Part shown: positions 1 to 64,000 of the stretch, one piece after another | Position numbering within the stretch: position 1 is the first letter of the stretch | Layout: each line of letters begins with the position of its first letter | Assembly: GCF_036884255.1 (NCBI RefSeq) | Contig: NZ_CP145605.1 | Span: 2,728,001-2,792,000 of the forward strand | Direction of reading: 5' to 3' | From: Paenibacillus tundrae | GTDB lineage: Bacteria > Bacillota > Bacilli > Paenibacillales > Paenibacillaceae | Length of the DNA: 64,000 bases | Position numbers and translations under genes: made by a program | Notes under the pieces: generated by a model | The model's database searches: none | Seen by the model: only the letters and a program-made list of their open reading frames with translations | Told to the model about the DNA's origin: nothing

Positions 1-111
1 GCAGCAGAACAGGCCAAACTTATGATCTGTAATGTGAACAAACGTTACTCGACAGATGAAGGCACCATTCTATTACAGCCTTATGAGGCGAGAGTTTATC
101 GGATGCTCTAA
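1..111 (+). CDS. C-terminal end of a GH13 glycoside hydrolase (partial)
   Basis: The window opens inside a gene. Frame 1 reads 36 residues to a TAA at 109-111 and ends in LLQPYEARVYRML. That ending resembles the C-terminal beta-sandwich of GH13 oligo-1,6-glucosidases and related alpha-glucosidases, where an L-x-PYEARVY segment is common. The catalytic barrel lies outside the window, so substrate cannot be judged. It lies upstream of the trehalose operon but is separated from it by another gene and a terminator, so it is probably a separate sugar-degradation unit. The family call rests on this short tail only. Confidence 0.5.
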   Translation, partial: AAEQAKLMICNVNKRYSTDEGTILLQPYEARVYRML

Positions 112-233
112 ATTGTTCTAATTTTGATTTGTATGCAGGCTATGGACTATACTTATAAACGTAAGTTGCGAAATCATGGATGTGAAGTAAACTACATTAA
201 GGTTGTATATTAACTTGTCAGGAGGCTGCCGAG

Positions 234-926
234 ATGCTGCAGATTACTTATCATGGACATTCCAGTGTCCAACTGGGCACAGAAGAAAAATCGCTGATCA
301 TTGATCCTTTTCTACGTGGCAATGAACTGGCTGTTACTAAACCCGAGAACATTAAGACAGACGCTGTGCTGTTGACTCATGCACATATGGATCATATTTT
401 GGATGCTGAACCGATTGCGAAGGCGAATAACGCCAAAGTAGTTGCTATCGTGGAGTTGGCTACATACATGTCATGGAAAGGGCTTGATACGCTGGGTATG
501 AACATGGGCGGAACTGTGGATCTTGATTTTGCGCAGGCGAAAATGATTCAAGCCTTCCATACATCAGGAATTGTGCTGGAAGAGGAACAACGCATTATGT
601 ACGCAGGATTGCCTGCAGGATACATCATTAACATTGGTGGCAAAACGATATTGCATGCGGGTGATACAAGCTTATTCGGTGATATGAAAATGATTGGAGA
701 TCGTCATAAGATTGATGTTGCCTTCCTGCCGATTGGTGGACATTTCACCATGGGGCCTGAAGATGCACTTCAAGCCGCAGAGTGGTTTAATGCCAAACTG
801 ACCATCCCTGTACATTATGATACATTCCCAGTGATTCGTCAGGATGCCGAAGAGTTCGTACAGCAGCTAGCTTCCGTAGGATTGGAAGGTCGCGTGATGG
901 CGCCAGGGGACTCCTTTAGTTTATAG
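234..926 (+). CDS. UPF0173-type metallo-beta-lactamase-fold metal-dependent hydrolase
   Basis: This 230-residue cytosolic protein has the metallo-beta-lactamase fold signature HxHxDH at residues 49-54 (THAHMDH). Further metal-ligand stretches follow, including LHAGDTSLF near residue 140 and IPVHYDTFP near residue 195. Length and N-terminus (MLQITYHGHSS) fit the UPF0173/YtkL group of predicted metal-dependent hydrolases, whose physiological substrate is not established. An AGGAGG ribosome binding site lies just upstream of the ATG at 234. It is a single-gene unit followed by a strong terminator, and nothing links it functionally to the trehalose genes downstream. Confidence 0.88.
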   Translation: MLQITYHGHSSVQLGTEEKSLIIDPFLRGNELAVTKPENIKTDAVLLTHAHMDHILDAEPIAKANNAKVVAIVELATYMSWKGLDTLGMNMGGTVDLDFAQAKMIQAFHTSGIVLEEEQRIMYAGLPAGYIINIGGKTILHAGDTSLFGDMKMIGDRHKIDVAFLPIGGHFTMGPEDALQAAEWFNAKLTIPVHYDTFPVIRQDAEEFVQQLASVGLEGRVMAPGDSFSL

Positions 927-965
927 AGGTTGTTTTCAATCGCCCACTCTGGATCGAGCAATGAA

Positions 966-1016
966 GAAGGTGAGTAACACGTTAGGTTGGATGACGTGTT
1001 GCTCGCCTTCTTTTTG
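966..1016 (+). terminator. Intrinsic terminator after the UPF0173 gene
   Basis: A 16-base stem (GAAGGTGAGTAACACG at 966 pairing with CGTGTTGCTCGCCTTC ending at 1010, two G-T wobbles) is followed by a T-rich run. The rest of 927-1383 holds no gene, only this terminator and the treA control region. Confidence 0.9.
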
Positions 1017-1293
1017 TTTTGAAAATTAAATCGCAAGTTGGATGTAGGTTCATGATACCGAGCAATATGCATATCTTTAGGTTGAGGCGAGGTAGGGTAT
1101 TCATTTTGGATGCAAATCACCGATATCATGGCGTTTCCGAACGTTAGTTTCAAAATAAATGTTACATAGCAAACATTTATGGGGAATGTGTAGAAAGGGT
1201 ATGAATAGCGGTTTTTCACCAAGCTTCATCTGAGTCGCTCAGGTTAGCAAATCAAAGTCGTTAACACGAACTTATAAGAAAAATATAGTTTCA

Positions 1294-1324
1294 ACTTGTA
1301 TATACATGTTTACTTATGTAATAT
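1294..1324 (+). promoter_or_regulatory. Putative treA promoter with a TreR-like operator
   Basis: The near-palindrome ACTTGTATATACATGT (1294-1309) closely resembles the TTGTATATACAA-type operators bound by the GntR-family trehalose repressor TreR in Bacillus. A candidate -35 TTGTAT (1297-1302) lies inside it, and TAATAT (1319-1324) follows after 16 bases as a candidate -10. A repressor bound here would block the polymerase directly. No treR gene is in the window, so the regulator must lie elsewhere. The call is by motif likeness only. Confidence 0.6.
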
Positions 1325-1383
1325 AGACATGAAGTTAACTGATGAGATAGACCAATACGTATTTAAATTTTGGAGGCGTTAAC

Positions 1384-3108
1384 ATGAGTTCAACCGACAC
1401 AACTTCCTCATCGTGGTGGAAAACGTCCACGGTGTATCAGGTATATCCCAAGAGCTTCAACGATACGACGGGAACAGGCACAGGGGATATTCGAGGCCTG
1501 ACGGAAAAACTAGACTATTTGCAGCATTTGGGTATTGATATCGTATGGCTGCAGCCGGTCTATGTTTCTCCTCAACATGACAATGGTTATGATGTGGCTG
1601 ATTATTACAAGATTAACCCTGACTATGGCACAATGGAGGACTTCGACGAACTGTTGAAGGGGCTCAAATCGCGAGATATGAAATTAATGATTGATATTGT
1701 GGTGAACCACTCGTCCACGGATCATGAGTGGTTCCAGCAGTCGAGGTCTTCCAAGGATAATCCGTACCGGGATTATTATATATGGAAAGATCCAGCTCCA
1801 GATGGCGGTGTGCCGAACAATTGGCAGTCTAAATTTGGTGGGCCGGCATGGCAATACGATGAGCATACAGGTCAATACTTCCTAACCTTGTTTGACAAAA
1901 CACAGGCTGATCTGAATTGGGAGAATGAGCAAGTACGTAAAGCTGTGCGCGATATGATTAAATTCTGGGCGGATAAAGGGGTAGACGGCTTCCGAATGGA
2001 TGTCATTAACCTGATCTCCAAGGATCAGCGTTTTCCAAACGATGACGGCAGTGTACCTCCGGGAGATGGTCGTAAGTTTTACACCGATGGACCACGTGTA
2101 CACGAATACATCACCGAGATGTATGAAGAGGTGTTCGGTCCCTACAATATGGTCACGGTGGGAGAGATGTCTTCCACAACGTTAGAGCACTGCATTCAAT
2201 ATTCCAACCCGAATTCGCGGGAATTCTCAATGACCTTCAATTTTCACCATTTGAAAGTGGACTATCCGAATGGTCAGAAATGGGAACTGATGCCGTATGA
2301 TTTCGAGGCAATGAAGCAATTGTTCAGTGATTGGCAGACAGGCATGCAAGCAGGTGGTGGCTGGAACGCCTTGTTCCTCAATAACCATGATCAGCCTCGG
2401 GCATTGTCCCGTTTCGCGGATGATGGTGATTATCGTGCCGAAAGTGCCAAAATGCTGGCAACTACGATTCATGGCATGCAGGGAACGCCATATGTGTATC
2501 AAGGAGAAGAAATTGGGATGCCAAATCCCGTATGGAACGATGTAAGTGAGTTCCGCGATATTGAATCAACCAACATGTATCGATTGCTACAGGAGGAACG
2601 AGGTAAAACGGCTGAAGAAGCTTTTGAGATCGTGAAGCAGCGCTCACGTGATAACTCAAGAACCCCGATGCAATGGGATGCAAGTGAGAATGCAGGATTT
2701 ACAACTGGCACACCATGGATCAAGGTCGATGAGCGATATCCTTCCATTCATGTGGCTGAGCAGCTGGCTAATCCAGATTCAATCTACTATCAATATCGCA
2801 AACTGATTGCTCTTCGTAAGCAGGTGCCTGTATTGATCGACGGATTGTATGAACGTCTTGATGATGCCCATCCAGAAGTATTCGCATATGCACGCACGAA
2901 TGGAAGCGATACGCTGATTGTGGTATCTAACTTTAGTCAGCGAAGTACGAACTTTACATTCTCTGATGCGATCTGGAAAGAGCATATTGCCGGCAAAACC
3001 CATGAATTGCTGATCGGCAATACAGAGCAGGAACCTGATCTGAAGCAGGAATTATCATTAAGCCCTTATGCTTCTTATATGTGGATTGTTCCACAAAAGA
3101 ATGTATAA
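1384..3108 (+). CDS. treA: Trehalose-6-phosphate hydrolase (alpha,alpha-phosphotrehalase, GH13)
   Basis: This cytosolic enzyme hydrolyses trehalose 6-phosphate, the product of PTS uptake, to glucose and glucose 6-phosphate. The 574-residue length is usual for the family. GH13 catalytic residues are visible: nucleophile D206 in DGFRMDVINL, acid/base E261 in VGEMSSTT, and D336 in NNHDQPR. The stretch TFNFHHLKVDYPNG near residue 285 is characteristic of phosphotrehalases rather than oligo-1,6-glucosidases. A GGAGG ribosome binding site precedes the ATG. The PTS transporter lies 81 bp downstream on the same strand with no terminator between, so the two form an operon under the TreR-like operator. 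Confidence 0.93.
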   Translation: MSSTDTTSSSWWKTSTVYQVYPKSFNDTTGTGTGDIRGLTEKLDYLQHLGIDIVWLQPVYVSPQHDNGYDVADYYKINPDYGTMEDFDELLKGLKSRDMKLMIDIVVNHSSTDHEWFQQSRSSKDNPYRDYYIWKDPAPDGGVPNNWQSKFGGPAWQYDEHTGQYFLTLFDKTQADLNWENEQVRKAVRDMIKFWADKGVDGFRMDVINLISKDQRFPNDDGSVPPGDGRKFYTDGPRVHEYITEMYEEVFGPYNMVTVGEMSSTTLEHCIQYSNPNSREFSMTFNFHHLKVDYPNGQKWELMPYDFEAMKQLFSDWQTGMQAGGGWNALFLNNHDQPRALSRFADDGDYRAESAKMLATTIHGMQGTPYVYQGEEIGMPNPVWNDVSEFRDIESTNMYRLLQEERGKTAEEAFEIVKQRSRDNSRTPMQWDASENAGFTTGTPWIKVDERYPSIHVAEQLANPDSIYYQYRKLIALRKQVPVLIDGLYERLDDAHPEVFAYARTNGSDTLIVVSNFSQRSTNFTFSDAIWKEHIAGKTHELLIGNTEQEPDLKQELSLSPYASYMWIVPQKNV

Positions 3109-3189
3109 AGGTTGTTCCAAGAGTCCATTTTGAAACTCAGACTTTTGGAACATGCACATATACACATTAACTAAGTGGGAAGTGACATT

Positions 3190-5202
3190 ATGGCAATGGA
3201 TAGAAAACAGGTAGAGGAGATTGTACGCGCAGTCGGCGGTAAAGAGAATATTGAAGCTGCAACGCACTGTGTTACACGTCTCCGGTTTGCCTTGGTTGAT
3301 GAGAGCAAAGTTGATGCGGCAGCTTTGGACCAAAATGATCTGGTTAAAGGTCAATTCTCATCCCAGGGTCAATTTCAGGTCGTCATCGGGCCAGGGCTAG
3401 TTGATAAAGTCTATGATGAGATGATCCAGATTACAGGTGGTGACCGGTCTTCCAAGGATGATGTGAAGGCGGCAGCAGGGAAGAAACAAAATCCGATTCA
3501 ACGTGCCATCAAAACCCTTTCGGATATTTTCATTCCGATTCTGCCTGCAATTATTACAGCAGGTCTATTGCTCGGGATCAACAACATCCTGACAGGGCCG
3601 GGAATATTCTTTGATAAAGAATCGTTAGTAGATGTGTATCCGGCATGGAAGGATTTAGCTTCTATTATTAACACGATTGCAAGCACGGCCTTCACATTCC
3701 TGCCTGCACTGATTGGTTGGGCAGCTGTTAAACGATTCGGCGGCAGTCCGCTGCTCGGGATTGTGCTCGGGCTAATCCTTGTACATCCTGATCTGCTGAG
3801 TGCCTATGGCTATGCTGATGCAGTGAATGAAGGTACGGTACCTACGTGGAATTTGTTTGGTTGGCATATTGAGAAGATCGGTTACCAAGGGCAGGTTCTG
3901 CCGGTACTAGTATCAGCTTATCTGCTTGCCAAGATGGAAATCTTCCTTAACAAAAGAGTGCATGATTCCGTTAAATTACTTGTAGTGGCACCCGTAACAT
4001 TACTTATTACTGGATTTTTGGCATTTACAATCATTGGACCAGTTACATTTGCAATTGCGAATGCTATTACATCGGGTCTGATCTATATCTATGATTCATA
4101 TGCAGCACTGGGTGGATTAATCTATGGTGGACTATATGCATTGCTAGTTATTACGGGAATGCACCATACCTTCCTTGCAGTAGACGTACAATTAATTGGT
4201 AGCCAGGGCGGTACATTCCTGTGGCCGATGCTGGCGCTATCCAACATCGCACAAGGTTCCGCGGCACTTGCAATGATGCTTGTACTGCGTGAACAGAAGA
4301 TGCGCGGTCTCGCGGCAACATCCTCGGTATCCGCCTTCTTGGGGGTAACGGAGCCGGCAATCTTTGGTGTTAATATTCGTTATCGTTATCCGTTTATCTT
4401 CGGTATGATCGGTTCGGCTATTGGTGGTGTGTTACTTACAATGAATAATGTTCAAGCTACCTCAATCGGGGTAGGGGGCGTACCTGGATTCTTATCCATT
4501 TTCCCGAACAAATGGGGCGTCTTCTTCATCGGTATGGCGATTGTACTGATCGTACCGTTCCTGTTAACCGTTATTTTCGGAAGAGCCAAAATGAGAAAGC
4601 AAGATCGTGAGGCAGGCAGTGGTTCTGTGACAGAAGATCATGTATCCACGTCAACTTCTACTTCCGAGGTTAACCGCACTACGGCAAATAAAAACACAGC
4701 TTCTAGCGGTGCACCTGCGGATGCGCAAACTTCGATTAATGCGCTTGAAGTGATGGCTCCGTTAACGGGTAAAGCCGTATCATTGGAGCAGGTTCCGGAT
4801 CCAGCCTTTGCAGAGAAACAAATGGGAGAAGGGATTGCCATTGAACCTTCTGGCAACAAGGTTGTTGCTCCATTTGATGCACAGGTTGCCCATGTCATTA
4901 AGAGCAAACATGCTGTCATCTTGGAGCATGCGAGCGGTGTTCAGATCCTTATCCATGTCGGTATAAATACCGTGTCACTGAAAGGTGAGGGCTTCAACAT
5001 GCATGTAGAAGCTGGGGAACATGTGCGAGCAGGGCAAACCTTGCTTGAATTCGATCGTCAGACGATTGAAGCAGCAGGTCACCCACTAATTACGCCAATT
5101 ATCGTTCCTGACGGTCAGGACGTGGTAGACCGAGTTGAAGTTACAACAGGTGATGTTACATCCAATCGTAACGGCGTGTTGAAAGTATATCTGAAAGGAT
5201 AA
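3190..5202 (+). CDS. treP: Trehalose-specific PTS permease, EIIBC fused to EIIA
   Basis: This membrane permease imports trehalose and phosphorylates it to trehalose 6-phosphate for TreA. Domain order is EIIB (phosphorylated Cys27 in HCVTRLRF), a hydrophobic EIIC domain of about ten membrane segments (roughly residues 105-460), a Ser/Thr-rich linker, and an EIIA-Glc-like domain (roughly residues 515-670) with active His589 in LIHVG. B. subtilis TreP lacks its own EIIA, so the fused domain makes this permease self-sufficient for EIIA. I chose ATG 3190 over an in-frame GTG at 3175 because the GTG sits inside the GGGAAG ribosome binding region. A terminator follows directly. Confidence 0.92.
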   Translation: MAMDRKQVEEIVRAVGGKENIEAATHCVTRLRFALVDESKVDAAALDQNDLVKGQFSSQGQFQVVIGPGLVDKVYDEMIQITGGDRSSKDDVKAAAGKKQNPIQRAIKTLSDIFIPILPAIITAGLLLGINNILTGPGIFFDKESLVDVYPAWKDLASIINTIASTAFTFLPALIGWAAVKRFGGSPLLGIVLGLILVHPDLLSAYGYADAVNEGTVPTWNLFGWHIEKIGYQGQVLPVLVSAYLLAKMEIFLNKRVHDSVKLLVVAPVTLLITGFLAFTIIGPVTFAIANAITSGLIYIYDSYAALGGLIYGGLYALLVITGMHHTFLAVDVQLIGSQGGTFLWPMLALSNIAQGSAALAMMLVLREQKMRGLAATSSVSAFLGVTEPAIFGVNIRYRYPFIFGMIGSAIGGVLLTMNNVQATSIGVGGVPGFLSIFPNKWGVFFIGMAIVLIVPFLLTVIFGRAKMRKQDREAGSGSVTEDHVSTSTSTSEVNRTTANKNTASSGAPADAQTSINALEVMAPLTGKAVSLEQVPDPAFAEKQMGEGIAIEPSGNKVVAPFDAQVAHVIKSKHAVILEHASGVQILIHVGINTVSLKGEGFNMHVEAGEHVRAGQTLLEFDRQTIEAAGHPLITPIIVPDGQDVVDRVEVTTGDVTSNRNGVLKVYLKG

Positions 5203-5222
5203 CTTGATGATCCGATTAGAAG

Positions 5223-5252
5223 GGAAGTTCAATTTATTGAGCTTCCTTTTTT
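5223..5252 (+). terminator. Intrinsic terminator of the trehalose operon
   Basis: GGAAGTTC (5223-5230) pairs with GAGCTTCC (5239-5246), one G-T wobble, followed by six T residues. Confidence 0.88.
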
Positions 5253-5473
5253 ATTTGGATTTATCCCATAGAGAATAAACGATGTAGTTTAATACAATTT
5301 TCTCTATATGTTACATTTTGTTATACGGATGTTTCAATTATCCTTTATACTCGTCTTAGTTCAGGTAATATGAGAGAATTGAATAAGATAAGAACCCCCG
5401 CATACCTTCAATTTATAGAATAGCTTGAGGAGATGAAGAAATAGGTATCTGGTCAAGAATGAGGAGGGGAACC

Positions 5474-6328
5474 ATGGCACGTATTGCGGTGATGATCATT
5501 CATGGACTTGGTAGGCAAAAAGAAGACTATGCGGATCAGCTTATTTTACGATTGCAGCATGAATTCGATCAGGTCATGGTCATGCCGGGAGCAGCTAAGC
5601 AGTATCTCGATATTGAGCCTGTATTTTGGGCCGATGTATTTGAAGAGAGGGAAGAAGAACTGTTCCAGCAGCTTGTAGTTTCGCCTCAATTGAATTACCA
5701 GGTACTGCGCCGATTCGTCATCCATTATCTCGCTGATGCTGTTGCTTATCAGCCTGTGGAACAGCAGGGACAGCATTATGATGCTGTACACCGTACACTA
5801 AGCGAAGCGATGCACAGGCTCTCTTACCGTAACGGACCAGAGACACCCCTGTGCGTGCTGGCTCATAGTTTGGGTGCAGTCATTGCGAGTAATTTCTTCT
5901 ATGATCTTCAATATCCCTCCAGTCGAACACCTTGTATAATAGATGTGACATCAGCTTTGGAGCGGGGAGATACTTTAACTAGCTTTTATTCATTCGGAAC
6001 GACACTGCCGCTGTGGAGTTTACGTTATCATGATTTTAGTCAGCCTATTCAGGTTCCAGCGAAACTAGCTCATCAGTTTTTCCCGGGGTTAGAAGGGGAA
6101 TGGGTTAACTTTTATGATAAGGATGATATACTTGGTTATCCCTTACGTCCGATTGATCCGGCCTATCGAGTAGCCGTGAAGGAAGATATCGAGATTAACT
6201 CAGGTAACTGGGTACAGAGCTGGAATCCGCTCAGCCATGGTGGTTATTTTCACAATAGAACCATGAATCATAGAATAGCCCAGGGGTTGGCTCGAATGTG
6301 GACCTGGGTGAATCGTGATTTACCATAA
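5474..6328 (+). CDS. Alpha/beta-hydrolase (lipase-like), predicted cytosolic
   Basis: The 284-residue product has an N-terminal beta strand followed by IIHGLGRQ, which fits an oxyanion-hole turn. The nucleophile elbow CVLAHSLGAV (G/A-H-S-L-G) lies near residue 138, and a candidate catalytic His lies in NPLSHGGYFHN near residue 255. This is the layout of lipase/esterase-type alpha/beta hydrolases, but the substrate cannot be inferred. No signal peptide or membrane segment is seen. I chose ATG 5474 because GAGGAGGGG ends a few bases upstream; an earlier in-frame ATG at 5459 has no such site. The gene is 26 bp upstream of the cysteine-cluster gene and may be co-transcribed with it. Confidence 0.75.
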   Translation: MARIAVMIIHGLGRQKEDYADQLILRLQHEFDQVMVMPGAAKQYLDIEPVFWADVFEEREEELFQQLVVSPQLNYQVLRRFVIHYLADAVAYQPVEQQGQHYDAVHRTLSEAMHRLSYRNGPETPLCVLAHSLGAVIASNFFYDLQYPSSRTPCIIDVTSALERGDTLTSFYSFGTTLPLWSLRYHDFSQPIQVPAKLAHQFFPGLEGEWVNFYDKDDILGYPLRPIDPAYRVAVKEDIEINSGNWVQSWNPLSHGGYFHNRTMNHRIAQGLARMWTWVNRDLP

Positions 6329-6354
6329 GACATCGTAATGAAGGAGACATTATT

Positions 6355-6609
6355 TTGGAATGCAGAACAGGTTGTGCCGCGTGTTGTATCGCCATTTCAA
6401 TATCTTCACCGATTCCTGGAATGGAGAATGGCAAGCCGGCAGGTGTACGCTGCGTACAACTTACGGAAGATAATCGTTGTAGTATTTTTGGACATCCAGA
6501 CCGTCCTGATGTGTGTAGTGAGTTACAGGCTTCATTCGATATGTGCGGTAGTACAGATCAAGAAGCTTTTCGTATCCTTAGCTGGCTCGAACAGGAAACG
6601 AATCCTTAA
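6355..6609 (+). CDS. YkgJ-family small cysteine-cluster protein
   Basis: This 84-residue protein begins MECRTGCAACCIAISI and has cysteines at C3, C7, C10 and C11, then CVQL, CSIF, a further Cys in DRPDVCSEL, and one late Cys. This spacing is typical of the YkgJ/CxxCxxCC family (UPF0153), thought to bind zinc or an Fe-S cluster, with no settled function. The start is TTG at 6355, placed 8 bases after AAGGAG; no in-frame ATG gives the full cysteine motif. It probably shares a transcript with the hydrolase upstream. The overlapping longer frame from 6338 is a shadow up to the lipoprotein ATG at 6617. Confidence 0.8.
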   Translation: MECRTGCAACCIAISISSPIPGMENGKPAGVRCVQLTEDNRCSIFGHPDRPDVCSELQASFDMCGSTDQEAFRILSWLEQETNP

Positions 6610-6616
6610 AACTAGG

Positions 6617-7213
6617 ATGAAGAGAATACTACTGGCCTGTATGATGATAACACTGATGCTAGCATCGGCTTGTGGAAATGTTGAAACGGCACGAACATCA
6701 AATGTATCATATAAGACTATATATGAAGCAGAAGAGTCATTTGTTCCAGAGGACACATCTTACTGTACTGCAGATCCTAGGTTTGGATAGTGAGACTTAA
6801 GAATATTTCAATGGCATTGGGAAAGTGGAGAAGCTCCTAGGATTTGCAAGCTCGTATAATGATGCTTCTGAATATCCAACTGGGCAAGAATTTATTGGAG
6901 ATGACCTTATAGTTTAAAAAAGACTTCTTCTCATCTAAAGGATTAAAAAACTATAGAAATTATTAATATGAGCTGAAGGATCCATTATATGAAATTACAA
7001 CAACGTGCGAAAAATCTGACGCTTTCAATTGACTATATAAAAAAGATATTCCTGATCTGAAAGCTAATGATGTAGTCAAAGCCATCGATATAAGTGATTA
7101 TTCAACTAAGCGCAGTATACCTTTCAGAGTAGTTCTTTTTTGTTATTAGTAACGATAGACTCATCTTAACATCAGAGGGAAAGATTTTTGAGCTTGAAAA
7201 AATAGCAGATTAA
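6617..7213 (+). pseudogene. Decayed lipoprotein gene with several disruptions
   Basis: An intact start (ATG 6617) encodes a lipoprotein signal, MKRILLACMMITLMLASAC, with a lipobox LASAC, but the frame stops at 6788-6790 after 57 residues. Coding-like sequence continues in other frames. 6801-6917 reads EYFNGIGKVEKLLGFASSYN and onward to a TAA. From about 6960 a frame reads YELKDPLYEITTTCEK, a TGA, then LYKKDIPDLKANDVVKAIDI. A T6 run at 7136-7141 breaks that frame; with one T removed it joins VVLFVISNDRLILTSEGKI to the stop at 7211. The original protein was probably about 200 residues. I do not recognise its family. Confidence 0.65.
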
Positions 7214-7567
7214 GCGCCTTAGCTAAGGTAATAAAAGAATGATCAGCATAAAAGCTTACCGTTCTTGTTTGTGTATTAAAAGATTAATTATATATACTGG
7301 GTATTTATGTATAGCCCACGCCTTTACAAAACGCTTCAAAAAGAACATCGCTCCTGTGTTTTATCATATAAATGATAAGCTAAAAGTCATAAAATCGTGA
7401 AATAAGTTAAGGATAGTGCATAAAGATTAAGAATCATTTTTATTGACTTATTATGTGAACGAATGGACAGAAAACTTGGAACCAAAAGACTCCCTATCCG
7501 CTAATCCTTGTGAAAGTCAAAAACCATCAGATCAATGCCTTATACCAACTGTAGACCTATCCATTCT
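7214..7567. other. Intergenic stretch before the STAND gene, no gene seen
   Basis: This AT-rich region between the decayed lipoprotein gene and the first STAND gene has no open frame of coding character. I could not identify a convincing promoter in it. Confidence 0.5.
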
Positions 7568-7591
7568 GATCAATTCTTTAACGAATTGATC
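7568..7591. promoter_or_regulatory. Perfect inverted repeat upstream of the STAND gene
   Basis: GATCAATTC (7568-7576) and GAATTGATC (7583-7591) form a perfect 9-base inverted repeat around TTTAAC. It ends 22 bases before the ribosome binding site of the STAND gene. It lacks a following T run, so it is unlikely to be a terminator. It could be an operator or an mRNA leader hairpin. Confidence 0.4.
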
Positions 7592-7629
7592 CGCTACATT
7601 AAACCTTTATTTTAGGAGATGATTCCAGA

Positions 7630-10600
7630 TTGAAAAGCTATAATGCAGGTGATCATGATCCGTATTGGTATGAATCTTTTATAGGTCTTAAACATGTACT
7701 GGAGATGCTCGAAACGGATTCCGGTATTGAGGCAGTCGCTTTTCAATCCACCATCATAGATAAGCTGGATGATGTTGTTGTGAAATATACAGACGGTAGA
7801 TTGATCTGTATGCAAATTAAGCATACGAGAGTGGAAAACAATTTGACACTGAGTGATCTTATTAGACCTGCTAGTAAAGGTTCGGCCTCCTTGATTGGAG
7901 GCATCGCTGCAGCATGGAGAGAAGGATCGAAGGCTAAACTGAATTGCATTCCGGTGCTTTATACAAATCGAAGTTTGGGAACGAACCCCTCTATCATATC
8001 GAATGGGTCCGTCTACCCTCCGCTTGCTACATTTTGGACCCAGATCCAAAATGAAATGAAGCGATCAGACAAGCTTTCTGATATTCAGTTGGATCCCACT
8101 TTAGGTGAAGCTTGGAATGAACTTCTGATACAATTGGATATTGTTGGATCGGACACAAACAAATATGAATTCCTAAAAAATCTCCAGATTAAATCCAACC
8201 AGCCCGAGCTGGATCAGCTGGAGAAGCAAATGATTGAAAAGATCGGCCAGATATTTGGGATAGCGTACCCATCCATGCAGAGTGATATTTTCGATAAGCT
8301 TGCGGGCAGTTTGCGACACTGGACAACATCGATACATGGGAAGATGGATTTCGTCAATCCAGAGGAAGTCTACCGCCGACTGTCTTTGTCTCTAAAGCTT
8401 GAAGACAATGAGCATCGACTTCCTCCACCGGTACCTTTTTTTAAATCGAGAATGCTTTTTATGGAGCGCTTAATAGAAGAATTGGCCTCAAACAAACAAC
8501 CTGTTATTTTCTTGAAAGGTAGCCCTGGATGCGGGAAGAGTAGTCTTGTCAGCCAACTGGCTGACGAAGCATCGCCGGTAATAGATCTTCGTTATCATGC
8601 TTTCAAGCCAATTACACCTGATATGAAAGAAATTCCTGCTGATGCAAATCGTTTAGTGGGAGCAGAGACTTTTTGGACGGCGATGCTTGATCAAATTCGC
8701 ATGAAGTTTGAAGGCAAGCGGTTCCGCTACCGTGTTCCAATTCGTAGTAATTATCTAACCGTGGCACAAATAAAGGAACATGTCTTGCGGCTGGCGCAAG
8801 AGTTATCGATTATTCAAAATAAGCCAACAGTTATTGCAATTGATGGAATTGACCATGCAGCAAGGTCGGGTTACATTTCCCATAAGCATGAGAATACATT
8901 TCTCCATTCGCTTGTCCATCCCGAGGAGGTTCCTGACGGAATTGTATTCTTACTCGCCGGACAGCCTCCAGAGGGTTATCCGGCATATCCGCATTGGTTG
9001 AGGGAAGACAGGGACGATGTCCTCCACCTTGAAGTGCCAACAGTTACAGAAAGCGATATTCGTCAGATGCTAACTCCCCATTTCCCAAGGGATTTCATGA
9101 ATCCTGCCATAAAGGTGATAAGGGAAACAGCCGCGGACAATACACTTGCTGTTGTATTCGCAGTTAGAGAAGCAATGGGCTGTAAGTCGGTCGAAGAGCT
9201 TGTAGAAAGACTTCAGTCTAAAAAGCTGCACGATGGCATTCATGCCTATTATGATCATATTTGGATCCATGCGGTACGCAAAATCCAGGAAAAGGTAAGC
9301 CACGAAATTGCATACCTTAACGAGAAGTTATCGGGCTGCTTTTCACTGTCTAGCGAACGGCTGGACGGAATTACGCTTCAAGGGATATTCTCAGATTCGC
9401 AGCTTACAGCAGTTGATTGGAACTATCTATTGAAGGATTTGGAGCCTCTTGTCACGGAACAAGAGAAAGGGAAGTTTGTATTATTCCATAACGATGTACG
9501 GGTGTATTTCATGCGCTATATTCGAACCCGCCCCGATATTGTGAAGGATATTGCAGGATCACTTGCGGACTTCTATTTGGCCGAATCTGAATATAAGATA
9601 GCACGTCATGCCGATTTGTTTTCCTTACTAAACTTAAGCAAGCGCAGTAAGGAAATTGTCTCGATTTTTAACCCGTCCTACATTATGGAGGCGTGGGCCA
9701 TCCGAAGGCCGATTGATGAGATTAGAGCTCAGTGCGGGGAAATACTGGCTACTGTTAAGCAACAACGAAACTGGGACGATATGGGAGTAACACTTGAAGC
9801 GATTCGTACGGTTCAACAGCTATTAAACTCTCATAATATGGCCAATGAGCGTAATTATATCATAGAAGAAGATCTTCGCGATCCTGCTTTCCTCCCGTCG
9901 GAGGGAGTTGTGAATCCGATCAAAGAATGGAATATACACTTGTTGAAGAATGTACTGATAGACATCCGAAAGCTTGTCAAACATAATAAATTTGACCGCG
10001 CACGGCAAGTGATGGAAAGATGGTTTCAGCGTAATGGCATCACGCCATTTAAACTGATGGAACTTTTGAGTGAATACGAGGTATACGAATCTATCTCTAA
10101 CCACGATAAGCCTGGCAAACGTTTTCTTGAATGGGTTAGTGACTATGGAGAAGTCGCAGGTTTAATATCAGCCGAAGTTTGGCGGATTCAAGCTGTGGAG
10201 TTAGGGAACTTTGCTAAAAAACAGGTGGCGAGTACTTATTGTGATGGATTTCTCCAGGAATCGCTCCATTTATGTCGCTTCTCCTTTTTTAGATATCTGA
10301 GAAGTTACTTGCCCCTTCTTGAACCGGAGAAAAAAATTGCTTTAGCCGAACGAATGGTAGATAGAGAGAGATGGACGGAGATTCGATACCTGCTGAAATA
10401 TACAGAAGCTCATTCTTTGTCTTTTCAACATCGAATCATGCTGGGCATGTTCAGTGCCATCGTGAATTTTGAAACAGATCGATTTGTAATCCCCGTCGTT
10501 GATCAGGGTTTTGACATCTTGGAACACATGGAAATGACTTATGCTTCCGATGCTAAGCTCTATTCTTATATGTGTTTTCTCTGTGGCTGGACTAGCCCCG

Positions 10601-13599
10601 AATCTAATCTGGAGCAGCTCGCTAGTGAAGCAATGGAGGCTTATAATTCCGTGGATCGGGACCCGAGGGCGATGAATATGGTTCATGTTCTGGTTCATAG
10701 CACCTGCCGTATGGGAGCATACTACCGTTTATCCATGGAAGCAGAGTTCAAACTGTCAAAATTCGATATGAACATTATTATTTACTTGATAGAACAACTC
10801 TATTTAATGGATCAAAATATTTATGTCCATTTGGTGGGATATATCGAAGTGCGCTCATTTTTCATGAAAATGGCCATATATCTATCCGGTAAAGATGAGG
10901 AATTCGATAAGGTTCTGCACCCCGTCATAAGGGATAGTATGATTGCAGGTGATGTGTTTTATTTAGATATGGATCTTGTTTGGGGGTATCTGGATCTACA
11001 TGGCGATAGAAAGGCGATGGAGATCATTTTTCATCGTTGGGTAGGAGAAGAGGGGACAATTTGGGGAGACGACATCCAAAAGGGTGTACCTTGGGTCGAA
11101 AATTTTATTGCCCTTGCAGATAAATATCAGATGGAGGAGAGAGCCCGATATCTCAAGGACAAGCTTGCCTGGAGATGGTTTGGTATGACAGCCAGACGCT
11201 CGGTGTCAGTAGGACATCTTGTGCGTTGGGTAGAACTCCTGATTAAAACTAAACCGACATCGTGGAAGAAGCAAGGAATGGATTTATTGGGTTTATGCAA
11301 GCAGCTTGGTAATGAGCCTAATCAAGTTACTGATAGTGCGGTGAGTATAGTAATGGCGGCTGCAGCAAAAGACGGGGTGGAGACACTTTGGTCTGTTTTC
11401 AACGAAAATGACATGCTTGATGTTAGTAAATTCGCACATTATAAGGTGATTTTTGATGTGTTAATCCTTATGCTTAAGGATTGTACGATTACAGAAGATG
11501 ATTTGACAGCTATTTGGCTGTTGACTATTGGAGGATTAAGCTGGAGAGACCGTAACAGCAGAGCGTACATTGAGGATATGAGAAAATGCGTTCTAAAGGC
11601 TGCTCATCGGCTTGGATATACCAATCTCGCTGTATATATGAAGCAAGAGACCTCATATCATTTTGACATCCACAATGACAGAGACAGGGACAATAGACCG
11701 GTAAGATGGTTTGAAACACGCCGGAAGCATTTATCGCATTGGGAAAGCACCCGCAAACTAGCTGAGAATAAGGTTAGAAAGTTATCTCTGGAAGAAGCAT
11801 TTAGTGACTTCCATCGTTTTGTCAGAACTTTGGATTCAAATGGAGGCCTCATGGATCATGTGGAGGCTTTCTATTATGCGGAGATTTTAGTTCGTAAATT
11901 AAGTAAAGAACCTTCCCACAAATATAAGGAATATAGTGAGATATTGTTCGAATTCGCTGGGGCTCACGCAGCAATATTAAAACACAACAGAATGGATAGC
12001 TATATTGAAGAATTTTATTCCACATTTATTAGTTTTCCCTTGGACGATGAAACCAGGTGGAGAGTACTTGAGCCACTTATTCCAGAAACAATTGAGGTAA
12101 CAACATTATCATACTTCATAAATAAGCTGGAAGAAATGCTTCAGGTACGTGCAGAGGAAATCGGATCACAGAAAATTGAGGATTCAACAAATCAAGTGAT
12201 TGATACTTATGAGCGATGGTTCAGAGGGGATGTGAAAGTGGCATCGACCATTAATTATTCCACGGAAAATTCAATGAATCAGATGTCATGGAAGCAGTTC
12301 ACCGTGAATATTCTGCTTAGGAATTTATCGAGTGGTAACGAACATCAAATTGAAGCCGCATTACAAGGACTATGGCTGTGTGTAAAGCGAGACAATCAGG
12401 TTATCCATAACCTGATCTCTGAATGGGATACTATTGGCGAGTCAGCGAGAGAATGGATACTACTATTGTTTGAACGTATTGCCTCGGAGTTCCCATCATA
12501 CTATGAATCGATGAAACCGCTACTGCTTAAGTTAAAAACCGAAGGAATGATGCTGCGCACGCAGTCCAATCTGATAATAGAAACGTTTGAACGTGGACTG
12601 AATGTTACGGGGAGGTCAACTTCTCCTTGGCTTCTGCGAAAAATTAAAGGATTCAAGTCGTATTTTTCCAAAGTTAAAGAAAGAACCGAAATGCAAATTT
12701 TTGATTACCCCTTATCTGAAGACCGCTTCTTTAATCAGCGACTCTATCAAATTGCTAGTCTATTTCCGGAACTTGTAACGGAACTTCTTGTTGAGTTTGA
12801 TGCTTCAGAAGATGCGGATGTAGATATGGAAACAAAGCTGCTGCAGATCATAGAGAGTCGGATAGAAAAAGAAACATGGGAGCGAACTTCCGTATATAAC
12901 GAGGTGCGGGCTTATCTTCCTTGCGATGATCCCTTTCTGTTATTAAATCCTCCAAGTTCATTCAGAAGATCCGATGGGTGGCTCAAAACTGGATTGATAG
13001 CAGCTTCGAAATTTGATGCAGCCTTGAAATTTGATGAGGATGATGCCATCGCGCAATTCATGAGTCAAGCTGAGAAAGGGCTGAATAAGGACCACATACT
13101 GCTCGGTGCTGCTATGTTCCACTTCAACCTCATCGAAGGGTACTACTTTACGAGTAGATTATCAGAAAGTAATGGGTATAACAGATTCACATCCAGCGGA
13201 AGATCATTCCTATTCTACAATTCTGAACCAATCAAAAAAAGGGATCTTAGTCAGGAGCTATTCTATACGTTTAGGCATATTAATGGACAAAAAATTCCTT
13301 ACAGCAGTACTGTTCTCTTGGTACCAAGCACAGTCTTCCGTTCACTCGGCTGGTTACCGTCAACCGCTAATCCATTAGTTTGGGAAAAGCAGGGGAAGCG
13401 GATGATGTGGATGGAGCAGATATTTAGTCCATATCTTGAGGAAGTACAGCCGTTTCTCCAACGCTGGGTGTGTACAAGAGAAGGGTATCAGGAAATCAAT
13501 AGGGTAAAAAGAAACCTTAATTATATAGTGACATTAGAACCTTTTCTAAACAATTTTTCTATGATGGATTTGCCGAACAATATTAGGGTTTACCAATGA
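7630..13599 (+). CDS. Avs-like STAND NTPase with N-terminal Cap4-type nuclease domain
   Basis: This 1989-residue protein has three parts. The N-terminus (about 1-210) looks like a PD-(D/E)XK nuclease of the Cap4/DUF4297 kind, with D47/D48 followed by the Q62-I-K64 motif in ICMQIKHTR. A STAND-type NTPase follows, with Walker A GSPGCGKSS (297-305), Walker B VIAIDGIDHA (401-410) and a sensor-like strand IVFLLAGQPPEGYP. The remaining 1400 or so residues are mostly helical and repeat-like, as expected of a target-sensing region. This architecture matches Avs (AVAST) anti-phage proteins, which recognise phage proteins and then degrade DNA. The start is TTG 7630, 11 bases after AGGAG. The subfamily and trigger are unknown. 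Confidence 0.72.
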   Translation: MKSYNAGDHDPYWYESFIGLKHVLEMLETDSGIEAVAFQSTIIDKLDDVVVKYTDGRLICMQIKHTRVENNLTLSDLIRPASKGSASLIGGIAAAWREGSKAKLNCIPVLYTNRSLGTNPSIISNGSVYPPLATFWTQIQNEMKRSDKLSDIQLDPTLGEAWNELLIQLDIVGSDTNKYEFLKNLQIKSNQPELDQLEKQMIEKIGQIFGIAYPSMQSDIFDKLAGSLRHWTTSIHGKMDFVNPEEVYRRLSLSLKLEDNEHRLPPPVPFFKSRMLFMERLIEELASNKQPVIFLKGSPGCGKSSLVSQLADEASPVIDLRYHAFKPITPDMKEIPADANRLVGAETFWTAMLDQIRMKFEGKRFRYRVPIRSNYLTVAQIKEHVLRLAQELSIIQNKPTVIAIDGIDHAARSGYISHKHENTFLHSLVHPEEVPDGIVFLLAGQPPEGYPAYPHWLREDRDDVLHLEVPTVTESDIRQMLTPHFPRDFMNPAIKVIRETAADNTLAVVFAVREAMGCKSVEELVERLQSKKLHDGIHAYYDHIWIHAVRKIQEKVSHEIAYLNEKLSGCFSLSSERLDGITLQGIFSDSQLTAVDWNYLLKDLEPLVTEQEKGKFVLFHNDVRVYFMRYIRTRPDIVKDIAGSLADFYLAESEYKIARHADLFSLLNLSKRSKEIVSIFNPSYIMEAWAIRRPIDEIRAQCGEILATVKQQRNWDDMGVTLEAIRTVQQLLNSHNMANERNYIIEEDLRDPAFLPSEGVVNPIKEWNIHLLKNVLIDIRKLVKHNKFDRARQVMERWFQRNGITPFKLMELLSEYEVYESISNHDKPGKRFLEWVSDYGEVAGLISAEVWRIQAVELGNFAKKQVASTYCDGFLQESLHLCRFSFFRYLRSYLPLLEPEKKIALAERMVDRERWTEIRYLLKYTEAHSLSFQHRIMLGMFSAIVNFETDRFVIPVVDQGFDILEHMEMTYASDAKLYSYMCFLCGWTSPESNLEQLASEAMEAYNSVDRDPRAMNMVHVLVHSTCRMGAYYRLSMEAEFKLSKFDMNIIIYLIEQLYLMDQNIYVHLVGYIEVRSFFMKMAIYLSGKDEEFDKVLHPVIRDSMIAGDVFYLDMDLVWGYLDLHGDRKAMEIIFHRWVGEEGTIWGDDIQKGVPWVENFIALADKYQMEERARYLKDKLAWRWFGMTARRSVSVGHLVRWVELLIKTKPTSWKKQGMDLLGLCKQLGNEPNQVTDSAVSIVMAAAAKDGVETLWSVFNENDMLDVSKFAHYKVIFDVLILMLKDCTITEDDLTAIWLLTIGGLSWRDRNSRAYIEDMRKCVLKAAHRLGYTNLAVYMKQETSYHFDIHNDRDRDNRPVRWFETRRKHLSHWESTRKLAENKVRKLSLEEAFSDFHRFVRTLDSNGGLMDHVEAFYYAEILVRKLSKEPSHKYKEYSEILFEFAGAHAAILKHNRMDSYIEEFYSTFISFPLDDETRWRVLEPLIPETIEVTTLSYFINKLEEMLQVRAEEIGSQKIEDSTNQVIDTYERWFRGDVKVASTINYSTENSMNQMSWKQFTVNILLRNLSSGNEHQIEAALQGLWLCVKRDNQVIHNLISEWDTIGESAREWILLLFERIASEFPSYYESMKPLLLKLKTEGMMLRTQSNLIIETFERGLNVTGRSTSPWLLRKIKGFKSYFSKVKERTEMQIFDYPLSEDRFFNQRLYQIASLFPELVTELLVEFDASEDADVDMETKLLQIIESRIEKETWERTSVYNEVRAYLPCDDPFLLLNPPSSFRRSDGWLKTGLIAASKFDAALKFDEDDAIAQFMSQAEKGLNKDHILLGAAMFHFNLIEGYYFTSRLSESNGYNRFTSSGRSFLFYNSEPIKKRDLSQELFYTFRHINGQKIPYSSTVLLVPSTVFRSLGWLPSTANPLVWEKQGKRMMWMEQIFSPYLEEVQPFLQRWVCTREGYQEINRVKRNLNYIVTLEPFLNNFSMMDLPNNIRVYQ

Positions 13600-13682
13600 A
13601 TATAAATAAAAAAATATCTGTTATTTGTTAGCTAAAGGAGAGTTAACTTATACCTTTTGAACGAGATTGAAAGCTTTCAAGC

Positions 13683-13763
13683 ATGGGCATATTAGATAAT
13701 CGTTATCCGCAGATATTGCGTTCTTATGGATCTAACCGAGCACCTATCCTATGGAATGGTTGA
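13683..13763 (+). pseudogene. Short DprA/Smf-like remnant
   Basis: A 26-codon open stretch reads MGILDNRYPQILRSYG and ends in APILWNG before a TGA. This resembles the entry strand of DprA/Smf proteins, where a D-x-x-YP-x-x-L segment is followed by a PP-x-L-x-x-G turn. The nucleotide-binding core that should follow is absent. AAAGGAG lies at about 13634. I infer a relic of a DprA-like gene; the match is short and could be chance. Confidence 0.3.
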
Positions 13764-14639
13764 GATTGTTGATTATTAAAAAGAAGGCTAATTCAGGTAC
13801 GAACCCCAAGCGCATATGATTTCCGAGGGATGTTCGCACCTCGAATATACCTTTTGGCAACATTGATATTGAGCTTTTTCACGGCTGTGGTTTATAATGA
13901 GAAAAATAGTTGTTAGAAATACCGGAATTACGCTAAGGTATGATGATATATCCTTATTACATGTATTTCCCCTGTCGCACTCTGTACGGAGTACATAGAT
14001 TGAAATAAGACTGCTCTTTTACCAATTAGAGTAACCTTCCAGCCGTACTCCGTGTATGGAGTTCGTGGATTTAATTGATGCAGTTAAGGCAATAAATCTC
14101 AATTCCAAGCGATTACTGAAAAATGTATTTCGCTATTATTTTGAGCAAACCATTTCTTTACTCTAATAGTGTAAGCAATCTGAATAGTATTGTTTAAGAA
14201 AGTGTCGCTCAATCGAGCGACATTTTTTGTGGGTTAATAATCGATTCCATATGTGGAACAGAGTTATGGCTCGGTTAGGAGTAGCGGCCATTGATGTTTT
14301 CGGCACATCGGCGACTTACCATGAGCACCTATAGACGAACGGCGAGCATCTGAAGCCATGCTTCAGGATCTACAGCTTGCAAAGTTCGCATATAAGTTCT
14401 CGCTAGATGGTGCATGCTATACTGGTAAGACGAGAGGGTTTCTAAAGTACGCTAGATAATATTCATAGATGGATACGTTGAGTTTAAATCTATAAGCGCA
14501 TGTAGAAGACAATGGACTAATCGTCCGGGGTACATGGATCTCAAGCAGAGAGAAAAAGAGCAGTCGAAATTTTAAGCCGTCTTTATAAAAAAATTGTACA
14601 ATATAGTTATCATACCTAGACTAAAGGAGTATTCTCACG
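13764..14639. other. Gene-free spacer between the two STAND genes with coding relics
   Basis: No intact gene is present. A terminator lies at 14203-14228. Between about 14270 and 14575 there are broken coding-like pieces in different frames, for example SEAMLQDLQLAKFAYKFSLD and DGYVEFKSISACRRQW, suggesting a decayed gene of unknown family. Two similar stretches near 13987 (GTACGGAGTACATAGATT) and 14053 (GTATGGAGTTCGTGGATT) are an imperfect direct repeat. The 10-base palindrome ATTGTACAAT (14593-14602) precedes the second STAND gene. The function of all of these is unknown. Confidence 0.4.
14203..14228 (+). terminator. Intrinsic terminator in the inter-STAND spacer
   Basis: TGTCGCTC and GAGCGACA form an 8-base stem around a 4-base loop (14203-14222), followed by TTTTTT. 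It is 600 bases beyond the first STAND gene, so it may belong to the decayed gene before it or to a long 3' untranslated region. Confidence 0.75.
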
Positions 14640-17600
14640 ATGTCCATTGAGGTAACAGGAACACAAGGTTACGATTATCAGTACTTACAAACTGTCTATC
14701 TAGTTCTCCTTATGTGGGGACGAGATGGTCTTGAACTCATCGTAGAAAAGAAAGATGGTGAAGATGCAGAGCTTCACTTTTCATTTGAAGGGAATATAGT
14801 TACGATCGAAATCCAGGTAAAAAGTGAACAAGGCAATCTTGAAATTGATTCCCTTGCTAAGTGGGTTGGACACTTTCCTGAAAAAAGGGAAAATGGTAAT
14901 TTACTGGAGCGTATTGAAAACGATACACAGCGGAAGGCGTTATTCATTACTAGAAGTCGCTGTTCGGATTCTACAAAAACCTTTCTAAGTCCGATTGGGA
15001 CTATTGATGAGCATTCAATTTCTCCGCTTCAGGGTCAACTAGCGGACACGTTCTTAAATGCATTTTCAAAAGCATTTGAAGAGAAAACTCCAACACCATT
15101 AAAGAAAAAACGAGATGACTTTTGTAAACATCAGGCTGGGCATTTGAGTAAAAATAAAGGAAGGCTTCGTGATATTGCCCAGCGTATCTTGATTTGGGAG
15201 CGTGCAGACGTGATCTCAATCCAAAATGAAGTGATTCGTCTGCTGAAGCTTCAGCATATCCCAGAACAAGTAGCTCCTACAGTAATTTCCCAGATGGAAA
15301 AAGCGGTAAGAATAGCTCGGGATGTAAGAGGAGATGTTGTTCCTCTTATACGAGAAATATTGAATAACTTTGCAGGTAACCGTACATTTTTGCGGCCTCT
15401 TCACGTGCCCAGGGAGAATATAGACCTATTAGACCGAGATTTAGAAGAAAAAAACGTATTACTTCTTACGGGAATTTCTTTCTGCGGGAAATCACATATG
15501 GCCGAGTGGATAGCAGAACAATTTCGTGCTGATCAAGGATTTACCTATGTAAAAGAAAATCAGTTGGATTCCGCTTACAGGTATCTTATGGTAGCAAGTA
15601 GCGAAAGCAGAATTTGTTTTCTTGAGGACCCTTTCGGTCACACAAATCTTAATCCAGATGCTATGAATACGTGGTCTCGATTGTATGATCTCACAACAAA
15701 ACTGGCTCCGCATCGAAAACTCATTGTTACTTCAAGGAAGGACCTAATTCAATCTCTCAATGGAAGTTCATCTCTTGAAGCCTGGTCGCTTGGAGAATGT
15801 CAGTGGAGGGACTTAACTGTATCTGATGCTAATTACGCTATTGATGTTTGGACTGCTTATTCTAATACAAAGCATCTGCCAGATAATGTGGAGGAACTTG
15901 TAGTGGACGGAATGAGAATGAACACATCAGCTGTGTTGCAACCAGGCCAACTCCGTCATTTGGCATATAGTGAGCAGGCTAAATTGATAGATAGAAGTTT
16001 CGAGGAATTGGCTAGTCTGGCTAGATTCGATGCTGATCAACTTGGGCAGTCCTTTCTGATCCGGAAGCCAATTGAACAGATATCACTAATGACTATGGTG
16101 CTCGGTAACCGTGTAGGTATCGGAATGGTGGAAGAGGCCTTTTTTTCTCATTTGCAATCTGTATATGATGAATTGAGACTAACGGAAGGGATAGGGGAGG
16201 CTGAGGCTTTCTGCGAAGAACTGGAGCGGGCAGGATACATTCAATCTGTAAATGGCCACTGGATGTTTTCTCACCCTACATATTATGAAGCGGCCATGCA
16301 TGTGGTAGAGAATCAACAAAGATTTGGACAGAAACGTTTACTAGTTATCCTCAGACATCTGCTTAGTAGCGAATCTGTCGCTATTATGCTTAATGTTATC
16401 CGTAGTTTAGAGCGGATATATGAAGCTTATGCGGTAAAAGACATTCGTAGTGAGGTCAGAAAGATGGCATTACAAGCATTAACAAACTCTTACCCGACCA
16501 TGAGAGACGAAGCCCTCGTTTTATTGGCTTCTAGGTTTAAAGAGCTGCCACCCAATGACATACAAGTGATCATGAGCTACATCAAAAGCTATCATTTTTC
16601 AGACTATAGTATCGAATGGCAAGATGGTATTCCAAAACTGAAAGAACATACACAAAACATAGTATGGCAAAGAATGATTGAACACCAGAATGAAGGTATC
16701 ACAAAAGAGCTGTTTTTAGCTATTGCGGAACGTCTTCAATCGCCGGATGAAGCATTCAAGGTCATCCCCGAAGAAGCATGGCAACTTGCTCGCTATTTGG
16801 ATGTACATGAGTTGGATGCTCAAATCAAACTACCGGTACTTAAGCAGTTGTTAACCTATAAAGATGCGTTTATTCGTGAGGCGGCGGCCTTTAGTCTTGT
16901 TCACGAGTATGGTGAGGATCGGAGACACCTTGATTTAGTTTTAAGCGATCCTCATCCTTTCGTGGTACTCCAGGGAATCCAAGGTTGCTTTCAAGGATGG
17001 AATCGTTGGAGTTTGGGGGAGCGTGATTGGGTTCGAAAGAAACTTCAGGAAGCGCTGATGGTAAAAGTAAACTGCGTGGCGGCCCATGAGTTCATAATCC
17101 AATTCTCTCAAAAGCCACATCGGTTTCGTTTGAATTGGGAGGTCATATCTTTGGAAGAAAGGGAGGATTTACATCGTCTTTGGGGCACACTTCTTCCCGT
17201 TTTCCTTGAGAATGTACCTGACGAATTTCTTGAAATTGATGAAGCTTATTTATTTGAAACAACATCAAGAGAAGCATCGGCGTTTACCGAAGATCAGGTT
17301 GTACAGATAACTAAGGCGTGGGTAGAATGGGTGGAGCGGACAATCTCGCGCAAACGTCCTAATGACTATGGAATGGGCTATCTTGATTTTTTACTGAATC
17401 ATACAAACCGAAGTTTTACTTACAGAGAGCAGCTGTCAATACGTCTATTGAGCCATCAAAATTCTTATATTGTATCTATGTCACTCGCGGAGTACGTAAA
17501 TTACTGGCCACACCTTCATCAACAAGAGCGAGCTCAAGTCATAAAGTTATTACAGAGCGACCGTAGTGATGTTCGCTGGCTTAAAGCTATTGCTCTGACA

Positions 17601-18452
17601 CGAGAGGAGGTATCCTCAGAAATATGCCTTCTACTACTTGGTGAGGCGAATGCACTATCTTTACCTCTTGCCATTACTGAACTGATTTCAAAGACAGACT
17701 CACAACTATTAATGGACTGTGTAGAGGTGTTTGATGCGGAGCGTGGAGAATTTTACAACCTGGTTGGTACATCTCGGGATTACAGTTGGACATCTATAGC
17801 CTTGGAAATATTAAGGTATCCCGAGCATCCTGCATTCGCTAATGCACTCGCTTATGCGTTGAAACGTGTAATTAGTACATCTGCCACCAAGAGTTTTAAG
17901 AAATTTGTTCTACAAGAATGCATTAATATATGTAAATATGGGTCAAAGAACACCGTGCGCTTAATGGTGGAAATTATTCTTGAATGGACAGTAAGAGTTA
18001 GTGGAGCAGAAAGCCGGGAATTATGGGAGATCGTTTTCCAGAATCTCGAAGAAACGGAGAGAGAGGAGATCACAGTTAAATTAGCGGATGTCATTGAAGC
18101 TATAAGCAACAATTGTGATTCACCAGTCGAATTAATTGGAAGTCATGCATATTCACTTTTGCTCACTCATCATCTGACTTCTGACCATATCATATGGTAT
18201 CTACACAAGAATAACGGTTTTATAGGAGACGGAATGGTTACCTTTTTAGATTTCATATTTAACCAAGATCCACCACCAAGGGTACACAAAAGTTATCTAA
18301 TTGTACAGAGTCATTTTAGAGATAATGAGGATGAACATATGCTAAACTTGTTAAATAAGGTGGAGACATTGCGAAAAAAATTGATCAAAACATCTTCCGA
18401 CAAGAAGTATGTTTATCATTCCAGGGAACCGCTTGAGGGATGGAAAGAGTAA
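14640..18452 (+). CDS. Nuclease-nSTAND3-like NTPase with C-terminal HEAT-like repeats
   Basis: This 1270-residue protein begins TGTQGYDYQYLQTVYLVLL, which resembles the G-x-x-YQ entry helix of Cap4-like nuclease domains. D42 and E57-I-Q59-V-K61 fit a PD-(D/E)XK centre. The NTPase has Walker A GISFCGKS (278-285) and a Walker B-like RICFLEDPFG (323-332); the EDPFG form is typical of nSTAND3 P-loop domains. From about residue 590 onward the sequence shows helical pairs like HEAT/ARM repeats, for example DEALVLLASRF and REAAAFSLVHEYG. The likely role is phage sensing followed by DNA cleavage. The ATG follows AAAGGAG. It is not a duplicate of the first STAND gene, since P-loop and C-terminus differ. 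Confidence 0.7.
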   Translation: MSIEVTGTQGYDYQYLQTVYLVLLMWGRDGLELIVEKKDGEDAELHFSFEGNIVTIEIQVKSEQGNLEIDSLAKWVGHFPEKRENGNLLERIENDTQRKALFITRSRCSDSTKTFLSPIGTIDEHSISPLQGQLADTFLNAFSKAFEEKTPTPLKKKRDDFCKHQAGHLSKNKGRLRDIAQRILIWERADVISIQNEVIRLLKLQHIPEQVAPTVISQMEKAVRIARDVRGDVVPLIREILNNFAGNRTFLRPLHVPRENIDLLDRDLEEKNVLLLTGISFCGKSHMAEWIAEQFRADQGFTYVKENQLDSAYRYLMVASSESRICFLEDPFGHTNLNPDAMNTWSRLYDLTTKLAPHRKLIVTSRKDLIQSLNGSSSLEAWSLGECQWRDLTVSDANYAIDVWTAYSNTKHLPDNVEELVVDGMRMNTSAVLQPGQLRHLAYSEQAKLIDRSFEELASLARFDADQLGQSFLIRKPIEQISLMTMVLGNRVGIGMVEEAFFSHLQSVYDELRLTEGIGEAEAFCEELERAGYIQSVNGHWMFSHPTYYEAAMHVVENQQRFGQKRLLVILRHLLSSESVAIMLNVIRSLERIYEAYAVKDIRSEVRKMALQALTNSYPTMRDEALVLLASRFKELPPNDIQVIMSYIKSYHFSDYSIEWQDGIPKLKEHTQNIVWQRMIEHQNEGITKELFLAIAERLQSPDEAFKVIPEEAWQLARYLDVHELDAQIKLPVLKQLLTYKDAFIREAAAFSLVHEYGEDRRHLDLVLSDPHPFVVLQGIQGCFQGWNRWSLGERDWVRKKLQEALMVKVNCVAAHEFIIQFSQKPHRFRLNWEVISLEEREDLHRLWGTLLPVFLENVPDEFLEIDEAYLFETTSREASAFTEDQVVQITKAWVEWVERTISRKRPNDYGMGYLDFLLNHTNRSFTYREQLSIRLLSHQNSYIVSMSLAEYVNYWPHLHQQERAQVIKLLQSDRSDVRWLKAIALTREEVSSEICLLLLGEANALSLPLAITELISKTDSQLLMDCVEVFDAERGEFYNLVGTSRDYSWTSIALEILRYPEHPAFANALAYALKRVISTSATKSFKKFVLQECINICKYGSKNTVRLMVEIILEWTVRVSGAESRELWEIVFQNLEETEREEITVKLADVIEAISNNCDSPVELIGSHAYSLLLTHHLTSDHIIWYLHKNNGFIGDGMVTFLDFIFNQDPPPRVHKSYLIVQSHFRDNEDEHMLNLLNKVETLRKKLIKTSSDKKYVYHSREPLEGWKE

Positions 18453-18479
18453 TTAAAGCCATAAGTACTAATGGTATTA

Positions 18480-18513
18480 CCCCCTCTAAGTAGACACTTG
18501 GGGGGATATTTTT
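18480..18513 (+). terminator. Strong hairpin with T run, terminator or insertion-sequence end
   Basis: CCCCTCTAAGT pairs with ACTTGGGGGG around AGAC (18480-18504), allowing G-T wobbles, then ATATTTTT. It would terminate the STAND transcript 30 bases after the stop. Because the OrfA remnant starts directly after it, it may instead be the left end of the degenerate IS3-family element. Confidence 0.6.
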
Positions 18514-18894
18514 ATGGCGAAAAAGGGACAAATATTTCAGACGTATACCGAAGAACTCAAATTAAATGAAGTTAGATCGCATATCGAAGGTTCTGCAAGT
18601 TAAAAGATGGTTGCTGAGCGAGAATGAATTCGAAACTATTGACAGTTAAGGGTGTGGGTAAAAAAGTGGAAAAATGGAGAATCGTTTGATGAGAGCAAAA
18701 ATAGTTTTTCTAATCTACTGAAGGGACACCCTCTTACGAGTTTTGGCAGAGGAAGAACGAGATTATCTTCAAGCAAAGGTGAATTATTTAAAAAGCGGTA
18801 TCCAAATCTAGTAAAGGAGAAGCTTTTGAGCCAGCGAGAGAACTACACTATCTTAGATAAACTGCTTTCTTCGCTTCTTCAATATACTGAGTAA
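18514..18894 (+). pseudogene. Degenerate IS3-family transposase OrfA
   Basis: ATG 18514 opens MAKKGQIFQTYTEELKLNEV, the helix-turn-helix start typical of IS3-family (IS150-like) OrfA proteins. The frame stops after EGSAS at 18602-18604. Recognisable OrfA sequence resumes with VWVKKWKNGESFDESKN (from about 18652) and LLKGHPLTSF. Another shift separates EERDYLQAKVNYLKKRYPNL, which is in a different frame from the upstream piece. No OrfB (DDE integrase) is present. This is an old insertion remnant, consistent with a defence island that has exchanged DNA. Confidence 0.85.
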
Positions 18895-19261
18895 AGGTTT
18901 GGCTTTTCTGCGCTGGCTCCGCAAAGATCCCTCTGGGTTTTTTAGTGTTGAGTTCATGTTAACATGACTCTTATTTCACTTGTCTACCTTTGAGATTACT
19001 AGAGCAGGCTACTATTCTTAAGTTAAAGTTTAAAGGAGCTTTTATTAAGAGATAATTTTGTGGAATTCACAGTAGTGTTACAGTACTTGGTACTCTTGTT
19101 TTTATTTGTGAACAAAAAAAAGGGGAATATTTCGTGTAATGAATGCTATGAGCCGAACAAGCCAAAATACTCTTTTCCACTCTGGAATTAATCTCCATAC
19201 ACAAACAACCACTTAAGATGATTCATTGAATATGTGACTCGTTCACCATGACTTAATTAAT
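18895..19261. other. Gene-free stretch with a near-palindrome
   Basis: No gene is seen. GAGTTCATGTT at 18950-18960 and AACATGACTC at 18961-18970 make a near-perfect palindrome with one unpaired T. A weak CCC-TCT-GGG-TTTTTT hairpin lies at about 18929-18943. The stretch probably includes the eroded right part of the IS3-family element. Confidence 0.35.
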
Positions 19262-19311
19262 AAAAAATTTGAGACAAATATTGTTCCAAATATGGATGCG
19301 AACAATATTTG
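19262..19311 (-). terminator. Intrinsic terminator of the ptuA-ptuB operon
   Basis: CAAATATTGTTC (19275-19286) and GAACAATATTTG (19300-19311) form a perfect 12-base stem. Read on the minus strand, it is followed by CTCAAATTTTTTATT. It lies about 88 bases after the HNH gene's stop codon. Confidence 0.8.
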
Positions 19312-19398
19312 CCTTTCAAACGTACATCTCTCGTCCGAATGATCGTCAATTCCTTCTTCCTCAGGAGAAAGTATTTTGATTTGCTGACCTGTTTTTGC

Positions 19399-20538
19399 TC
19401 AACTACGTGTGATAATATCGAACGCCAGCTTGCTTAGGGGGGAATTTCCGAGCTTATCTTCCTGCAGCGCGTGTCCGTAGAGGAAGAGCTGAATTTCTTG
19501 TTCTGTCAGCTGCATATTGTCAAAAAGAGCGGTCAAATCCTTTTTATAGGCGTCCTTGTATACGTATTGTTTGTAAAGTAATTCTCTTACATATTCCTTA
19601 TGGCTCTGGTAAACCTCTTGTAACTGAAAAAGCCGAATGCTGCCTTCCAATTGATCAGCTCGACTTCCAGTATGCGTTTGATGCAGTTTAATATTAAAAA
19701 GAGTATTACCACCGATTAAAGAATCGCTGTTTGAAGAGGGGGTAAGCGCGACATCAAAATAAGTATCACGGTCAAAACCGGACTCGTATGGATATAATAT
19801 CTCAGACCCTTTTGCAAGCTTGAAGCGTGAGTTGCATATCTGACAGGAAGGCACGAAATTATACAGAGACAAAGATAACAGTTTGAAAATGGAATTTGGA
19901 TAAAAATGATCCAGATCTGCCGTTGTTTTTTTTGCTGTACCGTCTTTGTAAGACGTTATATACTGCCGGTTGCAATAGGGACAAACTTCTATACCGATCC
20001 GGTGCAGGAGCTCATGACGTAAGCCTCTACTTATGTTAGAATAGTCGATTATTTGAGCGATAAGAGCGTTTAATTGATCCATATCAGCTTTGACATCATG
20101 AACGAACTGACTGTAATTTTTGTTCGAACTGAGAAAAGAACGATGGTCTGGTGCATTGGTGTGTTTGTTGAGCCATGGATTGCTGTACTTGTGCACATGA
20201 GCTCTACGAATGGAAATACGATCTGCTTTTTTCTTGCCGGGTAGCTTGGCATCCACCTGCTCAAAGCTGAAGTGTAGAAATTTGCAAGTGAGTAAATAGT
20301 ATTCAATTTCTGGAATCTCAGCTATTATCTCGTCAAATGTTCCAGTTAACAATATTTTAAGGAAGCTTTCATTCAGATTACCGGTCGTCCGGGTTACAAA
20401 CCAAGTACGAAGATTTTTGCCCGTAAATGGATTTATGCCCAGAGTTGCCGCATGGAAGCATGTACTGACAGTGCTGTAAATTTCTTTATAGTAGTAATCG
20501 CGGACGTTTAACAAACGCTGAGAATCAATTTTAATCAT
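19399..20538 (-). CDS. ptuB: HNH endonuclease of a Septu-type (PtuB-like) defence pair
   Basis: This 379-residue protein has the layout of an HNH nuclease with paired CxxC zinc ligands: CPYC at 186-189, DLDHFYP at 208-214 with D210-H211 as the HNH core, and NFVPSCQICNS (227-237) supplying the Asn and the second CxxC. In Septu systems the HNH protein PtuB is the effector nuclease and works with the ATPase PtuA. The start overlaps the last 8 bases of the ATPase gene, so the two are translationally coupled. It is longer than typical PtuB proteins; the extra 180 N-terminal residues are unassigned and may contact the ATPase. Other HNH/ATPase modules remain possible. Confidence 0.65.
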   Translation of the reverse strand: MIKIDSQRLLNVRDYYYKEIYSTVSTCFHAATLGINPFTGKNLRTWFVTRTTGNLNESFLKILLTGTFDEIIAEIPEIEYYLLTCKFLHFSFEQVDAKLPGKKKADRISIRRAHVHKYSNPWLNKHTNAPDHRSFLSSNKNYSQFVHDVKADMDQLNALIAQIIDYSNISRGLRHELLHRIGIEVCPYCNRQYITSYKDGTAKKTTADLDHFYPNSIFKLLSLSLYNFVPSCQICNSRFKLAKGSEILYPYESGFDRDTYFDVALTPSSNSDSLIGGNTLFNIKLHQTHTGSRADQLEGSIRLFQLQEVYQSHKEYVRELLYKQYVYKDAYKKDLTALFDNMQLTEQEIQLFLYGHALQEDKLGNSPLSKLAFDIITRS

Positions 20539-22468
20539 TATTTTGTCTACCTTCGCGCTGTCTATTCAGCTTTTCCCGCTCTATTTTAAGTTCTTTTTCC
20601 ATTTGCTCTATTTTTTTCATTTGTAGAAGTTCGGGTTCAAGTTTGAGAAGTCGTTCGTTCAGCATTTGCGTCAGCTTTTTGCGCAGCACATCTTCGCCTA
20701 TACCGTTAATCAGGCCGCTGATTTGCTCCACCTCACTGGGATTGTACGAATCTAGACGCTCAATCCTGCGAAGAATCCGCTTGAACACTTGCGTCGCAAA
20801 TTCACCAACTGGAGCCCCAATGAAAAAATCGCTTTTCATAATATCGTAAATATTACTCATCAATCCAAAATCTGCTTGTTGTACTTCGCGTTTGATTTTC
20901 CCGCTATCATTTATAATTTTAATGCAGTTAATATGTTCCTTTGGTACGTCAGAAACCATAAATGGCGAATGAGTAGTCAATAGTATTTGAAATTTGACCG
21001 CTCGTTCAAAATAGCCTTGCTCAAGAAACTTGACCAGGTTCGCGATATAGCGTCTTGACCATTCTGGATGGAAGGAGGCATCGGGTTCGTCAATAAGTAG
21101 CAGAATAGTTTCGACTTTCGAGTCATTCAATGCGAGATGAACCGCTTTGAACAGATTAGCGAAGCCATTGATGAATTCCAACTCACCTTTGCTCATGCGC
21201 TGATACGTTACATGTAAGGTAGAACCGCCAAGTCGTGGATTCTCATCGTCATAAAGGTGCAAAAAGCGAACCAACTGAGGATCAAAGTCTTCTTTTAAAG
21301 AGACAGTAGCTACTAGTGAAGAAATGAAGTAGTGTTCATCGAGATCAATAAGAGCCGAAATGATTTGTTCAAGAGCATCCAAATCAAGGAGGGGATCGAA
21401 CTTATGCATGACCAGGGTCATCGTCTTCTGAAGCACTCGCATCGCCTGTAATAAATATTTTGTACGACCAATTAAGTCGTCACTGTCTAAATCAATTTGA
21501 GCAAGCACCGAGTGAAAAGTTTGAATGTCTTTTTTATCCCGGCTTTGTTTGAGCATGATCCAAAGCGAAGCAAGAATCGCTTCTAAATGACGAATAATAA
21601 ACTTTTCTTTAGAGGTCCACCGGTCTTGTGGATCTGCAGCTTGGTAAAGACGAATAGGAGCGATGGGTTTAAAAATTAGCGCTTCAGCTTTTTTTCTGTA
21701 CAGGTTGAAATTGAGTAGATGTTTTTTTTCTTCAAGTGTGCTGTATGCAGGGAAAATTTCTTCCTCTCGTTTCAAAGAAAGCAAGGCATTCTCAATCGTA
21801 TAATCCTGCTCCAGCAAGAGAAATTCTTTTGTCATAAACTGATACAAATTGGCATAGAGTGGCTGGCTTAAATACTGCCTTTGAAAACCGACATAGGTTT
21901 CGTGTACGAACTGGTTTGACTGTCCGCTGTACCAATGCTGCTTGACATCATTCGCCAGGTAAAGAGGTAAAAGTCGCTCTCTAATTAAAGATATTTGGTT
22001 GTTTTCTGTGTAGGCTTGCTGTATATATTCGGAGGCGATAAGCCCCTCAGTTTCTTGTTCATACTTGACCGTAATACAGTACTCGACGTGAATATCAAGC
22101 GGTAGACCTTGAACGTTACCGAGCAACTCAGAATGATAGCCTTCAATCAAAAAAGTATTTGTATCGACATGATAGATCGCGAACCAACTATTTTCCTCAA
22201 ATGGAAAGCGTTTAACCCGGTTTTGCTTGACTGAGCCAAGCAAATCGAGTAACGTGCTTTTCCCGGCTCCGTTTTTACCGATAACCAAATTAATATTATG
22301 AATTCGCTCGCTCCAAAGTCCGTCGTATGAATCTTTTTTTGGAGTAAGCTTAATTTCTTGGGATGACGGATTATATGAGATGTCAAATGAGTTGGTAAAG
22401 TTAAAATCTTGTTTTTCGTAGCAAGTGTCAAGTTTATGAAGGTAAACGTACAATAGCTTTGCACTCAT
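20531..22468 (-). CDS. ptuA: ABC/SMC-type ATPase of a Septu-type (PtuA-like) defence pair
   Basis: This 645-residue ATPase has Walker A GKNGAGKST (64-72), the ABC signature region YQRMSKGELEFINGF (422-436), Walker B ILLLIDEPD (455-463) with D-loop, and H-loop His500 in LLTTHSPFMVSDVP. A long helical insert separates the two halves of the ATPase fold, as in Rad50/SMC-like and OLD-like proteins. The C-terminus (about 605-640) is a charged coiled coil. Followed by an overlapping HNH gene, it matches Septu PtuA. No reverse transcriptase is nearby, so this is not a retron-coupled copy. AAGGAGAG precedes the ATG. Confidence 0.68.
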   Translation of the reverse strand: MSAKLLYVYLHKLDTCYEKQDFNFTNSFDISYNPSSQEIKLTPKKDSYDGLWSERIHNINLVIGKNGAGKSTLLDLLGSVKQNRVKRFPFEENSWFAIYHVDTNTFLIEGYHSELLGNVQGLPLDIHVEYCITVKYEQETEGLIASEYIQQAYTENNQISLIRERLLPLYLANDVKQHWYSGQSNQFVHETYVGFQRQYLSQPLYANLYQFMTKEFLLLEQDYTIENALLSLKREEEIFPAYSTLEEKKHLLNFNLYRKKAEALIFKPIAPIRLYQAADPQDRWTSKEKFIIRHLEAILASLWIMLKQSRDKKDIQTFHSVLAQIDLDSDDLIGRTKYLLQAMRVLQKTMTLVMHKFDPLLDLDALEQIISALIDLDEHYFISSLVATVSLKEDFDPQLVRFLHLYDDENPRLGGSTLHVTYQRMSKGELEFINGFANLFKAVHLALNDSKVETILLLIDEPDASFHPEWSRRYIANLVKFLEQGYFERAVKFQILLTTHSPFMVSDVPKEHINCIKIINDSGKIKREVQQADFGLMSNIYDIMKSDFFIGAPVGEFATQVFKRILRRIERLDSYNPSEVEQISGLINGIGEDVLRKKLTQMLNERLLKLEPELLQMKKIEQMEKELKIEREKLNRQREGRQNND

Positions 22469-22513
22469 TCTCGAAAATTTCTCTCCTTTGGAAGTAACAT
22501 AGCGTTCCTATTT

Positions 22514-22549
22514 ATTATAAGTGCTCTCTCGTTTTTTTGCGAGGAGCAC
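22514..22549 (-). promoter_or_regulatory. Candidate ptuA-ptuB promoter with adjacent inverted repeat
   Basis: On the minus strand a TATAAT hexamer (22514-22519) lies about 45 bases before the ptuA start. Immediately upstream is an inverted repeat, GTGCTC-T-CTCG and CGAG-GAGCAC around a T-rich loop (22521-22549), which would cover the -35 zone. No good -35 hexamer is seen. The arrangement suggests an operator or autoregulated promoter; the hairpin could also be an unrelated terminator. Confidence 0.4.
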
Positions 22550-23129
22550 GTTACAAGCTTCCTTGAAGCATACTTGAGAACTGAGGCATTTTAATTGATG
22601 TCGCAGATTTAGCGACTTTATAATTTTATCAGTATACTTAAGTATTATTTTAGCCAAGGACAAGCCCTTATACCCTTGCTACAAGGGCTGAATCCGAACT
22701 TGGTATAAAAAGGGTTATTGACTTGTCGGACAACTCTTACTTGCTCTCTATCTATGGTAATTATCTGTCTCCAAAAGAATTATTCTCAATAATTGAACAT
22801 CATTCAACAACAAAACGATTGAGGGGCAGTTTATACTGACTGTAGTTACTATAATTTAATGACCATTACACGAAGAGTGGCTTATAATAGATGAAGGAAG
22901 GAATAACATGTTAAAACGGAAAAGAGAAGATAAAAGGAAATAGAGCAAGAGAATTTGCAAAGGGCAGAGTTTAAAAGGCTTGCAATGTGTTCTCTGGTGC
23001 ATCAAGCCAGTCACCCCATTCTCGACAACCATAACTCTCCCATCAGGATCATTAAAAAGGTAGAGCAGACACTTCAATTGTTCGCTGGAACAATGTAGGA
23101 TCTGGGTCAATACCATGTGGGTCTCTTAA
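22550..23129. other. Gene-free stretch with an orphan open segment
   Basis: No complete gene is found. 22654-22839 is open without a start codon and reads in part IKRVIDLSDNSYLLSIYGNY then LSPKELFSIIEHHSTTKRL, which has coding character but no family I recognise. A short plus-strand frame with a ribosome binding site at about 22900 stops after 11 codons. The minus strand at about 22990-23110 also has pieces that look protein-like. The region seems to be a graveyard of small genes next to the defence operon. Confidence 0.35.
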
Positions 23130-23282
23130 TGTGCAGGACATTCCGATGAAAAGTGGATTTCCAATAGTACAGATGGATGGGGCTGGGGAGTGACCAGAAA
23201 GGTGAATATGATTCAAACTGACTATTCACATGAACTGCTTGATTATTTGGAGAAAACTAAGAGTAAGTTAGCGAAAAAATGA
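23130..23282 (+). pseudogene. 3' remnant of an unidentified small gene
   Basis: After a TAA at 23127-23129 a 50-codon open stretch reads SDEKWISNSTDGWGWGVTRK and ends in LLDYLEKTKSKLAKK with TGA at 23280-23282. A perfect intrinsic terminator follows 4 bases later, as expected for a genuine gene end. No in-frame start or ribosome binding site is seen, so only the 3' part is preserved. I do not recognise the family. Confidence 0.45.
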
Positions 23283-23285
23283 TGG

Positions 23286-23308
23286 AAAGGGGCAAATGCC
23301 CCTTTTTT
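23286..23308 (+). terminator. Intrinsic terminator after the orphan remnant
   Basis: AAAGGGGCA and TGCCCCTTT form a GC-rich stem with a two-base loop, followed by T residues to 23308. Confidence 0.85.
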
Positions 23309-23817
23309 ACATATGAATAGACCTTGAAGAAGGATGAACAGCCCTGATAACTTAAAGTTTGTCATCATGAACACCAATATGCGTGATTCATTATGCTACT
23401 TTTTCCAATCGGATAGGTCGAACACAGAGCCAATCTTTATGATCTAACAAGGCTGTACAAGTCTGCGAATGAAGAAAAGTCTTACCGGTTTTTCGGTAGT
23501 AGAGTCTCTTTTTTGTCTTTAAAGTTACTAATGAATAATATCAAATTATATTACTCGATAAAATAGGAGGGTGATGATTATTTTGTTAATGTAGAATGAC
23601 ATTAAGTTACCCACCACGCTGGAATTTGACATAAGGTTCTCCATACCCTGGAGAAAATATAAAAGGAAATTGTCTGGAATAACATAGATTTTCGTAATTT
23701 AGCTCATCAGTAAGGAATACTTGGAAATAGTGATGCAGAGTAAAACTAAAATAATCGAAGGAAAGGGTGTATTCATATTTCAATTAGATATTTTAAAAAA
23801 TAAAAAATTGAATCATC
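23309..23817. other. Gene-free AT-rich stretch, no feature recognised
   Basis: No open frame of coding character and no clear regulatory element is seen between the orphan remnant's terminator and the terminator of the AbrB-family gene. The region is unusually AT-rich towards its 3' end. Confidence 0.4.
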
Positions 23818-23851
23818 AAGAGTACCTCTGGTCAGATGCCGGGGTACTCTT
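23818..23851 (-). terminator. Terminator of the AbrB-family transporter gene
   Basis: AAGAGTACC (23818-23826) and GGTACTCTT (23843-23851) form a perfect 9-base stem. The minus strand continues into an AT-rich tail with T runs. Confidence 0.75.
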
Positions 23852-23874
23852 TGGTGTGAGATGAATGGTCTCAT

Positions 23875-25005
23875 TTAATTGGATGATCGTGAACATGACT
23901 CTGAATTGCCTTCTTTCTGTCTCAGCAATCGAGTGAGCACGATCTTCAGAACAGAAGAGACGATGAAGAAAATAAATAAAATTCGGAACAGCTGATATCC
24001 TGAGACGACCGATAAATTGGCGTGTACCTCATGAGCCATAATACTCATCTGATCCATGCCTCCAGGAGCCATACTAAGTAAGGAAGTTGCGGCTGATAGG
24101 GAGTATACATGCATAAGGATATAACCTAGCCCCAGAGAGCCAGCAATGAGCAGTACACTACTAAGTAAAGCAAGAGTGACGGTTTGCGTCTTGCGCTGTA
24201 GCTGCTCGGGTCGAAGCATCAAACCGACATGACTGCCAATCATCAACTGCGATAGATTGAGTATAGAAGGGGGCAGTGCAGGTGTATGCATCGAAGTGGT
24301 CAATTGAATCACACACATGACAATCATCGACCCAAGCATAAACGCAGTGGGAAAACGCAGCTTACGTGCGATCCAAGCGCCAATGACGCATAGTGGGGCA
24401 TAGATCCATATTTCTGGGAATAACGCTGTCCATAAGGCATTTGTCTCCAGCACAGGGTCTGTTCCTACAACAGTAGCTCCACCGACCCATGGACTGAACA
24501 GGAGAAAAGGAACACAGAACACGATCATGATTAACCGAGTCACCTGCAAAAAGGTAACCAGGGTTAGATTAATGGATTTCATCTCCTCAGCTAAAGAAAC
24601 CATCTGGGATAATCCGCCCGGGATACTCCCAACAAGCAAAGACGGAAAGTCAAATGGAGTAAGCTTCGAAGCGAGATAGGCCGTTAATGTACAGAATCCA
24701 ATGAGTAGTATGGTCATGAGCAGCATCATGGGAAGCTGGTGCAGAATTCCTAGCAACGCATCCTCTGTAAGGGTGAGGCCGATCGAATAACCAACAATCA
24801 GAATTCCGTAATCGCGTACGCTTGAAGGCCACATTAAGGGGAGCTTAAGCACTTGTGCACCAAGAAGCATGAACACCATTGGCCCTAGTAGCCAAGGGAT
24901 TGGTGTGTGGATCGCAGTGAATGCGATACCTCCCAGTACGGAGACGCTTAAACTGAGCAAAAAACGAAAAACAACGGAGGGACTATGCTTACGCATTAAT
25001 CCCAT
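23875..25005 (-). CDS. AbrB-family (AbrB duplication domain) membrane transporter
   Basis: This integral membrane protein of about 376 residues has roughly ten hydrophobic segments in two homologous halves. Each half carries a Pro/Gly signature, GSIPGGLSQM near residue 135 and SMAPGGMDQM near 310. This fits the AbrB duplication family, often annotated as putative ammonia monooxygenase regulators although they look like transporters. Substrate is unknown. An ATG at 25014 has AAGGA almost touching it, while ATG 25005 sits about 10 bases after AAGGA, so I prefer 25005. The gene lies 158 bp downstream of the MFS gene on the same strand. Confidence 0.8.
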   Translation of the reverse strand: MGLMRKHSPSVVFRFLLSLSVSVLGGIAFTAIHTPIPWLLGPMVFMLLGAQVLKLPLMWPSSVRDYGILIVGYSIGLTLTEDALLGILHQLPMMLLMTILLIGFCTLTAYLASKLTPFDFPSLLVGSIPGGLSQMVSLAEEMKSINLTLVTFLQVTRLIMIVFCVPFLLFSPWVGGATVVGTDPVLETNALWTALFPEIWIYAPLCVIGAWIARKLRFPTAFMLGSMIVMCVIQLTTSMHTPALPPSILNLSQLMIGSHVGLMLRPEQLQRKTQTVTLALLSSVLLIAGSLGLGYILMHVYSLSAATSLLSMAPGGMDQMSIMAHEVHANLSVVSGYQLFRILFIFFIVSSVLKIVLTRLLRQKEGNSESCSRSSN

Positions 25006-25172
25006 CCGTTCCATTTCCTTATATTAGTTGGCACGAGCCCTATACGTGAATCGGTATATAGGTTTAAGTTGCAAATTTGATTCATGTAAGATCACTCCTG
25101 GTGAATAGGTGCTTATTTTACTTCAAGGAATCTTCGACCCTTCAACTCATCTCATTCTACCTTACTCGCATA

Positions 25173-26489
25173 TCAATGCGTTGTCACCTGTGCAGCAGGT
25201 TTGGCTTCCCTAAACATCACATAGTACATCAGGGACGAAATAACATACAGGCTGCCTGTAATACTGAACGTGATCGCATAACCCCAGTACGTTCCATAGG
25301 TAGTAACCAGATAAGATTGTACAGGACCCATGGTAGCCCAGCCGATCATGAAGGCCGTCTGCATTAATGAATTCGCAATCCCACGTCGTTTATCAGAGAT
25401 TTTATCAACCAGAATGGCGGAGTGAATCGGATTAGCCGCATTCATTAGTGCTTGCCTAAACAGGAAGCTGATGGAGGCGATCACCAGTAGATTCGTGAAT
25501 CCCGTAAGCAATAGGAAAGGCAAGGACATGATCTGGAAAATGACGACGGCTCGAACGCTCCCCACCTTTGCTGCAAGCGTAGGCCCGATAAGCATCGAGA
25601 CAATGGTCATGATCTGACCTAAGGAGATGAGTAGACTCATCCCGCTGAGAGAAACAGAAAAACGGTTCGTGAAGTATAGATTCAAATAGGGTACGACAAG
25701 ACCAGAACCGAATCCAATCAATAATTGAGTGATAACAAACTGACCGATCAGTCGGGAATCTTTCTTTTTGAGCTGAACATCAGATTCACGAACTACCCCA
25801 GAGGATTCAGAGATAACTCCTTCAACGCTTTCGTTAGATTGAGTGGTTGTAGGCATTGGGTGAGTTGCTTGGGATGTAGCTGAATGATCGTTGATAAATA
25901 ATAAAGGAATAAATGCGGCTAGCGTAGCCACGCCTCCAATAATTAACACCGTTTGTAAACCTGTGACCACCGCGAATCCTACTGAATGGAGCAGATCCGC
26001 AAATACGCCGCCTCCCAGACTTCCTAGCACCTGAGATGCAAGAACAAGAGAAGAATAGTAACTGAACATTTTCAAGCGCTGACTCTTCTTCACATTTTCA
26101 GCCAGGAAAGGGATCGCGAGAACTTGGAATACCCCGGCAAAAAGTCCGGAGAACACGGCAAACCAGATTAACCCGCTGGTGGAATAGTCGAACGAGCGTC
26201 CAATCAAGAATACTCCGCTGAACAAGGCTCCAACGATGAGCAACCGTTTGCGACTGAAGCGATCACCGCCGAGTCCTATAGGCACGAACATAATCGCGGT
26301 TGCCAGCGATTGAATACTGACAATCTGACCATTCATGGTGTCGTTGTAGCCAAGACCCTGAATGTACAGATTATACAGGACAGAGAACATGCCATTACCG
26401 ATCTGATACAGAATACTAGCTAGAAAAAAAAGTTGGATATTGCGGGACCAGCCCCGAATTTCCGAAACGATCTGTCTTAGAACTTTCAA
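25173..26489 (-). CDS. Major facilitator superfamily transporter
   Basis: The 438-residue protein has about twelve hydrophobic segments with a hydrophilic central loop (about residues 205-245). An MFS-like motif, GLGGDRFSRKRLLI, lies at about residue 72 between the second and third segments. Substrate is not evident; the family contains many drug and sugar-phosphate exporters. The start is TTG 26489, preceded by GGGGGAAA. The O-methyltransferase gene lies 92 bp upstream on the same strand, so the two may be one transcript. Confidence 0.82.
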   Translation of the reverse strand: MKVLRQIVSEIRGWSRNIQLFFLASILYQIGNGMFSVLYNLYIQGLGYNDTMNGQIVSIQSLATAIMFVPIGLGGDRFSRKRLLIVGALFSGVFLIGRSFDYSTSGLIWFAVFSGLFAGVFQVLAIPFLAENVKKSQRLKMFSYYSSLVLASQVLGSLGGGVFADLLHSVGFAVVTGLQTVLIIGGVATLAAFIPLLFINDHSATSQATHPMPTTTQSNESVEGVISESSGVVRESDVQLKKKDSRLIGQFVITQLLIGFGSGLVVPYLNLYFTNRFSVSLSGMSLLISLGQIMTIVSMLIGPTLAAKVGSVRAVVIFQIMSLPFLLLTGFTNLLVIASISFLFRQALMNAANPIHSAILVDKISDKRRGIANSLMQTAFMIGWATMGPVQSYLVTTYGTYWGYAITFSITGSLYVISSLMYYVMFREAKPAAQVTTH

Positions 26490-26581
26490 GTGGTTTCCCC
26501 CAGTCGATGCTGTGCAGTGTTACCAGTTTAACAGGAATGGGGAAATTTCGGAACAATTGACCACTGTTTATTTTTTTGGGT

Positions 26582-27271
26582 TTATGGTAAAACGCGTGCA
26601 AGCATGAATCCATCATACCCTTTGCTGCCTACCGTTTGGAGTGCTGTTGCTTCAAGTTTAGGATGGTTTGCGACCATATCTAGGAAGGTGCGTACACCTT
26701 GGACTCTCTCATCTGTGCTGCTTGGATTGACCACTTCACCATCTCGTACAATGTTGTCGCCAATGATAAGACTTCCCGGACGTGCTAAGCGTAGAGCCCA
26801 TCTGAGATAATCAGGATTGCTTGGTTTGTCAGCATCAATAAAGATGAAATCGAAGGGTTCACGATACTCTTCTTGTATGTCCGGGAGAGTCGTCAAGGCT
26901 GCCCCAACACGTAGGTCGACTTTATCCATAAGCCCTGCTTGGTTAAGATTATGACGAGCGATCTCCGCATGATGTGGATCGGCTTCAAGAGTTACGATTC
27001 TACCTTGATCGGGCAACGCACGAGCCATCCAGATCGTACTGTAACCGCCCAGTGTTCCAATTTCGAGGACTCGTGTTGCTCCCTGAATCTGAAGCAGGAG
27101 TTGAAGGAATTTACCCTGATTGGGTGTGACATCATGGGCAGGCAATCCAGCAGTAGCATTGTGGTTTAAGGCTTGCTCGAGCAGTGGATCGGCGGGAATC
27201 AATCGTTCATTCAGATATTGATCGACTTGAGTCCATGTGTGTAGTAAGGACGAAGAATTCACATTTTTCAT
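26582..27271 (-). CDS. Class I SAM-dependent O-methyltransferase (caffeoyl-CoA OMT-like)
   Basis: This 229-residue cytosolic enzyme shows the SAM-binding loop VLEIGTLGGYSTIW (about 88-101), an acidic ribose-contact residue in VTLEADP, and the metal-binding stretch FDFIFIDADKPSN followed by GDNIVRDG. These match the cation-dependent catechol/caffeoyl-CoA O-methyltransferase family (YrrM/MdmC-like). The physiological acceptor is unknown. It is divergently transcribed from a LysR regulator with a 128-bp AT-rich intergenic region, the classic layout in which LysR controls the neighbouring gene. Confidence 0.88.
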   Translation of the reverse strand: MKNVNSSSLLHTWTQVDQYLNERLIPADPLLEQALNHNATAGLPAHDVTPNQGKFLQLLLQIQGATRVLEIGTLGGYSTIWMARALPDQGRIVTLEADPHHAEIARHNLNQAGLMDKVDLRVGAALTTLPDIQEEYREPFDFIFIDADKPSNPDYLRWALRLARPGSLIIGDNIVRDGEVVNPSSTDERVQGVRTFLDMVANHPKLEATALQTVGSKGYDGFMLARVLP

Positions 27272-27399
27272 TAAGCATGTTCCTTTCCGGATAAGGTTTT
27301 GGGATTTCTTAATTCCACTATACGACTTGCAAGAATATAAATAAAATATATATATTATATTTAGTCATACATTTTAGTTATGGTTTGAAAGGGGATCAC

Positions 27400-28302
27400 A
27401 TGAATCTACATGGACTTAGGTTGTTTCATGCTATTGTGCGATATGGTGGGGTAACACGAGCTGCTGAAGAACTCAATATTAGTCAGCCGGCCGTTTCATC
27501 CCAAGTGAAAAAGTTTGAACGAGAGCTGAACATTCAGCTATTTGTCTCGGAGGGAAGAAGGCTTGTTCTTACGGATGCGGGTACACAGCTTATCAGTTAT
27601 GCAGAACGGTTATTTATGCTGGAACAAGAGGTAGAGCATTTTGTGGACGATTTTCGGGCAGGTAAGAAAGGCATGATCCGGATTACAGCAACATATCTCC
27701 CGGCTAATTTTCTGCTTCCAGCATGGATTGCTCGATTCAAGCAGATGCATGAAGAGGTTGAGGTCGTTGTGAATACAACGAATACACGGATGGCATTTGA
27801 TCAATTGCTTCGATATGAAGCAGAAATTGCGGTATACGGTGGAAGTGGGATCACACATGACGGGGTTCACTGGGACGAGCTGTTTGAGGATGAGATGTGG
27901 TTTGTCGTTCATCCAGAGCATCCTTATGCGGGACGGAAAATAGAATTGAAAGACATGATGGCAGAGCCATTCATCATGCGTGAAGAGGGAAGTGTAACCA
28001 GAGATCGACTCGTATCACTCTGTACAACTAATAATTTGCCTGCACCTCGGATCGCTCTTCAATTCAATGGGCTGAATGAGACAATCAGTGCAGTAAAAGC
28101 AGGATATGGAGCTAATTTTATCTCTTCACTGGTTGTGAAGGAGGATGTTCGTGAAGGCAGACTGGCACGCGTATTCGTCCAGCATATGCAATTGAAGAAT
28201 ATACTCGCGGTATGTACACGAGCAGGAGAAGTATTATCACCTGCTGCTCGCAAATTGGTTGATCTAATGAAGCAGGAAGCTTCAAACATGCAATCTAACT
28301 GA
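27400..28302 (+). CDS. LysR-family transcriptional regulator
   Basis: This 300-residue regulator has an N-terminal winged helix-turn-helix, LRLFHAIVRYGGVTRAAEEL then SQPAVSSQVKKFERELN, and a C-terminal periplasmic-binding-protein-like effector domain from about residue 90. The start is ATG 27400, after GAAAGGGGA; an earlier in-frame TTG at 27385 overlaps that site. It is divergent from the O-methyltransferase gene and probably regulates it and itself through the AT-rich region between them. The effector is unknown. Confidence 0.9.
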   Translation: MNLHGLRLFHAIVRYGGVTRAAEELNISQPAVSSQVKKFERELNIQLFVSEGRRLVLTDAGTQLISYAERLFMLEQEVEHFVDDFRAGKKGMIRITATYLPANFLLPAWIARFKQMHEEVEVVVNTTNTRMAFDQLLRYEAEIAVYGGSGITHDGVHWDELFEDEMWFVVHPEHPYAGRKIELKDMMAEPFIMREEGSVTRDRLVSLCTTNNLPAPRIALQFNGLNETISAVKAGYGANFISSLVVKEDVREGRLARVFVQHMQLKNILAVCTRAGEVLSPAARKLVDLMKQEASNMQSN

Positions 28303-28310
28303 CAGTCTTC

Positions 28311-29033
28311 TTAACTACCACTAGTTGTATCCCGTACATCGCTGAACTGAGTCCGAGCATACAAGGTGATGCCTCCCACGAGCAGAACAGGAATCCACAC
28401 AGAGATTAGAGGCCAATGTTGGAACAGAAGTGCGGCAGCAATGATGCCGACCAAATAAATCAGAACCGCACCAGCACGTAGATATACATCGCCGGATAAT
28501 GATTTAAATAGGGATTTGGCAGAGGTGTGTCTCATCCTGTACATAATACTTACGGTATCTTCCACAACGGCGGCTAGATTATTCGTTAGAACGGTTGTGG
28601 ATATACCAGCAATGCCAATCCGGCGAGCTGCTGTAGTTTGTATTCCCATCGCAGCTGCTAATACGAGGATCAATAGATAAGATAGTTGTTCTGCATAGGG
28701 ACTGATCATGGCGACAGCAAAAAAGAGCAGTAAGCTGCTCTCAACAACAAATACAGTTGTAATTCGCTTCGTCCAGCCACTTTCGCTCCGTCCCCATCCA
28801 ATCATGCGAGCTGCTATTGCATTTCCGATGATAAATCCGATAAGTGCGATTAACGAACGGAGTACAACAAACTCCTGAGCGCGAGCAATAGCAATACCCA
28901 GCAGAACGATGTTGCCCGTCATATTTGCGGTTAGTACATGACCTAAGGCTAAATATCCGATTAAGTCTACCATACCGGCAGCCATGCAAAGAATGAGCAA
29001 TGCGTACTTTTGGAGGGTTATCTGATGATGCAT
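28311..29033 (-). CDS. YoaK-family (DUF1275) membrane protein
   Basis: This 240-residue membrane protein with about six or seven hydrophobic segments starts with GMVDLIGYLALGHVLTANMT followed by GNIVLLG, the hallmark of DUF1275/YoaK proteins. The function of this family is not established. AAAGGATGAAAG precedes the ATG. It converges with the LysR gene, whose stop is 8 bases away, and lies downstream of the S9-like hydrolase on the same strand. Confidence 0.88.
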   Translation of the reverse strand: MHHQITLQKYALLILCMAAGMVDLIGYLALGHVLTANMTGNIVLLGIAIARAQEFVVLRSLIALIGFIIGNAIAARMIGWGRSESGWTKRITTVFVVESSLLLFFAVAMISPYAEQLSYLLILVLAAAMGIQTTAARRIGIAGISTTVLTNNLAAVVEDTVSIMYRMRHTSAKSLFKSLSGDVYLRAGAVLIYLVGIIAAALLFQHWPLISVWIPVLLVGGITLYARTQFSDVRDTTSGS

Positions 29034-29116
29034 GTGACTTTCATCCTTTCACGAAAAGGTACCCCTCTAGTATACAGTAACATTTGCCCTGATGAATACC
29101 GCAGTGACGGATTGGA

Positions 29117-30004
29117 TCACGATCGTGTCCCGAGCCATTTAAACATATGGCTGATCGCGGTCTGCTGAACTGTGCCTTGGAAATGATGATTCTCTCCCCC
29201 GTAGGCGTGAAACGTAACATCCGCACCGCTGCGTTTCAATTCGTTATACATTTGTGTACCGTGACTGTACTTCACCTGAGTATCCTCAGTTCCATGCATG
29301 ATTAGGACGGGACAGCGAAGCTCTGAAACTTTGAAGAGCGGCGAACGGGCAGTGTACGCTTCAGGAACGCGATGCGGAGAATTGCCGAGAACCCGTTTAA
29401 GTGTTCTTCTCAGGTCTGTACGTTCCATATAAGTTTGAGCCACATCTGCGACACCACTCCATAACACGAGCTTGTGAACACGATGAGGCTGTATATTGTA
29501 AGTCGCTGCTGCGTGTACAGCATTGATCGCGCCTCTCGAGAAACCCATGATAGAGATCCGTGACGGGTCGGCAAAAGGCAGTCCGTGCACCAATTGATAA
29601 GCGGATACAACATCTTGCAGATCACTGCCGCCATACTCATCACGCCCTTCGCCACCTTCATTACCGCGATATGCCGGAGCGAACACGATATACCCGTAAT
29701 TGACAAATTGTTCGATCCAAGACGTATTAACCCCACCATAATTACCGAGTCCACCTCGGCAGTAGATTAGTACTGGCCATAATGTGTTCTGATCGATGTG
29801 TATCTGATTCGAATGGGCTCTGGAATAACGACTAGCCAGTGCAGTCAATTTCACAGGTTGGAGCGTGGAAGATAAGGTTGGCGAAGATGGTAAGTTATCG
29901 ACCTCTGTTGGGACGGAGAAGGAAGACAACGAGCAGCCATCGGGAAGACCGAGATATGCTTTTACACGATAAGAATCGGAAGAATAAGTAACATGATAGA
30001 GAAT
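29117..30004 (-). CDS. S9-like alpha/beta hydrolase with an apparent non-canonical start
   Basis: The product is a prolyl-oligopeptidase-type serine hydrolase. It has an oxyanion-region strand VLIYCRGGLGNYGG, nucleophile elbow ISIMGFSRGA, an Asp-bearing strand VLIMHGTEDTQ and a His in GENHHFQG. The first ATG/GTG/TTG start is TTG 29929, but the frame stays open upstream and encodes family-like sequence (YHVTYSSDSYRVKAYLGLP). The ribosome binding site AAAGGGAG lies just before ATT 30004 and CTG 30007. I therefore infer an ATT or CTG start giving about 295 residues. The alternative is a shorter protein lacking its first strands. Substrate is unknown. Confidence 0.75.
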   Translation of the reverse strand: MLYHVTYSSDSYRVKAYLGLPDGCSLSSFSVPTEVDNLPSSPTLSSTLQPVKLTALASRYSRAHSNQIHIDQNTLWPVLIYCRGGLGNYGGVNTSWIEQFVNYGYIVFAPAYRGNEGGEGRDEYGGSDLQDVVSAYQLVHGLPFADPSRISIMGFSRGAINAVHAAATYNIQPHRVHKLVLWSGVADVAQTYMERTDLRRTLKRVLGNSPHRVPEAYTARSPLFKVSELRCPVLIMHGTEDTQVKYSHGTQMYNELKRSGADVTFHAYGGENHHFQGTVQQTAISHMFKWLGTRS

Positions 30005-30231
30005 CAGTATCGCTCCCTTTCTTCGAGAGTGTCTTTGTTGAGTGGTGGAGTAGGTTTAGCATATGTCAAAATATAGATCTCATTCACCGTCTTCGTTAGA
30101 CCGTCATCGTGTAGAAATTCGTTTATTGGCTCCAGATGATTTATAATGAGTACAAAGGCATGAGGATGAACCCATGTTATCTTCACATTTCATAAATTTA
30201 CTTTAGTGTCCACGGAGAAAGGAAGAACATA

Positions 30232-30981
30232 ATGATGAACGCACCACACCCAATTGATCAATTCAAGAAATTTAAATATGAGATTACGCGGTTTATGATG
30301 ATCTATAAATTTGCACTTGATCAGATGGAAACGAAGATCGAAGTGCTTAAGGAAGAATTCCAGTCCCTGCATGATTACAGCCCTATTGAACATACAAAAT
30401 CCAGATTGAAGTCACCTGAAAGTATTATGAATAAGATGTTCCGCAAGAATCATGAATTAACCTTCGAAAGTATTAAGAAAAACATTAAGGATATCGCTGG
30501 TGTTCGCATCACCTGCTCGTTTATTTCTGATATTTATCGTATTAAGGATATGCTCTGTAATCAAAGCGATCTACGTGTTCTAGAAGTGAAGGATTACATC
30601 CAAAATCCGAAGCCTAACGGGTACCAGAGCCTGCACTTGTTGGTCGATGTGCCTGTGTACATGTCCAATGGGGAAGAGCGAGCTTGCGTGGAAATACAGA
30701 TCCGCACGATTGCGATGGATTTCTGGGCGAGCCTCGAGCATAAGATCTTCTACAAATACAACAAGGATGTTCCCGAACATCTGACAAGAGAGCTGAAAAG
30801 TGCTGCGGATTCTGCGAATGCGCTTGATCAACAGATGGAGCGATTGCACCGAGAGATCCAGGAGATCAAGGATGCTGAGAATGATCGGACAGAAGAAGAG
30901 CTACGCCGTATCATCATCAACAATCAGCAATTTACGTTACCTTCCAATCTGCTCAAGTTACTAGGAAACGGAGAGCAGTAA
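30232..30981 (+). CDS. Small alarmone synthetase (RelQ/RelP-type GTP pyrophosphokinase)
   Basis: This 249-residue single-domain synthetase transfers pyrophosphate from ATP to GDP/GTP to make (p)ppGpp. Visible motifs are DIAGVRITCSFISDIYRI, NPKPNGYQSLHLLV and VEIQIRTIAMDFWASLEHKI, which are the RelA/SpoT synthetase signatures. No HD hydrolase, TGS or ACT domain is present, so this is a stand-alone small synthetase like YjbM/YwaC of Bacillus. GAAAGGAAG precedes tandem ATGs. Only 4 bases separate it from the Bcr/CflA efflux gene, so the two are almost certainly one operon. Confidence 0.9.
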   Translation: MMNAPHPIDQFKKFKYEITRFMMIYKFALDQMETKIEVLKEEFQSLHDYSPIEHTKSRLKSPESIMNKMFRKNHELTFESIKKNIKDIAGVRITCSFISDIYRIKDMLCNQSDLRVLEVKDYIQNPKPNGYQSLHLLVDVPVYMSNGEERACVEIQIRTIAMDFWASLEHKIFYKYNKDVPEHLTRELKSAADSANALDQQMERLHREIQEIKDAENDRTEEELRRIIINNQQFTLPSNLLKLLGNGEQ

Positions 30982-30985
30982 CATC

Positions 30986-32218
30986 ATGCGTACAAAATCG
31001 ACATCGGCTTCATTAACCACCCATTCAACATCGCGCATACGTATGGCGCTAATTCTCGGGACATTGTCGGCCTTCGGGCCGTTGTCCCTGGATATGTATC
31101 TGCCTGCACTGCCTACGCTAGCAGCAGATTTCGAATCTTCAACGTCTTATGCACAGCTCAGTCTAACCGCTTGTATGGTGGGACTTGCTCTAGGACAACT
31201 GCTCGCTGGACCATTGAGTGACGTTCGAGGACGCCGTACTCCGTTGATTGCTGGATTGTTACTCTACACGATAGCCTCTATTCTGTGTTTGGTTAGCCCA
31301 ACAATGGGTTCTTTTGTAGTATTACGCTTTATTCAAGGTGTTGCAGGAGCGGCAGGTATCGTAATTTCTCGTGCAGTCGTTCGAGATGTCTATGACGGAC
31401 CGGAATTAACACGATTTTTCTCACTTCTAATGTTAATTAACGGTGTAGCACCAATTGCTGCGCCAATTATAGGTGGTCTATTACTCGAATATACGTCATG
31501 GCGAGGCGTATTTATTTTATTAAGTCTTATCGGGGTACTGACATTATTAGCTGTCATTTTTGGCTTAGGAGAAACCCTGCCAGCAGATCGAAGATCTAGT
31601 GGTGGATTGAAGCAGACACTGGTCACGTTCCGCCAAATCGCAAGTAATCGTTTATTTATGGGTTATGCTCTGACTCAGGGATTTGTAGGTGCAGGTATGT
31701 TTGCGTACATATCAGGTTCACCATTTGTGTTGCAGAAAATATATGGGATATCACCACAGATGTTTAGTCTCTGCTTCGCTATTAATGGCTTGGGAATTAT
31801 ATTAGCTAGTCAGATTGCAGGAAGGCTTGCTGGAAAGGTATCCGAGACACGTTTGCTGATTGCTGGCCTAATTGTTGCCGCATTGGGAGGAACTTCTCTA
31901 TTTATCGCAATTCTAGCGGAAGGCAACCTGATATCAATACTCATTCCATTATTCCTAGTGGTATCGAGTGTGGGTCTTGTTAATACAGCTTCATTTGCAC
32001 TGGCGATGGCTAATCAATCGAAGTCTGCGGGAAGTGCATCCGCACTGATTGGTGTAATGACCTTTATGTTTGGAGGAATTGTGGCCCCGCTTGTTGGACT
32101 AGGTGGTGAGGGAACGGCTGTACCTATGGGGATTGTTATACTCTGTGCTGATCTCGGCGCAGTACTTATCTACCTCATGATGGTTAGAAAAACAAGTAAA
32201 CGGCAAGTGGCACACTAA
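30986..32218 (+). CDS. Bcr/CflA-family multidrug efflux transporter (MFS)
   Basis: The 410-residue, twelve-segment transporter carries PLSLDMYLPALPTLAADF near the N-terminus and the MFS motif GPLSDVRGRRTPLI after the second segment, both typical of the Bcr/CflA drug-H+ antiporter subfamily. It is likely to export amphipathic drugs or metabolites. It follows the alarmone synthetase by 4 bases and is terminated by a strong hairpin. Expression is therefore probably tied to the synthetase rather than to a dedicated regulator; none is encoded nearby. Confidence 0.88.
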   Translation: MRTKSTSASLTTHSTSRIRMALILGTLSAFGPLSLDMYLPALPTLAADFESSTSYAQLSLTACMVGLALGQLLAGPLSDVRGRRTPLIAGLLLYTIASILCLVSPTMGSFVVLRFIQGVAGAAGIVISRAVVRDVYDGPELTRFFSLLMLINGVAPIAAPIIGGLLLEYTSWRGVFILLSLIGVLTLLAVIFGLGETLPADRRSSGGLKQTLVTFRQIASNRLFMGYALTQGFVGAGMFAYISGSPFVLQKIYGISPQMFSLCFAINGLGIILASQIAGRLAGKVSETRLLIAGLIVAALGGTSLFIAILAEGNLISILIPLFLVVSSVGLVNTASFALAMANQSKSAGSASALIGVMTFMFGGIVAPLVGLGGEGTAVPMGIVILCADLGAVLIYLMMVRKTSKRQVAH

Positions 32219-32228
32219 GACACGTGGC

Positions 32229-32277
32229 AACGCCCCACTCGGAGAGATGATCTCACCGGGTGGGGCGTTTGTTTTTT
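32229..32277 (+). terminator. Intrinsic terminator of the alarmone synthetase-efflux operon
   Basis: AACGCCCCACTC at 32229 pairs with GGGTGGGGCGTT ending at 32269, then GTTTTTT. The GC-rich stem is nearly perfect. Confidence 0.9.
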
Positions 32278-32333
32278 AGGGCATATCGTATAACTCCGTA
32301 AGAAGCAAATGTTCAGAACATTTGAGAAACGTC

Positions 32334-32936
32334 CTAACAGAGGGAGAACAAAATTTGTGTATTCAACAATATACCTGGAGTCTGGAATGGATAGAAGTAA
32401 CCAACCACGAACCCGAACAGGTTAATGGCAGGCCACATCAGATAGACATCATTGTAAGTGAACACGAGAGACCAACGGTTGTAACAGAACCGATTCAGCA
32501 CGCGCTCTTCGTTGTTCCGAGGTGCCGATACGCCTGATTGCGCAAATTGCACAGCTTGGGTCAGGCTTTGTGGTTGCTGCTGAATGAATAGTGGAAGTAG
32601 ACCGGGACTGCTTTTAATTAAATTGTACAAGAAAACCATCTCTGCTGGAGGCTGGCCCACTGGTCGAGGGTACGCGCTCAGTAAAGTGGGCAAATTACCT
32701 TGTGCAAGTTGGGCAGGAACACCTGGCGCTGTACCTGGAACCCCTCCTGGAAAGTATGGTGGCTGACCACCTGTGCCCCCGCCTGGGAAAAAAGGAGGTA
32801 AGCCCCCGGAACCGCCGGGGATTCCAGGGATCGGTTGGCCTGGAATCCCACCTGGCGTGCCTCCCGGGAAAATGGACGGAAATTGAAATGAGCGATTGTC
32901 CTCATAGGCAGAATACGTGTTATATGGGTAACTCAT
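32334..32936 (-). CDS. Gly/Pro-rich protein, possibly spore- or surface-associated
   Basis: I do not recognise this 200-residue protein. After MSYPYNTYSAYEDNRSF it has a low-complexity collagen-like zone of about 60 residues built from FPGG, PGGIPG and PGVP units. A folded C-terminal part rich in aromatic residues follows (NRFCYNRWSLVFTYNDVYLM near 150-170). There is no signal peptide. The start is ATG 32936, with GGAAGGATG upstream; the open frame reaches 33092 but has no ribosome binding site there. A CATATGCTG stretch upstream resembles a sigma-K -10 element. Composition suggests a coat or surface protein, which is inference only. Confidence 0.6.
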   Translation of the reverse strand: MSYPYNTYSAYEDNRSFQFPSIFPGGTPGGIPGQPIPGIPGGSGGLPPFFPGGGTGGQPPYFPGGVPGTAPGVPAQLAQGNLPTLLSAYPRPVGQPPAEMVFLYNLIKSSPGLLPLFIQQQPQSLTQAVQFAQSGVSAPRNNEERVLNRFCYNRWSLVFTYNDVYLMWPAINLFGFVVGYFYPFQTPGILLNTQILFSLC

Positions 32937-33184
32937 GATCGAACATCCTTCCTGTCTGCTTAGTCTGAAATCAGCATATGAAGGCATCTGCCTATAGGTG
33001 ATGAAGGATGCGAAATTTAACATAATCTGAATCCATTTCATCATACCTTTAGCTGCTTCAATCCAAACGAGAAATAGATCAAAACGATTCAATTTGTCTA
33101 TATCTCGTTACATCTATTCCCTTTTAGTGAGTTATGAATTGATTATTCTTATGATTAAAATTGTTGCCAACGACGGTAACGATG

Positions 33185-33217
33185 TTGACTTCTATGTTGA
33201 TAACGATTATCATTGTC
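33185..33217 (+). promoter_or_regulatory. Promoter with overlapping Fur box
   Basis: TTGACT (33185-33190), a 17-base spacer and TATCAT (33208-33213) make a good sigma-A promoter. The 19-mer GATAACGATTATCATTGTC (33199-33217) matches the classic Fur box GATAATGATAATCATTATC at 16 of 19 positions and covers the -10. Iron-replete Fur should therefore repress the siderophore-binding gene downstream. Confidence 0.82.
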
Positions 33218-33331
33218 GATGGATCGCATAAAATATACGTATGTATAATATGTGCTGATGTTTAGGAAAGATCGGATGTGTCCGATATATTGGGTTTGTT
33301 AGAGAGGTACATATTGAAAGGGGATATTTTC

Positions 33332-34327
33332 GTGTTTAACAAGAACAAAAAAATGATCATGCTTCTGATTACGGTGATGGTCATGTCCATCTGGTTGGCA
33401 GCTTGCGGAGCAAAGTCTACAGACCAACAGCCGTCAGCAGCAGGAGAGAATACAGCAGCGGAGTCTGAGACGCAGACAGAAGCACCAACAGAACGAACCA
33501 TGACAGACGCGATGAGCCACGAAGTCCAAATTCCTGCTAATCCGGAGCGTATTATCGCTTCTTATCTAGAGGATCATTTAGTTACGCTTGGTGTTAAGCC
33601 AGTAGCTCAATGGTCTGTAACTAAAGGGGTTCAACAATATTTGCAAAAGGACTTAGAGGGAATTCCACCTATTGCATCTGATCTTCCCTTTGAAGCTGTA
33701 GTCAGCTTCAGTCCCGATTTGATCATCATTGGTACTGAGGACATGGTTGAAGGTGAGAAGTATGAGCAATACAACAAAATTGCGCCTACCTTTGTGCTGG
33801 GTGAAGAGGTTTATAAAGACTGGCGCAAGACGTTACTAAAAATCGGCGAAATTCTGAATAAGAGTGACGAGGCACAACAAGTGCTGGACAATTACGATCT
33901 CAAGGTAAAAGAGGTTAAGGAGAAAATAAACACCGTTACAGGTGGAACCAAATCAGCTGCGGCCATCTGGTTAGTCAACGGGAAATTCTTTATGGTGAGC
34001 GATAACGTATCCAGTGGAGAAGTGATGTACAATGAGCTTGGACTAGCTAAGCCTGAGGTTGTAAAGGAAATATCAGCTACAGCAACAGGTAACTGGTCAG
34101 CTATTTCCTTGGAGAAGCTTGCGACTATGGATGTTGATTATCTGTTCTTTGTCAACAGTGATGTAGGTACAGGAGCAGAAGCCTTGAAAGATCCAGTATG
34201 GCAGAACATACCTGCAGTGAAGAACGGTAACCTGTTCGAATTCACTCGTGAAAGTAGCTGGTTGTACAGCGGAGTTCAGGCTAACACGCAAATTATGGAA
34301 GACATTCAAAATAGCATTGTTAAATAA
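33332..34327 (+). CDS. Iron-siderophore ABC transporter substrate-binding lipoprotein
   Basis: This 331-residue FecB/FhuD-type binding protein captures ferric siderophores outside the membrane for an ABC importer. It has a lipoprotein signal with lipobox LAAC (residues about 19-22), then a Ser/Thr/Glu-rich tether and the class III binding fold with PERIIASYLEDHLVTLGVKP and FSPDLIIIG. The start is GTG 33332, 8 bases after GAAAGGGG. The permease and ATPase genes are absent from the neighbourhood, so it must serve a transporter encoded elsewhere. The Fur box upstream supports the iron role. Confidence 0.88.
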   Translation: MFNKNKKMIMLLITVMVMSIWLAACGAKSTDQQPSAAGENTAAESETQTEAPTERTMTDAMSHEVQIPANPERIIASYLEDHLVTLGVKPVAQWSVTKGVQQYLQKDLEGIPPIASDLPFEAVVSFSPDLIIIGTEDMVEGEKYEQYNKIAPTFVLGEEVYKDWRKTLLKIGEILNKSDEAQQVLDNYDLKVKEVKEKINTVTGGTKSAAAIWLVNGKFFMVSDNVSSGEVMYNELGLAKPEVVKEISATATGNWSAISLEKLATMDVDYLFFVNSDVGTGAEALKDPVWQNIPAVKNGNLFEFTRESSWLYSGVQANTQIMEDIQNSIVK

Positions 34328-34366
34328 AAATAAAGTACGCTACGGCTAGGTTGCTAGCCTAACCAG

Positions 34367-34399
34367 ACTCTTTGGCATGTAAGATGCCAAAGAGTTTTT
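34367..34399 (+). terminator. Intrinsic terminator of the siderophore-binding gene
   Basis: ACTCTTTGGCAT and ATGCCAAAGAGT form a perfect 12-base stem around GTAAG, followed by TTTTT. Confidence 0.92.
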
Positions 34400-34415
34400 G
34401 TTGTTGTGAAAAGAA

Positions 34416-34438
34416 AACCATACGCTATGCGTATGGTT
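34416..34438 (+). repeat. Left-end hairpin of the IS200-type element
   Basis: AACCATACGC and GCGTATGGTT form a perfect 10-base stem with a TAT loop. It probably serves as the TnpA recognition hairpin at the left end. Confidence 0.75.
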
Positions 34439-34470
34439 CAGGGGAGCTTTCAGCGATGTATCAAAAAAAA

Positions 34471-34530
34471 TTCCTCCTAATGTTACAATAAATTTGGTTC
34501 GCCAACCGAATTTATCGACAATAGGAGGAA
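34471..34530 (+). promoter_or_regulatory. Ribosome-binding-site-sequestering hairpin in the tnpA leader
   Basis: TTCCTCCTA (34471-34479) pairs perfectly with TAGGAGGAA (34522-34530), which contains the tnpA ribosome binding site. Inside it, ATAAATT (34488-34494) pairs with AATTTAT (34509-34515) and GGTT with AACC around a CGCC loop. The folded leader should hide the binding site and keep transposase synthesis very low. A 5' hairpin of this purpose is known for IS200 elements. Confidence 0.85.
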
Positions 34531-34535
34531 TACAG

Positions 34536-35024
34536 ATGTCATCTGATGTGAACAGTTTAGCACATACAAAATGGAATTGTAAGTATCATATCGTGTTTGC
34601 TCCAAAGTACAGAAGACAAGTGATTTACGGAAAATTGAAACAAGACATCGGAAAGATATTGAGACAATTATGTGAGCGAAAAAATGTAGAGATTATTGAA
34701 GCGGAAGCGTGTAAAGACCATATTCACATGTTGGTGAGTATCCCACCAAAACTTAGTGTGTCAGCATTTATAGGATATTTAAAGGGAAAGAGCAGCCTAA
34801 TGATCTTTGACAGACATGCTAGTCTAAAGTATCGATATGGAAATCGGAAGTTCTGGTGTAAAGGATTTTATGTAGATACGGTCGGAAGGAACAAGAAAGT
34901 GATACAGGAATATATCCAAAATCAATTGCAGGAAGACATCGTCGCAGAACAAATAACCATGGCGGAGTACATCGATCCATTTACAGGCGAAGAAACAAAG
35001 GAGCAACGAAAGAAGAAGAAATAG
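34536..35024 (+). CDS. tnpA: IS200/IS605-family Y1 transposase TnpA
   Basis: This 162-residue single-strand DNA transposase has the HUH pair in CKDHIHMLVSIPP (about residues 62-74) and the catalytic Tyr region in KGFYVDTVGRNKKVIQEYIQ, near residues 110-130. Length and intact motifs suggest an active enzyme. Three added residues of basic tail are normal. The start is ATG 34536, 6 bases after AGGAGGAA. Translation is probably limited by the leader hairpin that covers this site. Confidence 0.92.
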   Translation: MSSDVNSLAHTKWNCKYHIVFAPKYRRQVIYGKLKQDIGKILRQLCERKNVEIIEAEACKDHIHMLVSIPPKLSVSAFIGYLKGKSSLMIFDRHASLKYRYGNRKFWCKGFYVDTVGRNKKVIQEYIQNQLQEDIVAEQITMAEYIDPFTGEETKEQRKKKK

Positions 35025-35122
35025 AGAACCCTTTTAAGGGTGGCCGAAAAAGTAGTGCGGTTGGCGAATCCTTCAACGCCCTTTTAGGGCTGGCCAGTAA
35101 CAAAGGCTTTCAGCCGCAGAGC

Positions 35123-35147
35123 AAACCACCCGTTATACGGGTGGTTT
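35123..35147 (+). repeat. Right-end hairpin of the IS200-type element
   Basis: AAACCACCCG and CGGGTGGTTT form a perfect 10-base stem with a TTATA loop. It is the likely right-end TnpA recognition hairpin, and could also act as a terminator. Confidence 0.7.
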
Positions 35148-35243
35148 TGATTTATTCTTATACCGAGCGTTATATAATAACGGAGCAGAATATATGAAGT
35201 TGTTTTAAATAAACGATAGATATAGAGGAGAGGCGATGACAGC

Positions 35244-35864
35244 ATGTATACATTAGATCCACAGCAATTAACGGCTAAAGATAATTATAAATTTATGAGT
35301 GGCTCCGTTGTGCCACGGCCAATCGCATTTGTTACGACGTTATCGCAGGAAGAGGGAATTGTGAATGCTGCGCCGTTTAGTTTTTTCAATGTAGTCAGTT
35401 CAGATCCCCCATTGTTGTCGATTTCAATTGGACGCAAGGCTGGTGAGATGAAAGATACTGCTCGCAATATTTTGTCAGGTAAAGAACTGGTTGTACATAT
35501 CTGTGATGAGGCGATTGTAAGCGACATGAATGAAACGGCAGCAATGCTGGAGCCACATGAGAGTGAACTTGACCGCACAAACCTTACAACTGTGCCAAGT
35601 ACTATGGTCGCTGTACCAGGTATACAAGAGGCGCTTATTCGAATGGAATGTACATTGTATCAGCATATCCCCATCTCTAATGATGAGGGTGAACCTGTCA
35701 GCGATCTCATATTAGTACGGATTGTGCAATATCATTTCAGTGAAAACGTGTATGATCCAACCACAAAGTACCTATTGATGGATCAACTGAAACCGGTCAG
35801 TCGACTGGCAGGCAATGATTATGCCAAGCTTGGGGAGCGCTTTACCGTAATTCGACCTCTGTAG
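35244..35864 (+). CDS. Flavin reductase-like (FMN-binding split-barrel) protein
   Basis: This 206-residue cytosolic protein has the flavin reductase-like split-barrel layout: SGSVVPRPIAFVTTLSQEEG, then NAAPFSFFNVVSSDPPLLSI, which form the FMN-binding strands. Family members bind FMN and often act as reductases or oxidoreductases; the partner is unknown. AGAGGAGAGG lies before the ATG. It stands alone between the insertion sequence and the MMPL transporter gene, with a 217-bp gap to the latter. Confidence 0.85.
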   Translation: MYTLDPQQLTAKDNYKFMSGSVVPRPIAFVTTLSQEEGIVNAAPFSFFNVVSSDPPLLSISIGRKAGEMKDTARNILSGKELVVHICDEAIVSDMNETAAMLEPHESELDRTNLTTVPSTMVAVPGIQEALIRMECTLYQHIPISNDEGEPVSDLILVRIVQYHFSENVYDPTTKYLLMDQLKPVSRLAGNDYAKLGERFTVIRPL

Positions 35865-36081
35865 TATGGAAAATGCATTTAAGAAGACATAAGGTTAAGT
35901 GATATATACTAATTAGGCGGGCATCATGTGCAAATGTACATGGTTGTCCGCTTTTCGTTGTTTGCCAAACATAAAGAGATTTCGATCCGAATAGACTTGT
36001 ACTATATTCTGTCATATGTGATTAGAACTTGCGGAACCGACTTCTGTCAAAAAAGGGTTTCCAATCTGATATTAGAGGAGC

Positions 36082-38262
36082 ATGGGTATGGGGTATCGCA
36101 GCCTAACTGTGCTTGTGAGCCGTTATCCCCGGTTCATGATATGGTGCTGGCTTATTATTATTGGGATGTCTGTCACTTGGGCAATGAAATTACCCAGTGT
36201 CGTTGAAGATCATGGATTGAAGCTGATGCATGGGGATGCCCATCAGGTTGAGCTTATGTTGCAGGAGCAATTCAATATCCCCGTTGATCCGGTCGTGGTT
36301 GTATTGGAGAAGAATAAGGAGACACAACGAGCTGAGTTCCGAGCATGGATTGAGGTTCAGTTAGAAAAGGCACGGCAAGTTCCGGGCGTCCATGCGATTA
36401 TCTCTCCGCTCGAAACACGTGGAGCACTCATGCTGCGTGAAGATATAGCTTACGCGTTGCTGGATCTGAATACTCCAACTCATCAGATAAAAGATGTCAT
36501 TCAACGATTGCGCTCCGTGTTAACCGAAGATAACCTGGGAACCGTGCAATTGACCGGCAAGCCGGTCGTACAGCAGGACGTGAACCGTTTGAGCTTTCGT
36601 GACCTGGAGCACGCTGAAGTGGTTGGTGTGCCACTAGCCCTAATGATTCTGTGGTTTGCCTTCAGAGGATGGAATGTTGCTCTGATCGCAGTCATGATGG
36701 GGATTTCCAGTGTAGTAATCGCCATGGGAGCAACGGCTCTTATGGGTCATCAGGTGGAATTGTCTAACTTCATTATCAATGTCATTCCAATGGTGGGTAT
36801 GGCGCTAAGCATTGATTTTGCTCTCATTATCCTAAGTAGATATAGAGAAGAGTTACGTAAGGTTCGAGAAGTGAGTTCCACAGTATCCACGGTATATGCT
36901 GAAGTCCTTCAACGAACCATGCAAACGGCGGGTAGAGCTGTGTTATTTTCTGCTGCTTGTGTATTTCTCGGCTTACTTGGTCTACTCTGGATTCGTTTAC
37001 CTATGTTCATGAGTGTTTCTTTTGGAGCGATAACCGTTCTAATCGTCGCTGTACTTCTTAATATAACGCTATTACCTGCGATTCTCTCGTTATATGCTAG
37101 ACATATTTTTAAACATATCAACATCTCGTCATCTCATCTCTCGAATCAAGGGAGTAGTATGTGGCGTCGATGGTCAGGGATCGTCATGAAGCGACCCATT
37201 CGGATGGTTATTCTTGGAACAGCGGCCTTGTTGCTGTGTGTTTTACCCGTTTCTAAACTAGACATGGCAGTTCCAGATGCAACATCCTTACCCATTCAGA
37301 CGGAGTCACGGCAAGCGAGTGAAAAGGTGAAGAGTGTATTTGGGCAGCGAGAGGTCTCTTCGGTAGATCTTGTCATTGGTGGTACGGATCAGCGATTAAG
37401 TAAAAACCACTGGAATACTGCCTTGTATAAACTTCAGGAGCTTCGACAAGATCCGGATGTTATTGATATTGATTCACCGTGGAAGCAGATCAACCCTGGT
37501 ATGGTGAATTCAGTTTCAACCTTGGCGGAGCTGGGCTATGTCTCGGATCATGCGATTCGGATGAAGGTAACCGTGAAGGGAGAACCCGGTTCAGATCAGA
37601 TTGCCAGCTGGATTGAACGGATGTATCGACATGATGCTGTCTCTAGTGTGAAGCAGAGCCTGCCAATCCATTATGGTGGAGAAGCAGTTGACCAGTACGA
37701 AATTATGAAAGAGATTATGGATAAGCTGCCCAAGGTGATTGTTTTTGTAGTGGTATCGAACTATTTAGTTATGCTTGTTGCTTTCCGATCATTAATTATT
37801 CCTATCAAAGCGATTGTAATGAATATACTTAGCTTGATAGCTTCCTTCGGTATTCTGGTCATGATATTTAACCAAGGACACTGGGGCATGGAGCCTTCGT
37901 CCGTTGCCATTATGATCCCTGTTTTTATTGCTGGCTTAGTATTTGGAATATCCATGGACTATGGTGTATTTATGCTGACGCGTATTCAGGAAGCCTATCG
38001 ACGAACAGGAGACAGCGACTTGGCTGTGCAGGAGGGTCTTTCCTCAACAGGACGACTGATTACGTCAGCAGCAGCTATTTTGCTTGCGGTGACCATTCCG
38101 TTTGCTTTTGGCGATGTAGCGGGAGTGAAGCAACTTGGAATCGGGATCACGGCTGCAGTTCTAATTGATGTAACGATCATCCGTCTATTGCTTGTTCCTG
38201 CATTAATGAAACTGATGGGGAGATGGAATTGGTGGCTTCCTGGTCAAACGAATAAGTTATAA
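36082..38262 (+). CDS. MMPL/RND-family exporter
   Basis: The 726-residue protein has the RND layout of one N-terminal membrane segment, a large external loop (about 35-160), a block of five segments (about 170-345) and a second repeat of the same pattern. The segments GMALSIDFALIILSRYREEL and GISMDYGVFMLTRI carry the paired DxxxY/F motifs typical of MMPL proton-relay helices. Such proteins export lipids, surfactants or drugs in Gram-positive bacteria; YdfJ and YdgH of Bacillus are relatives. AGAGGAGC precedes ATG 36082. No regulator is adjacent. Confidence 0.88.
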   Translation: MGMGYRSLTVLVSRYPRFMIWCWLIIIGMSVTWAMKLPSVVEDHGLKLMHGDAHQVELMLQEQFNIPVDPVVVVLEKNKETQRAEFRAWIEVQLEKARQVPGVHAIISPLETRGALMLREDIAYALLDLNTPTHQIKDVIQRLRSVLTEDNLGTVQLTGKPVVQQDVNRLSFRDLEHAEVVGVPLALMILWFAFRGWNVALIAVMMGISSVVIAMGATALMGHQVELSNFIINVIPMVGMALSIDFALIILSRYREELRKVREVSSTVSTVYAEVLQRTMQTAGRAVLFSAACVFLGLLGLLWIRLPMFMSVSFGAITVLIVAVLLNITLLPAILSLYARHIFKHINISSSHLSNQGSSMWRRWSGIVMKRPIRMVILGTAALLLCVLPVSKLDMAVPDATSLPIQTESRQASEKVKSVFGQREVSSVDLVIGGTDQRLSKNHWNTALYKLQELRQDPDVIDIDSPWKQINPGMVNSVSTLAELGYVSDHAIRMKVTVKGEPGSDQIASWIERMYRHDAVSSVKQSLPIHYGGEAVDQYEIMKEIMDKLPKVIVFVVVSNYLVMLVAFRSLIIPIKAIVMNILSLIASFGILVMIFNQGHWGMEPSSVAIMIPVFIAGLVFGISMDYGVFMLTRIQEAYRRTGDSDLAVQEGLSSTGRLITSAAAILLAVTIPFAFGDVAGVKQLGIGITAAVLIDVTIIRLLLVPALMKLMGRWNWWLPGQTNKL

Positions 38263-38372
38263 ATAGCATGAATTGGTGATAAAGGAACAATAATGTTCAA
38301 CTCCCAAGCTAGCATTGTGATTTATAATGTAGGCAAGAATGATAAGCTGAGTGTGGGAGGGAGTATTTGGAA

Positions 38373-39398
38373 ATGTCTATGATTGAATCCTATTTGAAAG
38401 AGCGAACAAGCCAGCAGGGACGTTCAACATATCAGCCAGGTGATTCGCTAGAGCAGTGGAGTCGTCAGCTACGATTACGGATAAAAGAAAGACTGGGTGG
38501 GTTTCCAGATATCGCATCTGCATTAAACCCTGTACGACTGGAGCATACCGTATGCGACGGATACATTCGTGAGCGAGTTGAGATTACAACGTATGAGGGG
38601 TTACGTATGCCTGTATACATGTTATTTCCCGCCGAAAGGGATGCTTCCTCTGAAAACAGTATTCGACCTGCAGTCATTGCTTGCCATGGTCATGGGTACG
38701 GCAGCCGAGAAGTGACTGGAATGGAGCCGGACGGTGCTCCGCGCGCAGGTGATCCGGGATTACACAAGGATTTTGCAGTCTCTCTTGTGAAGCGAGGGTA
38801 TATCGTGGCCGTTCCAGAATTGCTCGGTTTTGGCGACCGTAGATTAGAAGAAGACCGCGACGCAGCACCGGGCGTAAGCTCCTGTACGAAGATCGCTGCT
38901 CATCTGTTGATGGTTGGAGAGACGCTGGCTGGACATCGGGTCTACGAGATGATGCGAGTGTTCGATTATTTATCCGAGAGAGCTGACGTTGATTCGGAGC
39001 GGATCGGAATGATGGGTATTTCGGGCGGAGGGCTTGTGACGGCTTTTACAGCTGCACTGGATGAAAGATGCCGTGCCGCGGTTGTGAGTGGGTATGCGAG
39101 TACGTTTCAGGGTAGCATATTAGATCGCAATCATTGTTTGGATAATTACATTCCAGGAATTTTGTTAGAGTCAGAATTACCAGATATCATCGGTTTGATG
39201 GTACCTAGACCCTTATTTATTGAAGCAGGCAGTGATGATCGGGTATTTCCACTATCCTCTGCGAAAGAAGCTTATGCTCGGTTAACCGAGATTTACGAGC
39301 AACAAGGAGCAGCTGAGCTGCTGGATGCAGATTTTTTTGCAGGTGGACATGAGATAAGTGGTGCCATAGCCTATGACTGGTTAGAGAGATTTTTGTAA
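38373..39398 (+). CDS. Alpha/beta-hydrolase, acetyl-xylan-esterase/dienelactone-like
   Basis: This 341-residue cytosolic enzyme has VIACHGHGYGSREV as oxyanion segment, nucleophile elbow IGMMGISGGGLVT (near residue 215), an acidic residue in FIEAGSDDRVFPL and a His in FFAGGHEISG. The layout fits the acetyl esterase/dienelactone hydrolase group (abhydrolase_7-like). An SGNH esterase follows 69 bp downstream, so both may act in removing acetyl groups from plant polysaccharides. I prefer ATG 38373 over TTG 38367 because of the spacing from GGAGGGAG. Confidence 0.78.
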   Translation: MSMIESYLKERTSQQGRSTYQPGDSLEQWSRQLRLRIKERLGGFPDIASALNPVRLEHTVCDGYIRERVEITTYEGLRMPVYMLFPAERDASSENSIRPAVIACHGHGYGSREVTGMEPDGAPRAGDPGLHKDFAVSLVKRGYIVAVPELLGFGDRRLEEDRDAAPGVSSCTKIAAHLLMVGETLAGHRVYEMMRVFDYLSERADVDSERIGMMGISGGGLVTAFTAALDERCRAAVVSGYASTFQGSILDRNHCLDNYIPGILLESELPDIIGLMVPRPLFIEAGSDDRVFPLSSAKEAYARLTEIYEQQGAAELLDADFFAGGHEISGAIAYDWLERFL

Positions 39399-39467
39399 GA
39401 GCTACTTCTAAGAGTGTGTTAGCTTGTGATGAAGATGAAAGCTACTATGCCCGGGAGGAGATATTCA

Positions 39468-40643
39468 ATGAATAGATGGTCAAGAACGGTAAGAGTTCTG
39501 CTCAGTGTTACTTTGCTTGCTGGGGTGTTAGGTAGTGGTGTCGGATCAAGCGAGAGAACAGTTGCGCATGCGGCGGGTAATGAATACAAATTCGATTTTG
39601 GTGCTGGATCTGTTGAGAGCGGTTACACCGGCGTATCTGCCTCGGATGCGTATACGTCAACAAGAGGATATGGCTTCAATACCCCGTCACAGATGCGTAA
39701 CGTGTCAGCATCAGGTACAGGTGTCGCAAAAGATGCAGTACAATTTCTCACATACGGCACGAAGAGCACCAATACATTTAATGTGGATCTGAGCAATGGT
39801 CTCTACGAGGTGAAGGTAACACTAGGCAATACAGCACGAGCAAGTGTCGCTGCGGAAGGGGTCTATCAGATCATCAATATGACAGGTAATGGAGCCACTG
39901 ACCGGTTCCAAATACCGGTGACAGACGGTCAGCTTAATTTGCTCGTAACGGAAGGCAAGGAAGGCACTGCATTTACGCTGAGTGCACTTGAAATACGGAA
40001 AATCTCAGATCAGGCGGTAACGAAACGTACCATTTATATTGGTGGCGATTCAACGGTAGCTAACTATTATCCCTTGAGCAGTAGCGTTCAAGGTGGATGG
40101 GGACAGTTATTGCCTGCCTACGTCAATAATAATACGTTCCAGGTGCGTAACATGGCTTCTGGAGGGCAAATCGCACGAGGATTTCGTGACGATGGACAGA
40201 TGGAAGCGATTCTGAAGTACATCAAACCGGGGGATTACTTCATCCTACAGCTCGGGATCAATGATACCAATGCGAAGAACAATACCACGGAAGCGCAATT
40301 CAAAGAGATCATGCGAGACATGGTGGTGCAAGCCAAGAACAAGGGAGCTACGGTTATTTTATCTACTCCGCAAGGAAGAGCCACGGACTTTAATTCAGCT
40401 AACGTGCATAGTGCTGAGAATCGGTGGTATAACCAAGCTACACGAGCACTGGCTCAAGAAGAGAACGTAACACTCGTAGAGCTTAACAAACTAAGTTCAG
40501 CCTACTTCACCTCCATTGGTCCTCAAGCAACGCTCGCGCTCTATATGACTGGAGATAGCCTGCATCCCAATCGCCAAGGCGCATCAGAGCTAGCACGCAT
40601 TCTAGTCCATGATCTGAAAAGACAAGGATTGAACGGCTTCTAG
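39468..40643 (+). CDS. Secreted SGNH esterase, rhamnogalacturonan acetylesterase-like
   Basis: The 391-residue protein begins with a signal peptide (NRWSRTVRVLLSVTLLAGVL, cleavage probable after AHA). An N-terminal beta-rich domain of about 130 residues (YKFDFGAGSVESGYTGVSAS) follows, then an SGNH hydrolase with block I IYIGGDSTVANY, block III LGINDTN and block V DSLHPNRQGA. This is the pattern of RhgT/YesT-type acetylesterases that deacetylate rhamnogalacturonan. The ATG at 39468 is preceded by GGGAGGAG with 7-base spacing. It probably works outside the cell, upstream of pectin lyases encoded elsewhere. Confidence 0.88.
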   Translation: MNRWSRTVRVLLSVTLLAGVLGSGVGSSERTVAHAAGNEYKFDFGAGSVESGYTGVSASDAYTSTRGYGFNTPSQMRNVSASGTGVAKDAVQFLTYGTKSTNTFNVDLSNGLYEVKVTLGNTARASVAAEGVYQIINMTGNGATDRFQIPVTDGQLNLLVTEGKEGTAFTLSALEIRKISDQAVTKRTIYIGGDSTVANYYPLSSSVQGGWGQLLPAYVNNNTFQVRNMASGGQIARGFRDDGQMEAILKYIKPGDYFILQLGINDTNAKNNTTEAQFKEIMRDMVVQAKNKGATVILSTPQGRATDFNSANVHSAENRWYNQATRALAQEENVTLVELNKLSSAYFTSIGPQATLALYMTGDSLHPNRQGASELARILVHDLKRQGLNGF

Positions 40644-40683
40644 AATTAGACAATAGAACCTCAGACATTATCATCCTGGAACT

Positions 40684-40717
40684 AAAAAAAGACCTGCATC
40701 ATCGCAGGTCTTTTTTG
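40684..40717. terminator. Bidirectional terminator between the SGNH esterase and mrpG
   Basis: AAAAAGACCTGC and GCAGGTCTTTTT form a symmetric stem, with A and T runs on opposite sides, so it can stop transcription from both converging units. Confidence 0.92.
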
Positions 40718-40729
40718 TATGCTAAGAGG

Positions 40730-41122
40730 TTACTCCATCATATCCTTCTCTTCGTGGTTAACCTTCTTCCCTTTCAGTAATGGCTCAAGCTCATCTTGAA
40801 TGCTCTGTTCCCATAGAGGTACATCCGTACGATAGGCAGCACGCCCGTTTAGATGCCCTGCGACAGGCGCAGTGATAAATACAAACAAGATACCTAATAA
40901 TACGCGTGCACTAATGTAGTTATCGAAGATCCAGAAGAAGAAAAAGGCTCCGCTTAACACACACAGGACTCCAAGAGTCATACTTTTGGTCGCGGCATGT
41001 GCTCGTAAGTAGACATCAGGTAACCGAATGAGACCAAATGCACTAAATGCACTCAGTAAAGCCCCCAGCAGAACGAGCAGACCAATGGTAGTTTCAGCGG
41101 CTGCATTAACGATCTCCATCAT
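40730..41122 (-). CDS. mrpG: Na+/H+ antiporter subunit MrpG
   Basis: This 130-residue subunit has three hydrophobic segments: IGLLVLLGALLSAFSAFGLI, an inner one with LGVLCVLSGAFFFFWIF, and VLLGILFVFITAPVAGHL. The conserved RLPDVYLRAHAATKSMTLG stretch identifies MrpG/PhaG. It is the last gene of the operon. Its ATG (41122) lies inside the end of mrpF, a 17-base overlap. The open frame continues to 41164 but without a ribosome binding site. It is a required part of the hetero-oligomeric antiporter. Confidence 0.9.
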   Translation of the reverse strand: MMEIVNAAAETTIGLLVLLGALLSAFSAFGLIRLPDVYLRAHAATKSMTLGVLCVLSGAFFFFWIFDNYISARVLLGILFVFITAPVAGHLNGRAAYRTDVPLWEQSIQDELEPLLKGKKVNHEEKDMME

Positions 41123-41390
41123 TTTTGAACACCGCCCCCCGTTCGATATAACGTGCAAAGGCAACGGTACTTAGAAATGCGAGAATACCAATCAATAAAA
41201 TAATATCCAAATAGGCTTGTGTCTTAAGCATCATGGATAATACAGCGACAATGGCAATGACATTAATGCCTATCGTATCTAGGGCTGTGATCCGGTCAGC
41301 CATTGAGGGTCCACGAAGGACACGATATAGACAGCCGAGAATAGCCAGAGATAGAATTAGCAATGAAATAAACAGTAGTGAGGACAACAT
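41106..41390 (-). CDS. mrpF: Na+/H+ antiporter subunit MrpF
   Basis: This 94-residue membrane subunit has three hydrophobic segments and the characteristic GPSMADRITALDTIGINVIA stretch of MrpF/PhaF proteins. Its ATG shares one base with the mrpE stop (TAATG), a sign of translational coupling. It is part of the Mrp complex that exchanges cytosolic Na+ for protons and supports alkali and salt tolerance. Confidence 0.92.
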   Translation of the reverse strand: MLSSLLFISLLILSLAILGCLYRVLRGPSMADRITALDTIGINVIAIVAVLSMMLKTQAYLDIILLIGILAFLSTVAFARYIERGAVFKNDGDR

Positions 41391-41872
41391 TAACGTGTCA
41401 CCTCCATGATTGCTTTTTCGAACGTGTTCTTGATATCATCTCTCAACTTTTGCTCATCCTTAATATCCAGTGCATGGATAAACAGCTTCCGTTGATTCCC
41501 TGAGATTTCGAGTGGCAAGGAACCCGGTGTTAGCGAGATAAGCAGACAGAGCAGGGTAACTTCCCAATCGGAAGATAATTCTGTTCGATAGGTGAAAATA
41601 CCTGGTCGAATATCAAGCTTAGGTTTAATGATCTGACGGATGACCTCAATACTGGCACGCACCAATTCCCTAAACAGCAGTATAAGCAACTTAATAATTG
41701 CCCAAACGCGTACAACATACAACCGTTGCGGGAAGAAACGTCGCATGCCTCCAATGAGCAACAAACCGAGTAAATAACCAGTAATAAAACCAACACCGTT
41801 CCAGGCATTGTTCAGAAACATCCATACAAAAGCGATAATAAGATTGAGTATTATCTGAAAGGCCATACGCAT
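41390..41872 (-). CDS. mrpE: Na+/H+ antiporter subunit MrpE
   Basis: This 160-residue subunit has N-terminal hydrophobic segments and the stretch SLTPGSLPLEISGNQRKLFI, typical of MrpE/PhaE. Its start follows the mrpD stop directly (TAGATG), with GAAGGAG placed inside the end of mrpD. It is needed for assembly of the antiporter in known systems. Confidence 0.92.
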   Translation of the reverse strand: MRMAFQIILNLIIAFVWMFLNNAWNGVGFITGYLLGLLLIGGMRRFFPQRLYVVRVWAIIKLLILLFRELVRASIEVIRQIIKPKLDIRPGIFTYRTELSSDWEVTLLCLLISLTPGSLPLEISGNQRKLFIHALDIKDEQKLRDDIKNTFEKAIMEVTR

Positions 41873-43351
41873 CTACTCCTTCAATACGGCATCTATATAC
41901 AGATTCGGATGCAGTAGAATGTCGCCTGCGCGCGAGGTTAATTGGAACATGCCTTCAGCCCCCACACCCATCACGATGATAAAAATAAACAGGATACCCG
42001 CTGGAATCAGCAAACCATTCACCGGATAAGGTCGACGGACAACGCCCGCAGGTGGCTCACCCCAGAACGCTTGGATGAAGATACGTAGTACAGAGTAGAG
42101 CATTAACAAGCTGGAGAGTACCGCAATTCCGGTCAGTCCGTACAAGCCTGTCTGCAAGCCGCCCTCGAACAGCAACAGTTTACCTGGGAATCCACTGAAT
42201 GGCGGTATACCCGCCAATGCAAGTGCACTGATGAAGAACATCCAGCCGAGCATGGGATAGCGTTTAATGAGCCCGCCCATATTGTCGAGTTTAGATGTGC
42301 CTGCGACTGCAATCAATGCACCGCCTAATAGGAAGAGCAGTGTTTTGATCAGCATATCATGCAACATGTAGAAGAGCAGACCCTCAAGTGCCGTACGACT
42401 GGCCGATGCCATACCGAAGGCGACAAAACCGACACCTGCGATAACGTTGTAGATCAAAATTTTGTTCACGTCACGATAGGAGATTGCCCCAATAACCCCC
42501 AGGATCATGGTAGCTCCGGCCATCCAACCAATTAAAGCGTGGAAGAAATCCGGATCATGATAGAAGATGAGTGTGAACGTACGCACAATCGCATACAGTC
42601 CCACCTTGGTTAACAATCCAGCGAACAGTGCCGTGACTACGGCTGGTGGAGCTGCATAGGAACCGGATAGCCAGAAGAATAGGAACAATCCGGCCTTAAT
42701 ACTAAATACAATCAAGAACAATACAGCAATAAGTGTTACGACACCGCTTTGACCGATCTCAGCAATTCGAACTGACAAATCCGCCATATTTAATGTGCCA
42801 GTGATGGAATACAAGAAGCCGATCGAAGCAACAAAGAGTGCAGAAGAAACGATGTTAATCAGGACATATTTGATCGTTTCCTGTAATTGTCGTTCCGTTC
42901 CTCCAAGCACGATTAAGGCATAGGAAGAGATCAGCATCAATTCAAAGCTTACAAATAGGTTGAAGATATCCCCTGTAAGGAACGATCCGTTTACCCCAGC
43001 AATCAAAAAGTGAAAGAAAGGATAGAAGTGGTGCTCTTCCCGTTCCTTATTGACACTTTGAAAAGCATAGAGAAGACAGGCTAACGCTATGATCGAGGCG
43101 GCAACAACGAGCAGTGCAGATACCATATCAGCAACAAGCGCAATACCATAAGGAGGTGCCCAGCCTCCCACATTCAATGTTTGAATACCTGATTGTGCAA
43201 CTTGAGTAATTAACATGGTTGAAGCAATTGCGGTTAACAAAAGTCCTATCACACTTATGATTCGCTGAATGCTTACGTTACGGAAGAAAAGGATGGCTAC
43301 AATACCTGTAACCAAGGGCAGCAGAATAGGTAAGACAACAAGATTATTCAT
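41873..43351 (-). CDS. mrpD: Na+/H+ antiporter subunit MrpD
   Basis: This 492-residue, about 14-segment subunit is homologous to respiratory complex I subunits NuoL/M/N. Typical stretches include FHFLIAGVNGSFLTGDIFNL, LIVFSIKAGLFLFFWLSGSY with a conserved membrane Lys, and GIPPFSGFPGKLLL. With MrpA it forms the ion-translocating part of the complex. It overlaps mrpC by 8 bases and abuts mrpE. Confidence 0.94.
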   Translation of the reverse strand: MNNLVVLPILLPLVTGIVAILFFRNVSIQRIISVIGLLLTAIASTMLITQVAQSGIQTLNVGGWAPPYGIALVADMVSALLVVAASIIALACLLYAFQSVNKEREEHHFYPFFHFLIAGVNGSFLTGDIFNLFVSFELMLISSYALIVLGGTERQLQETIKYVLINIVSSALFVASIGFLYSITGTLNMADLSVRIAEIGQSGVVTLIAVLFLIVFSIKAGLFLFFWLSGSYAAPPAVVTALFAGLLTKVGLYAIVRTFTLIFYHDPDFFHALIGWMAGATMILGVIGAISYRDVNKILIYNVIAGVGFVAFGMASASRTALEGLLFYMLHDMLIKTLLFLLGGALIAVAGTSKLDNMGGLIKRYPMLGWMFFISALALAGIPPFSGFPGKLLLFEGGLQTGLYGLTGIAVLSSLLMLYSVLRIFIQAFWGEPPAGVVRRPYPVNGLLIPAGILFIFIIVMGVGAEGMFQLTSRAGDILLHPNLYIDAVLKE

Positions 43352-43682
43352 ATGGCCGCCCCCTTACTTCTTCCATATCGTCGGTTTTCAGTTTCAGATA
43401 GGAACGATAGGAGAGTACAAAGAAAAAGGCAGTTAAACCAAAATTGATAACGATTGATGTCAATATAAGCGCTTGGGGCAGCGGATCAACATAACTCTCC
43501 GCCTGCTCGCCAAGTAGAGGTGGAGCTCCAGTCTTGAGACGAGACATCGTAATTAACAAGAGATGCACGCCATGCGTGAGAATCGACATACCAAGTACAA
43601 TCCGGAGCAGGCTCCGCGATAAGATTAAGAAGACGGCGACCGCAAACAGAATGCCAACGGCTACACACATCAATATTTCCAT
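43344..43682 (-). CDS. mrpC: Na+/H+ antiporter subunit MrpC
   Basis: This 112-residue, three-segment subunit resembles NuoK. It contains SRSLLRIVLGMSILTHGVHL and DPLPQALILTSIVINFG, which are hallmark stretches of MrpC/PhaC. It starts 1 base after the stop of mrpAB and overlaps mrpD by 8 bases. Confidence 0.94.
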   Translation of the reverse strand: MEILMCVAVGILFAVAVFLILSRSLLRIVLGMSILTHGVHLLLITMSRLKTGAPPLLGEQAESYVDPLPQALILTSIVINFGLTAFFFVLSYRSYLKLKTDDMEEVRGRPYE

Positions 43683-43683
43683 A

Positions 43684-46641
43684 TCAGCGATCCTCCCCGA
43701 TCTGTAGAATAATAGTCATGGTGACGCCAAGGACGGCTAGATACACGCCTATATCGAACAGCATCGCCGTGGCAAGTTCAGTCTCTCCGAGTAAAGGAAG
43801 TTCAAAATAACCGAAGGTTTGACTGAGAAACGGAGCACCGAACAAAAATGAACCCGCACCTGTTAATAAGGCAATTGCTAGACCAATCGATGTTAACATA
43901 CGAAAATCGATAGGTAACGCTTTGCGTATCGTATCTGTACTGAACGCAAGGGCAATGAGTACCAGTGCAGCAGCTGTAACGAGACCGCCGATAAATCCGC
44001 CGCCTGGGTTGTGATGCCCTGCGAAGAACAAGTGCAAGGCGAAGGTCAGAATAATAAATACGACAACCTTGGTCGTGGTTTGCAGTAATACGTCATTACT
44101 TTGCAAAGGAACCGTATCCCAGGAAGATGAAGTTCCTTCCCGATTCCCATATTTCTTCGTGTTATCGTCTTTATCGTCAAGCTCGACGTCATTTTCATCT
44201 GTGGTTTCTTTCTTACGGAATTTCAATCGTGCGCCCAGATCTTTGGCTTCTAGATTCAGATTGATCATGGAGTAGATGGATAATGAAGCCACACCAAGCA
44301 CCATAATTTCAAGTAACGTATCGTAACCACGGAAATCGACGAGCAATACATTAACGACATTTTTACCACCAGCCGAGTTATAAGCTTCTTCTAGGAAGAA
44401 GGTCGAAATGCTCTCCAATGAGGCTGTTCCGCTCGCTGCTAATGCAACAAACGTCATGACAATTCCCACAGCAATTGCCACAATACCATTTACCGTGAGG
44501 TATCGTCGACTCGACTTACCCCGCTGAAGCTCAGGCAAATGATAGAAGCAGAGTAGGAACAGGGCAACCGAAACCGTCTCTACGATCATTTGTGTCAATG
44601 CCAGGTCTGGTGCTCGGAACAGAACAAAGAGCAGGGTTACGAGGTATCCGACGGCTCCAGTCATGATAACCGCAGATAACCTATTCTTGGCAAAAGGAAT
44701 GGATACTGCAGCCGCAATAAGCGTAATCAATAAGACGGCTTCATAGAACGAGAAGGGCGCGTTACCCTGGAAATTCCAAGTTATATTTTCACCTGAACGG
44801 AAGAAGGCATACACAAGAAGTGCAACTGTGAACGAAAAGATATAAACCAGGTAATTGCGCACAGAGCCATTCATATATGCTTCCGTCCATTTGCGAGCAT
44901 AATGCTGCAAGTTATCAAGCACGACATGATACATATTGTTAATGGTTAAACCTTGTGGATAATGCTCATACAGGTTTCTCCATTTAGGCAACAGTTTATA
45001 TAATGTAACACCGAGCACAACGACACCAGCGGTCATGATGAGTTCTGGTGTGAGACCATGCCAGAGGGAGAAATGTACATCGAATCGTTCGTTACCACTC
45101 AGCAGTTGAGGCAATACTGCAGCCATCGCAGGTTCAATCAGTGTCATTGCGACCAGGTTCGGGAAGAGACCAAACACAATGACCAGAATGCCAAGCGTGA
45201 CAGGTGGAATGAGCATGCCGATCGGAGCTTCATGCATTTTCTTGGCAGGTAGCTCACTGCGGGTACTTCCTAGGAAAGTTTTGAAAGCAATAATCAGTGC
45301 ATAAATTAAAGTGAACACACTCGCCAGCCAAGCAAACACGGGTAATAGGATGCTCCAAGAGCCAAGTCCAAAAATTTGCAGATGTGTGATCTCAACCATG
45401 GCTTGGAAGAACAATTCCTTGCTCAAGAAGCCGTTGAATGGTGGAATGCCAGCCATAGCAAGTGAACCGATAAGAGCAACCGTGAACGTGATCGGCATAA
45501 ACGAAGCGAGCCCACCGAGCTTGCGAATGTCACGTGTACCGGTTTCATGATCGACAATACCAACGACCATAAAGAGAGCTGCTTTGAATGTGGCGTGATT
45601 AAACAAATGCAGCAAGGCCGCGGTTGTTGCCACCGTATACATCGCGGAGGAGTCACCGTATCCAAAATACAGAGCGGCTGACCCAACACCAAAGAGGGAC
45701 ATAATCAATCCAAGCTGAGATATCGTAGAATAAGCCAAGATTGCTTTTAGATCGTTTTTCTTTACAGCCAAAAAGGAGCCATAACAGAGGGTTAGGATAC
45801 CCACCCCTGTGACGAGCCAAAACCAGAGTCCTTGCCCGCCAAAAATAGGAGTAAACCGAGCAACAACATAAATACCGGCTTTAACCATCGTCGCGGAGTG
45901 TAGATAGGCACTGACGGGTGTAGGGGCTTCCATCGCATCCGGTAGCCAGATGTGAAATGGAAACTGCGCCGATTTGGTAAACGCACCAATCAGGATGAGG
46001 ACTAATGCAGGCAAAAATAATGCGTTCTCCTGAATCTGTCCCCAGTCTGCAATGGTGGCACGAATGCTGAACGTACCTGTCATCAGATACATCAGCATGA
46101 ATCCGGCAAGCATCGCAAAACCGCCAAATACAGTAATTAAAAATGATTTTTGTGCACCCGAAGTAGATGCCTTACGTTTGTAATGAAAGGCAATCAGCAG
46201 GAACGACGTAATACTGGTCAATTCCCAGAAGCCATACAGCACAATCATATTGTCTGATAGAACTACGCCGAGCATGGCGCCCATGAACATTAATAGATAC
46301 AGGTAGAAACGATTCAAGGCTTCTTTCTGATCCATATAATAAATCGAGTAGAGTACAACGAGTATGCCGATTCCAGTGATTAGAAGTGACAGCAGGAGAC
46401 TCAGACCATCCAGATAAAAATTAAAACCGATATCAAGTGATGGGATCCAGGGAATTAATCCAGACACGCTGTTACGTTCAGACACGTTAGAGATAAGACT
46501 TACAAAATAAACAAATAATGAAACTGGAACGAGTAGAACTGCCCATCCCATATGTACTTTTCGGAAAAAGCGATGTAGCATGGACAGCAACATACCTACA
46601 ACAAAAGGCAAAATAACAGCAACATGAAGCAGGCTCAACAT
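43684..46641 (-). CDS. mrpA: Fused Na+/H+ antiporter subunit MrpA-MrpB
   Basis: This 985-residue protein holds MrpA (NuoL-like, about 1-800) and MrpB in one chain. MrpA is recognised by LLHVAVILPFVVGML, MGAMLGVVLSDNMIVLYGFW and GIPPFNGFLSKELFF. A charged linker (EKKETTDENDVELDD-like, about 805-840) joins it to a C-terminal domain with LHLFFAGHHNPGGGFIGGLV, the MrpB/DUF4040-MnhB signature. B. subtilis has separate mrpA and mrpB genes, so no mrpB is missing here. I chose ATG 46641, where homologues begin; a TTG at 46683 has no ribosome binding site. It heads the six-gene operon. Confidence 0.92.
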   Translation of the reverse strand: MLSLLHVAVILPFVVGMLLSMLHRFFRKVHMGWAVLLVPVSLFVYFVSLISNVSERNSVSGLIPWIPSLDIGFNFYLDGLSLLLSLLITGIGILVVLYSIYYMDQKEALNRFYLYLLMFMGAMLGVVLSDNMIVLYGFWELTSITSFLLIAFHYKRKASTSGAQKSFLITVFGGFAMLAGFMLMYLMTGTFSIRATIADWGQIQENALFLPALVLILIGAFTKSAQFPFHIWLPDAMEAPTPVSAYLHSATMVKAGIYVVARFTPIFGGQGLWFWLVTGVGILTLCYGSFLAVKKNDLKAILAYSTISQLGLIMSLFGVGSAALYFGYGDSSAMYTVATTAALLHLFNHATFKAALFMVVGIVDHETGTRDIRKLGGLASFMPITFTVALIGSLAMAGIPPFNGFLSKELFFQAMVEITHLQIFGLGSWSILLPVFAWLASVFTLIYALIIAFKTFLGSTRSELPAKKMHEAPIGMLIPPVTLGILVIVFGLFPNLVAMTLIEPAMAAVLPQLLSGNERFDVHFSLWHGLTPELIMTAGVVVLGVTLYKLLPKWRNLYEHYPQGLTINNMYHVVLDNLQHYARKWTEAYMNGSVRNYLVYIFSFTVALLVYAFFRSGENITWNFQGNAPFSFYEAVLLITLIAAAVSIPFAKNRLSAVIMTGAVGYLVTLLFVLFRAPDLALTQMIVETVSVALFLLCFYHLPELQRGKSSRRYLTVNGIVAIAVGIVMTFVALAASGTASLESISTFFLEEAYNSAGGKNVVNVLLVDFRGYDTLLEIMVLGVASLSIYSMINLNLEAKDLGARLKFRKKETTDENDVELDDKDDNTKKYGNREGTSSSWDTVPLQSNDVLLQTTTKVVVFIILTFALHLFFAGHHNPGGGFIGGLVTAAALVLIALAFSTDTIRKALPIDFRMLTSIGLAIALLTGAGSFLFGAPFLSQTFGYFELPLLGETELATAMLFDIGVYLAVLGVTMTIILQIGEDR

Positions 46642-46884
46642 TACACCCCCAAATTCTAGTTGAAGTTCTTCTGTGTGTGACAAACATGCTGAATGAACAT
46701 TGTATTACATGCTTGCTCTCTAAATACATAACCCAAGTATGTATATACAGAATCGTGACTATTTTTTGAATGGAAGAAACTCGTAAGAAATTTCGCAACA
46801 TATTGTATGGGTATGTATAATAAAAAAGCACACCGATTCCGATAAATATGAAAACAAATAGGTGACATCCCGTGTGTCTTTTGC

Positions 46885-46898
46885 AACATGATCATGTT
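46885..46898. promoter_or_regulatory. Perfect 14-base palindrome between mrpA and a GGDEF gene
   Basis: AACATGATCATGTT (46885-46898) is a perfect palindrome 41 bases before the GGDEF start and 244 bases before mrpA on the other strand. It could be an operator for the GGDEF gene. No matching regulator is known to me. Confidence 0.35.
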
Positions 46899-46938
46899 AT
46901 AAAAGCAAGATGGTTTCACCGCGTTATTGGAGGCAATG

Positions 46939-48579
46939 ATGTCATTCAAACTTAGAACCGTACTCACTGCAATTTTTGCTACGTTATCTCTACTAGTATC
47001 GTTAACCATCGGTTATATTTTCAGTCAAAAATCGTTCCTTGCCGTGGAGACGGAGATTGGACACTCGTTAATGGGTACTGCTTCACAAGCATCTGACAAA
47101 TTAGATCGATTTATGTGGTCACGTTCAGGTGAACTGGATCTGTTAGGTCGAATGGCTGCGCTGGAGAATCGATTCGAACCGGCTGAAATTCAGATGTTAT
47201 TGGATCAGCTTCAGGATAGCTTTCCCTCTTACTCCTGGGTAGGATACATGAATCCTGAAGGAAAAGTTCTTGCTGCAACCGATGGTATCCTGTTAGGGGA
47301 AGATTTATCCGAACGACCTGTGTATCAGGAAGGCATTAAGGGTAAATTTATTGGAGATGTTCATAATGCGGTGCTACTTGCCAAGTTATTGCCTAACCCT
47401 ACAGGTGAACCACTGCAATTTGTCGATATCAGCTTTCCGGTAAAGGATAGTGATGGCAAGACGCGAGGAGTTCTCGCTGCACATTTAAGCTGGGCATGGG
47501 CGAAAGAAGTCGAAGAATCTATTCTTGCACCTTTATTTCATGAGGAGAAGGATATTGAATTTTTTATCGTGAGTAAGAAAGAAAACACGGTGCTCTTAGG
47601 TCCGAAAGATTGGATGGGTAAACCGTTAACACTTCCGGGAATCGAACAAGCGCAATTACACAAGAGCAGTTGGACTATGGAGAAATGGCCGGATGGCAAG
47701 GAATATGTGACTGGAATTGCATACAGTCAGGGGCATTTGGATTACGAAGGACTTGGATGGACGGTGGTAATTCGTCAGGTTCAATCGACCGCCTTCGCTT
47801 CTGTGTTGGATATGCTCTGGTTCAACATTTGGTCTGGGCTTGCGGTGACTGTACTCTTTGTCCTGATCGGATGGTGGATCTCCCGGAAAATTGCTGCTCC
47901 ATTGATGCGACTTACTCAAGTAGCGAATGAGCTTCGGGCAGGAGAGCAAGTACAGATTCCAGAGAACAAAGGATTTAGTGAAATTGAGGAGTTATCACGT
48001 TCTCTTAGGGAAATGGTCGTTTCACTTAAAAATAAAGACTCCGAGCTTGTTGTGATGCAGAACCTAGCGCACTACGATCAATTAACTGGATTGCCGAATA
48101 GAACGGCACTTGAATTTTATCTGGAAGAATCGCTGGAGACAGAAAGCGTGAATCATACGCTCACCTTCCTTTATCTTGATCTGGACGGATTCAAACGTGT
48201 GAATGATTCCCTCGGGCATCAAACCGGAGATGTCTTATTGCAAAAAGTAGCTCAACGTCTCAATGCATTAAGTCAGGATAAAGGCATAACCGTCAGGTTG
48301 GGCGGTGATGAGTTTCTGATCGTGCTTCGTTCGGTGGGAAGCAATCCACGAGAGGAAGCAAAATTGTATGCCGAGGAGATTATCCAAAGCCTGAACAAAC
48401 CTTTTGTGATTGAATATGAACGTATTCAGATTGGGTGTAGTATCGGTGGTGCGGAGTATCCAACCAATAGTGGCAATCCTAGCGAAATTATTCGTATGGC
48501 TGATGAGGCGTTATATGAGTCCAAACGTGCAGGCAAAAATCGGATGACATTTTATTCGGATTTGAAAAGTGATGGGTAG
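46939..48579 (+). CDS. Diguanylate cyclase with extracellular dCache-like sensor, HAMP and GGDEF
   Basis: This 546-residue membrane receptor makes cyclic di-GMP. Order: N-terminal membrane segment (about 8-28), an extracellular dCache-like sensor (about 35-285), a second membrane segment (LAVTVLFVLIGWWIS, about 300-320), a HAMP linker (about 320-375) and a GGDEF domain with the intact RLGGDEFLIV active site near residue 455. No EAL domain follows. The RxxD inhibitory site five residues before GGDEF is not seen. Tandem ATGs lie at 46936 and 46939; spacing from GGAGG favours the second. It is divergent from the mrp operon. Confidence 0.88.
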   Translation: MSFKLRTVLTAIFATLSLLVSLTIGYIFSQKSFLAVETEIGHSLMGTASQASDKLDRFMWSRSGELDLLGRMAALENRFEPAEIQMLLDQLQDSFPSYSWVGYMNPEGKVLAATDGILLGEDLSERPVYQEGIKGKFIGDVHNAVLLAKLLPNPTGEPLQFVDISFPVKDSDGKTRGVLAAHLSWAWAKEVEESILAPLFHEEKDIEFFIVSKKENTVLLGPKDWMGKPLTLPGIEQAQLHKSSWTMEKWPDGKEYVTGIAYSQGHLDYEGLGWTVVIRQVQSTAFASVLDMLWFNIWSGLAVTVLFVLIGWWISRKIAAPLMRLTQVANELRAGEQVQIPENKGFSEIEELSRSLREMVVSLKNKDSELVVMQNLAHYDQLTGLPNRTALEFYLEESLETESVNHTLTFLYLDLDGFKRVNDSLGHQTGDVLLQKVAQRLNALSQDKGITVRLGGDEFLIVLRSVGSNPREEAKLYAEEIIQSLNKPFVIEYERIQIGCSIGGAEYPTNSGNPSEIIRMADEALYESKRAGKNRMTFYSDLKSDG

Positions 48580-48645
48580 TCCATAATAATAAGCACATAG
48601 ATGCTTGCTTCAGTGAAACAATTGATAAAGGAAGGAGGGGTGAGA

Positions 48646-49167
48646 ATGGCCAATTCACATACTAACGTGCCATACGGCTATGAACCCCCGGCGGCAAGCC
48701 GCAAGGGTACACTCATTTTCTATGATACATTCGAGCAGATCACAGACGAACAATTGGAGAATGCATTGAATCTAACGAACAGTCGTGCTTTTGCACAATT
48801 GGTGTTATATCCCCTTCACGAGAGTACATTCAAACGAATGAGATCAGGGAATATACAGCCTTACTTCAAACGTGAGGATCGCCTCCATGACTGGAAACGG
48901 GAACATCCAGATGCCCGTATACGTGTAGAAGGGCTGGAGGGCAAACGCAAGAAGTATACACCGATGGATACCGCCTTACGACATATCAAAGCAGAGTATC
49001 CAGCACCTCATTTCTTATATCTAACTACTGAAATGGCAAATCTATTTGCTTCCTTTGACTCCTTCAAGGAATGGATCAAAGAAGTACGAATCGTTATAGA
49101 TGGCCCAGCTACTGAGCTGCATCCCAGATTGGAGCAAAACAAGAATCGGTGGGATTGGGCGGAATAG
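48646..49167 (+). CDS. Hypothetical cytosolic protein between two diguanylate cyclases
   Basis: I do not recognise this 173-residue protein. It is soluble, with alternating strand and helix character: GTLIFYDTFEQITDEQ, then SRAFAQLVLYPLHESTFKRM, a basic central part (EGLEGKRKKYTPMDTALRH) and APHFLYLTTEMANLFASF. This pattern suggests an alpha/beta fold. AAGGAGGGGTG precedes the ATG. It follows the GGDEF gene by 66 bases without a terminator, so it may be co-transcribed and act in the same response. No known c-di-GMP-binding motif such as RxxxR-(N/D)xSxxG is visible. Confidence 0.75.
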   Translation: MANSHTNVPYGYEPPAASRKGTLIFYDTFEQITDEQLENALNLTNSRAFAQLVLYPLHESTFKRMRSGNIQPYFKREDRLHDWKREHPDARIRVEGLEGKRKKYTPMDTALRHIKAEYPAPHFLYLTTEMANLFASFDSFKEWIKEVRIVIDGPATELHPRLEQNKNRWDWAE

Positions 49168-49204
49168 CCCCCAACCTTCGAATTGAAAGATCCAAATAAA
49201 TGCC

Positions 49205-49254
49205 AAAAAAGTTGTGTTGTTCAACCGTTTCGCGGTTAACAGCACAACTTTTTT
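49205..49254. terminator. Bidirectional terminator between convergent genes
   Basis: AAAAAAGTTGTG and CACAACTTTTTT form the base stem, with a second inner hairpin (AACCGTTTCGCGGTT). It can serve both the hypothetical gene and the convergent GGDEF gene. Confidence 0.9.
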
Positions 49255-49307
49255 AATTTTGATCATGTTGATCCCCCCTTTACACGTGATACGCGGGGGA
49301 TGACGGA

Positions 49308-50432
49308 TTATACTTTGGGCAGATCAAGGGAGGTAACAGTTTTGTTTTTGCCTGTCCGCTTGGCCGCATACAAGCAGGCATCCACTTCTTCGAACAACTT
49401 GTCCTTCGAAAGGTGGGGGCTATAGCTCTTGAGGCCAACACTAACGGTAACGAATGCACCATCGAGTTCCAGATGTCCCATATGTGCAATTTTTTGCCGA
49501 ATCTGCTCTACCATAGCATAAGCTTGCTCAAAAGATTGCTCGAACATTAATATGGCGAACTCTTCTCCACCATATCGAGCAGCAATATCACTTGAAGTTA
49601 TATTTTCTTGAATAATCAAGGAGACTTTCTCTAATATAACATCGCCCACGCGGTGTCCATAGGTATCATTAATCGCTTTGAAATCGTCAATATCGATCAA
49701 TGCAAGGTGAAGGCTCATGCCATTATTGGCGTATTCATAAGCTTTATCGTAGTAATCCTTGAATGAACTTTGGTTATACAGATTGGTTAATCCATCCGTT
49801 TTGGATTGTTTGGTCATAATGGCATTCCTGACGATCAGATCCTGTTTAGCTAACATGCTGTCCTTAAGATCATCCAGAACCTCAATACTGCTGGTAACAA
49901 TGACTTGAGCAACATAGGTGCCGGCAAGCAGAAACACAGGTATGGAAACGATATCAAATGAACTTAAAAATTGACGATAGCCAGGGACGCCGAGTAATAG
50001 AAAATACCCTATCATTTGCATGGCAAAAGAGACCCATACTCCCTTTTTGTTGAAGAACAACACAGAGGAAAATATAGGCAACAAGCATGCGGCCATAATA
50101 ATCCGAATGTCATAATTGACGTGTATGATCGTCCAAGCAATGATGGTGCTGGCTGCCGACATGGCATACGAGGAATAGGAGCTAAATCGTCGATCTATCC
50201 AACTAGCGAAGAGAATATCTGCACTTCCTGCCGCGGTAGGCCAAATGACTACATTCACGATAAAATCCGCTGGAGTGCGATCATAGACGAGAAATACGTA
50301 GCAAGCAATCTGAATGAGTGCATGGAGGCTGATAACAAGCCAGTAGGCTCGTAATATTTTCTTCATCCACTTGGAATGTTTGAACTCATAATCTGTAGGG
50401 ATATGACTATGTTGTGTAAAAGGAATTTTCAA
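49308..50432 (-). CDS. Membrane-anchored diguanylate cyclase (GGDEF)
   Basis: This 374-residue protein has about six hydrophobic segments in residues 28-195 and a cytosolic GGDEF domain from about 210. The active-site motif is RYGGEEF, the active GGEEF form. NLYNQSSFKDYYDKAYEYAN and LIDIDDFKAINDTYGHRVGD are standard GGDEF stretches. The start is TTG 50432; the upstream GCGGTGATA is only a weak ribosome binding site. It converges with the other GGDEF unit and is divergent from the DUF11 genes with 230 bp between. Confidence 0.88.
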   Translation of the reverse strand: MKIPFTQHSHIPTDYEFKHSKWMKKILRAYWLVISLHALIQIACYVFLVYDRTPADFIVNVVIWPTAAGSADILFASWIDRRFSSYSSYAMSAASTIIAWTIIHVNYDIRIIMAACLLPIFSSVLFFNKKGVWVSFAMQMIGYFLLLGVPGYRQFLSSFDIVSIPVFLLAGTYVAQVIVTSSIEVLDDLKDSMLAKQDLIVRNAIMTKQSKTDGLTNLYNQSSFKDYYDKAYEYANNGMSLHLALIDIDDFKAINDTYGHRVGDVILEKVSLIIQENITSSDIAARYGGEEFAILMFEQSFEQAYAMVEQIRQKIAHMGHLELDGAFVTVSVGLKSYSPHLSKDKLFEEVDACLYAAKRTGKNKTVTSLDLPKV

Positions 50433-50665
50433 TATATCACCGCTGACTGCATCATAATGATACGAAACTTCTGCTCTCGTATATGATGATTATAAATCAC
50501 ATTGGACAAAAGGCAATCATTAAATTTGAAATAAAATGTACAAGTATACACCAAAAGAAAGAAATTTTCACCATAGAATAAACAAATTTTTAGAGGGTGC
50601 GTCATAGACTTCTATAAGGCTCCATATCAAGGAATATGATTTTGGATGAAGGGGAGGTGAACTCC

Positions 50666-53600
50666 ATTCCTCTTGTCGTTCGCTCAACCGTTAACGCTAC
50701 AGGAGCAATCACTTTTACGGGCAATACCCTTGGTTTAAGTCGTTCGGATACGACAGGGGTACCTGGAACGCAAGACAGTATCGGAGGTTTTACGACAACG
50801 AATGCGGGTGTGCAATTCGGAACATATCCTCTCGGGACTACAAGTGCATACCAGAGCAACAGTTCCGCGGCCATTCTGAATCTTCCTGCTGGCAGTACAA
50901 TCTTGTACGCAGAATTAATCTGGGGAGGAAGCTATATTAATGGCACGGTCAATCTAAGTGCAGCCATTAATAACCCTGTAACCTTTACAACACCGGCGGG
51001 GACTTTTAGCGTTACTCCCGATCCACTTACGTACAATCAATTTGATCTAGGAAATAATGCTGCGGGGTACGTACGTTCAGCGAATGTAACCACATTAGTG
51101 GCAAATGGTGGGGCAGGTACATACATCACCGGGGGAGTCGTAGGCACGATTGTCATTACTAATGACGCTACAGCGAATCACGCGGGTTGGACACTAGGGG
51201 TTATCTACCAGAACGGAAATCTTCCGTTTCGTAACATGTCTCTTCGGGCTGGTGGTGTTCTTGTACAATCCACTTCCCCACCAGTAGTTACCACACTAAC
51301 TGGTTTTGCTACGCCACTATCCGGTACGCTTGGGGGCAGGGCTTTATTCAGTGCACAGGAGGGAGATGCCAACCGAACCGGAGACCAGGCGCTCTTTGGT
51401 CCGACATCAGCGACTTCGGTCGCTTTATCTGGCCCGAACAATCTGGCAGCGAATTTTTTTGCGTCTCAAATTAACGGGGATACCGGAGCGCTGAACACCA
51501 CAGGTACGTTTGGTACACGTAACCAGGTAAACGGAGCTCCAGGTTCTAACATCGTTGGTGGACGTCAAGGCTGGGATATTACGAATGTAGACGTCTCGGC
51601 TAGGCTGATTAATAACCAGTCCTCAGCGGTACTTACGCTTACCACTTCAGGAGATGCCTACATTGTTAATGCCAATGCCATACAGGTTGATATCAATGCA
51701 CCCCGAATTACAGTTGCTAAGGCTTCCGTCGCCACCGGAGCTGTTGCAGGGGACAGCATCCTGTATACAGTAACGATTAGTAATGGAGGTACAGCTAGTG
51801 CCGCTAGTGTGGTGCTTTCAGATACATTGCCACCGGGTCTCACCTTTATTCCAGGCAGTGTCACTGTGGCAGGTGTATCTCGGCCAACGCTGGATGTGAC
51901 AACCGGTATACCTCTAGGCTCATTAAATCTATCTAGTAGTATCGTCGTCACATATCGCGCATTAATCGGACCCGATGCTAATATTTTGCAGCTAGTCAAT
52001 TCGGCTAGTGCGGCCTTTACTTTTCAGAGTGTAGCAGGTGGTTCGGTCATCACGGGTGTAATTCCATCCAACAGTTCTGTGTTACCGGTATATTCTCCTA
52101 ACCTGTCTATTGTGAAATCAGCGAGTACGACCAATGCTACGGTTGGGGATCAGGTGACTTACACTCTTCAAGTGAACAATGGAGGCAATGTAGCGGCAAA
52201 CGTGACCCTCACGGATAACATTCCTGCAGGCAGCTCTTATGTTGCAGGCAGCTTTCGTGTGAATGGCAATGTCGTGGCAGGAGCCAACCCGGCAACAGGT
52301 GTGAATCTTGGAAGTCTTGCAGCAGGGAGTGTAACGACGGTAACCTTTCAGGTGCTTGTAACGACTCTGCCTTCGCCCCCGACACTGGTGGATCAAGCAA
52401 CGGCTGCCTATACCTTTAATTCGCCTGACGGACGGACGATCACCGGTTCAGTGGCTTCTAACATTTTATCTATTCCTGTTACGTTACCAAATGTATTTGT
52501 GGTCAAATCAGCAACGATTACCGACGTTGCCGTTGGCGAAACGTTTACGTATTCCATCGTTACAACGAATGGTGGCATTCAGGCGATCAACAACGTTGTG
52601 CTTACGGACATTCTTCCCGCTGGCACAGCATTTGTACCTGGCAGTGTGGTCGTTAGAGGAACGAGTGTGCCATCTGCAAATCCAGTCAGTGGGATAACGC
52701 TTGGCACGCTGGCAGCAGGCACTTCGGCAACAGTTACGTTTCAAGTTAATGTGCAGTCCTTACCTGCATCGGGCTCACTAGGTAATCAGGCAGTAGTGTC
52801 GTATAGCTCCGGTGCGTTCTCAGGGATTTCGAACTCCAATTCAATAAGTACACCTGTATTTCAGCCTGTAATTTCAATCAATAAGTCGGCTAGCACAACA
52901 AATGCAACGTTGGGTGATCAGATTGGGTATACGTTGGTTGTAAGAAATACAGGAAATCTAAGTGCTCAAGTGAATGTAGCGGATACGATTCCGGCAGGTC
53001 TTACCTTTATTGCTGGATCTGTAACCGTGAATGGAACTGCTCGACCAGGAACGAGTCCAGCAACAGGAATTTCATTGGGAACTCTTGCACCGGGAGGAAC
53101 CTCGACGGTTGTTTTCCAAACAACATTGAGCTCGATTCCTTCACCACCTACACTACAGAATCAGGCGACAGCCAGTTACACGTATCAACTACCAAGTGGT
53201 CGGAGTCTATCGGGAAGCGCAGTGTCTAATCAAGTGCAGATCGCTGCCTCTGCTCCCAATGTGACCATCACCAAAACCGTTAATGCGCCTGATGTTACAG
53301 TGGGTGAGATTCTAACCTATACGGTGGTAGTTACGAACGCAGGCATCGCTGCTGTACAAAATGTCATTGTCTCGGATGCACCATCCACAGGTTTAGAATT
53401 TGTGTCAGGCAGTGTAACCATTAACGGGACTGCTGCGAGATCAGCAAGTCCGATTGCCGGAATTGCGATAGGCACATTAGGTAGCTCCAGCAGTAGCTCT
53501 AACAGTGCAACCATCACATATCAGGCAAGGGTTACAGCGGTACCGACCACAGGTTCTGTTAGCAACCGAGCAGGAGCTGCATTCACAACCGGAAGTTTTA

Positions 53601-56600
53601 ATGGCGTATCTTCCTCCGTTGTTGTCACAACCCCAGTATTTCAACCGATCATACAATTGGTGAAATCTGCGAGTACAACAAATCTGACGGTAGGAGATTC
53701 GTTTAACTATACAATTCAAGTTAATAACAGGGGGAATATCGCTGCAGTAGTGACGATAAACGACCCTGTACCCGCCGGTGCAGTATTTAACACCAACAGT
53801 GTCATCATTAACGGTGCTCCAGCCCCAGGCGTAAGTCCGAATACCGGAATTAATATAGGGCAAGTCCCAGCCGGAGGCAGCGCTACGGTAACCTTTGTTG
53901 CCACCGTAACAAGTCTGCCAAGTTCAAGGCAATTAACGAACCAGTCAGGAGCGGTATATAACTTCACTCTCCCTAGCGGAAGAGTCATTACAGCTACTTC
54001 CTCCTCCAACACAGTTACTGTTCCGGTATCTCTTCCCAATGTAACGGTTGTAAACAGCGATAATCTAGATTATGCCGTGTCTGGTGATACCGTTATTTAT
54101 ACGTCAGTCATTCGAAACAATGGAACGGTTGCGGTCAACAATGTTGTATTTAACAACCCACTTCCAGCGAATACCCCGTTTGTACCCGGAAGCGTCATTG
54201 TGAACGGGATTTCATTCCCGCTCTCCAATCCGTCAGCCGGTATTCCAATCGGTACTCTGGCTCCAGGAGCGGAAGCTACCGTAACATTTGAGGTGAGGAT
54301 TACTATGCCGGTTCCTTCGCAGATTAGCAATCAGTCTACGGTTAGCTTTACATCAGGTACATTCTCGGGATCATCATCCTCCAATACAACAGTGACCCCG
54401 GTTATACAACCGCAGATCTCGCTAGTGAAAACGGCCAACACAGTTAATGCAACTGTAGGGGATACGATTGTCTACACCGTAACTGTAAGTAACACGGGAA
54501 ATCTTGAAGCCATCGTCACGTTAACGGATGCAATTCCTGCGGTGACTACCTTTGTACCCAATAGCGTCGTTGTTGCTGGAGTACCGCAACCCGGAACTTC
54601 ACCTGTAACGGGAATCCCGGTAGGGAATGTGGCTGCGGGAGTAACAGCTACTGTAACGTTTGCTGTGATTCTATCTTCATTGCCAACACCTCAACAGCTG
54701 AGCAATTTTGCTACAGCATCATTTACATTCACTCCGCCGGATGGACGGACATTAACGGGATCGGCCACGTCCAACACACTAACATTCCCTGTATCTGCTC
54801 CAAATGTGGCTGTGGTGAAAAGCACAGCATCTACAGCAGCAGCAGTAAACGATACGGTCACTTATTCTGTTCTTATCACGAATAGTGGTATTGCGCCAGT
54901 AAGCAATATTCAATTTTCTGATCCGATCCCAGCAGGATCTTCCTTTGTTGCAGGAAGTGTTACGGTCAATGGTGTTGTCCAACCTACAGCTAATCCGGCG
55001 GGAGGCGTAGCGCTTGGCACACTGGCACCAGGAGCAAATGCTACAGTTACCTTTAATATTAGAGTCAATGAAATTCCGCCAGGAGGCCAGTTAAGCAATC
55101 GATCGACAGTAAGTTTCACCTCAGGTGCATTCTCGGGTACGACTTTTTCCAATACGGTAGTGACGCCCGTATACCAGCCCATATTGTCTGCCGTCTTGAC
55201 CGCAAGTACACAGAATGCAACAGTAGGAGACACGGTCAGTTATACGGTAACCGTGAGTAATCAGGGAAATTACGGTGCTCAGATTAACTTGTCTGCAGCA
55301 TTGCCAGCAGGTACGATCTTTGTTCCCAACAGTGTAATTGTGAATGGTCAGCCACTACCTGCAGCGAATCCTGCAACAGGTATTCCAGCAGGGAATGTGG
55401 CTGCTGGAGCAACAACAACGATTACGTACTCGGTTGTCGTTGATAGTCTGCCAACACCGCAGCAATTGGTTAATCAGGCCACTGTAGCGCTTGCCTTTAC
55501 ACTTCCAGATGGAAGAAATATTACGGGTTCTATTCAATCCAATGTCGTTACGATTCCTGTGTCTGCCCCAGATATTGCTGTTGTTAAATCAACAACGTCT
55601 ACGGCAGTCTCCGTTGGAGATGTTGTGACCTATAGCATCGCTGTCACAAATAACGGAATTGCCAGTGTCAGCAATGTCATATTTACGGATGCGATCCCAG
55701 CCAGTACAGTACTGGTGGGAGATAGTGTTTATGTGGACGGAGTGTTGCGTCCCGGAGCTAATCCATCAACGGGACTTACATTAGGTTCTATTGCACCAGG
55801 AGCAACGGTAACTGTTGTATTTAGCATAAGAGTGACGGCTCTTCCAGCAAGCACGGTACTCAACAATCAATCCACGGTCAGCTTCACTTCGGGAGCTTTC
55901 TCTGCAACAACCTTCTCAAATACGGTAACGACACCGGTATATCAGCCAATTTTGACTGCGGTCAAAACAGGTGATCAGGCTCTTGCAACCGTTGGGGATA
56001 CGGTCGTGTACAGCATTGCCATCTCTAACGCCGGAAACTATGGAGCAACAGTGACACTTACCGATACGATTCCTGCAGGGACTGAACTGGTTCCGAACAG
56101 TGTCATCATTAATGGAGCAAGCGCACCTGGGGCAGATCCTGCATCAGGTATTCCTCTAGGCGTCGTTTCTACAACAACGATGGTCATGTTTTCGGTTGTC
56201 ATCGTAACATTGCCGCTCAGCCAGTCAATTGTTAACCAAGCTTCCGCAACGTTTTCGTATACGCTACCTGATGGTAGAACGCTTGGAGGAAGTTTGACTT
56301 CTAATTCACTTGCGATTCAGGTATCGGCTCCTGATGTTACTGTTGTCAAAACAACGCCTGCGACGGACGCTGTAGTGGGGGATACCATTGTGTATGAGAT
56401 GGTCATAACGAACAACGGAATAGACCCCGTTAACAATGTGTTATTAACAGACCCTATTAGTCCAGCTGTAACCTTTATTACAGGCAGTGTGTTAGTAGAC
56501 GGCGTTGTTAGGGCATCGGCAAACCCTGCGTTAGGCATAGCTATAGGCACGCTTGCACCAGGAGCTTCTGCAGCAGTGTCTTATGCGGTACGAGTTAATA

Positions 56601-57382
56601 CTTTACCTTCACCGCCTCAGGTGAGTAGCCAGTCTTATGTAAGCTTCACATCTGGAGTCTTCTCTGGTGCTTCATATTCCAATACAGTCTTTACGCCAAT
56701 CTATCAACCCATTATTGCTGTAACCAAAACAGCCAGTACTTCGAATGCCACAATTGGTGACACCATTATTTATTCATTCTCCTTAACCAATACGGGAAAT
56801 CTCCCTGTGGAATTAACACTGACTGATTCCATCCCTGATGGGACAGTATTGCTTCCGAATAGTGTGTTGATTGATGGGGTACCACAACCTGGAGCTAATC
56901 CGGATACAGGTATTGTCGTCGGTACGCTGCCTCCAGGTGCATCTGTAAATGTAACGGTTACCCTTGGCGTAACGGTGGATTCATTACCACAGAATCAGCA
57001 ACTTGTTAACCAAGCTGTCGCTGACTTTACGTTCAGCCCGCCAGATGGTCGCCAATTGTCAGGAAGCGTAGTTTCCAATGTTCTTGTTATCCCTGTGTCT
57101 GCGCCGAATGTGGTCGTTGTCAAGAGTACAAGTGCTATAGATGCAGTAGTGGGGGATGTCATCACGTATACAATTGTTGTAACCAACAGTGGTATTGAAA
57201 CCGTCAATAATGTTGTTATGGTCGATCCCGTGCCAACAGGCAGTGTTTTTGTGCAAGGTAGCGTAACCGTGGATGGAGCGGCTCGTCCAACTGCCAATCC
57301 AAATAACGGAATTACGCTGGGATCTATTGCCGCAGGCGCTTCAGTCACAATTACATTTAGGGTTGAGGTTGTGGTGATATGA
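50666..57382 (+). CDS. Giant DUF11-repeat protein, no signal peptide
   Basis: This protein of about 2238 residues has a unique beta-rich N-terminal domain (about 1-345) and then 15 DUF11 Ig-like repeats of roughly 120-130 residues. They alternate between two types. One has K-x-AST-x-NATVGD and NxGN, ending PDGR-x-x-x-GS; the other has NNGI and ends STVSFTSGAFSG-x-x-x-SNTV-x-TP. The pair is the true unit, about 250 residues. Cysteine is nearly absent; there is no signal peptide, LPXTG or SLH motif. A GGGGAGGTG ribosome binding site lies 8 bases before ATT 50666, so ATT may be the start; ATG 50636 has a poorly placed site. The stop overlaps the next gene's ATG. Confidence 0.8.
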   Translation: MPLVVRSTVNATGAITFTGNTLGLSRSDTTGVPGTQDSIGGFTTTNAGVQFGTYPLGTTSAYQSNSSAAILNLPAGSTILYAELIWGGSYINGTVNLSAAINNPVTFTTPAGTFSVTPDPLTYNQFDLGNNAAGYVRSANVTTLVANGGAGTYITGGVVGTIVITNDATANHAGWTLGVIYQNGNLPFRNMSLRAGGVLVQSTSPPVVTTLTGFATPLSGTLGGRALFSAQEGDANRTGDQALFGPTSATSVALSGPNNLAANFFASQINGDTGALNTTGTFGTRNQVNGAPGSNIVGGRQGWDITNVDVSARLINNQSSAVLTLTTSGDAYIVNANAIQVDINAPRITVAKASVATGAVAGDSILYTVTISNGGTASAASVVLSDTLPPGLTFIPGSVTVAGVSRPTLDVTTGIPLGSLNLSSSIVVTYRALIGPDANILQLVNSASAAFTFQSVAGGSVITGVIPSNSSVLPVYSPNLSIVKSASTTNATVGDQVTYTLQVNNGGNVAANVTLTDNIPAGSSYVAGSFRVNGNVVAGANPATGVNLGSLAAGSVTTVTFQVLVTTLPSPPTLVDQATAAYTFNSPDGRTITGSVASNILSIPVTLPNVFVVKSATITDVAVGETFTYSIVTTNGGIQAINNVVLTDILPAGTAFVPGSVVVRGTSVPSANPVSGITLGTLAAGTSATVTFQVNVQSLPASGSLGNQAVVSYSSGAFSGISNSNSISTPVFQPVISINKSASTTNATLGDQIGYTLVVRNTGNLSAQVNVADTIPAGLTFIAGSVTVNGTARPGTSPATGISLGTLAPGGTSTVVFQTTLSSIPSPPTLQNQATASYTYQLPSGRSLSGSAVSNQVQIAASAPNVTITKTVNAPDVTVGEILTYTVVVTNAGIAAVQNVIVSDAPSTGLEFVSGSVTINGTAARSASPIAGIAIGTLGSSSSSSNSATITYQARVTAVPTTGSVSNRAGAAFTTGSFNGVSSSVVVTTPVFQPIIQLVKSASTTNLTVGDSFNYTIQVNNRGNIAAVVTINDPVPAGAVFNTNSVIINGAPAPGVSPNTGINIGQVPAGGSATVTFVATVTSLPSSRQLTNQSGAVYNFTLPSGRVITATSSSNTVTVPVSLPNVTVVNSDNLDYAVSGDTVIYTSVIRNNGTVAVNNVVFNNPLPANTPFVPGSVIVNGISFPLSNPSAGIPIGTLAPGAEATVTFEVRITMPVPSQISNQSTVSFTSGTFSGSSSSNTTVTPVIQPQISLVKTANTVNATVGDTIVYTVTVSNTGNLEAIVTLTDAIPAVTTFVPNSVVVAGVPQPGTSPVTGIPVGNVAAGVTATVTFAVILSSLPTPQQLSNFATASFTFTPPDGRTLTGSATSNTLTFPVSAPNVAVVKSTASTAAAVNDTVTYSVLITNSGIAPVSNIQFSDPIPAGSSFVAGSVTVNGVVQPTANPAGGVALGTLAPGANATVTFNIRVNEIPPGGQLSNRSTVSFTSGAFSGTTFSNTVVTPVYQPILSAVLTASTQNATVGDTVSYTVTVSNQGNYGAQINLSAALPAGTIFVPNSVIVNGQPLPAANPATGIPAGNVAAGATTTITYSVVVDSLPTPQQLVNQATVALAFTLPDGRNITGSIQSNVVTIPVSAPDIAVVKSTTSTAVSVGDVVTYSIAVTNNGIASVSNVIFTDAIPASTVLVGDSVYVDGVLRPGANPSTGLTLGSIAPGATVTVVFSIRVTALPASTVLNNQSTVSFTSGAFSATTFSNTVTTPVYQPILTAVKTGDQALATVGDTVVYSIAISNAGNYGATVTLTDTIPAGTELVPNSVIINGASAPGADPASGIPLGVVSTTTMVMFSVVIVTLPLSQSIVNQASATFSYTLPDGRTLGGSLTSNSLAIQVSAPDVTVVKTTPATDAVVGDTIVYEMVITNNGIDPVNNVLLTDPISPAVTFITGSVLVDGVVRASANPALGIAIGTLAPGASAAVSYAVRVNTLPSPPQVSSQSYVSFTSGVFSGASYSNTVFTPIYQPIIAVTKTASTSNATIGDTIIYSFSLTNTGNLPVELTLTDSIPDGTVLLPNSVLIDGVPQPGANPDTGIVVGTLPPGASVNVTVTLGVTVDSLPQNQQLVNQAVADFTFSPPDGRQLSGSVVSNVLVIPVSAPNVVVVKSTSAIDAVVGDVITYTIVVTNSGIETVNNVVMVDPVPTGSVFVQGSVTVDGAARPTANPNNGITLGSIAAGASVTITFRVEVVVI

Positions 57383-59073
57383 GTTCGACTTCCGATTCGT
57401 GGTCGCATTGGCTGCAGAATCAATCATTGGTTCGATTCAATTCAGGTACAACAGAACAGGAGCAGGTCGCTTATTCGAATACGGTCGTTACACCGTGGGT
57501 AGGGCCAAGACTGGAAGTTTATAAGCAATGCAGTTCCACGGTAGCCACATTGGGTCAGTCCTTAATCTATCTTATTGAAATTGTAAACTCTGGCAATCGC
57601 ACGGCTACCGTATATGTCACAGATCAGCTATCAGCTGAGACTGCTTTATTGCCCAACAGCGTGCTTCGTGATGGAATTCCATTGCCTGGTTCATCGCCAG
57701 AACAAGGCTTGCCACCGAGTGAGATAGCGCCTGGAGCGAGGCTGCGGTTCCATTTTCAAGTGATGATCATTCGTTTACCCGAAAGTTTGAAGTTACTGAA
57801 CCAGGCACTTGTTCGTTATGAGTTTGTAACATCGGAGGGGAGAGCGTACAGGGGGGAGGAGAGGTCGAACACGGTGGAGGTCAGCCTCGTCTCTCCGCGT
57901 CTTGAGATTGCTCTGCAAGCAGACCGTGTTCAGACCTTTCCAGGTGATATCGTAACGTATAACATCATTGTGCGTAACCCTGGATTCGTAACCGCGACAG
58001 ATGCTCAAGTAACGGTCGAATTACCTTCAGGCATTCAATTTATTCCTGGAAGTGTTGTTGTGAATGACATGTTCATTCCTCAGATGACACCAGATTCGGG
58101 AATCCTGATTGGGAATGTGTTACCAGAACGTTCGATACAGATTCAATATCGCGTCCAAGTGACAGCTGTACTGGACACAGAAGGGATTACCAGTCAGGCG
58201 AATCTAAGTTACATTTCAGCGGGACAGCGAGAAACGGTCTCCTCCAATGTAGTTACACTTGAGGTCATTCAGCCTCGAATTTCCATTAGCAAAACGGTGA
58301 CTCCAGATCTTGCGACGGTGGAGGAGACGGTGTGTTATGACATTACGGTTGCAAACGAGAGCCGTTACGCTGTAGATGCAACGATGCTGGATGTGCTGCC
58401 CAAGGGAGTGAGATTTGTTGAAGGCAGTCTTGGCTGGAACGGAGTCAAACGACCTGGTGCCAACCCGACTCAAGGATTCAATCTAGGAACGCTGACAGCG
58501 CGGTCTACCATGCATATTCAGTTCGAGGCACAACTTATGGGGGCAGATCACGTAAATCCTCAGCAGTTGGAGATTGTTAATCAGGCTCGTCTGCTCTATA
58601 CGTTTCGATTGCCTGATTCGCGAAATGTGCAGCGGACAGTGATGTCGAATGATGCAACCATTCAATTAAAGGTTCCCATAATTACAGTCTATGTGGAGGT
58701 GTCTCCGACACTTGTTGAAGCAGGTGGGGAGGTCGTCTTCCATGTTCGAGTTACCAATATTGGCAGTTGGCCTGCGCGCGTACAATTGACGGATATATTG
58801 CCGCCGGGCGCTAGGTGGGTTGGGCGCGCCCAGGGAGAGCTACAATTAAATATTCCCGAATATTCCACACCACGGAATCTACATGTAGGAGATTTGGAGC
58901 CTGGCAAAGAGAAAGAGCTTTCGTATGTTGTTCAAATTACCTCTGATGAAGGTATAACGAAGCAGCAAGGTTCGCTAACTGCGAATTACGCTTATGAATG
59001 GAGAGGACAGCGCAGAATAGGACAGTCTTTTTCCAATGAGTATACGATTTTAGTTGAAGAAACAGATGAATAG
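57379..59073 (+). CDS. Second DUF11-repeat protein, coupled to the giant by ATGA overlap
   Basis: This 564-residue protein begins within a repeat. Its first 40 residues (NQSLVRFNSGTTEQEQVAYS then NTVVTPW) are the final strands of the repeat that the upstream gene leaves unfinished. Four further DUF11-like repeats follow, starting near GPRLEVYKQ, SPRLEIALQ, QPRISISKT and VPIITVYVE. They are more diverged than those upstream. There is no signal peptide or anchor. The ATG overlaps the upstream TGA, so translation is probably by coupling. The two proteins most likely form one structure or descend from a single gene. Confidence 0.8.
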   Translation: MSSTSDSWSHWLQNQSLVRFNSGTTEQEQVAYSNTVVTPWVGPRLEVYKQCSSTVATLGQSLIYLIEIVNSGNRTATVYVTDQLSAETALLPNSVLRDGIPLPGSSPEQGLPPSEIAPGARLRFHFQVMIIRLPESLKLLNQALVRYEFVTSEGRAYRGEERSNTVEVSLVSPRLEIALQADRVQTFPGDIVTYNIIVRNPGFVTATDAQVTVELPSGIQFIPGSVVVNDMFIPQMTPDSGILIGNVLPERSIQIQYRVQVTAVLDTEGITSQANLSYISAGQRETVSSNVVTLEVIQPRISISKTVTPDLATVEETVCYDITVANESRYAVDATMLDVLPKGVRFVEGSLGWNGVKRPGANPTQGFNLGTLTARSTMHIQFEAQLMGADHVNPQQLEIVNQARLLYTFRLPDSRNVQRTVMSNDATIQLKVPIITVYVEVSPTLVEAGGEVVFHVRVTNIGSWPARVQLTDILPPGARWVGRAQGELQLNIPEYSTPRNLHVGDLEPGKEKELSYVVQITSDEGITKQQGSLTANYAYEWRGQRRIGQSFSNEYTILVEETDE

Positions 59074-59270
59074 CACCAACGAGGTTTTCATACCCTTGTT
59101 GAGTAATTTTGAGTAAGATGCTTGCTTCCAGAACTTGTTCAACATTTGTAACCTTCGAATCTTCGCCAAAACATTACACGAGCGTAAATGAATGGTATAC
59201 TAATTGAATATGCCTGCAGTAATTACCCTGCGGATCGGGATACCGGATTAGTTGTAGAGGAGGTCGTATT

Positions 59271-59531
59271 TTGGCAAAAGCAAAGGTTGCAAAGAGACCC
59301 ACGCGGGATGAATTTGAACTTGAGGAGCTAGGCAATCAATTGGTCGAAGCCTACCATGAGCGTTCAGAGGTATTGTTGACGGTATGGGGGAAGGAAGAGC
59401 AGGTTCGAGGCGTTATTGTCAAGCTTGATTCACGTACAAGGCTGGTGCATGTAGAGCATACCGAAGAGGAGTTTATGGCTAAGGTTCCTTTCTTGGATAT
59501 TATGCGTGTAGATTCACCCAGGTTTATGTAA
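59271..59531 (+). CDS. YolD-like small protein
   Basis: This 86-residue cytosolic protein contains KRPTRDEFELEELGNQLVEA, then VLLTVWGKEEQVRGVIVKLD and VPFLDIMRVD, which fit the C-terminal strands of YolD-like proteins. In Bacillus, YolD-like proteins often lie next to Y-family DNA polymerase genes and SOS genes, but none is next to this one. The start is TTG 59271, preceded by GGAGG. Its function is unknown. Confidence 0.75.
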   Translation: MAKAKVAKRPTRDEFELEELGNQLVEAYHERSEVLLTVWGKEEQVRGVIVKLDSRTRLVHVEHTEEEFMAKVPFLDIMRVDSPRFM

Positions 59532-59586
59532 AATAGCCCAACATTTAAAATTAGGGATATTCGCCTTGTCAAAACCCTCCATCCTG

Positions 59587-59595
59587 CATAAGATA
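59587..59595 (+). promoter_or_regulatory. Possible sigma-K -10 element before the YjcZ-like gene
   Basis: CATAAGATA matches the sigma-K -10 consensus CATAnnnTA and lies 31 bases before the ATG. The expected -35 AC is not clear, so this is only suggestive of late mother-cell expression. Confidence 0.3.
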
Positions 59596-59626
59596 ACCCA
59601 TACCTGTTGCAGAGGAGGTACGGTCA

Positions 59627-59746
59627 ATGAGCGAAGTATTAGGTGGAGACACTAGAGGCTACGGATACGGAGGTTTCACTTCTGTAGGTGCCATTTTGGT
59701 TCTGTTCATCCTGTTGGTTATCATCTCCAAAGCGTTCTTGGTATAA
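59627..59746 (+). CDS. YjcZ-family tiny membrane protein (sporulation-linked)
   Basis: This 39-residue peptide has a Gly/Tyr-rich start (GGDTRGYGYGGF) and a single hydrophobic segment (VGAILVLFILLVIISKAFLV). The pattern is that of YjcZ-family proteins, short sporulation-associated membrane peptides of Bacillus and Paenibacillus. GAGGAGG stands before the ATG and a strong terminator follows 20 bases after the stop. A sigma-K-like -10 element lies upstream. The protein is too short for routine gene prediction, but the sequence signature is clear. Confidence 0.85.
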   Translation: MSEVLGGDTRGYGYGGFTSVGAILVLFILLVIISKAFLV

Positions 59747-59765
59747 TTGCATAATGGAATGAAGT

Positions 59766-59796
59766 AAGCTCTGCCGCCGAGGCAGAGCTTTTTTTG
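59766..59796. terminator. Terminator between the YjcZ-like gene and the convergent exporter
   Basis: AAGCTCTGCC and GGCAGAGCTT form a perfect 10-base stem around GCCGA, followed by TTTTT. It stops the YjcZ-like transcript, and may serve the convergent gene too, although only the plus strand has a good T run. Confidence 0.88.
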
Positions 59797-59806
59797 TATA
59801 CTGGAT

Positions 59807-61066
59807 TTATTGGATTACCTTTCGATTACGACTAAGCAGCCCATAGAGAATGATGATAACTACCGGATATAATACCGCCCAGCCAGCAAAAGGAAAAATG
59901 ATCGCTGTAGCGATGAAAGAGACCCAACTTATGACGACTCCAGTACGATTGCCTCTAAGTAATCGAATCCCTGCTGCGCAACCTCCGAGATAGGATAGGA
60001 TAAAGGTTGCGTTCGGAAGCTGGATCAATGTGGTCAAGGAAACCAGTCCCGACCCATAAATGCCGAGAACGAGGATAAAACAAATGGCCAGAAAACCGAG
60101 TGCTGCAATTGGCGTATGGAAACGATTCGATAGACGATTTAACCATTGCGGTGCAGCGCCTTGTCTCGCTAGTGCAAATGCCACGCGGGAAGCAGCACCG
60201 GTATAAGCGATGACCGTAGCTGTGCAGATAAATACTCCCGTTAAACCTGCGATTAAGCTCCCCCAAGAGCCAAGCGCTTGACTAATAATCCACACAAGAG
60301 AAACGTCTGCTCCTCCATGCAGATAACTCCGAGTACCTACTGTGGCAAGAGCCGTTAGGAAATAGAGTATGCCGACCACAATGGCGGCTATGGTCACACC
60401 TTTGATCGCGGCCTTTCGGGGATCGGTGAACTCCTCAGAGAGATGAGATACAGCCTCCCAGCCGATGAAGCACCAGAATAGTATGGCTCCTGCTTGTCCT
60501 ACACTTATCCACCCATGGGGCACAAAGGGTTTAAAATGATTGGAATCCAGATGAGGCACAGCGAGAATAAAGGTCATGATGAGTACGGCGACAATTGCGA
60601 TGACAACGCCGATTTGAACTTTGCCGGCGAGCTGCATACCGATGATGTTAATGAGGAGCCCTACCGTTAACATTATGGCTGCAATGGCGATACGAGCACC
60701 TTCACCCAGTCCAAGAGCAGCCGTCATATAGCCTGCACCGGTTAATGAAGCGACTGGAGCACCGATGGGCACGGACATGAGGAAAAACCAGCCGATCATC
60801 GTTCCTGCCCGTGAGCCAAAAGCAAGTGTAACGAAATGGGACACACCGCCTGCATTCGGATAACGGGCGGAGAGAAGACCCATGGACAATGCGAGTGGAA
60901 GGATAAGCAGAACCATCCCTCCCCAGGCTAATAGCGAAGCCGGTCCAGCTAGATCAGCAGCAAGGCCAGGGACAATTAAGACACCCGAACCGAGTACGGC
61001 ACTAACATACAGTGCAACAGCTTGTGGCATACCAATGGTTTTTTTGAGCTCGGTTGGTGATTGCAT
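59807..61066 (-). CDS. APC-superfamily amino-acid exporter, YjeH-like
   Basis: This 419-residue, about twelve-segment transporter has VLGSGVLIVPGLAADLAGPA near the N-terminus (the unwound first helix of APC carriers) and NAGGVSHFVTLAFGSRAGTM. These resemble YjeH of E. coli, which exports methionine and branched-chain amino acids. The stretch FWCFIGWEAVSHLSEEFTDP is a typical APC sixth-helix motif. The start ATG 61066 gives the usual N-terminus. No regulator lies next to it. Confidence 0.85.
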   Translation of the reverse strand: MQSPTELKKTIGMPQAVALYVSAVLGSGVLIVPGLAADLAGPASLLAWGGMVLLILPLALSMGLLSARYPNAGGVSHFVTLAFGSRAGTMIGWFFLMSVPIGAPVASLTGAGYMTAALGLGEGARIAIAAIMLTVGLLINIIGMQLAGKVQIGVVIAIVAVLIMTFILAVPHLDSNHFKPFVPHGWISVGQAGAILFWCFIGWEAVSHLSEEFTDPRKAAIKGVTIAAIVVGILYFLTALATVGTRSYLHGGADVSLVWIISQALGSWGSLIAGLTGVFICTATVIAYTGAASRVAFALARQGAAPQWLNRLSNRFHTPIAALGFLAICFILVLGIYGSGLVSLTTLIQLPNATFILSYLGGCAAGIRLLRGNRTGVVISWVSFIATAIIFPFAGWAVLYPVVIIILYGLLSRNRKVIQ

Positions 61067-61237
61067 AAGAGAGATGTACCTGCTTTCTAGGTGGGAATAG
61101 TGAACATGTAACTATGACATTATATAGGAGAAACCAGCGTCTAGTCATTGACGAATTTTGTAGAAAAACAATGTTAGTCCTATGCACAATATGGTAAGAT
61201 AGGAACATCCCGAGAGAAAGTAAGAGGTGTATTCACG

Positions 61238-61741
61238 ATGAGTAAAGAACTGACAGAAGCGCTGAATGAACAGATGAATTTCGAGTTTTATTCAGCTCAT
61301 GTATATCTTGCAATGGCTGCATACTGTTCCAGCAAAAGTCTAGACGGTTTTGCTAACTTCTTCATTGTACAAGCAGAAGAGGAACGTTTTCATGGTATGA
61401 AAATCTACAAGTTCTTGAATGACCGTGGACAACGTGCAACACTTGCGGCATTGCCTGAACCGAAGAATGAGTATTCTTCCATGTTGGATGTATTCGAACA
61501 TGGTTATGCACATGAACAACAAAACACGAAAAAGTTCTACAACTTGGCGGACATTGCATTGAACGAGCGTGAACACGCAACAATGTACTTCCTGAAATGG
61601 TTCATTGATGAGCAGGTGGAAGAAGAGGCGTTGTTTGACAATATCATTCAAAAGCTTCGTCGTATCGAGAAAGACAGCAATGCATTCTATATGCTAGATG
61701 CTGAATTTGCTAAACGCTCATTTACAGCTCCAGCAGAGTGA
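61238..61741 (+). CDS. ftnA: Ferritin (bacterial non-haem FtnA)
   Basis: This 167-residue ferritin self-assembles into an iron-storage shell. Ferroxidase-centre residues are visible: E17 and the Y24 region in NFEFYSAHVYL, E50/H53 in AEEERFHG, and E94 in HEQQNTKKFY, with Gln/Glu in the fourth helix (FIDEQVEEE). No haem ligand is expected. The ATG is preceded by a moderate site (AGAGGTG). A terminator follows 80 bases after the stop. I saw no clear Fur or PerR box upstream. Confidence 0.93.
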   Translation: MSKELTEALNEQMNFEFYSAHVYLAMAAYCSSKSLDGFANFFIVQAEEERFHGMKIYKFLNDRGQRATLAALPEPKNEYSSMLDVFEHGYAHEQQNTKKFYNLADIALNEREHATMYFLKWFIDEQVEEEALFDNIIQKLRRIEKDSNAFYMLDAEFAKRSFTAPAE

Positions 61742-61820
61742 ATGGTTCGGCACATTTGGCTCAAGTGATGTGGGAATGATATGAATCCGTCTGAGCTTGA
61801 GCAAACATAGATTTACATAC

Positions 61821-61850
61821 AAGAGGCCTGCGCTATGCAGGCTTCTTTGC
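61821..61850 (+). terminator. Intrinsic terminator after ftnA
   Basis: AAGAGGCCTGC (61821-61831) pairs with GCAGGCTTCTT (61837-61847), one G-T pair, with a short T-rich tail. The rest of 61742-62133 has no gene. Confidence 0.75.
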
Positions 61851-61988
61851 GTTGTGTTCTAATTTAATTTTACTGAGTCTATCAAATGGGTCAAATTAGG
61901 TTAATAGAATAATATGTAATTATTTATTTATCCTGCAGGGCATTATTCAACTCAAATCTATCATTTTCGTTTTATTTTTTCGGTTAAT

Positions 61989-62017
61989 CTGACAAAAGTG
62001 TAACTCGAACGTAGCAT
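61989..62017 (+). promoter_or_regulatory. Candidate sigma-A promoter for the deacetylase gene
   Basis: CTGACA (61989-61994), a 17-base spacer and TAGCAT (62012-62017) form a moderate promoter 117 bases before the ATG. No other feature is seen in this 390-base gap apart from the ftnA terminator. Confidence 0.3.
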
Positions 62018-62133
62018 TTAAAGCGAGATTGATAGGCATCTTTCTTGATAGAATTGGTGTTAATCGCCAAGGGATGCAGTGAGAGAAATTTCGACACCCG
62101 GGGAAATACAAGACACAAGGGAGACTTCAATTT

Positions 62134-62871
62134 ATGTTACATATCCGCAGATCATGGATCACCGCACTTGCTATTCTACTTATTATTCCATTACTTCTAC
62201 CACAGTCGGTTTCTGCCAAAGCTTCTTCGAAGGATAACGGAGCTAAGGCTAACAGCAAAATCATATATCTAACGTTCGACGATGGGCCAACGGCACATAC
62301 GGGTCAGCTCTTAGATATTCTCGATCAATATCATGCAAAGGCAACGTTCTTCATGCTCGGCCCTCACATGGAAACTTATCCAAAAGCGACGAAGCGTATC
62401 GTTGCTGACGGGCATGGCTTAGGTCTTCATGGCGTAACACATGTTCCGGGCAAGTTTTACAAAACACCTTATACTGCTCTGAAAGAAATGCAACAGGCCA
62501 ACGTCAGTTTGAATAAAGTGGCTGGTGTCAAAACAAGTTTGGTACGTACACCCTATGGCAGTAAGCCATATATGAAAGCTCCATATCGAAATGTAATGCT
62601 TGCACAGGGTGGATTTCATATGTGGGATTGGAATGTAGACTCCGAGGATTGGAAATACAAGAAAGACCATCAGAGAGTATACAACAGTGTAATGAAGCAG
62701 ATTCATACGGTGCAAAAGAGTGGAACAACTCCAATTGTGCTGATGCACGATCAGGAGGCGACTTTGAAGGTGTTACCGAAAGTGTTGCAAACCCTCAAAT
62801 CCGAGGGGTACCAATTTGAAGTATTGAACAAGAGTGTGCAACCGGTGAACTTCTGGAATGACAAACGATAA
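62134..62871 (+). CDS. Exported polysaccharide (peptidoglycan/chitin-type) deacetylase
   Basis: This 245-residue protein has a signal peptide (MLHIRRSWITALAILLIIPL, cleavage likely after VSA) and a CE4 deacetylase domain. Motifs: TFDDGP (catalytic Asp pair), a metal-binding LHGVTH, RTPYGSKPY (motif 3), WDWNVDSEDW (motif 4) and IVLMHD (motif 5 His). This is close to PdaA-like and YheN-type cell-wall deacetylases of Bacillus. The zinc-binding motif is HGVTH, a variant of the usual HSxxH with both His kept. It stands 56 bases upstream of the lipoprotein gene. Confidence 0.9.
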   Translation: MLHIRRSWITALAILLIIPLLLPQSVSAKASSKDNGAKANSKIIYLTFDDGPTAHTGQLLDILDQYHAKATFFMLGPHMETYPKATKRIVADGHGLGLHGVTHVPGKFYKTPYTALKEMQQANVSLNKVAGVKTSLVRTPYGSKPYMKAPYRNVMLAQGGFHMWDWNVDSEDWKYKKDHQRVYNSVMKQIHTVQKSGTTPIVLMHDQEATLKVLPKVLQTLKSEGYQFEVLNKSVQPVNFWNDKR

Positions 62872-62927
62872 GACATACTAACCTTTAAGGAATGACATTC
62901 ACCAACGGATTAGAGGAGGAACACAAC

Positions 62928-63854
62928 ATGAGAAAACAAAAACGATGGGTCATTATTCCTGTTACGACAGCAGTTCTTCTTGCGCTTGCAGGATGCGGAG
63001 GTCAAGACACCAATACATCGGCAGCAGAGCAGACATCTTCAACAACCGCTGGGGAACAAGTAGGCTCAGGAAATAACAGCACGGCTCCGGCGGCTAGTCA
63101 AGGAGATGCGGGGGGAGCAACGAGTAACAATTCTACTTCTAGTGGAGATGTTTCTACTACATCTGATACAGAGACATTAGGAACGAAGACTGGAAGCACA
63201 GGGACTACACAGTATGAAGCTGGCATTAGCGATGTGGTGAAGGAAGTACGTTCTCAAGCGAAAATGAAAAATGTAGTAGTGCCAACGGCATTCAACTTAG
63301 AAAAAGGCAAACACTTGGGAGCATATATCGAGACGAATACGGCTGCTGATTTTCAAGTTAACTTTTATGCTACGGATAAGGCTCTACCCGTTAATGATTC
63401 ATCGCTTTCCTCCAGTAGTGGTCTAACACCGCTGGCATCCTACGAAGTCAAGACTTACAAGGATCCAGATTCCACAGGAATTTTCCCTGAAACGGATCTG
63501 AACAACATTCCGCAAGAGATGACAGTTGATCTTGGTCACGGTATCAAGGGCATGGTCGAAGGTGCAGCTGGCAGCCAGTATTTGACGTGGATGGAAGGTA
63601 GATGGACACTACAGATCCGCTCTGTATCAGAGGATAACATGAACAATCCTGGCATTGCGAAGAAGATGGTGGAATATCTAGAGACACATACCTTACCAGC
63701 TCCAAAAGACAAGGGATTCGTTAGCGTGAATTATCCGAGTGGCGGGAAATCGGTGAATGTCGTTATTTCATGGCAGAATGGTCAGCAGATTCACCAATTG
63801 AAGACTTCTTTGGTACCTAATGAAGCACTAGGTATTGTGGCATCTGTGAAATAA
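62928..63854 (+). CDS. Lipoprotein of unknown function with Ser/Thr/Gly-rich tether
   Basis: I do not recognise this 308-residue lipoprotein. It has a signal peptide with lipobox LALAGC (about residues 18-23), a low-complexity tether rich in Ser, Thr, Gly and Asn (to about residue 105), and a globular C-terminal domain (VKEVRSQAKMKNVVVPTAFN, GAYIETNTAADFQVNFYATD, LGHGIKGMVEGAAGSQYLTW). It is exported to the outer face of the membrane. The ATG at 62928 is preceded by AGAGGAGG. It may be co-expressed with the deacetylase upstream, suggesting a cell-envelope role. Confidence 0.8.
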   Translation: MRKQKRWVIIPVTTAVLLALAGCGGQDTNTSAAEQTSSTTAGEQVGSGNNSTAPAASQGDAGGATSNNSTSSGDVSTTSDTETLGTKTGSTGTTQYEAGISDVVKEVRSQAKMKNVVVPTAFNLEKGKHLGAYIETNTAADFQVNFYATDKALPVNDSSLSSSSGLTPLASYEVKTYKDPDSTGIFPETDLNNIPQEMTVDLGHGIKGMVEGAAGSQYLTWMEGRWTLQIRSVSEDNMNNPGIAKKMVEYLETHTLPAPKDKGFVSVNYPSGGKSVNVVISWQNGQQIHQLKTSLVPNEALGIVASVK

Positions 63855-63914
63855 GATCGTTACTCAGGTATCCTAAAAGGCATGGGTAAGAATGCTTGTA
63901 ATCAGAAAAGCCAT

Positions 63915-63970
63915 AAAAAAAAGCTTGGCAGGAATTAGGGGACTAACCCGATTTCCTGCCAAGCTTTTAT
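63915..63970. terminator. Strong bidirectional terminator at the window end
   Basis: AAAAGCTTGGCAGGAA and TTCCTGCCAAGCTTTT form a perfect 16-base stem with A and T runs on either side. Confidence 0.9.
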
Positions 63971-64000
63971 TTTGTTTTTAATGGGTTGAAGCGGTGCTTT

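Follow-up and report, generated by a model that had tools for sequence, protein, structure and literature searches.

Two large genes lie side by side in the genome of Paenibacillus tundrae, in a stretch of 64,000 nucleotides that was analysed as a whole (the window). Each would join a nuclease-like N-terminal domain to a P-loop NTPase. What are the two proteins, and do they work together or separately? Both reading frames, P1 and P2, are open, on the same strand and where the earlier note had placed them (Table 1). A plausible ribosome binding site (RBS) precedes each of them, P2 having its own. The description of the genes as a tandem holds for neighbours and not for an operon, because a gap of 1.04 kb, containing a terminator, separates them. 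The terminator listing reports the corresponding stem on the - strand only.

The two genes belong to an inserted island. At the corresponding site, three near relatives (L105, L106 and L107; blastn) have 86-95 bp, and the 17.2-kb insertion is absent from 28 of 28 comparable genomes. Besides P1 and P2, the island contains an HNH and ATPase pair (PDC-M62) on the opposite strand, and no other ORF of at least 150 aa. Short coding scraps are seen at the island edges.

Table 1. Features of the P1-P2 locus, numbered from the first letter of the window.
Feature	Position	Strand	Description
Inserted island	6606..23798	.	17,193 bp; blastn against L105, L106, L107
P1	7630..13599	+	1989 aa; Cap4/LmuA-like nuclease (~1-250), STAND NTPase (~270-550), long C-terminal part
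P1 nuclease and linker	7630..8380	+	residues ~1-250; PF14130 and LmuA profiles; motif conservation
P1 STAND NTPase	8440..9270	+	residues 271-547; PADLOC Avs1b 1e-12; hhalign to genuine Avs1b, probability 97
Putative intrinsic terminator, P1-P2 gap	14203..14228	+	8-bp stem, 4-base loop, six T; by eye
P2	14640..18452	+	1270 aa; Cap4/LmuA-type nuclease, nSTAND3 NTPase, HEAT-type solenoid
P2 nuclease and linker	14640..15386	+	residues 1-249
P2 nSTAND3 NTPase core	15417..15770	+	residues 260-377; PF20720 E 3.9e-16, over cut-off
P2 C-terminal helical solenoid, HEAT-like, likely sensor	16317..18449	+	residues 560-1270; predicted model
HNH protein, PADLOC candidate PDC-M62B	19399..20538	-	E 5.4e-57; separate system, same island
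AAA ATPase, PADLOC candidate PDC-M62A	20531..22468	-	E 1.1e-51

On sequence grounds, P1 is confirmed as a PD-(D/E)XK nuclease joined to a STAND NTPase. Its N-terminal region matches Cap4_nuclease of Pfam (PF14130; E 2.3e-4, below cut-off) and LmuA of PADLOC (2e-10, residues 18-250). The QIK motif pointed out previously is indeed found at residues 62-64, and E15, D47-D48, Q62 and K64 are invariant in the six of six nuclease-bearing rows of the alignment, two Leptospira rows being nuclease-less. In the NTPase, Walker A starts at residue 297 and a Walker B-like IDGIDH at 404. The Avs-like character proposed for this domain is upheld by the PADLOC Avs1b profile, over residues 271-547 only, and by hhalign. 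The long C-terminal part, in which the Pfam scan gave no other domain match, may be a helical sensor, as read from the sequence only.

In P2, the EIQVK motif was recovered at residues 57-61, and E41, D42, Q59 and K61 are invariant in 22 of 22 relatives. Since these motifs span relatives just 23-27% identical to the window protein, and since the predicted model shows a nuclease fold, their presence goes beyond chance. The model of the nuclease and its helical linker matches structures of LmuA, Hachiman, HerA-DUF and Cap4. Walker A starts at residue 278 and the EDPFG motif at 329; the nSTAND3 assignment that the earlier note had based on this motif agrees with PF20720, and the NTPase model matches MalT. 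HEAT-like repeats had also been proposed. Pfam HEAT models give weak matches, below cut-off, and the C-terminal model (pLDDT 84.5, pTM 0.79) has HEAT proteins as best structural matches. The predicted solenoid would act as a sensor.

Close to home, P2 was found in its own genome only, among 99 relatives and 398 genomes of the class. Scanning genome contigs with an alignment retrieved 23 relatives, and scanning them with the single protein retrieved none. The putative P2 branch is spread over Bacillota, Alpha- and Gammaproteobacteria, plasmids and one viral-collection contig, and the length of the family is steady at about 1270 aa. Viral contigs contain one P2 relative (L047, a 1277-aa ORF) and no P1 relative, and phage records matched neither protein. 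A search with PF20720 is uninformative as a tally, because controls match too: hits at E<=0.001 were obtained in 299/299 genomes and 14/14 controls, and hits above cut-off in 125/299 and 7/14, respectively. At least 39 bits were reached at 14 places, the window locus included.

No conserved operon partner of P2 was observed among the neighbours of 23 loci, comprising 19 of the 23 genome loci and four plasmid loci (L005, L009 and L033-L036 being left out). The recurrent SIR2/HerA neighbours of P2 relatives come from the near-copies L004, L015 and L016. Twenty of 294 neighbouring ORFs, picked by hand, were scanned, 10 by Pfam and 10 by PADLOC; no family was assigned to 3/10 and 4/10 of them, respectively, and some neighbours are known anti-phage genes. 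The defence setting of the locus is supported.

Any functional model can start from what was observed, that is the domain order, the conserved catalytic-type and Walker residues, the predicted folds of P2, the solitary occurrence and the island location. We consider it probable that P1 and P2 are NLR-like defence receptors of the Avs kind, each acting independently and as a single protein, and two independent abortive-infection receptors would be the most likely arrangement. In the resting state, the STAND NTPase would block activity. A product made by the invader would bind to the long C-terminal domain, which in P2 is a HEAT-like solenoid, and this binding would lead to nucleotide exchange in the NTPase and to oligomerisation. 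The N-terminal Cap4/LmuA-type nuclease domains would then be brought together, thereby switching on DNA cleavage, which would end the infection, probably together with the cell. Trigger binding, oligomerisation, DNA cleavage and the abortive outcome are envisaged here by analogy with Avs, MalT and LmuA/Cap4 proteins. The choice of scanned neighbours by hand, the rarity of P2 relatives close to home and the absence of both genes from phage records speak against this reading.

Alternatively, P1 and P2 might cooperate, with sensing done for instance by one of them and execution by the other. The genes are adjacent and on the same strand, the nuclease ends are similar, and the profiles have a weak similarity over the linker and Walker A (probability 30, E 5.5e-4). 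The earlier note had already presented them as a pair, of two unlike proteins. "Unlike" does apply to the C-termini, for which BLAST detected no similarity and profile comparison gave a probability of 0.5. It does not apply to the nuclease ends, which are alike because both have a QxK motif and both match LmuA (PADLOC). As the C-termini are without detectable similarity, it is plausible that the two proteins answer different phage triggers. Regarding the pair as a unit, the neighbourhood survey points the other way. The 29 loci that contain P2 relatives yielded no P1 relative (ORFs of at least 60 aa, E<=1e-3, flanks of up to 10 kb), and the P1-relative loci L010-L013, L038, L039, L045, L046 and L060 have no P2 relative. 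One genome, G101, has a full-length copy of P1 and no P2 match, with 2/12 candidates scored. The separate RBS and the terminator between the genes also argue against a unit. Functional pairing was rejected since the relatives do not co-occur, and we regard it as very improbable.

Other readings concern the trigger, the target and the state of the proteins. It may be imagined that the nuclease responds to a nucleotide signal, to DNA ends or to damaged DNA, as happens in systems with related nuclease modules, the solenoid being structural or autoinhibitory. The resemblance of nuclease and linker to LmuA, Hachiman and Cap4 structures, as well as the PADLOC match to LmuA, would fit such a trigger. 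However, profile scans of P1 and P2 revealed no SAVED, SMC or helicase domain, and the combination of a MalT-like NTPase with a long solenoid is typical of STANDs that sense proteins or ligands; this trigger appears unlikely. Plasmids or other mobile elements, or competition between elements, could also be the target instead of phages, given that several relatives are plasmid-borne or adjoin RepB/RepC, TraI or Tn3 transposase genes. Phage defence is nevertheless also carried by plasmids and islands, and known anti-phage genes are among the neighbours, so that a target other than phages seems distinctly unlikely. Finally, many of the relatives are shortened or broken (L033-L036, L005, L008, L009, L013 and L039) and, with the coding scraps at the island edges, they might suggest that P1 and P2 are decaying and inactive in the window strain. 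This is hardly to be expected of ORFs that retain their full length and every motif and are preceded by a plausible RBS.

Proteins of the nuclease-STAND kind are already known, and the versions found in P1 and P2 are poorly catalogued. No description of the P2 family was found in titles and abstracts of mostly open-access literature, which is a weak absence, and the available text of PMC7159879 has no bearing on P2. It is tempting, though doubtful, to consider P2 as part of an undescribed and widely scattered branch of single-gene Avs-like receptors that answers a phage trigger of its own, and to see P1 as a protease-free relative of Avs1 where a nuclease fused to a related NTPase replaces the two-step protease/MBL effector. 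If active, both proteins would contribute further sensor domains, and proteins of the P2 family are short enough for testing. The general picture of how such systems work stays unchanged.

Among the closest known systems, Avs1 resembles P1 by its NTPase. Avs1 (AVAST type 1) associates an MBL nuclease, Avs1a, with a trypsin-STAND protein, Avs1b, according to the available text of PMC12799240. The P1 NTPase aligns to that of a genuine Avs1b, L064, over 241 columns with 22% identity, and the lengths are similar (1989 aa for P1, 1940 aa for Avs1b). However, the N-terminus of P1 is a Cap4-like nuclease whereas Avs1b has trypsin; in the Pfam scan, trypsin was absent from P1 at E<=1, with a Cap4-type match instead, and present in L064. 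The L064 locus has an MBL gene. None was found beside P1, where the largest ORF on either strand has 53 aa (6800-7610) or 47 aa (P1-P2 gap). The Avs1b profile gives 44 bits to P1, over residues 271-547, and 1059 bits to L064, over residues 6-1929, and profile comparison with Avs1b found nothing in the C-terminal part. Membership of P1 in Avs1 was abandoned, the NTPase alone being in common with Avs1b. In P1, a nuclease fused to the Avs1-like NTPase may rather replace the protease and the separate pro-nuclease.

Except for Avs1b with P1, no Avs-named profile of PADLOC, which presumably includes models of the other Avs types, matched P1 or P2 at E<=1. Avs2-Avs4 are likewise nuclease-STAND systems. 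Sequence searches of solved structures returned no Avs, LmuA or Cap4 chain. Like P2, Avs5 has an nSTAND3 (PF20720) NTPase, which is reported for Avs5 in the available text of PMC12931631. Its effector is SIR2, absent from P2 at E<=1 in the Pfam scan, and P2 has a nuclease fold in the model instead. P2, which matches no Avs profile, may represent an undescribed Avs branch, but the REase-nSTAND3 combination is already catalogued as PDC-S73, a single-gene PADLOC candidate. This candidate is weakly matched by 16 of the 22 members of the P2 N-terminal alignment. In contrast to P2, with its Cap4/LmuA-type nuclease, 1270 aa and long solenoid, PDC-S73 proteins have Mrr_cat (3/3 scanned) and 763-782 aa (4/4). 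Against the 752-position PDC-S73 model, the window P2 has no match at E<=1, and seven full-length P2 relatives match over 70-96 NTPase residues only, whereas four true members reach 384-579 bits across their full length. P2 thus differs from the PDC-S73 model in this full-length comparison as well as in nuclease type, length and HEAT sensor. P2 would add a third effector type to nSTAND3, the effectors in Avs5 and PDC-S73 being others.

Lamassu was also considered and rejected, its SMC-type LmuB partner being missing from the island. By fold and motif, the nuclease and helical linker of P2 are like those of LmuA, Cap4, Hachiman and HerA-DUF. In these systems, the nuclease is combined with an SMC, SAVED, helicase or HerA part, whereas P1 and P2 join it to STAND. 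The two proteins would illustrate the freedom with which the STAND chassis and a single nuclease module recombine.

The two large genes are indeed nuclease-STAND genes in tandem, as the earlier note had observed, and the motifs listed there are present at the residues it gave. P1 carries a Cap4/LmuA-like nuclease, an Avs-like STAND NTPase and a long C-terminal part; P2 carries a Cap4/LmuA-type nuclease, an nSTAND3 NTPase and a HEAT-type solenoid. BLAST detects no similarity between P1 and P2 (best E 1.4), and comparison of their profiles gives a weak likeness (prob 30, E 5.5e-4) along 123 columns of linker and Walker A, and no similarity of P1 to the C-terminus of P2 (prob 0.5). A P1 relative was found at none of 29 loci with P2 relatives. 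The genes are spaced by 1.04 kb and are probably separate transcription units, because a terminator-like stem and a run of T lie between them; the terminator tool reports this stem on the opposite strand only.

Features of the island carrying P1 and P2
Feature	Coordinates	Strand	Remarks
Island	6606-23798		insertion of 17,193 bp (17.2 kb) between two core genes; strain-specific
P1 ORF	7630-13599	+	1989 aa; TTG start after AGGAGA
Terminator-like 8-bp stem, then six T	14203-14228		between P1 and P2; found by eye
P2 ORF	14640-18452	+	1270 aa; ATG start after AAAGGAG
HNH + AAA ATPase pair	19399-22468		convergent with P2; matches to the PADLOC candidate PDC-M62 (PDC-M62B/A, 5.4e-57 and 1.1e-51)

P1, P2 and the HNH-ATPase pair form the content of the island. 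Its left flanking gene occurs in 56 of 75 genus genomes and its right one in 37; the two are adjacent on one contig in 28 genomes beside the own one, with a gap of 388-1493 bp by matched ends, a few of the matches being partial, against 17.5 kb in the window. Five of these 28 genomes were aligned to the window. In the three nearest, one of which is of the same species (G866), the alignment runs to 6605 and resumes at 23799 or 23808, with 86-95 bp replacing the island; in the two more distant genomes the picture is roughly the same. The G+C content is 0.401 in the island and 0.446 and 0.450 in the flanks. Since the island ORFs of at least 150 aa are the four defence genes and one at 6338-6790, overlapping the left edge, no full-length integrase or transposase is present among them; no tRNA was found at the island. 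Towards the right edge (22500-23800), there are few genes, and short coding scraps look broken.

In P1, residues 12-144 match Pfam Cap4_nuclease at 2.3e-4, which is below the cut-off, and residues 18-250 match PADLOC LmuA at 2e-10. Relatives of P1 are few. Among 99 relatives of the strain, the search found, beyond the own genome, just a scrap of 41 residues interrupted by a stop; 8 of 299 genomes of the class and 12 of 398 of the phylum gave a match. The nuclease was matched in three of the eight class genomes, namely the own one, G101 (full length) and G329 (a 596-aa open frame), and in one more phylum genome, G592. The G101 protein shows 62% identity to P1 across its 1984 aa. Plasmid records numbered 11, all from Leptospira, with query coverage of at least 80% in four. 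E15, D47, D48, Q62, K64 and H65 are invariant in all six nuclease-bearing rows (window, L038, L010, L039, L013 and L060), of which L010 and L013 are identical across the N-terminal stretch compared. The Leptospira noguchii relatives L012 and L011 lack the nuclease because they start just before and after Walker A, respectively.

Two P1 relatives, L013 and L046, stop soon past the NTPase and have IS genes nearby: an annotated IS3 at Leptospira L013 and, on both sides of L046 (in G329), two gene pairs 48-51% alike whose second genes are istB-like. Other Bacillota encode proteins of about 2000 aa (L061, L062, L063) whose relationship to P1 lies in the NTPase or near it. Of the two that were scanned, L061 gives hits to a Cap4 nuclease of its own and to NACHT, and L062 to NPHP3_N and NACHT. 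In G101, which has the closest relative of P1, a TIR (ThsB-like) gene lies 2 kb away from it (L045, 4448-4975).

P2 matches Pfam nSTAND3 at 3.9e-16 and, weakly, HEAT. It was found in the own genome only, both in the class (1/398) and among relatives (1/99). Searching genome contigs with an alignment yielded 101 candidate stretches, and relatives proved to be encoded at 23 loci, 18 of them with a single intact ORF of 1264-1302 aa; L025 reaches a contig end, and L033-L036 each consist of two ORFs matching residues 1-465 only. Near-copies occur among these loci (L004/L015/L016; L017/L018). The plasmid search gave 13 records, two with coverage of at least 80%. From Bacillota beyond the window, the relatives found are only two, both on plasmids: in Lysinibacillus the broken gene L005, whose pieces show 26-54% identity, and in P. 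polymyxa a scrap of 114 residues at 50%. Across a 22-row alignment (window plus 21, without L005, L008, L009, L025, L033-L036 and L047), every row has E41, D42, Q59, K61, G283, K284, D330 and P331, while 21 rows have E36 and 20 have E57.

The neighbourhoods of P2 relatives were sampled through 20 ORFs, hand-picked from 294 within 7 kb at 23 loci, 10 scanned by Pfam and 10 by PADLOC. Clear defence neighbours are SIR2 with HerA (L015), Upx (L020), GajB (L021), HamB (L024) and a pAgo-associated REase (L032); mad2 (L031) and the candidate system PDC-M58A (L026) match weakly. RepB and RepC (L017) and TraI (L021) are plasmid genes. Seven ORFs had no match in the library first used; later Pfam scans put a name to three of them, a Tn3 transposase, a protein of the RTX type and a SLOG protein resembling YspA. 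By annotation, a multiubiquitin-ThiF operon adjoins L006. In this Bradyrhizobium locus (7636-9745), the P2 relative lies downstream of multiubiquitin, ThiF and DUF6527, and the annotated ORF has a short, weakly patatin-like start upstream of the P2 part, as if P2 had taken the place of a patatin gene. Another relative (L007) lies on a conjugative Klebsiella plasmid, near annotated IS elements and aminoglycoside resistance genes.

The combination of nuclease, MalT-like NTPase and solenoid suggests an order of events, which we consider rather likely. Binding of a trigger, perhaps DNA itself or else a phage protein or a plasmid product, would come first; ATP-driven oligomerisation would follow, and the nuclease would then be activated, ending in DNA loss. 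The evidence itself covers the predicted fold of P2 and the key residues; each step, we infer, would resemble that of the named relatives.

The earlier interpretation, of two systems with perhaps different phage triggers, P2 being possibly an undescribed Avs branch, stands in part: P1 has an Avs1b-related NTPase and P2 is of the nSTAND3 type, but P1 is not classed as an Avs1. A genuine Avs1b (L064) was also recovered by the class search (1059 bits, full length), with a trypsin-like N-terminus and an MBL gene immediately adjacent, the composition given for Avs1 in the part of PMC12799240 consulted. As P1 aligns to L064 in the NTPase only (prob 97, 241 columns, 22% identity), it has a related engine with a different effector and a different C-terminal part, and it is not assigned to Avs1.

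As to P2, the part of PMC12931631 consulted describes Avs5 as nSTAND3 joined to SIR2. Four of four Bacillota proteins of 763-782 aa match the PADLOC candidate PDC-S73 end to end, and all three scanned join Mrr_cat to nSTAND3; the REase-nSTAND3 idea is thus already catalogued. P2 of the window does not match the PDC-S73 model at E<=1; 16 of the 22 rows of its family do so weakly, in the NTPase, and the match spans just 70-96 residues in seven of seven full-length relatives. P2 is a further branch of this catalogued REase-nSTAND3 design.
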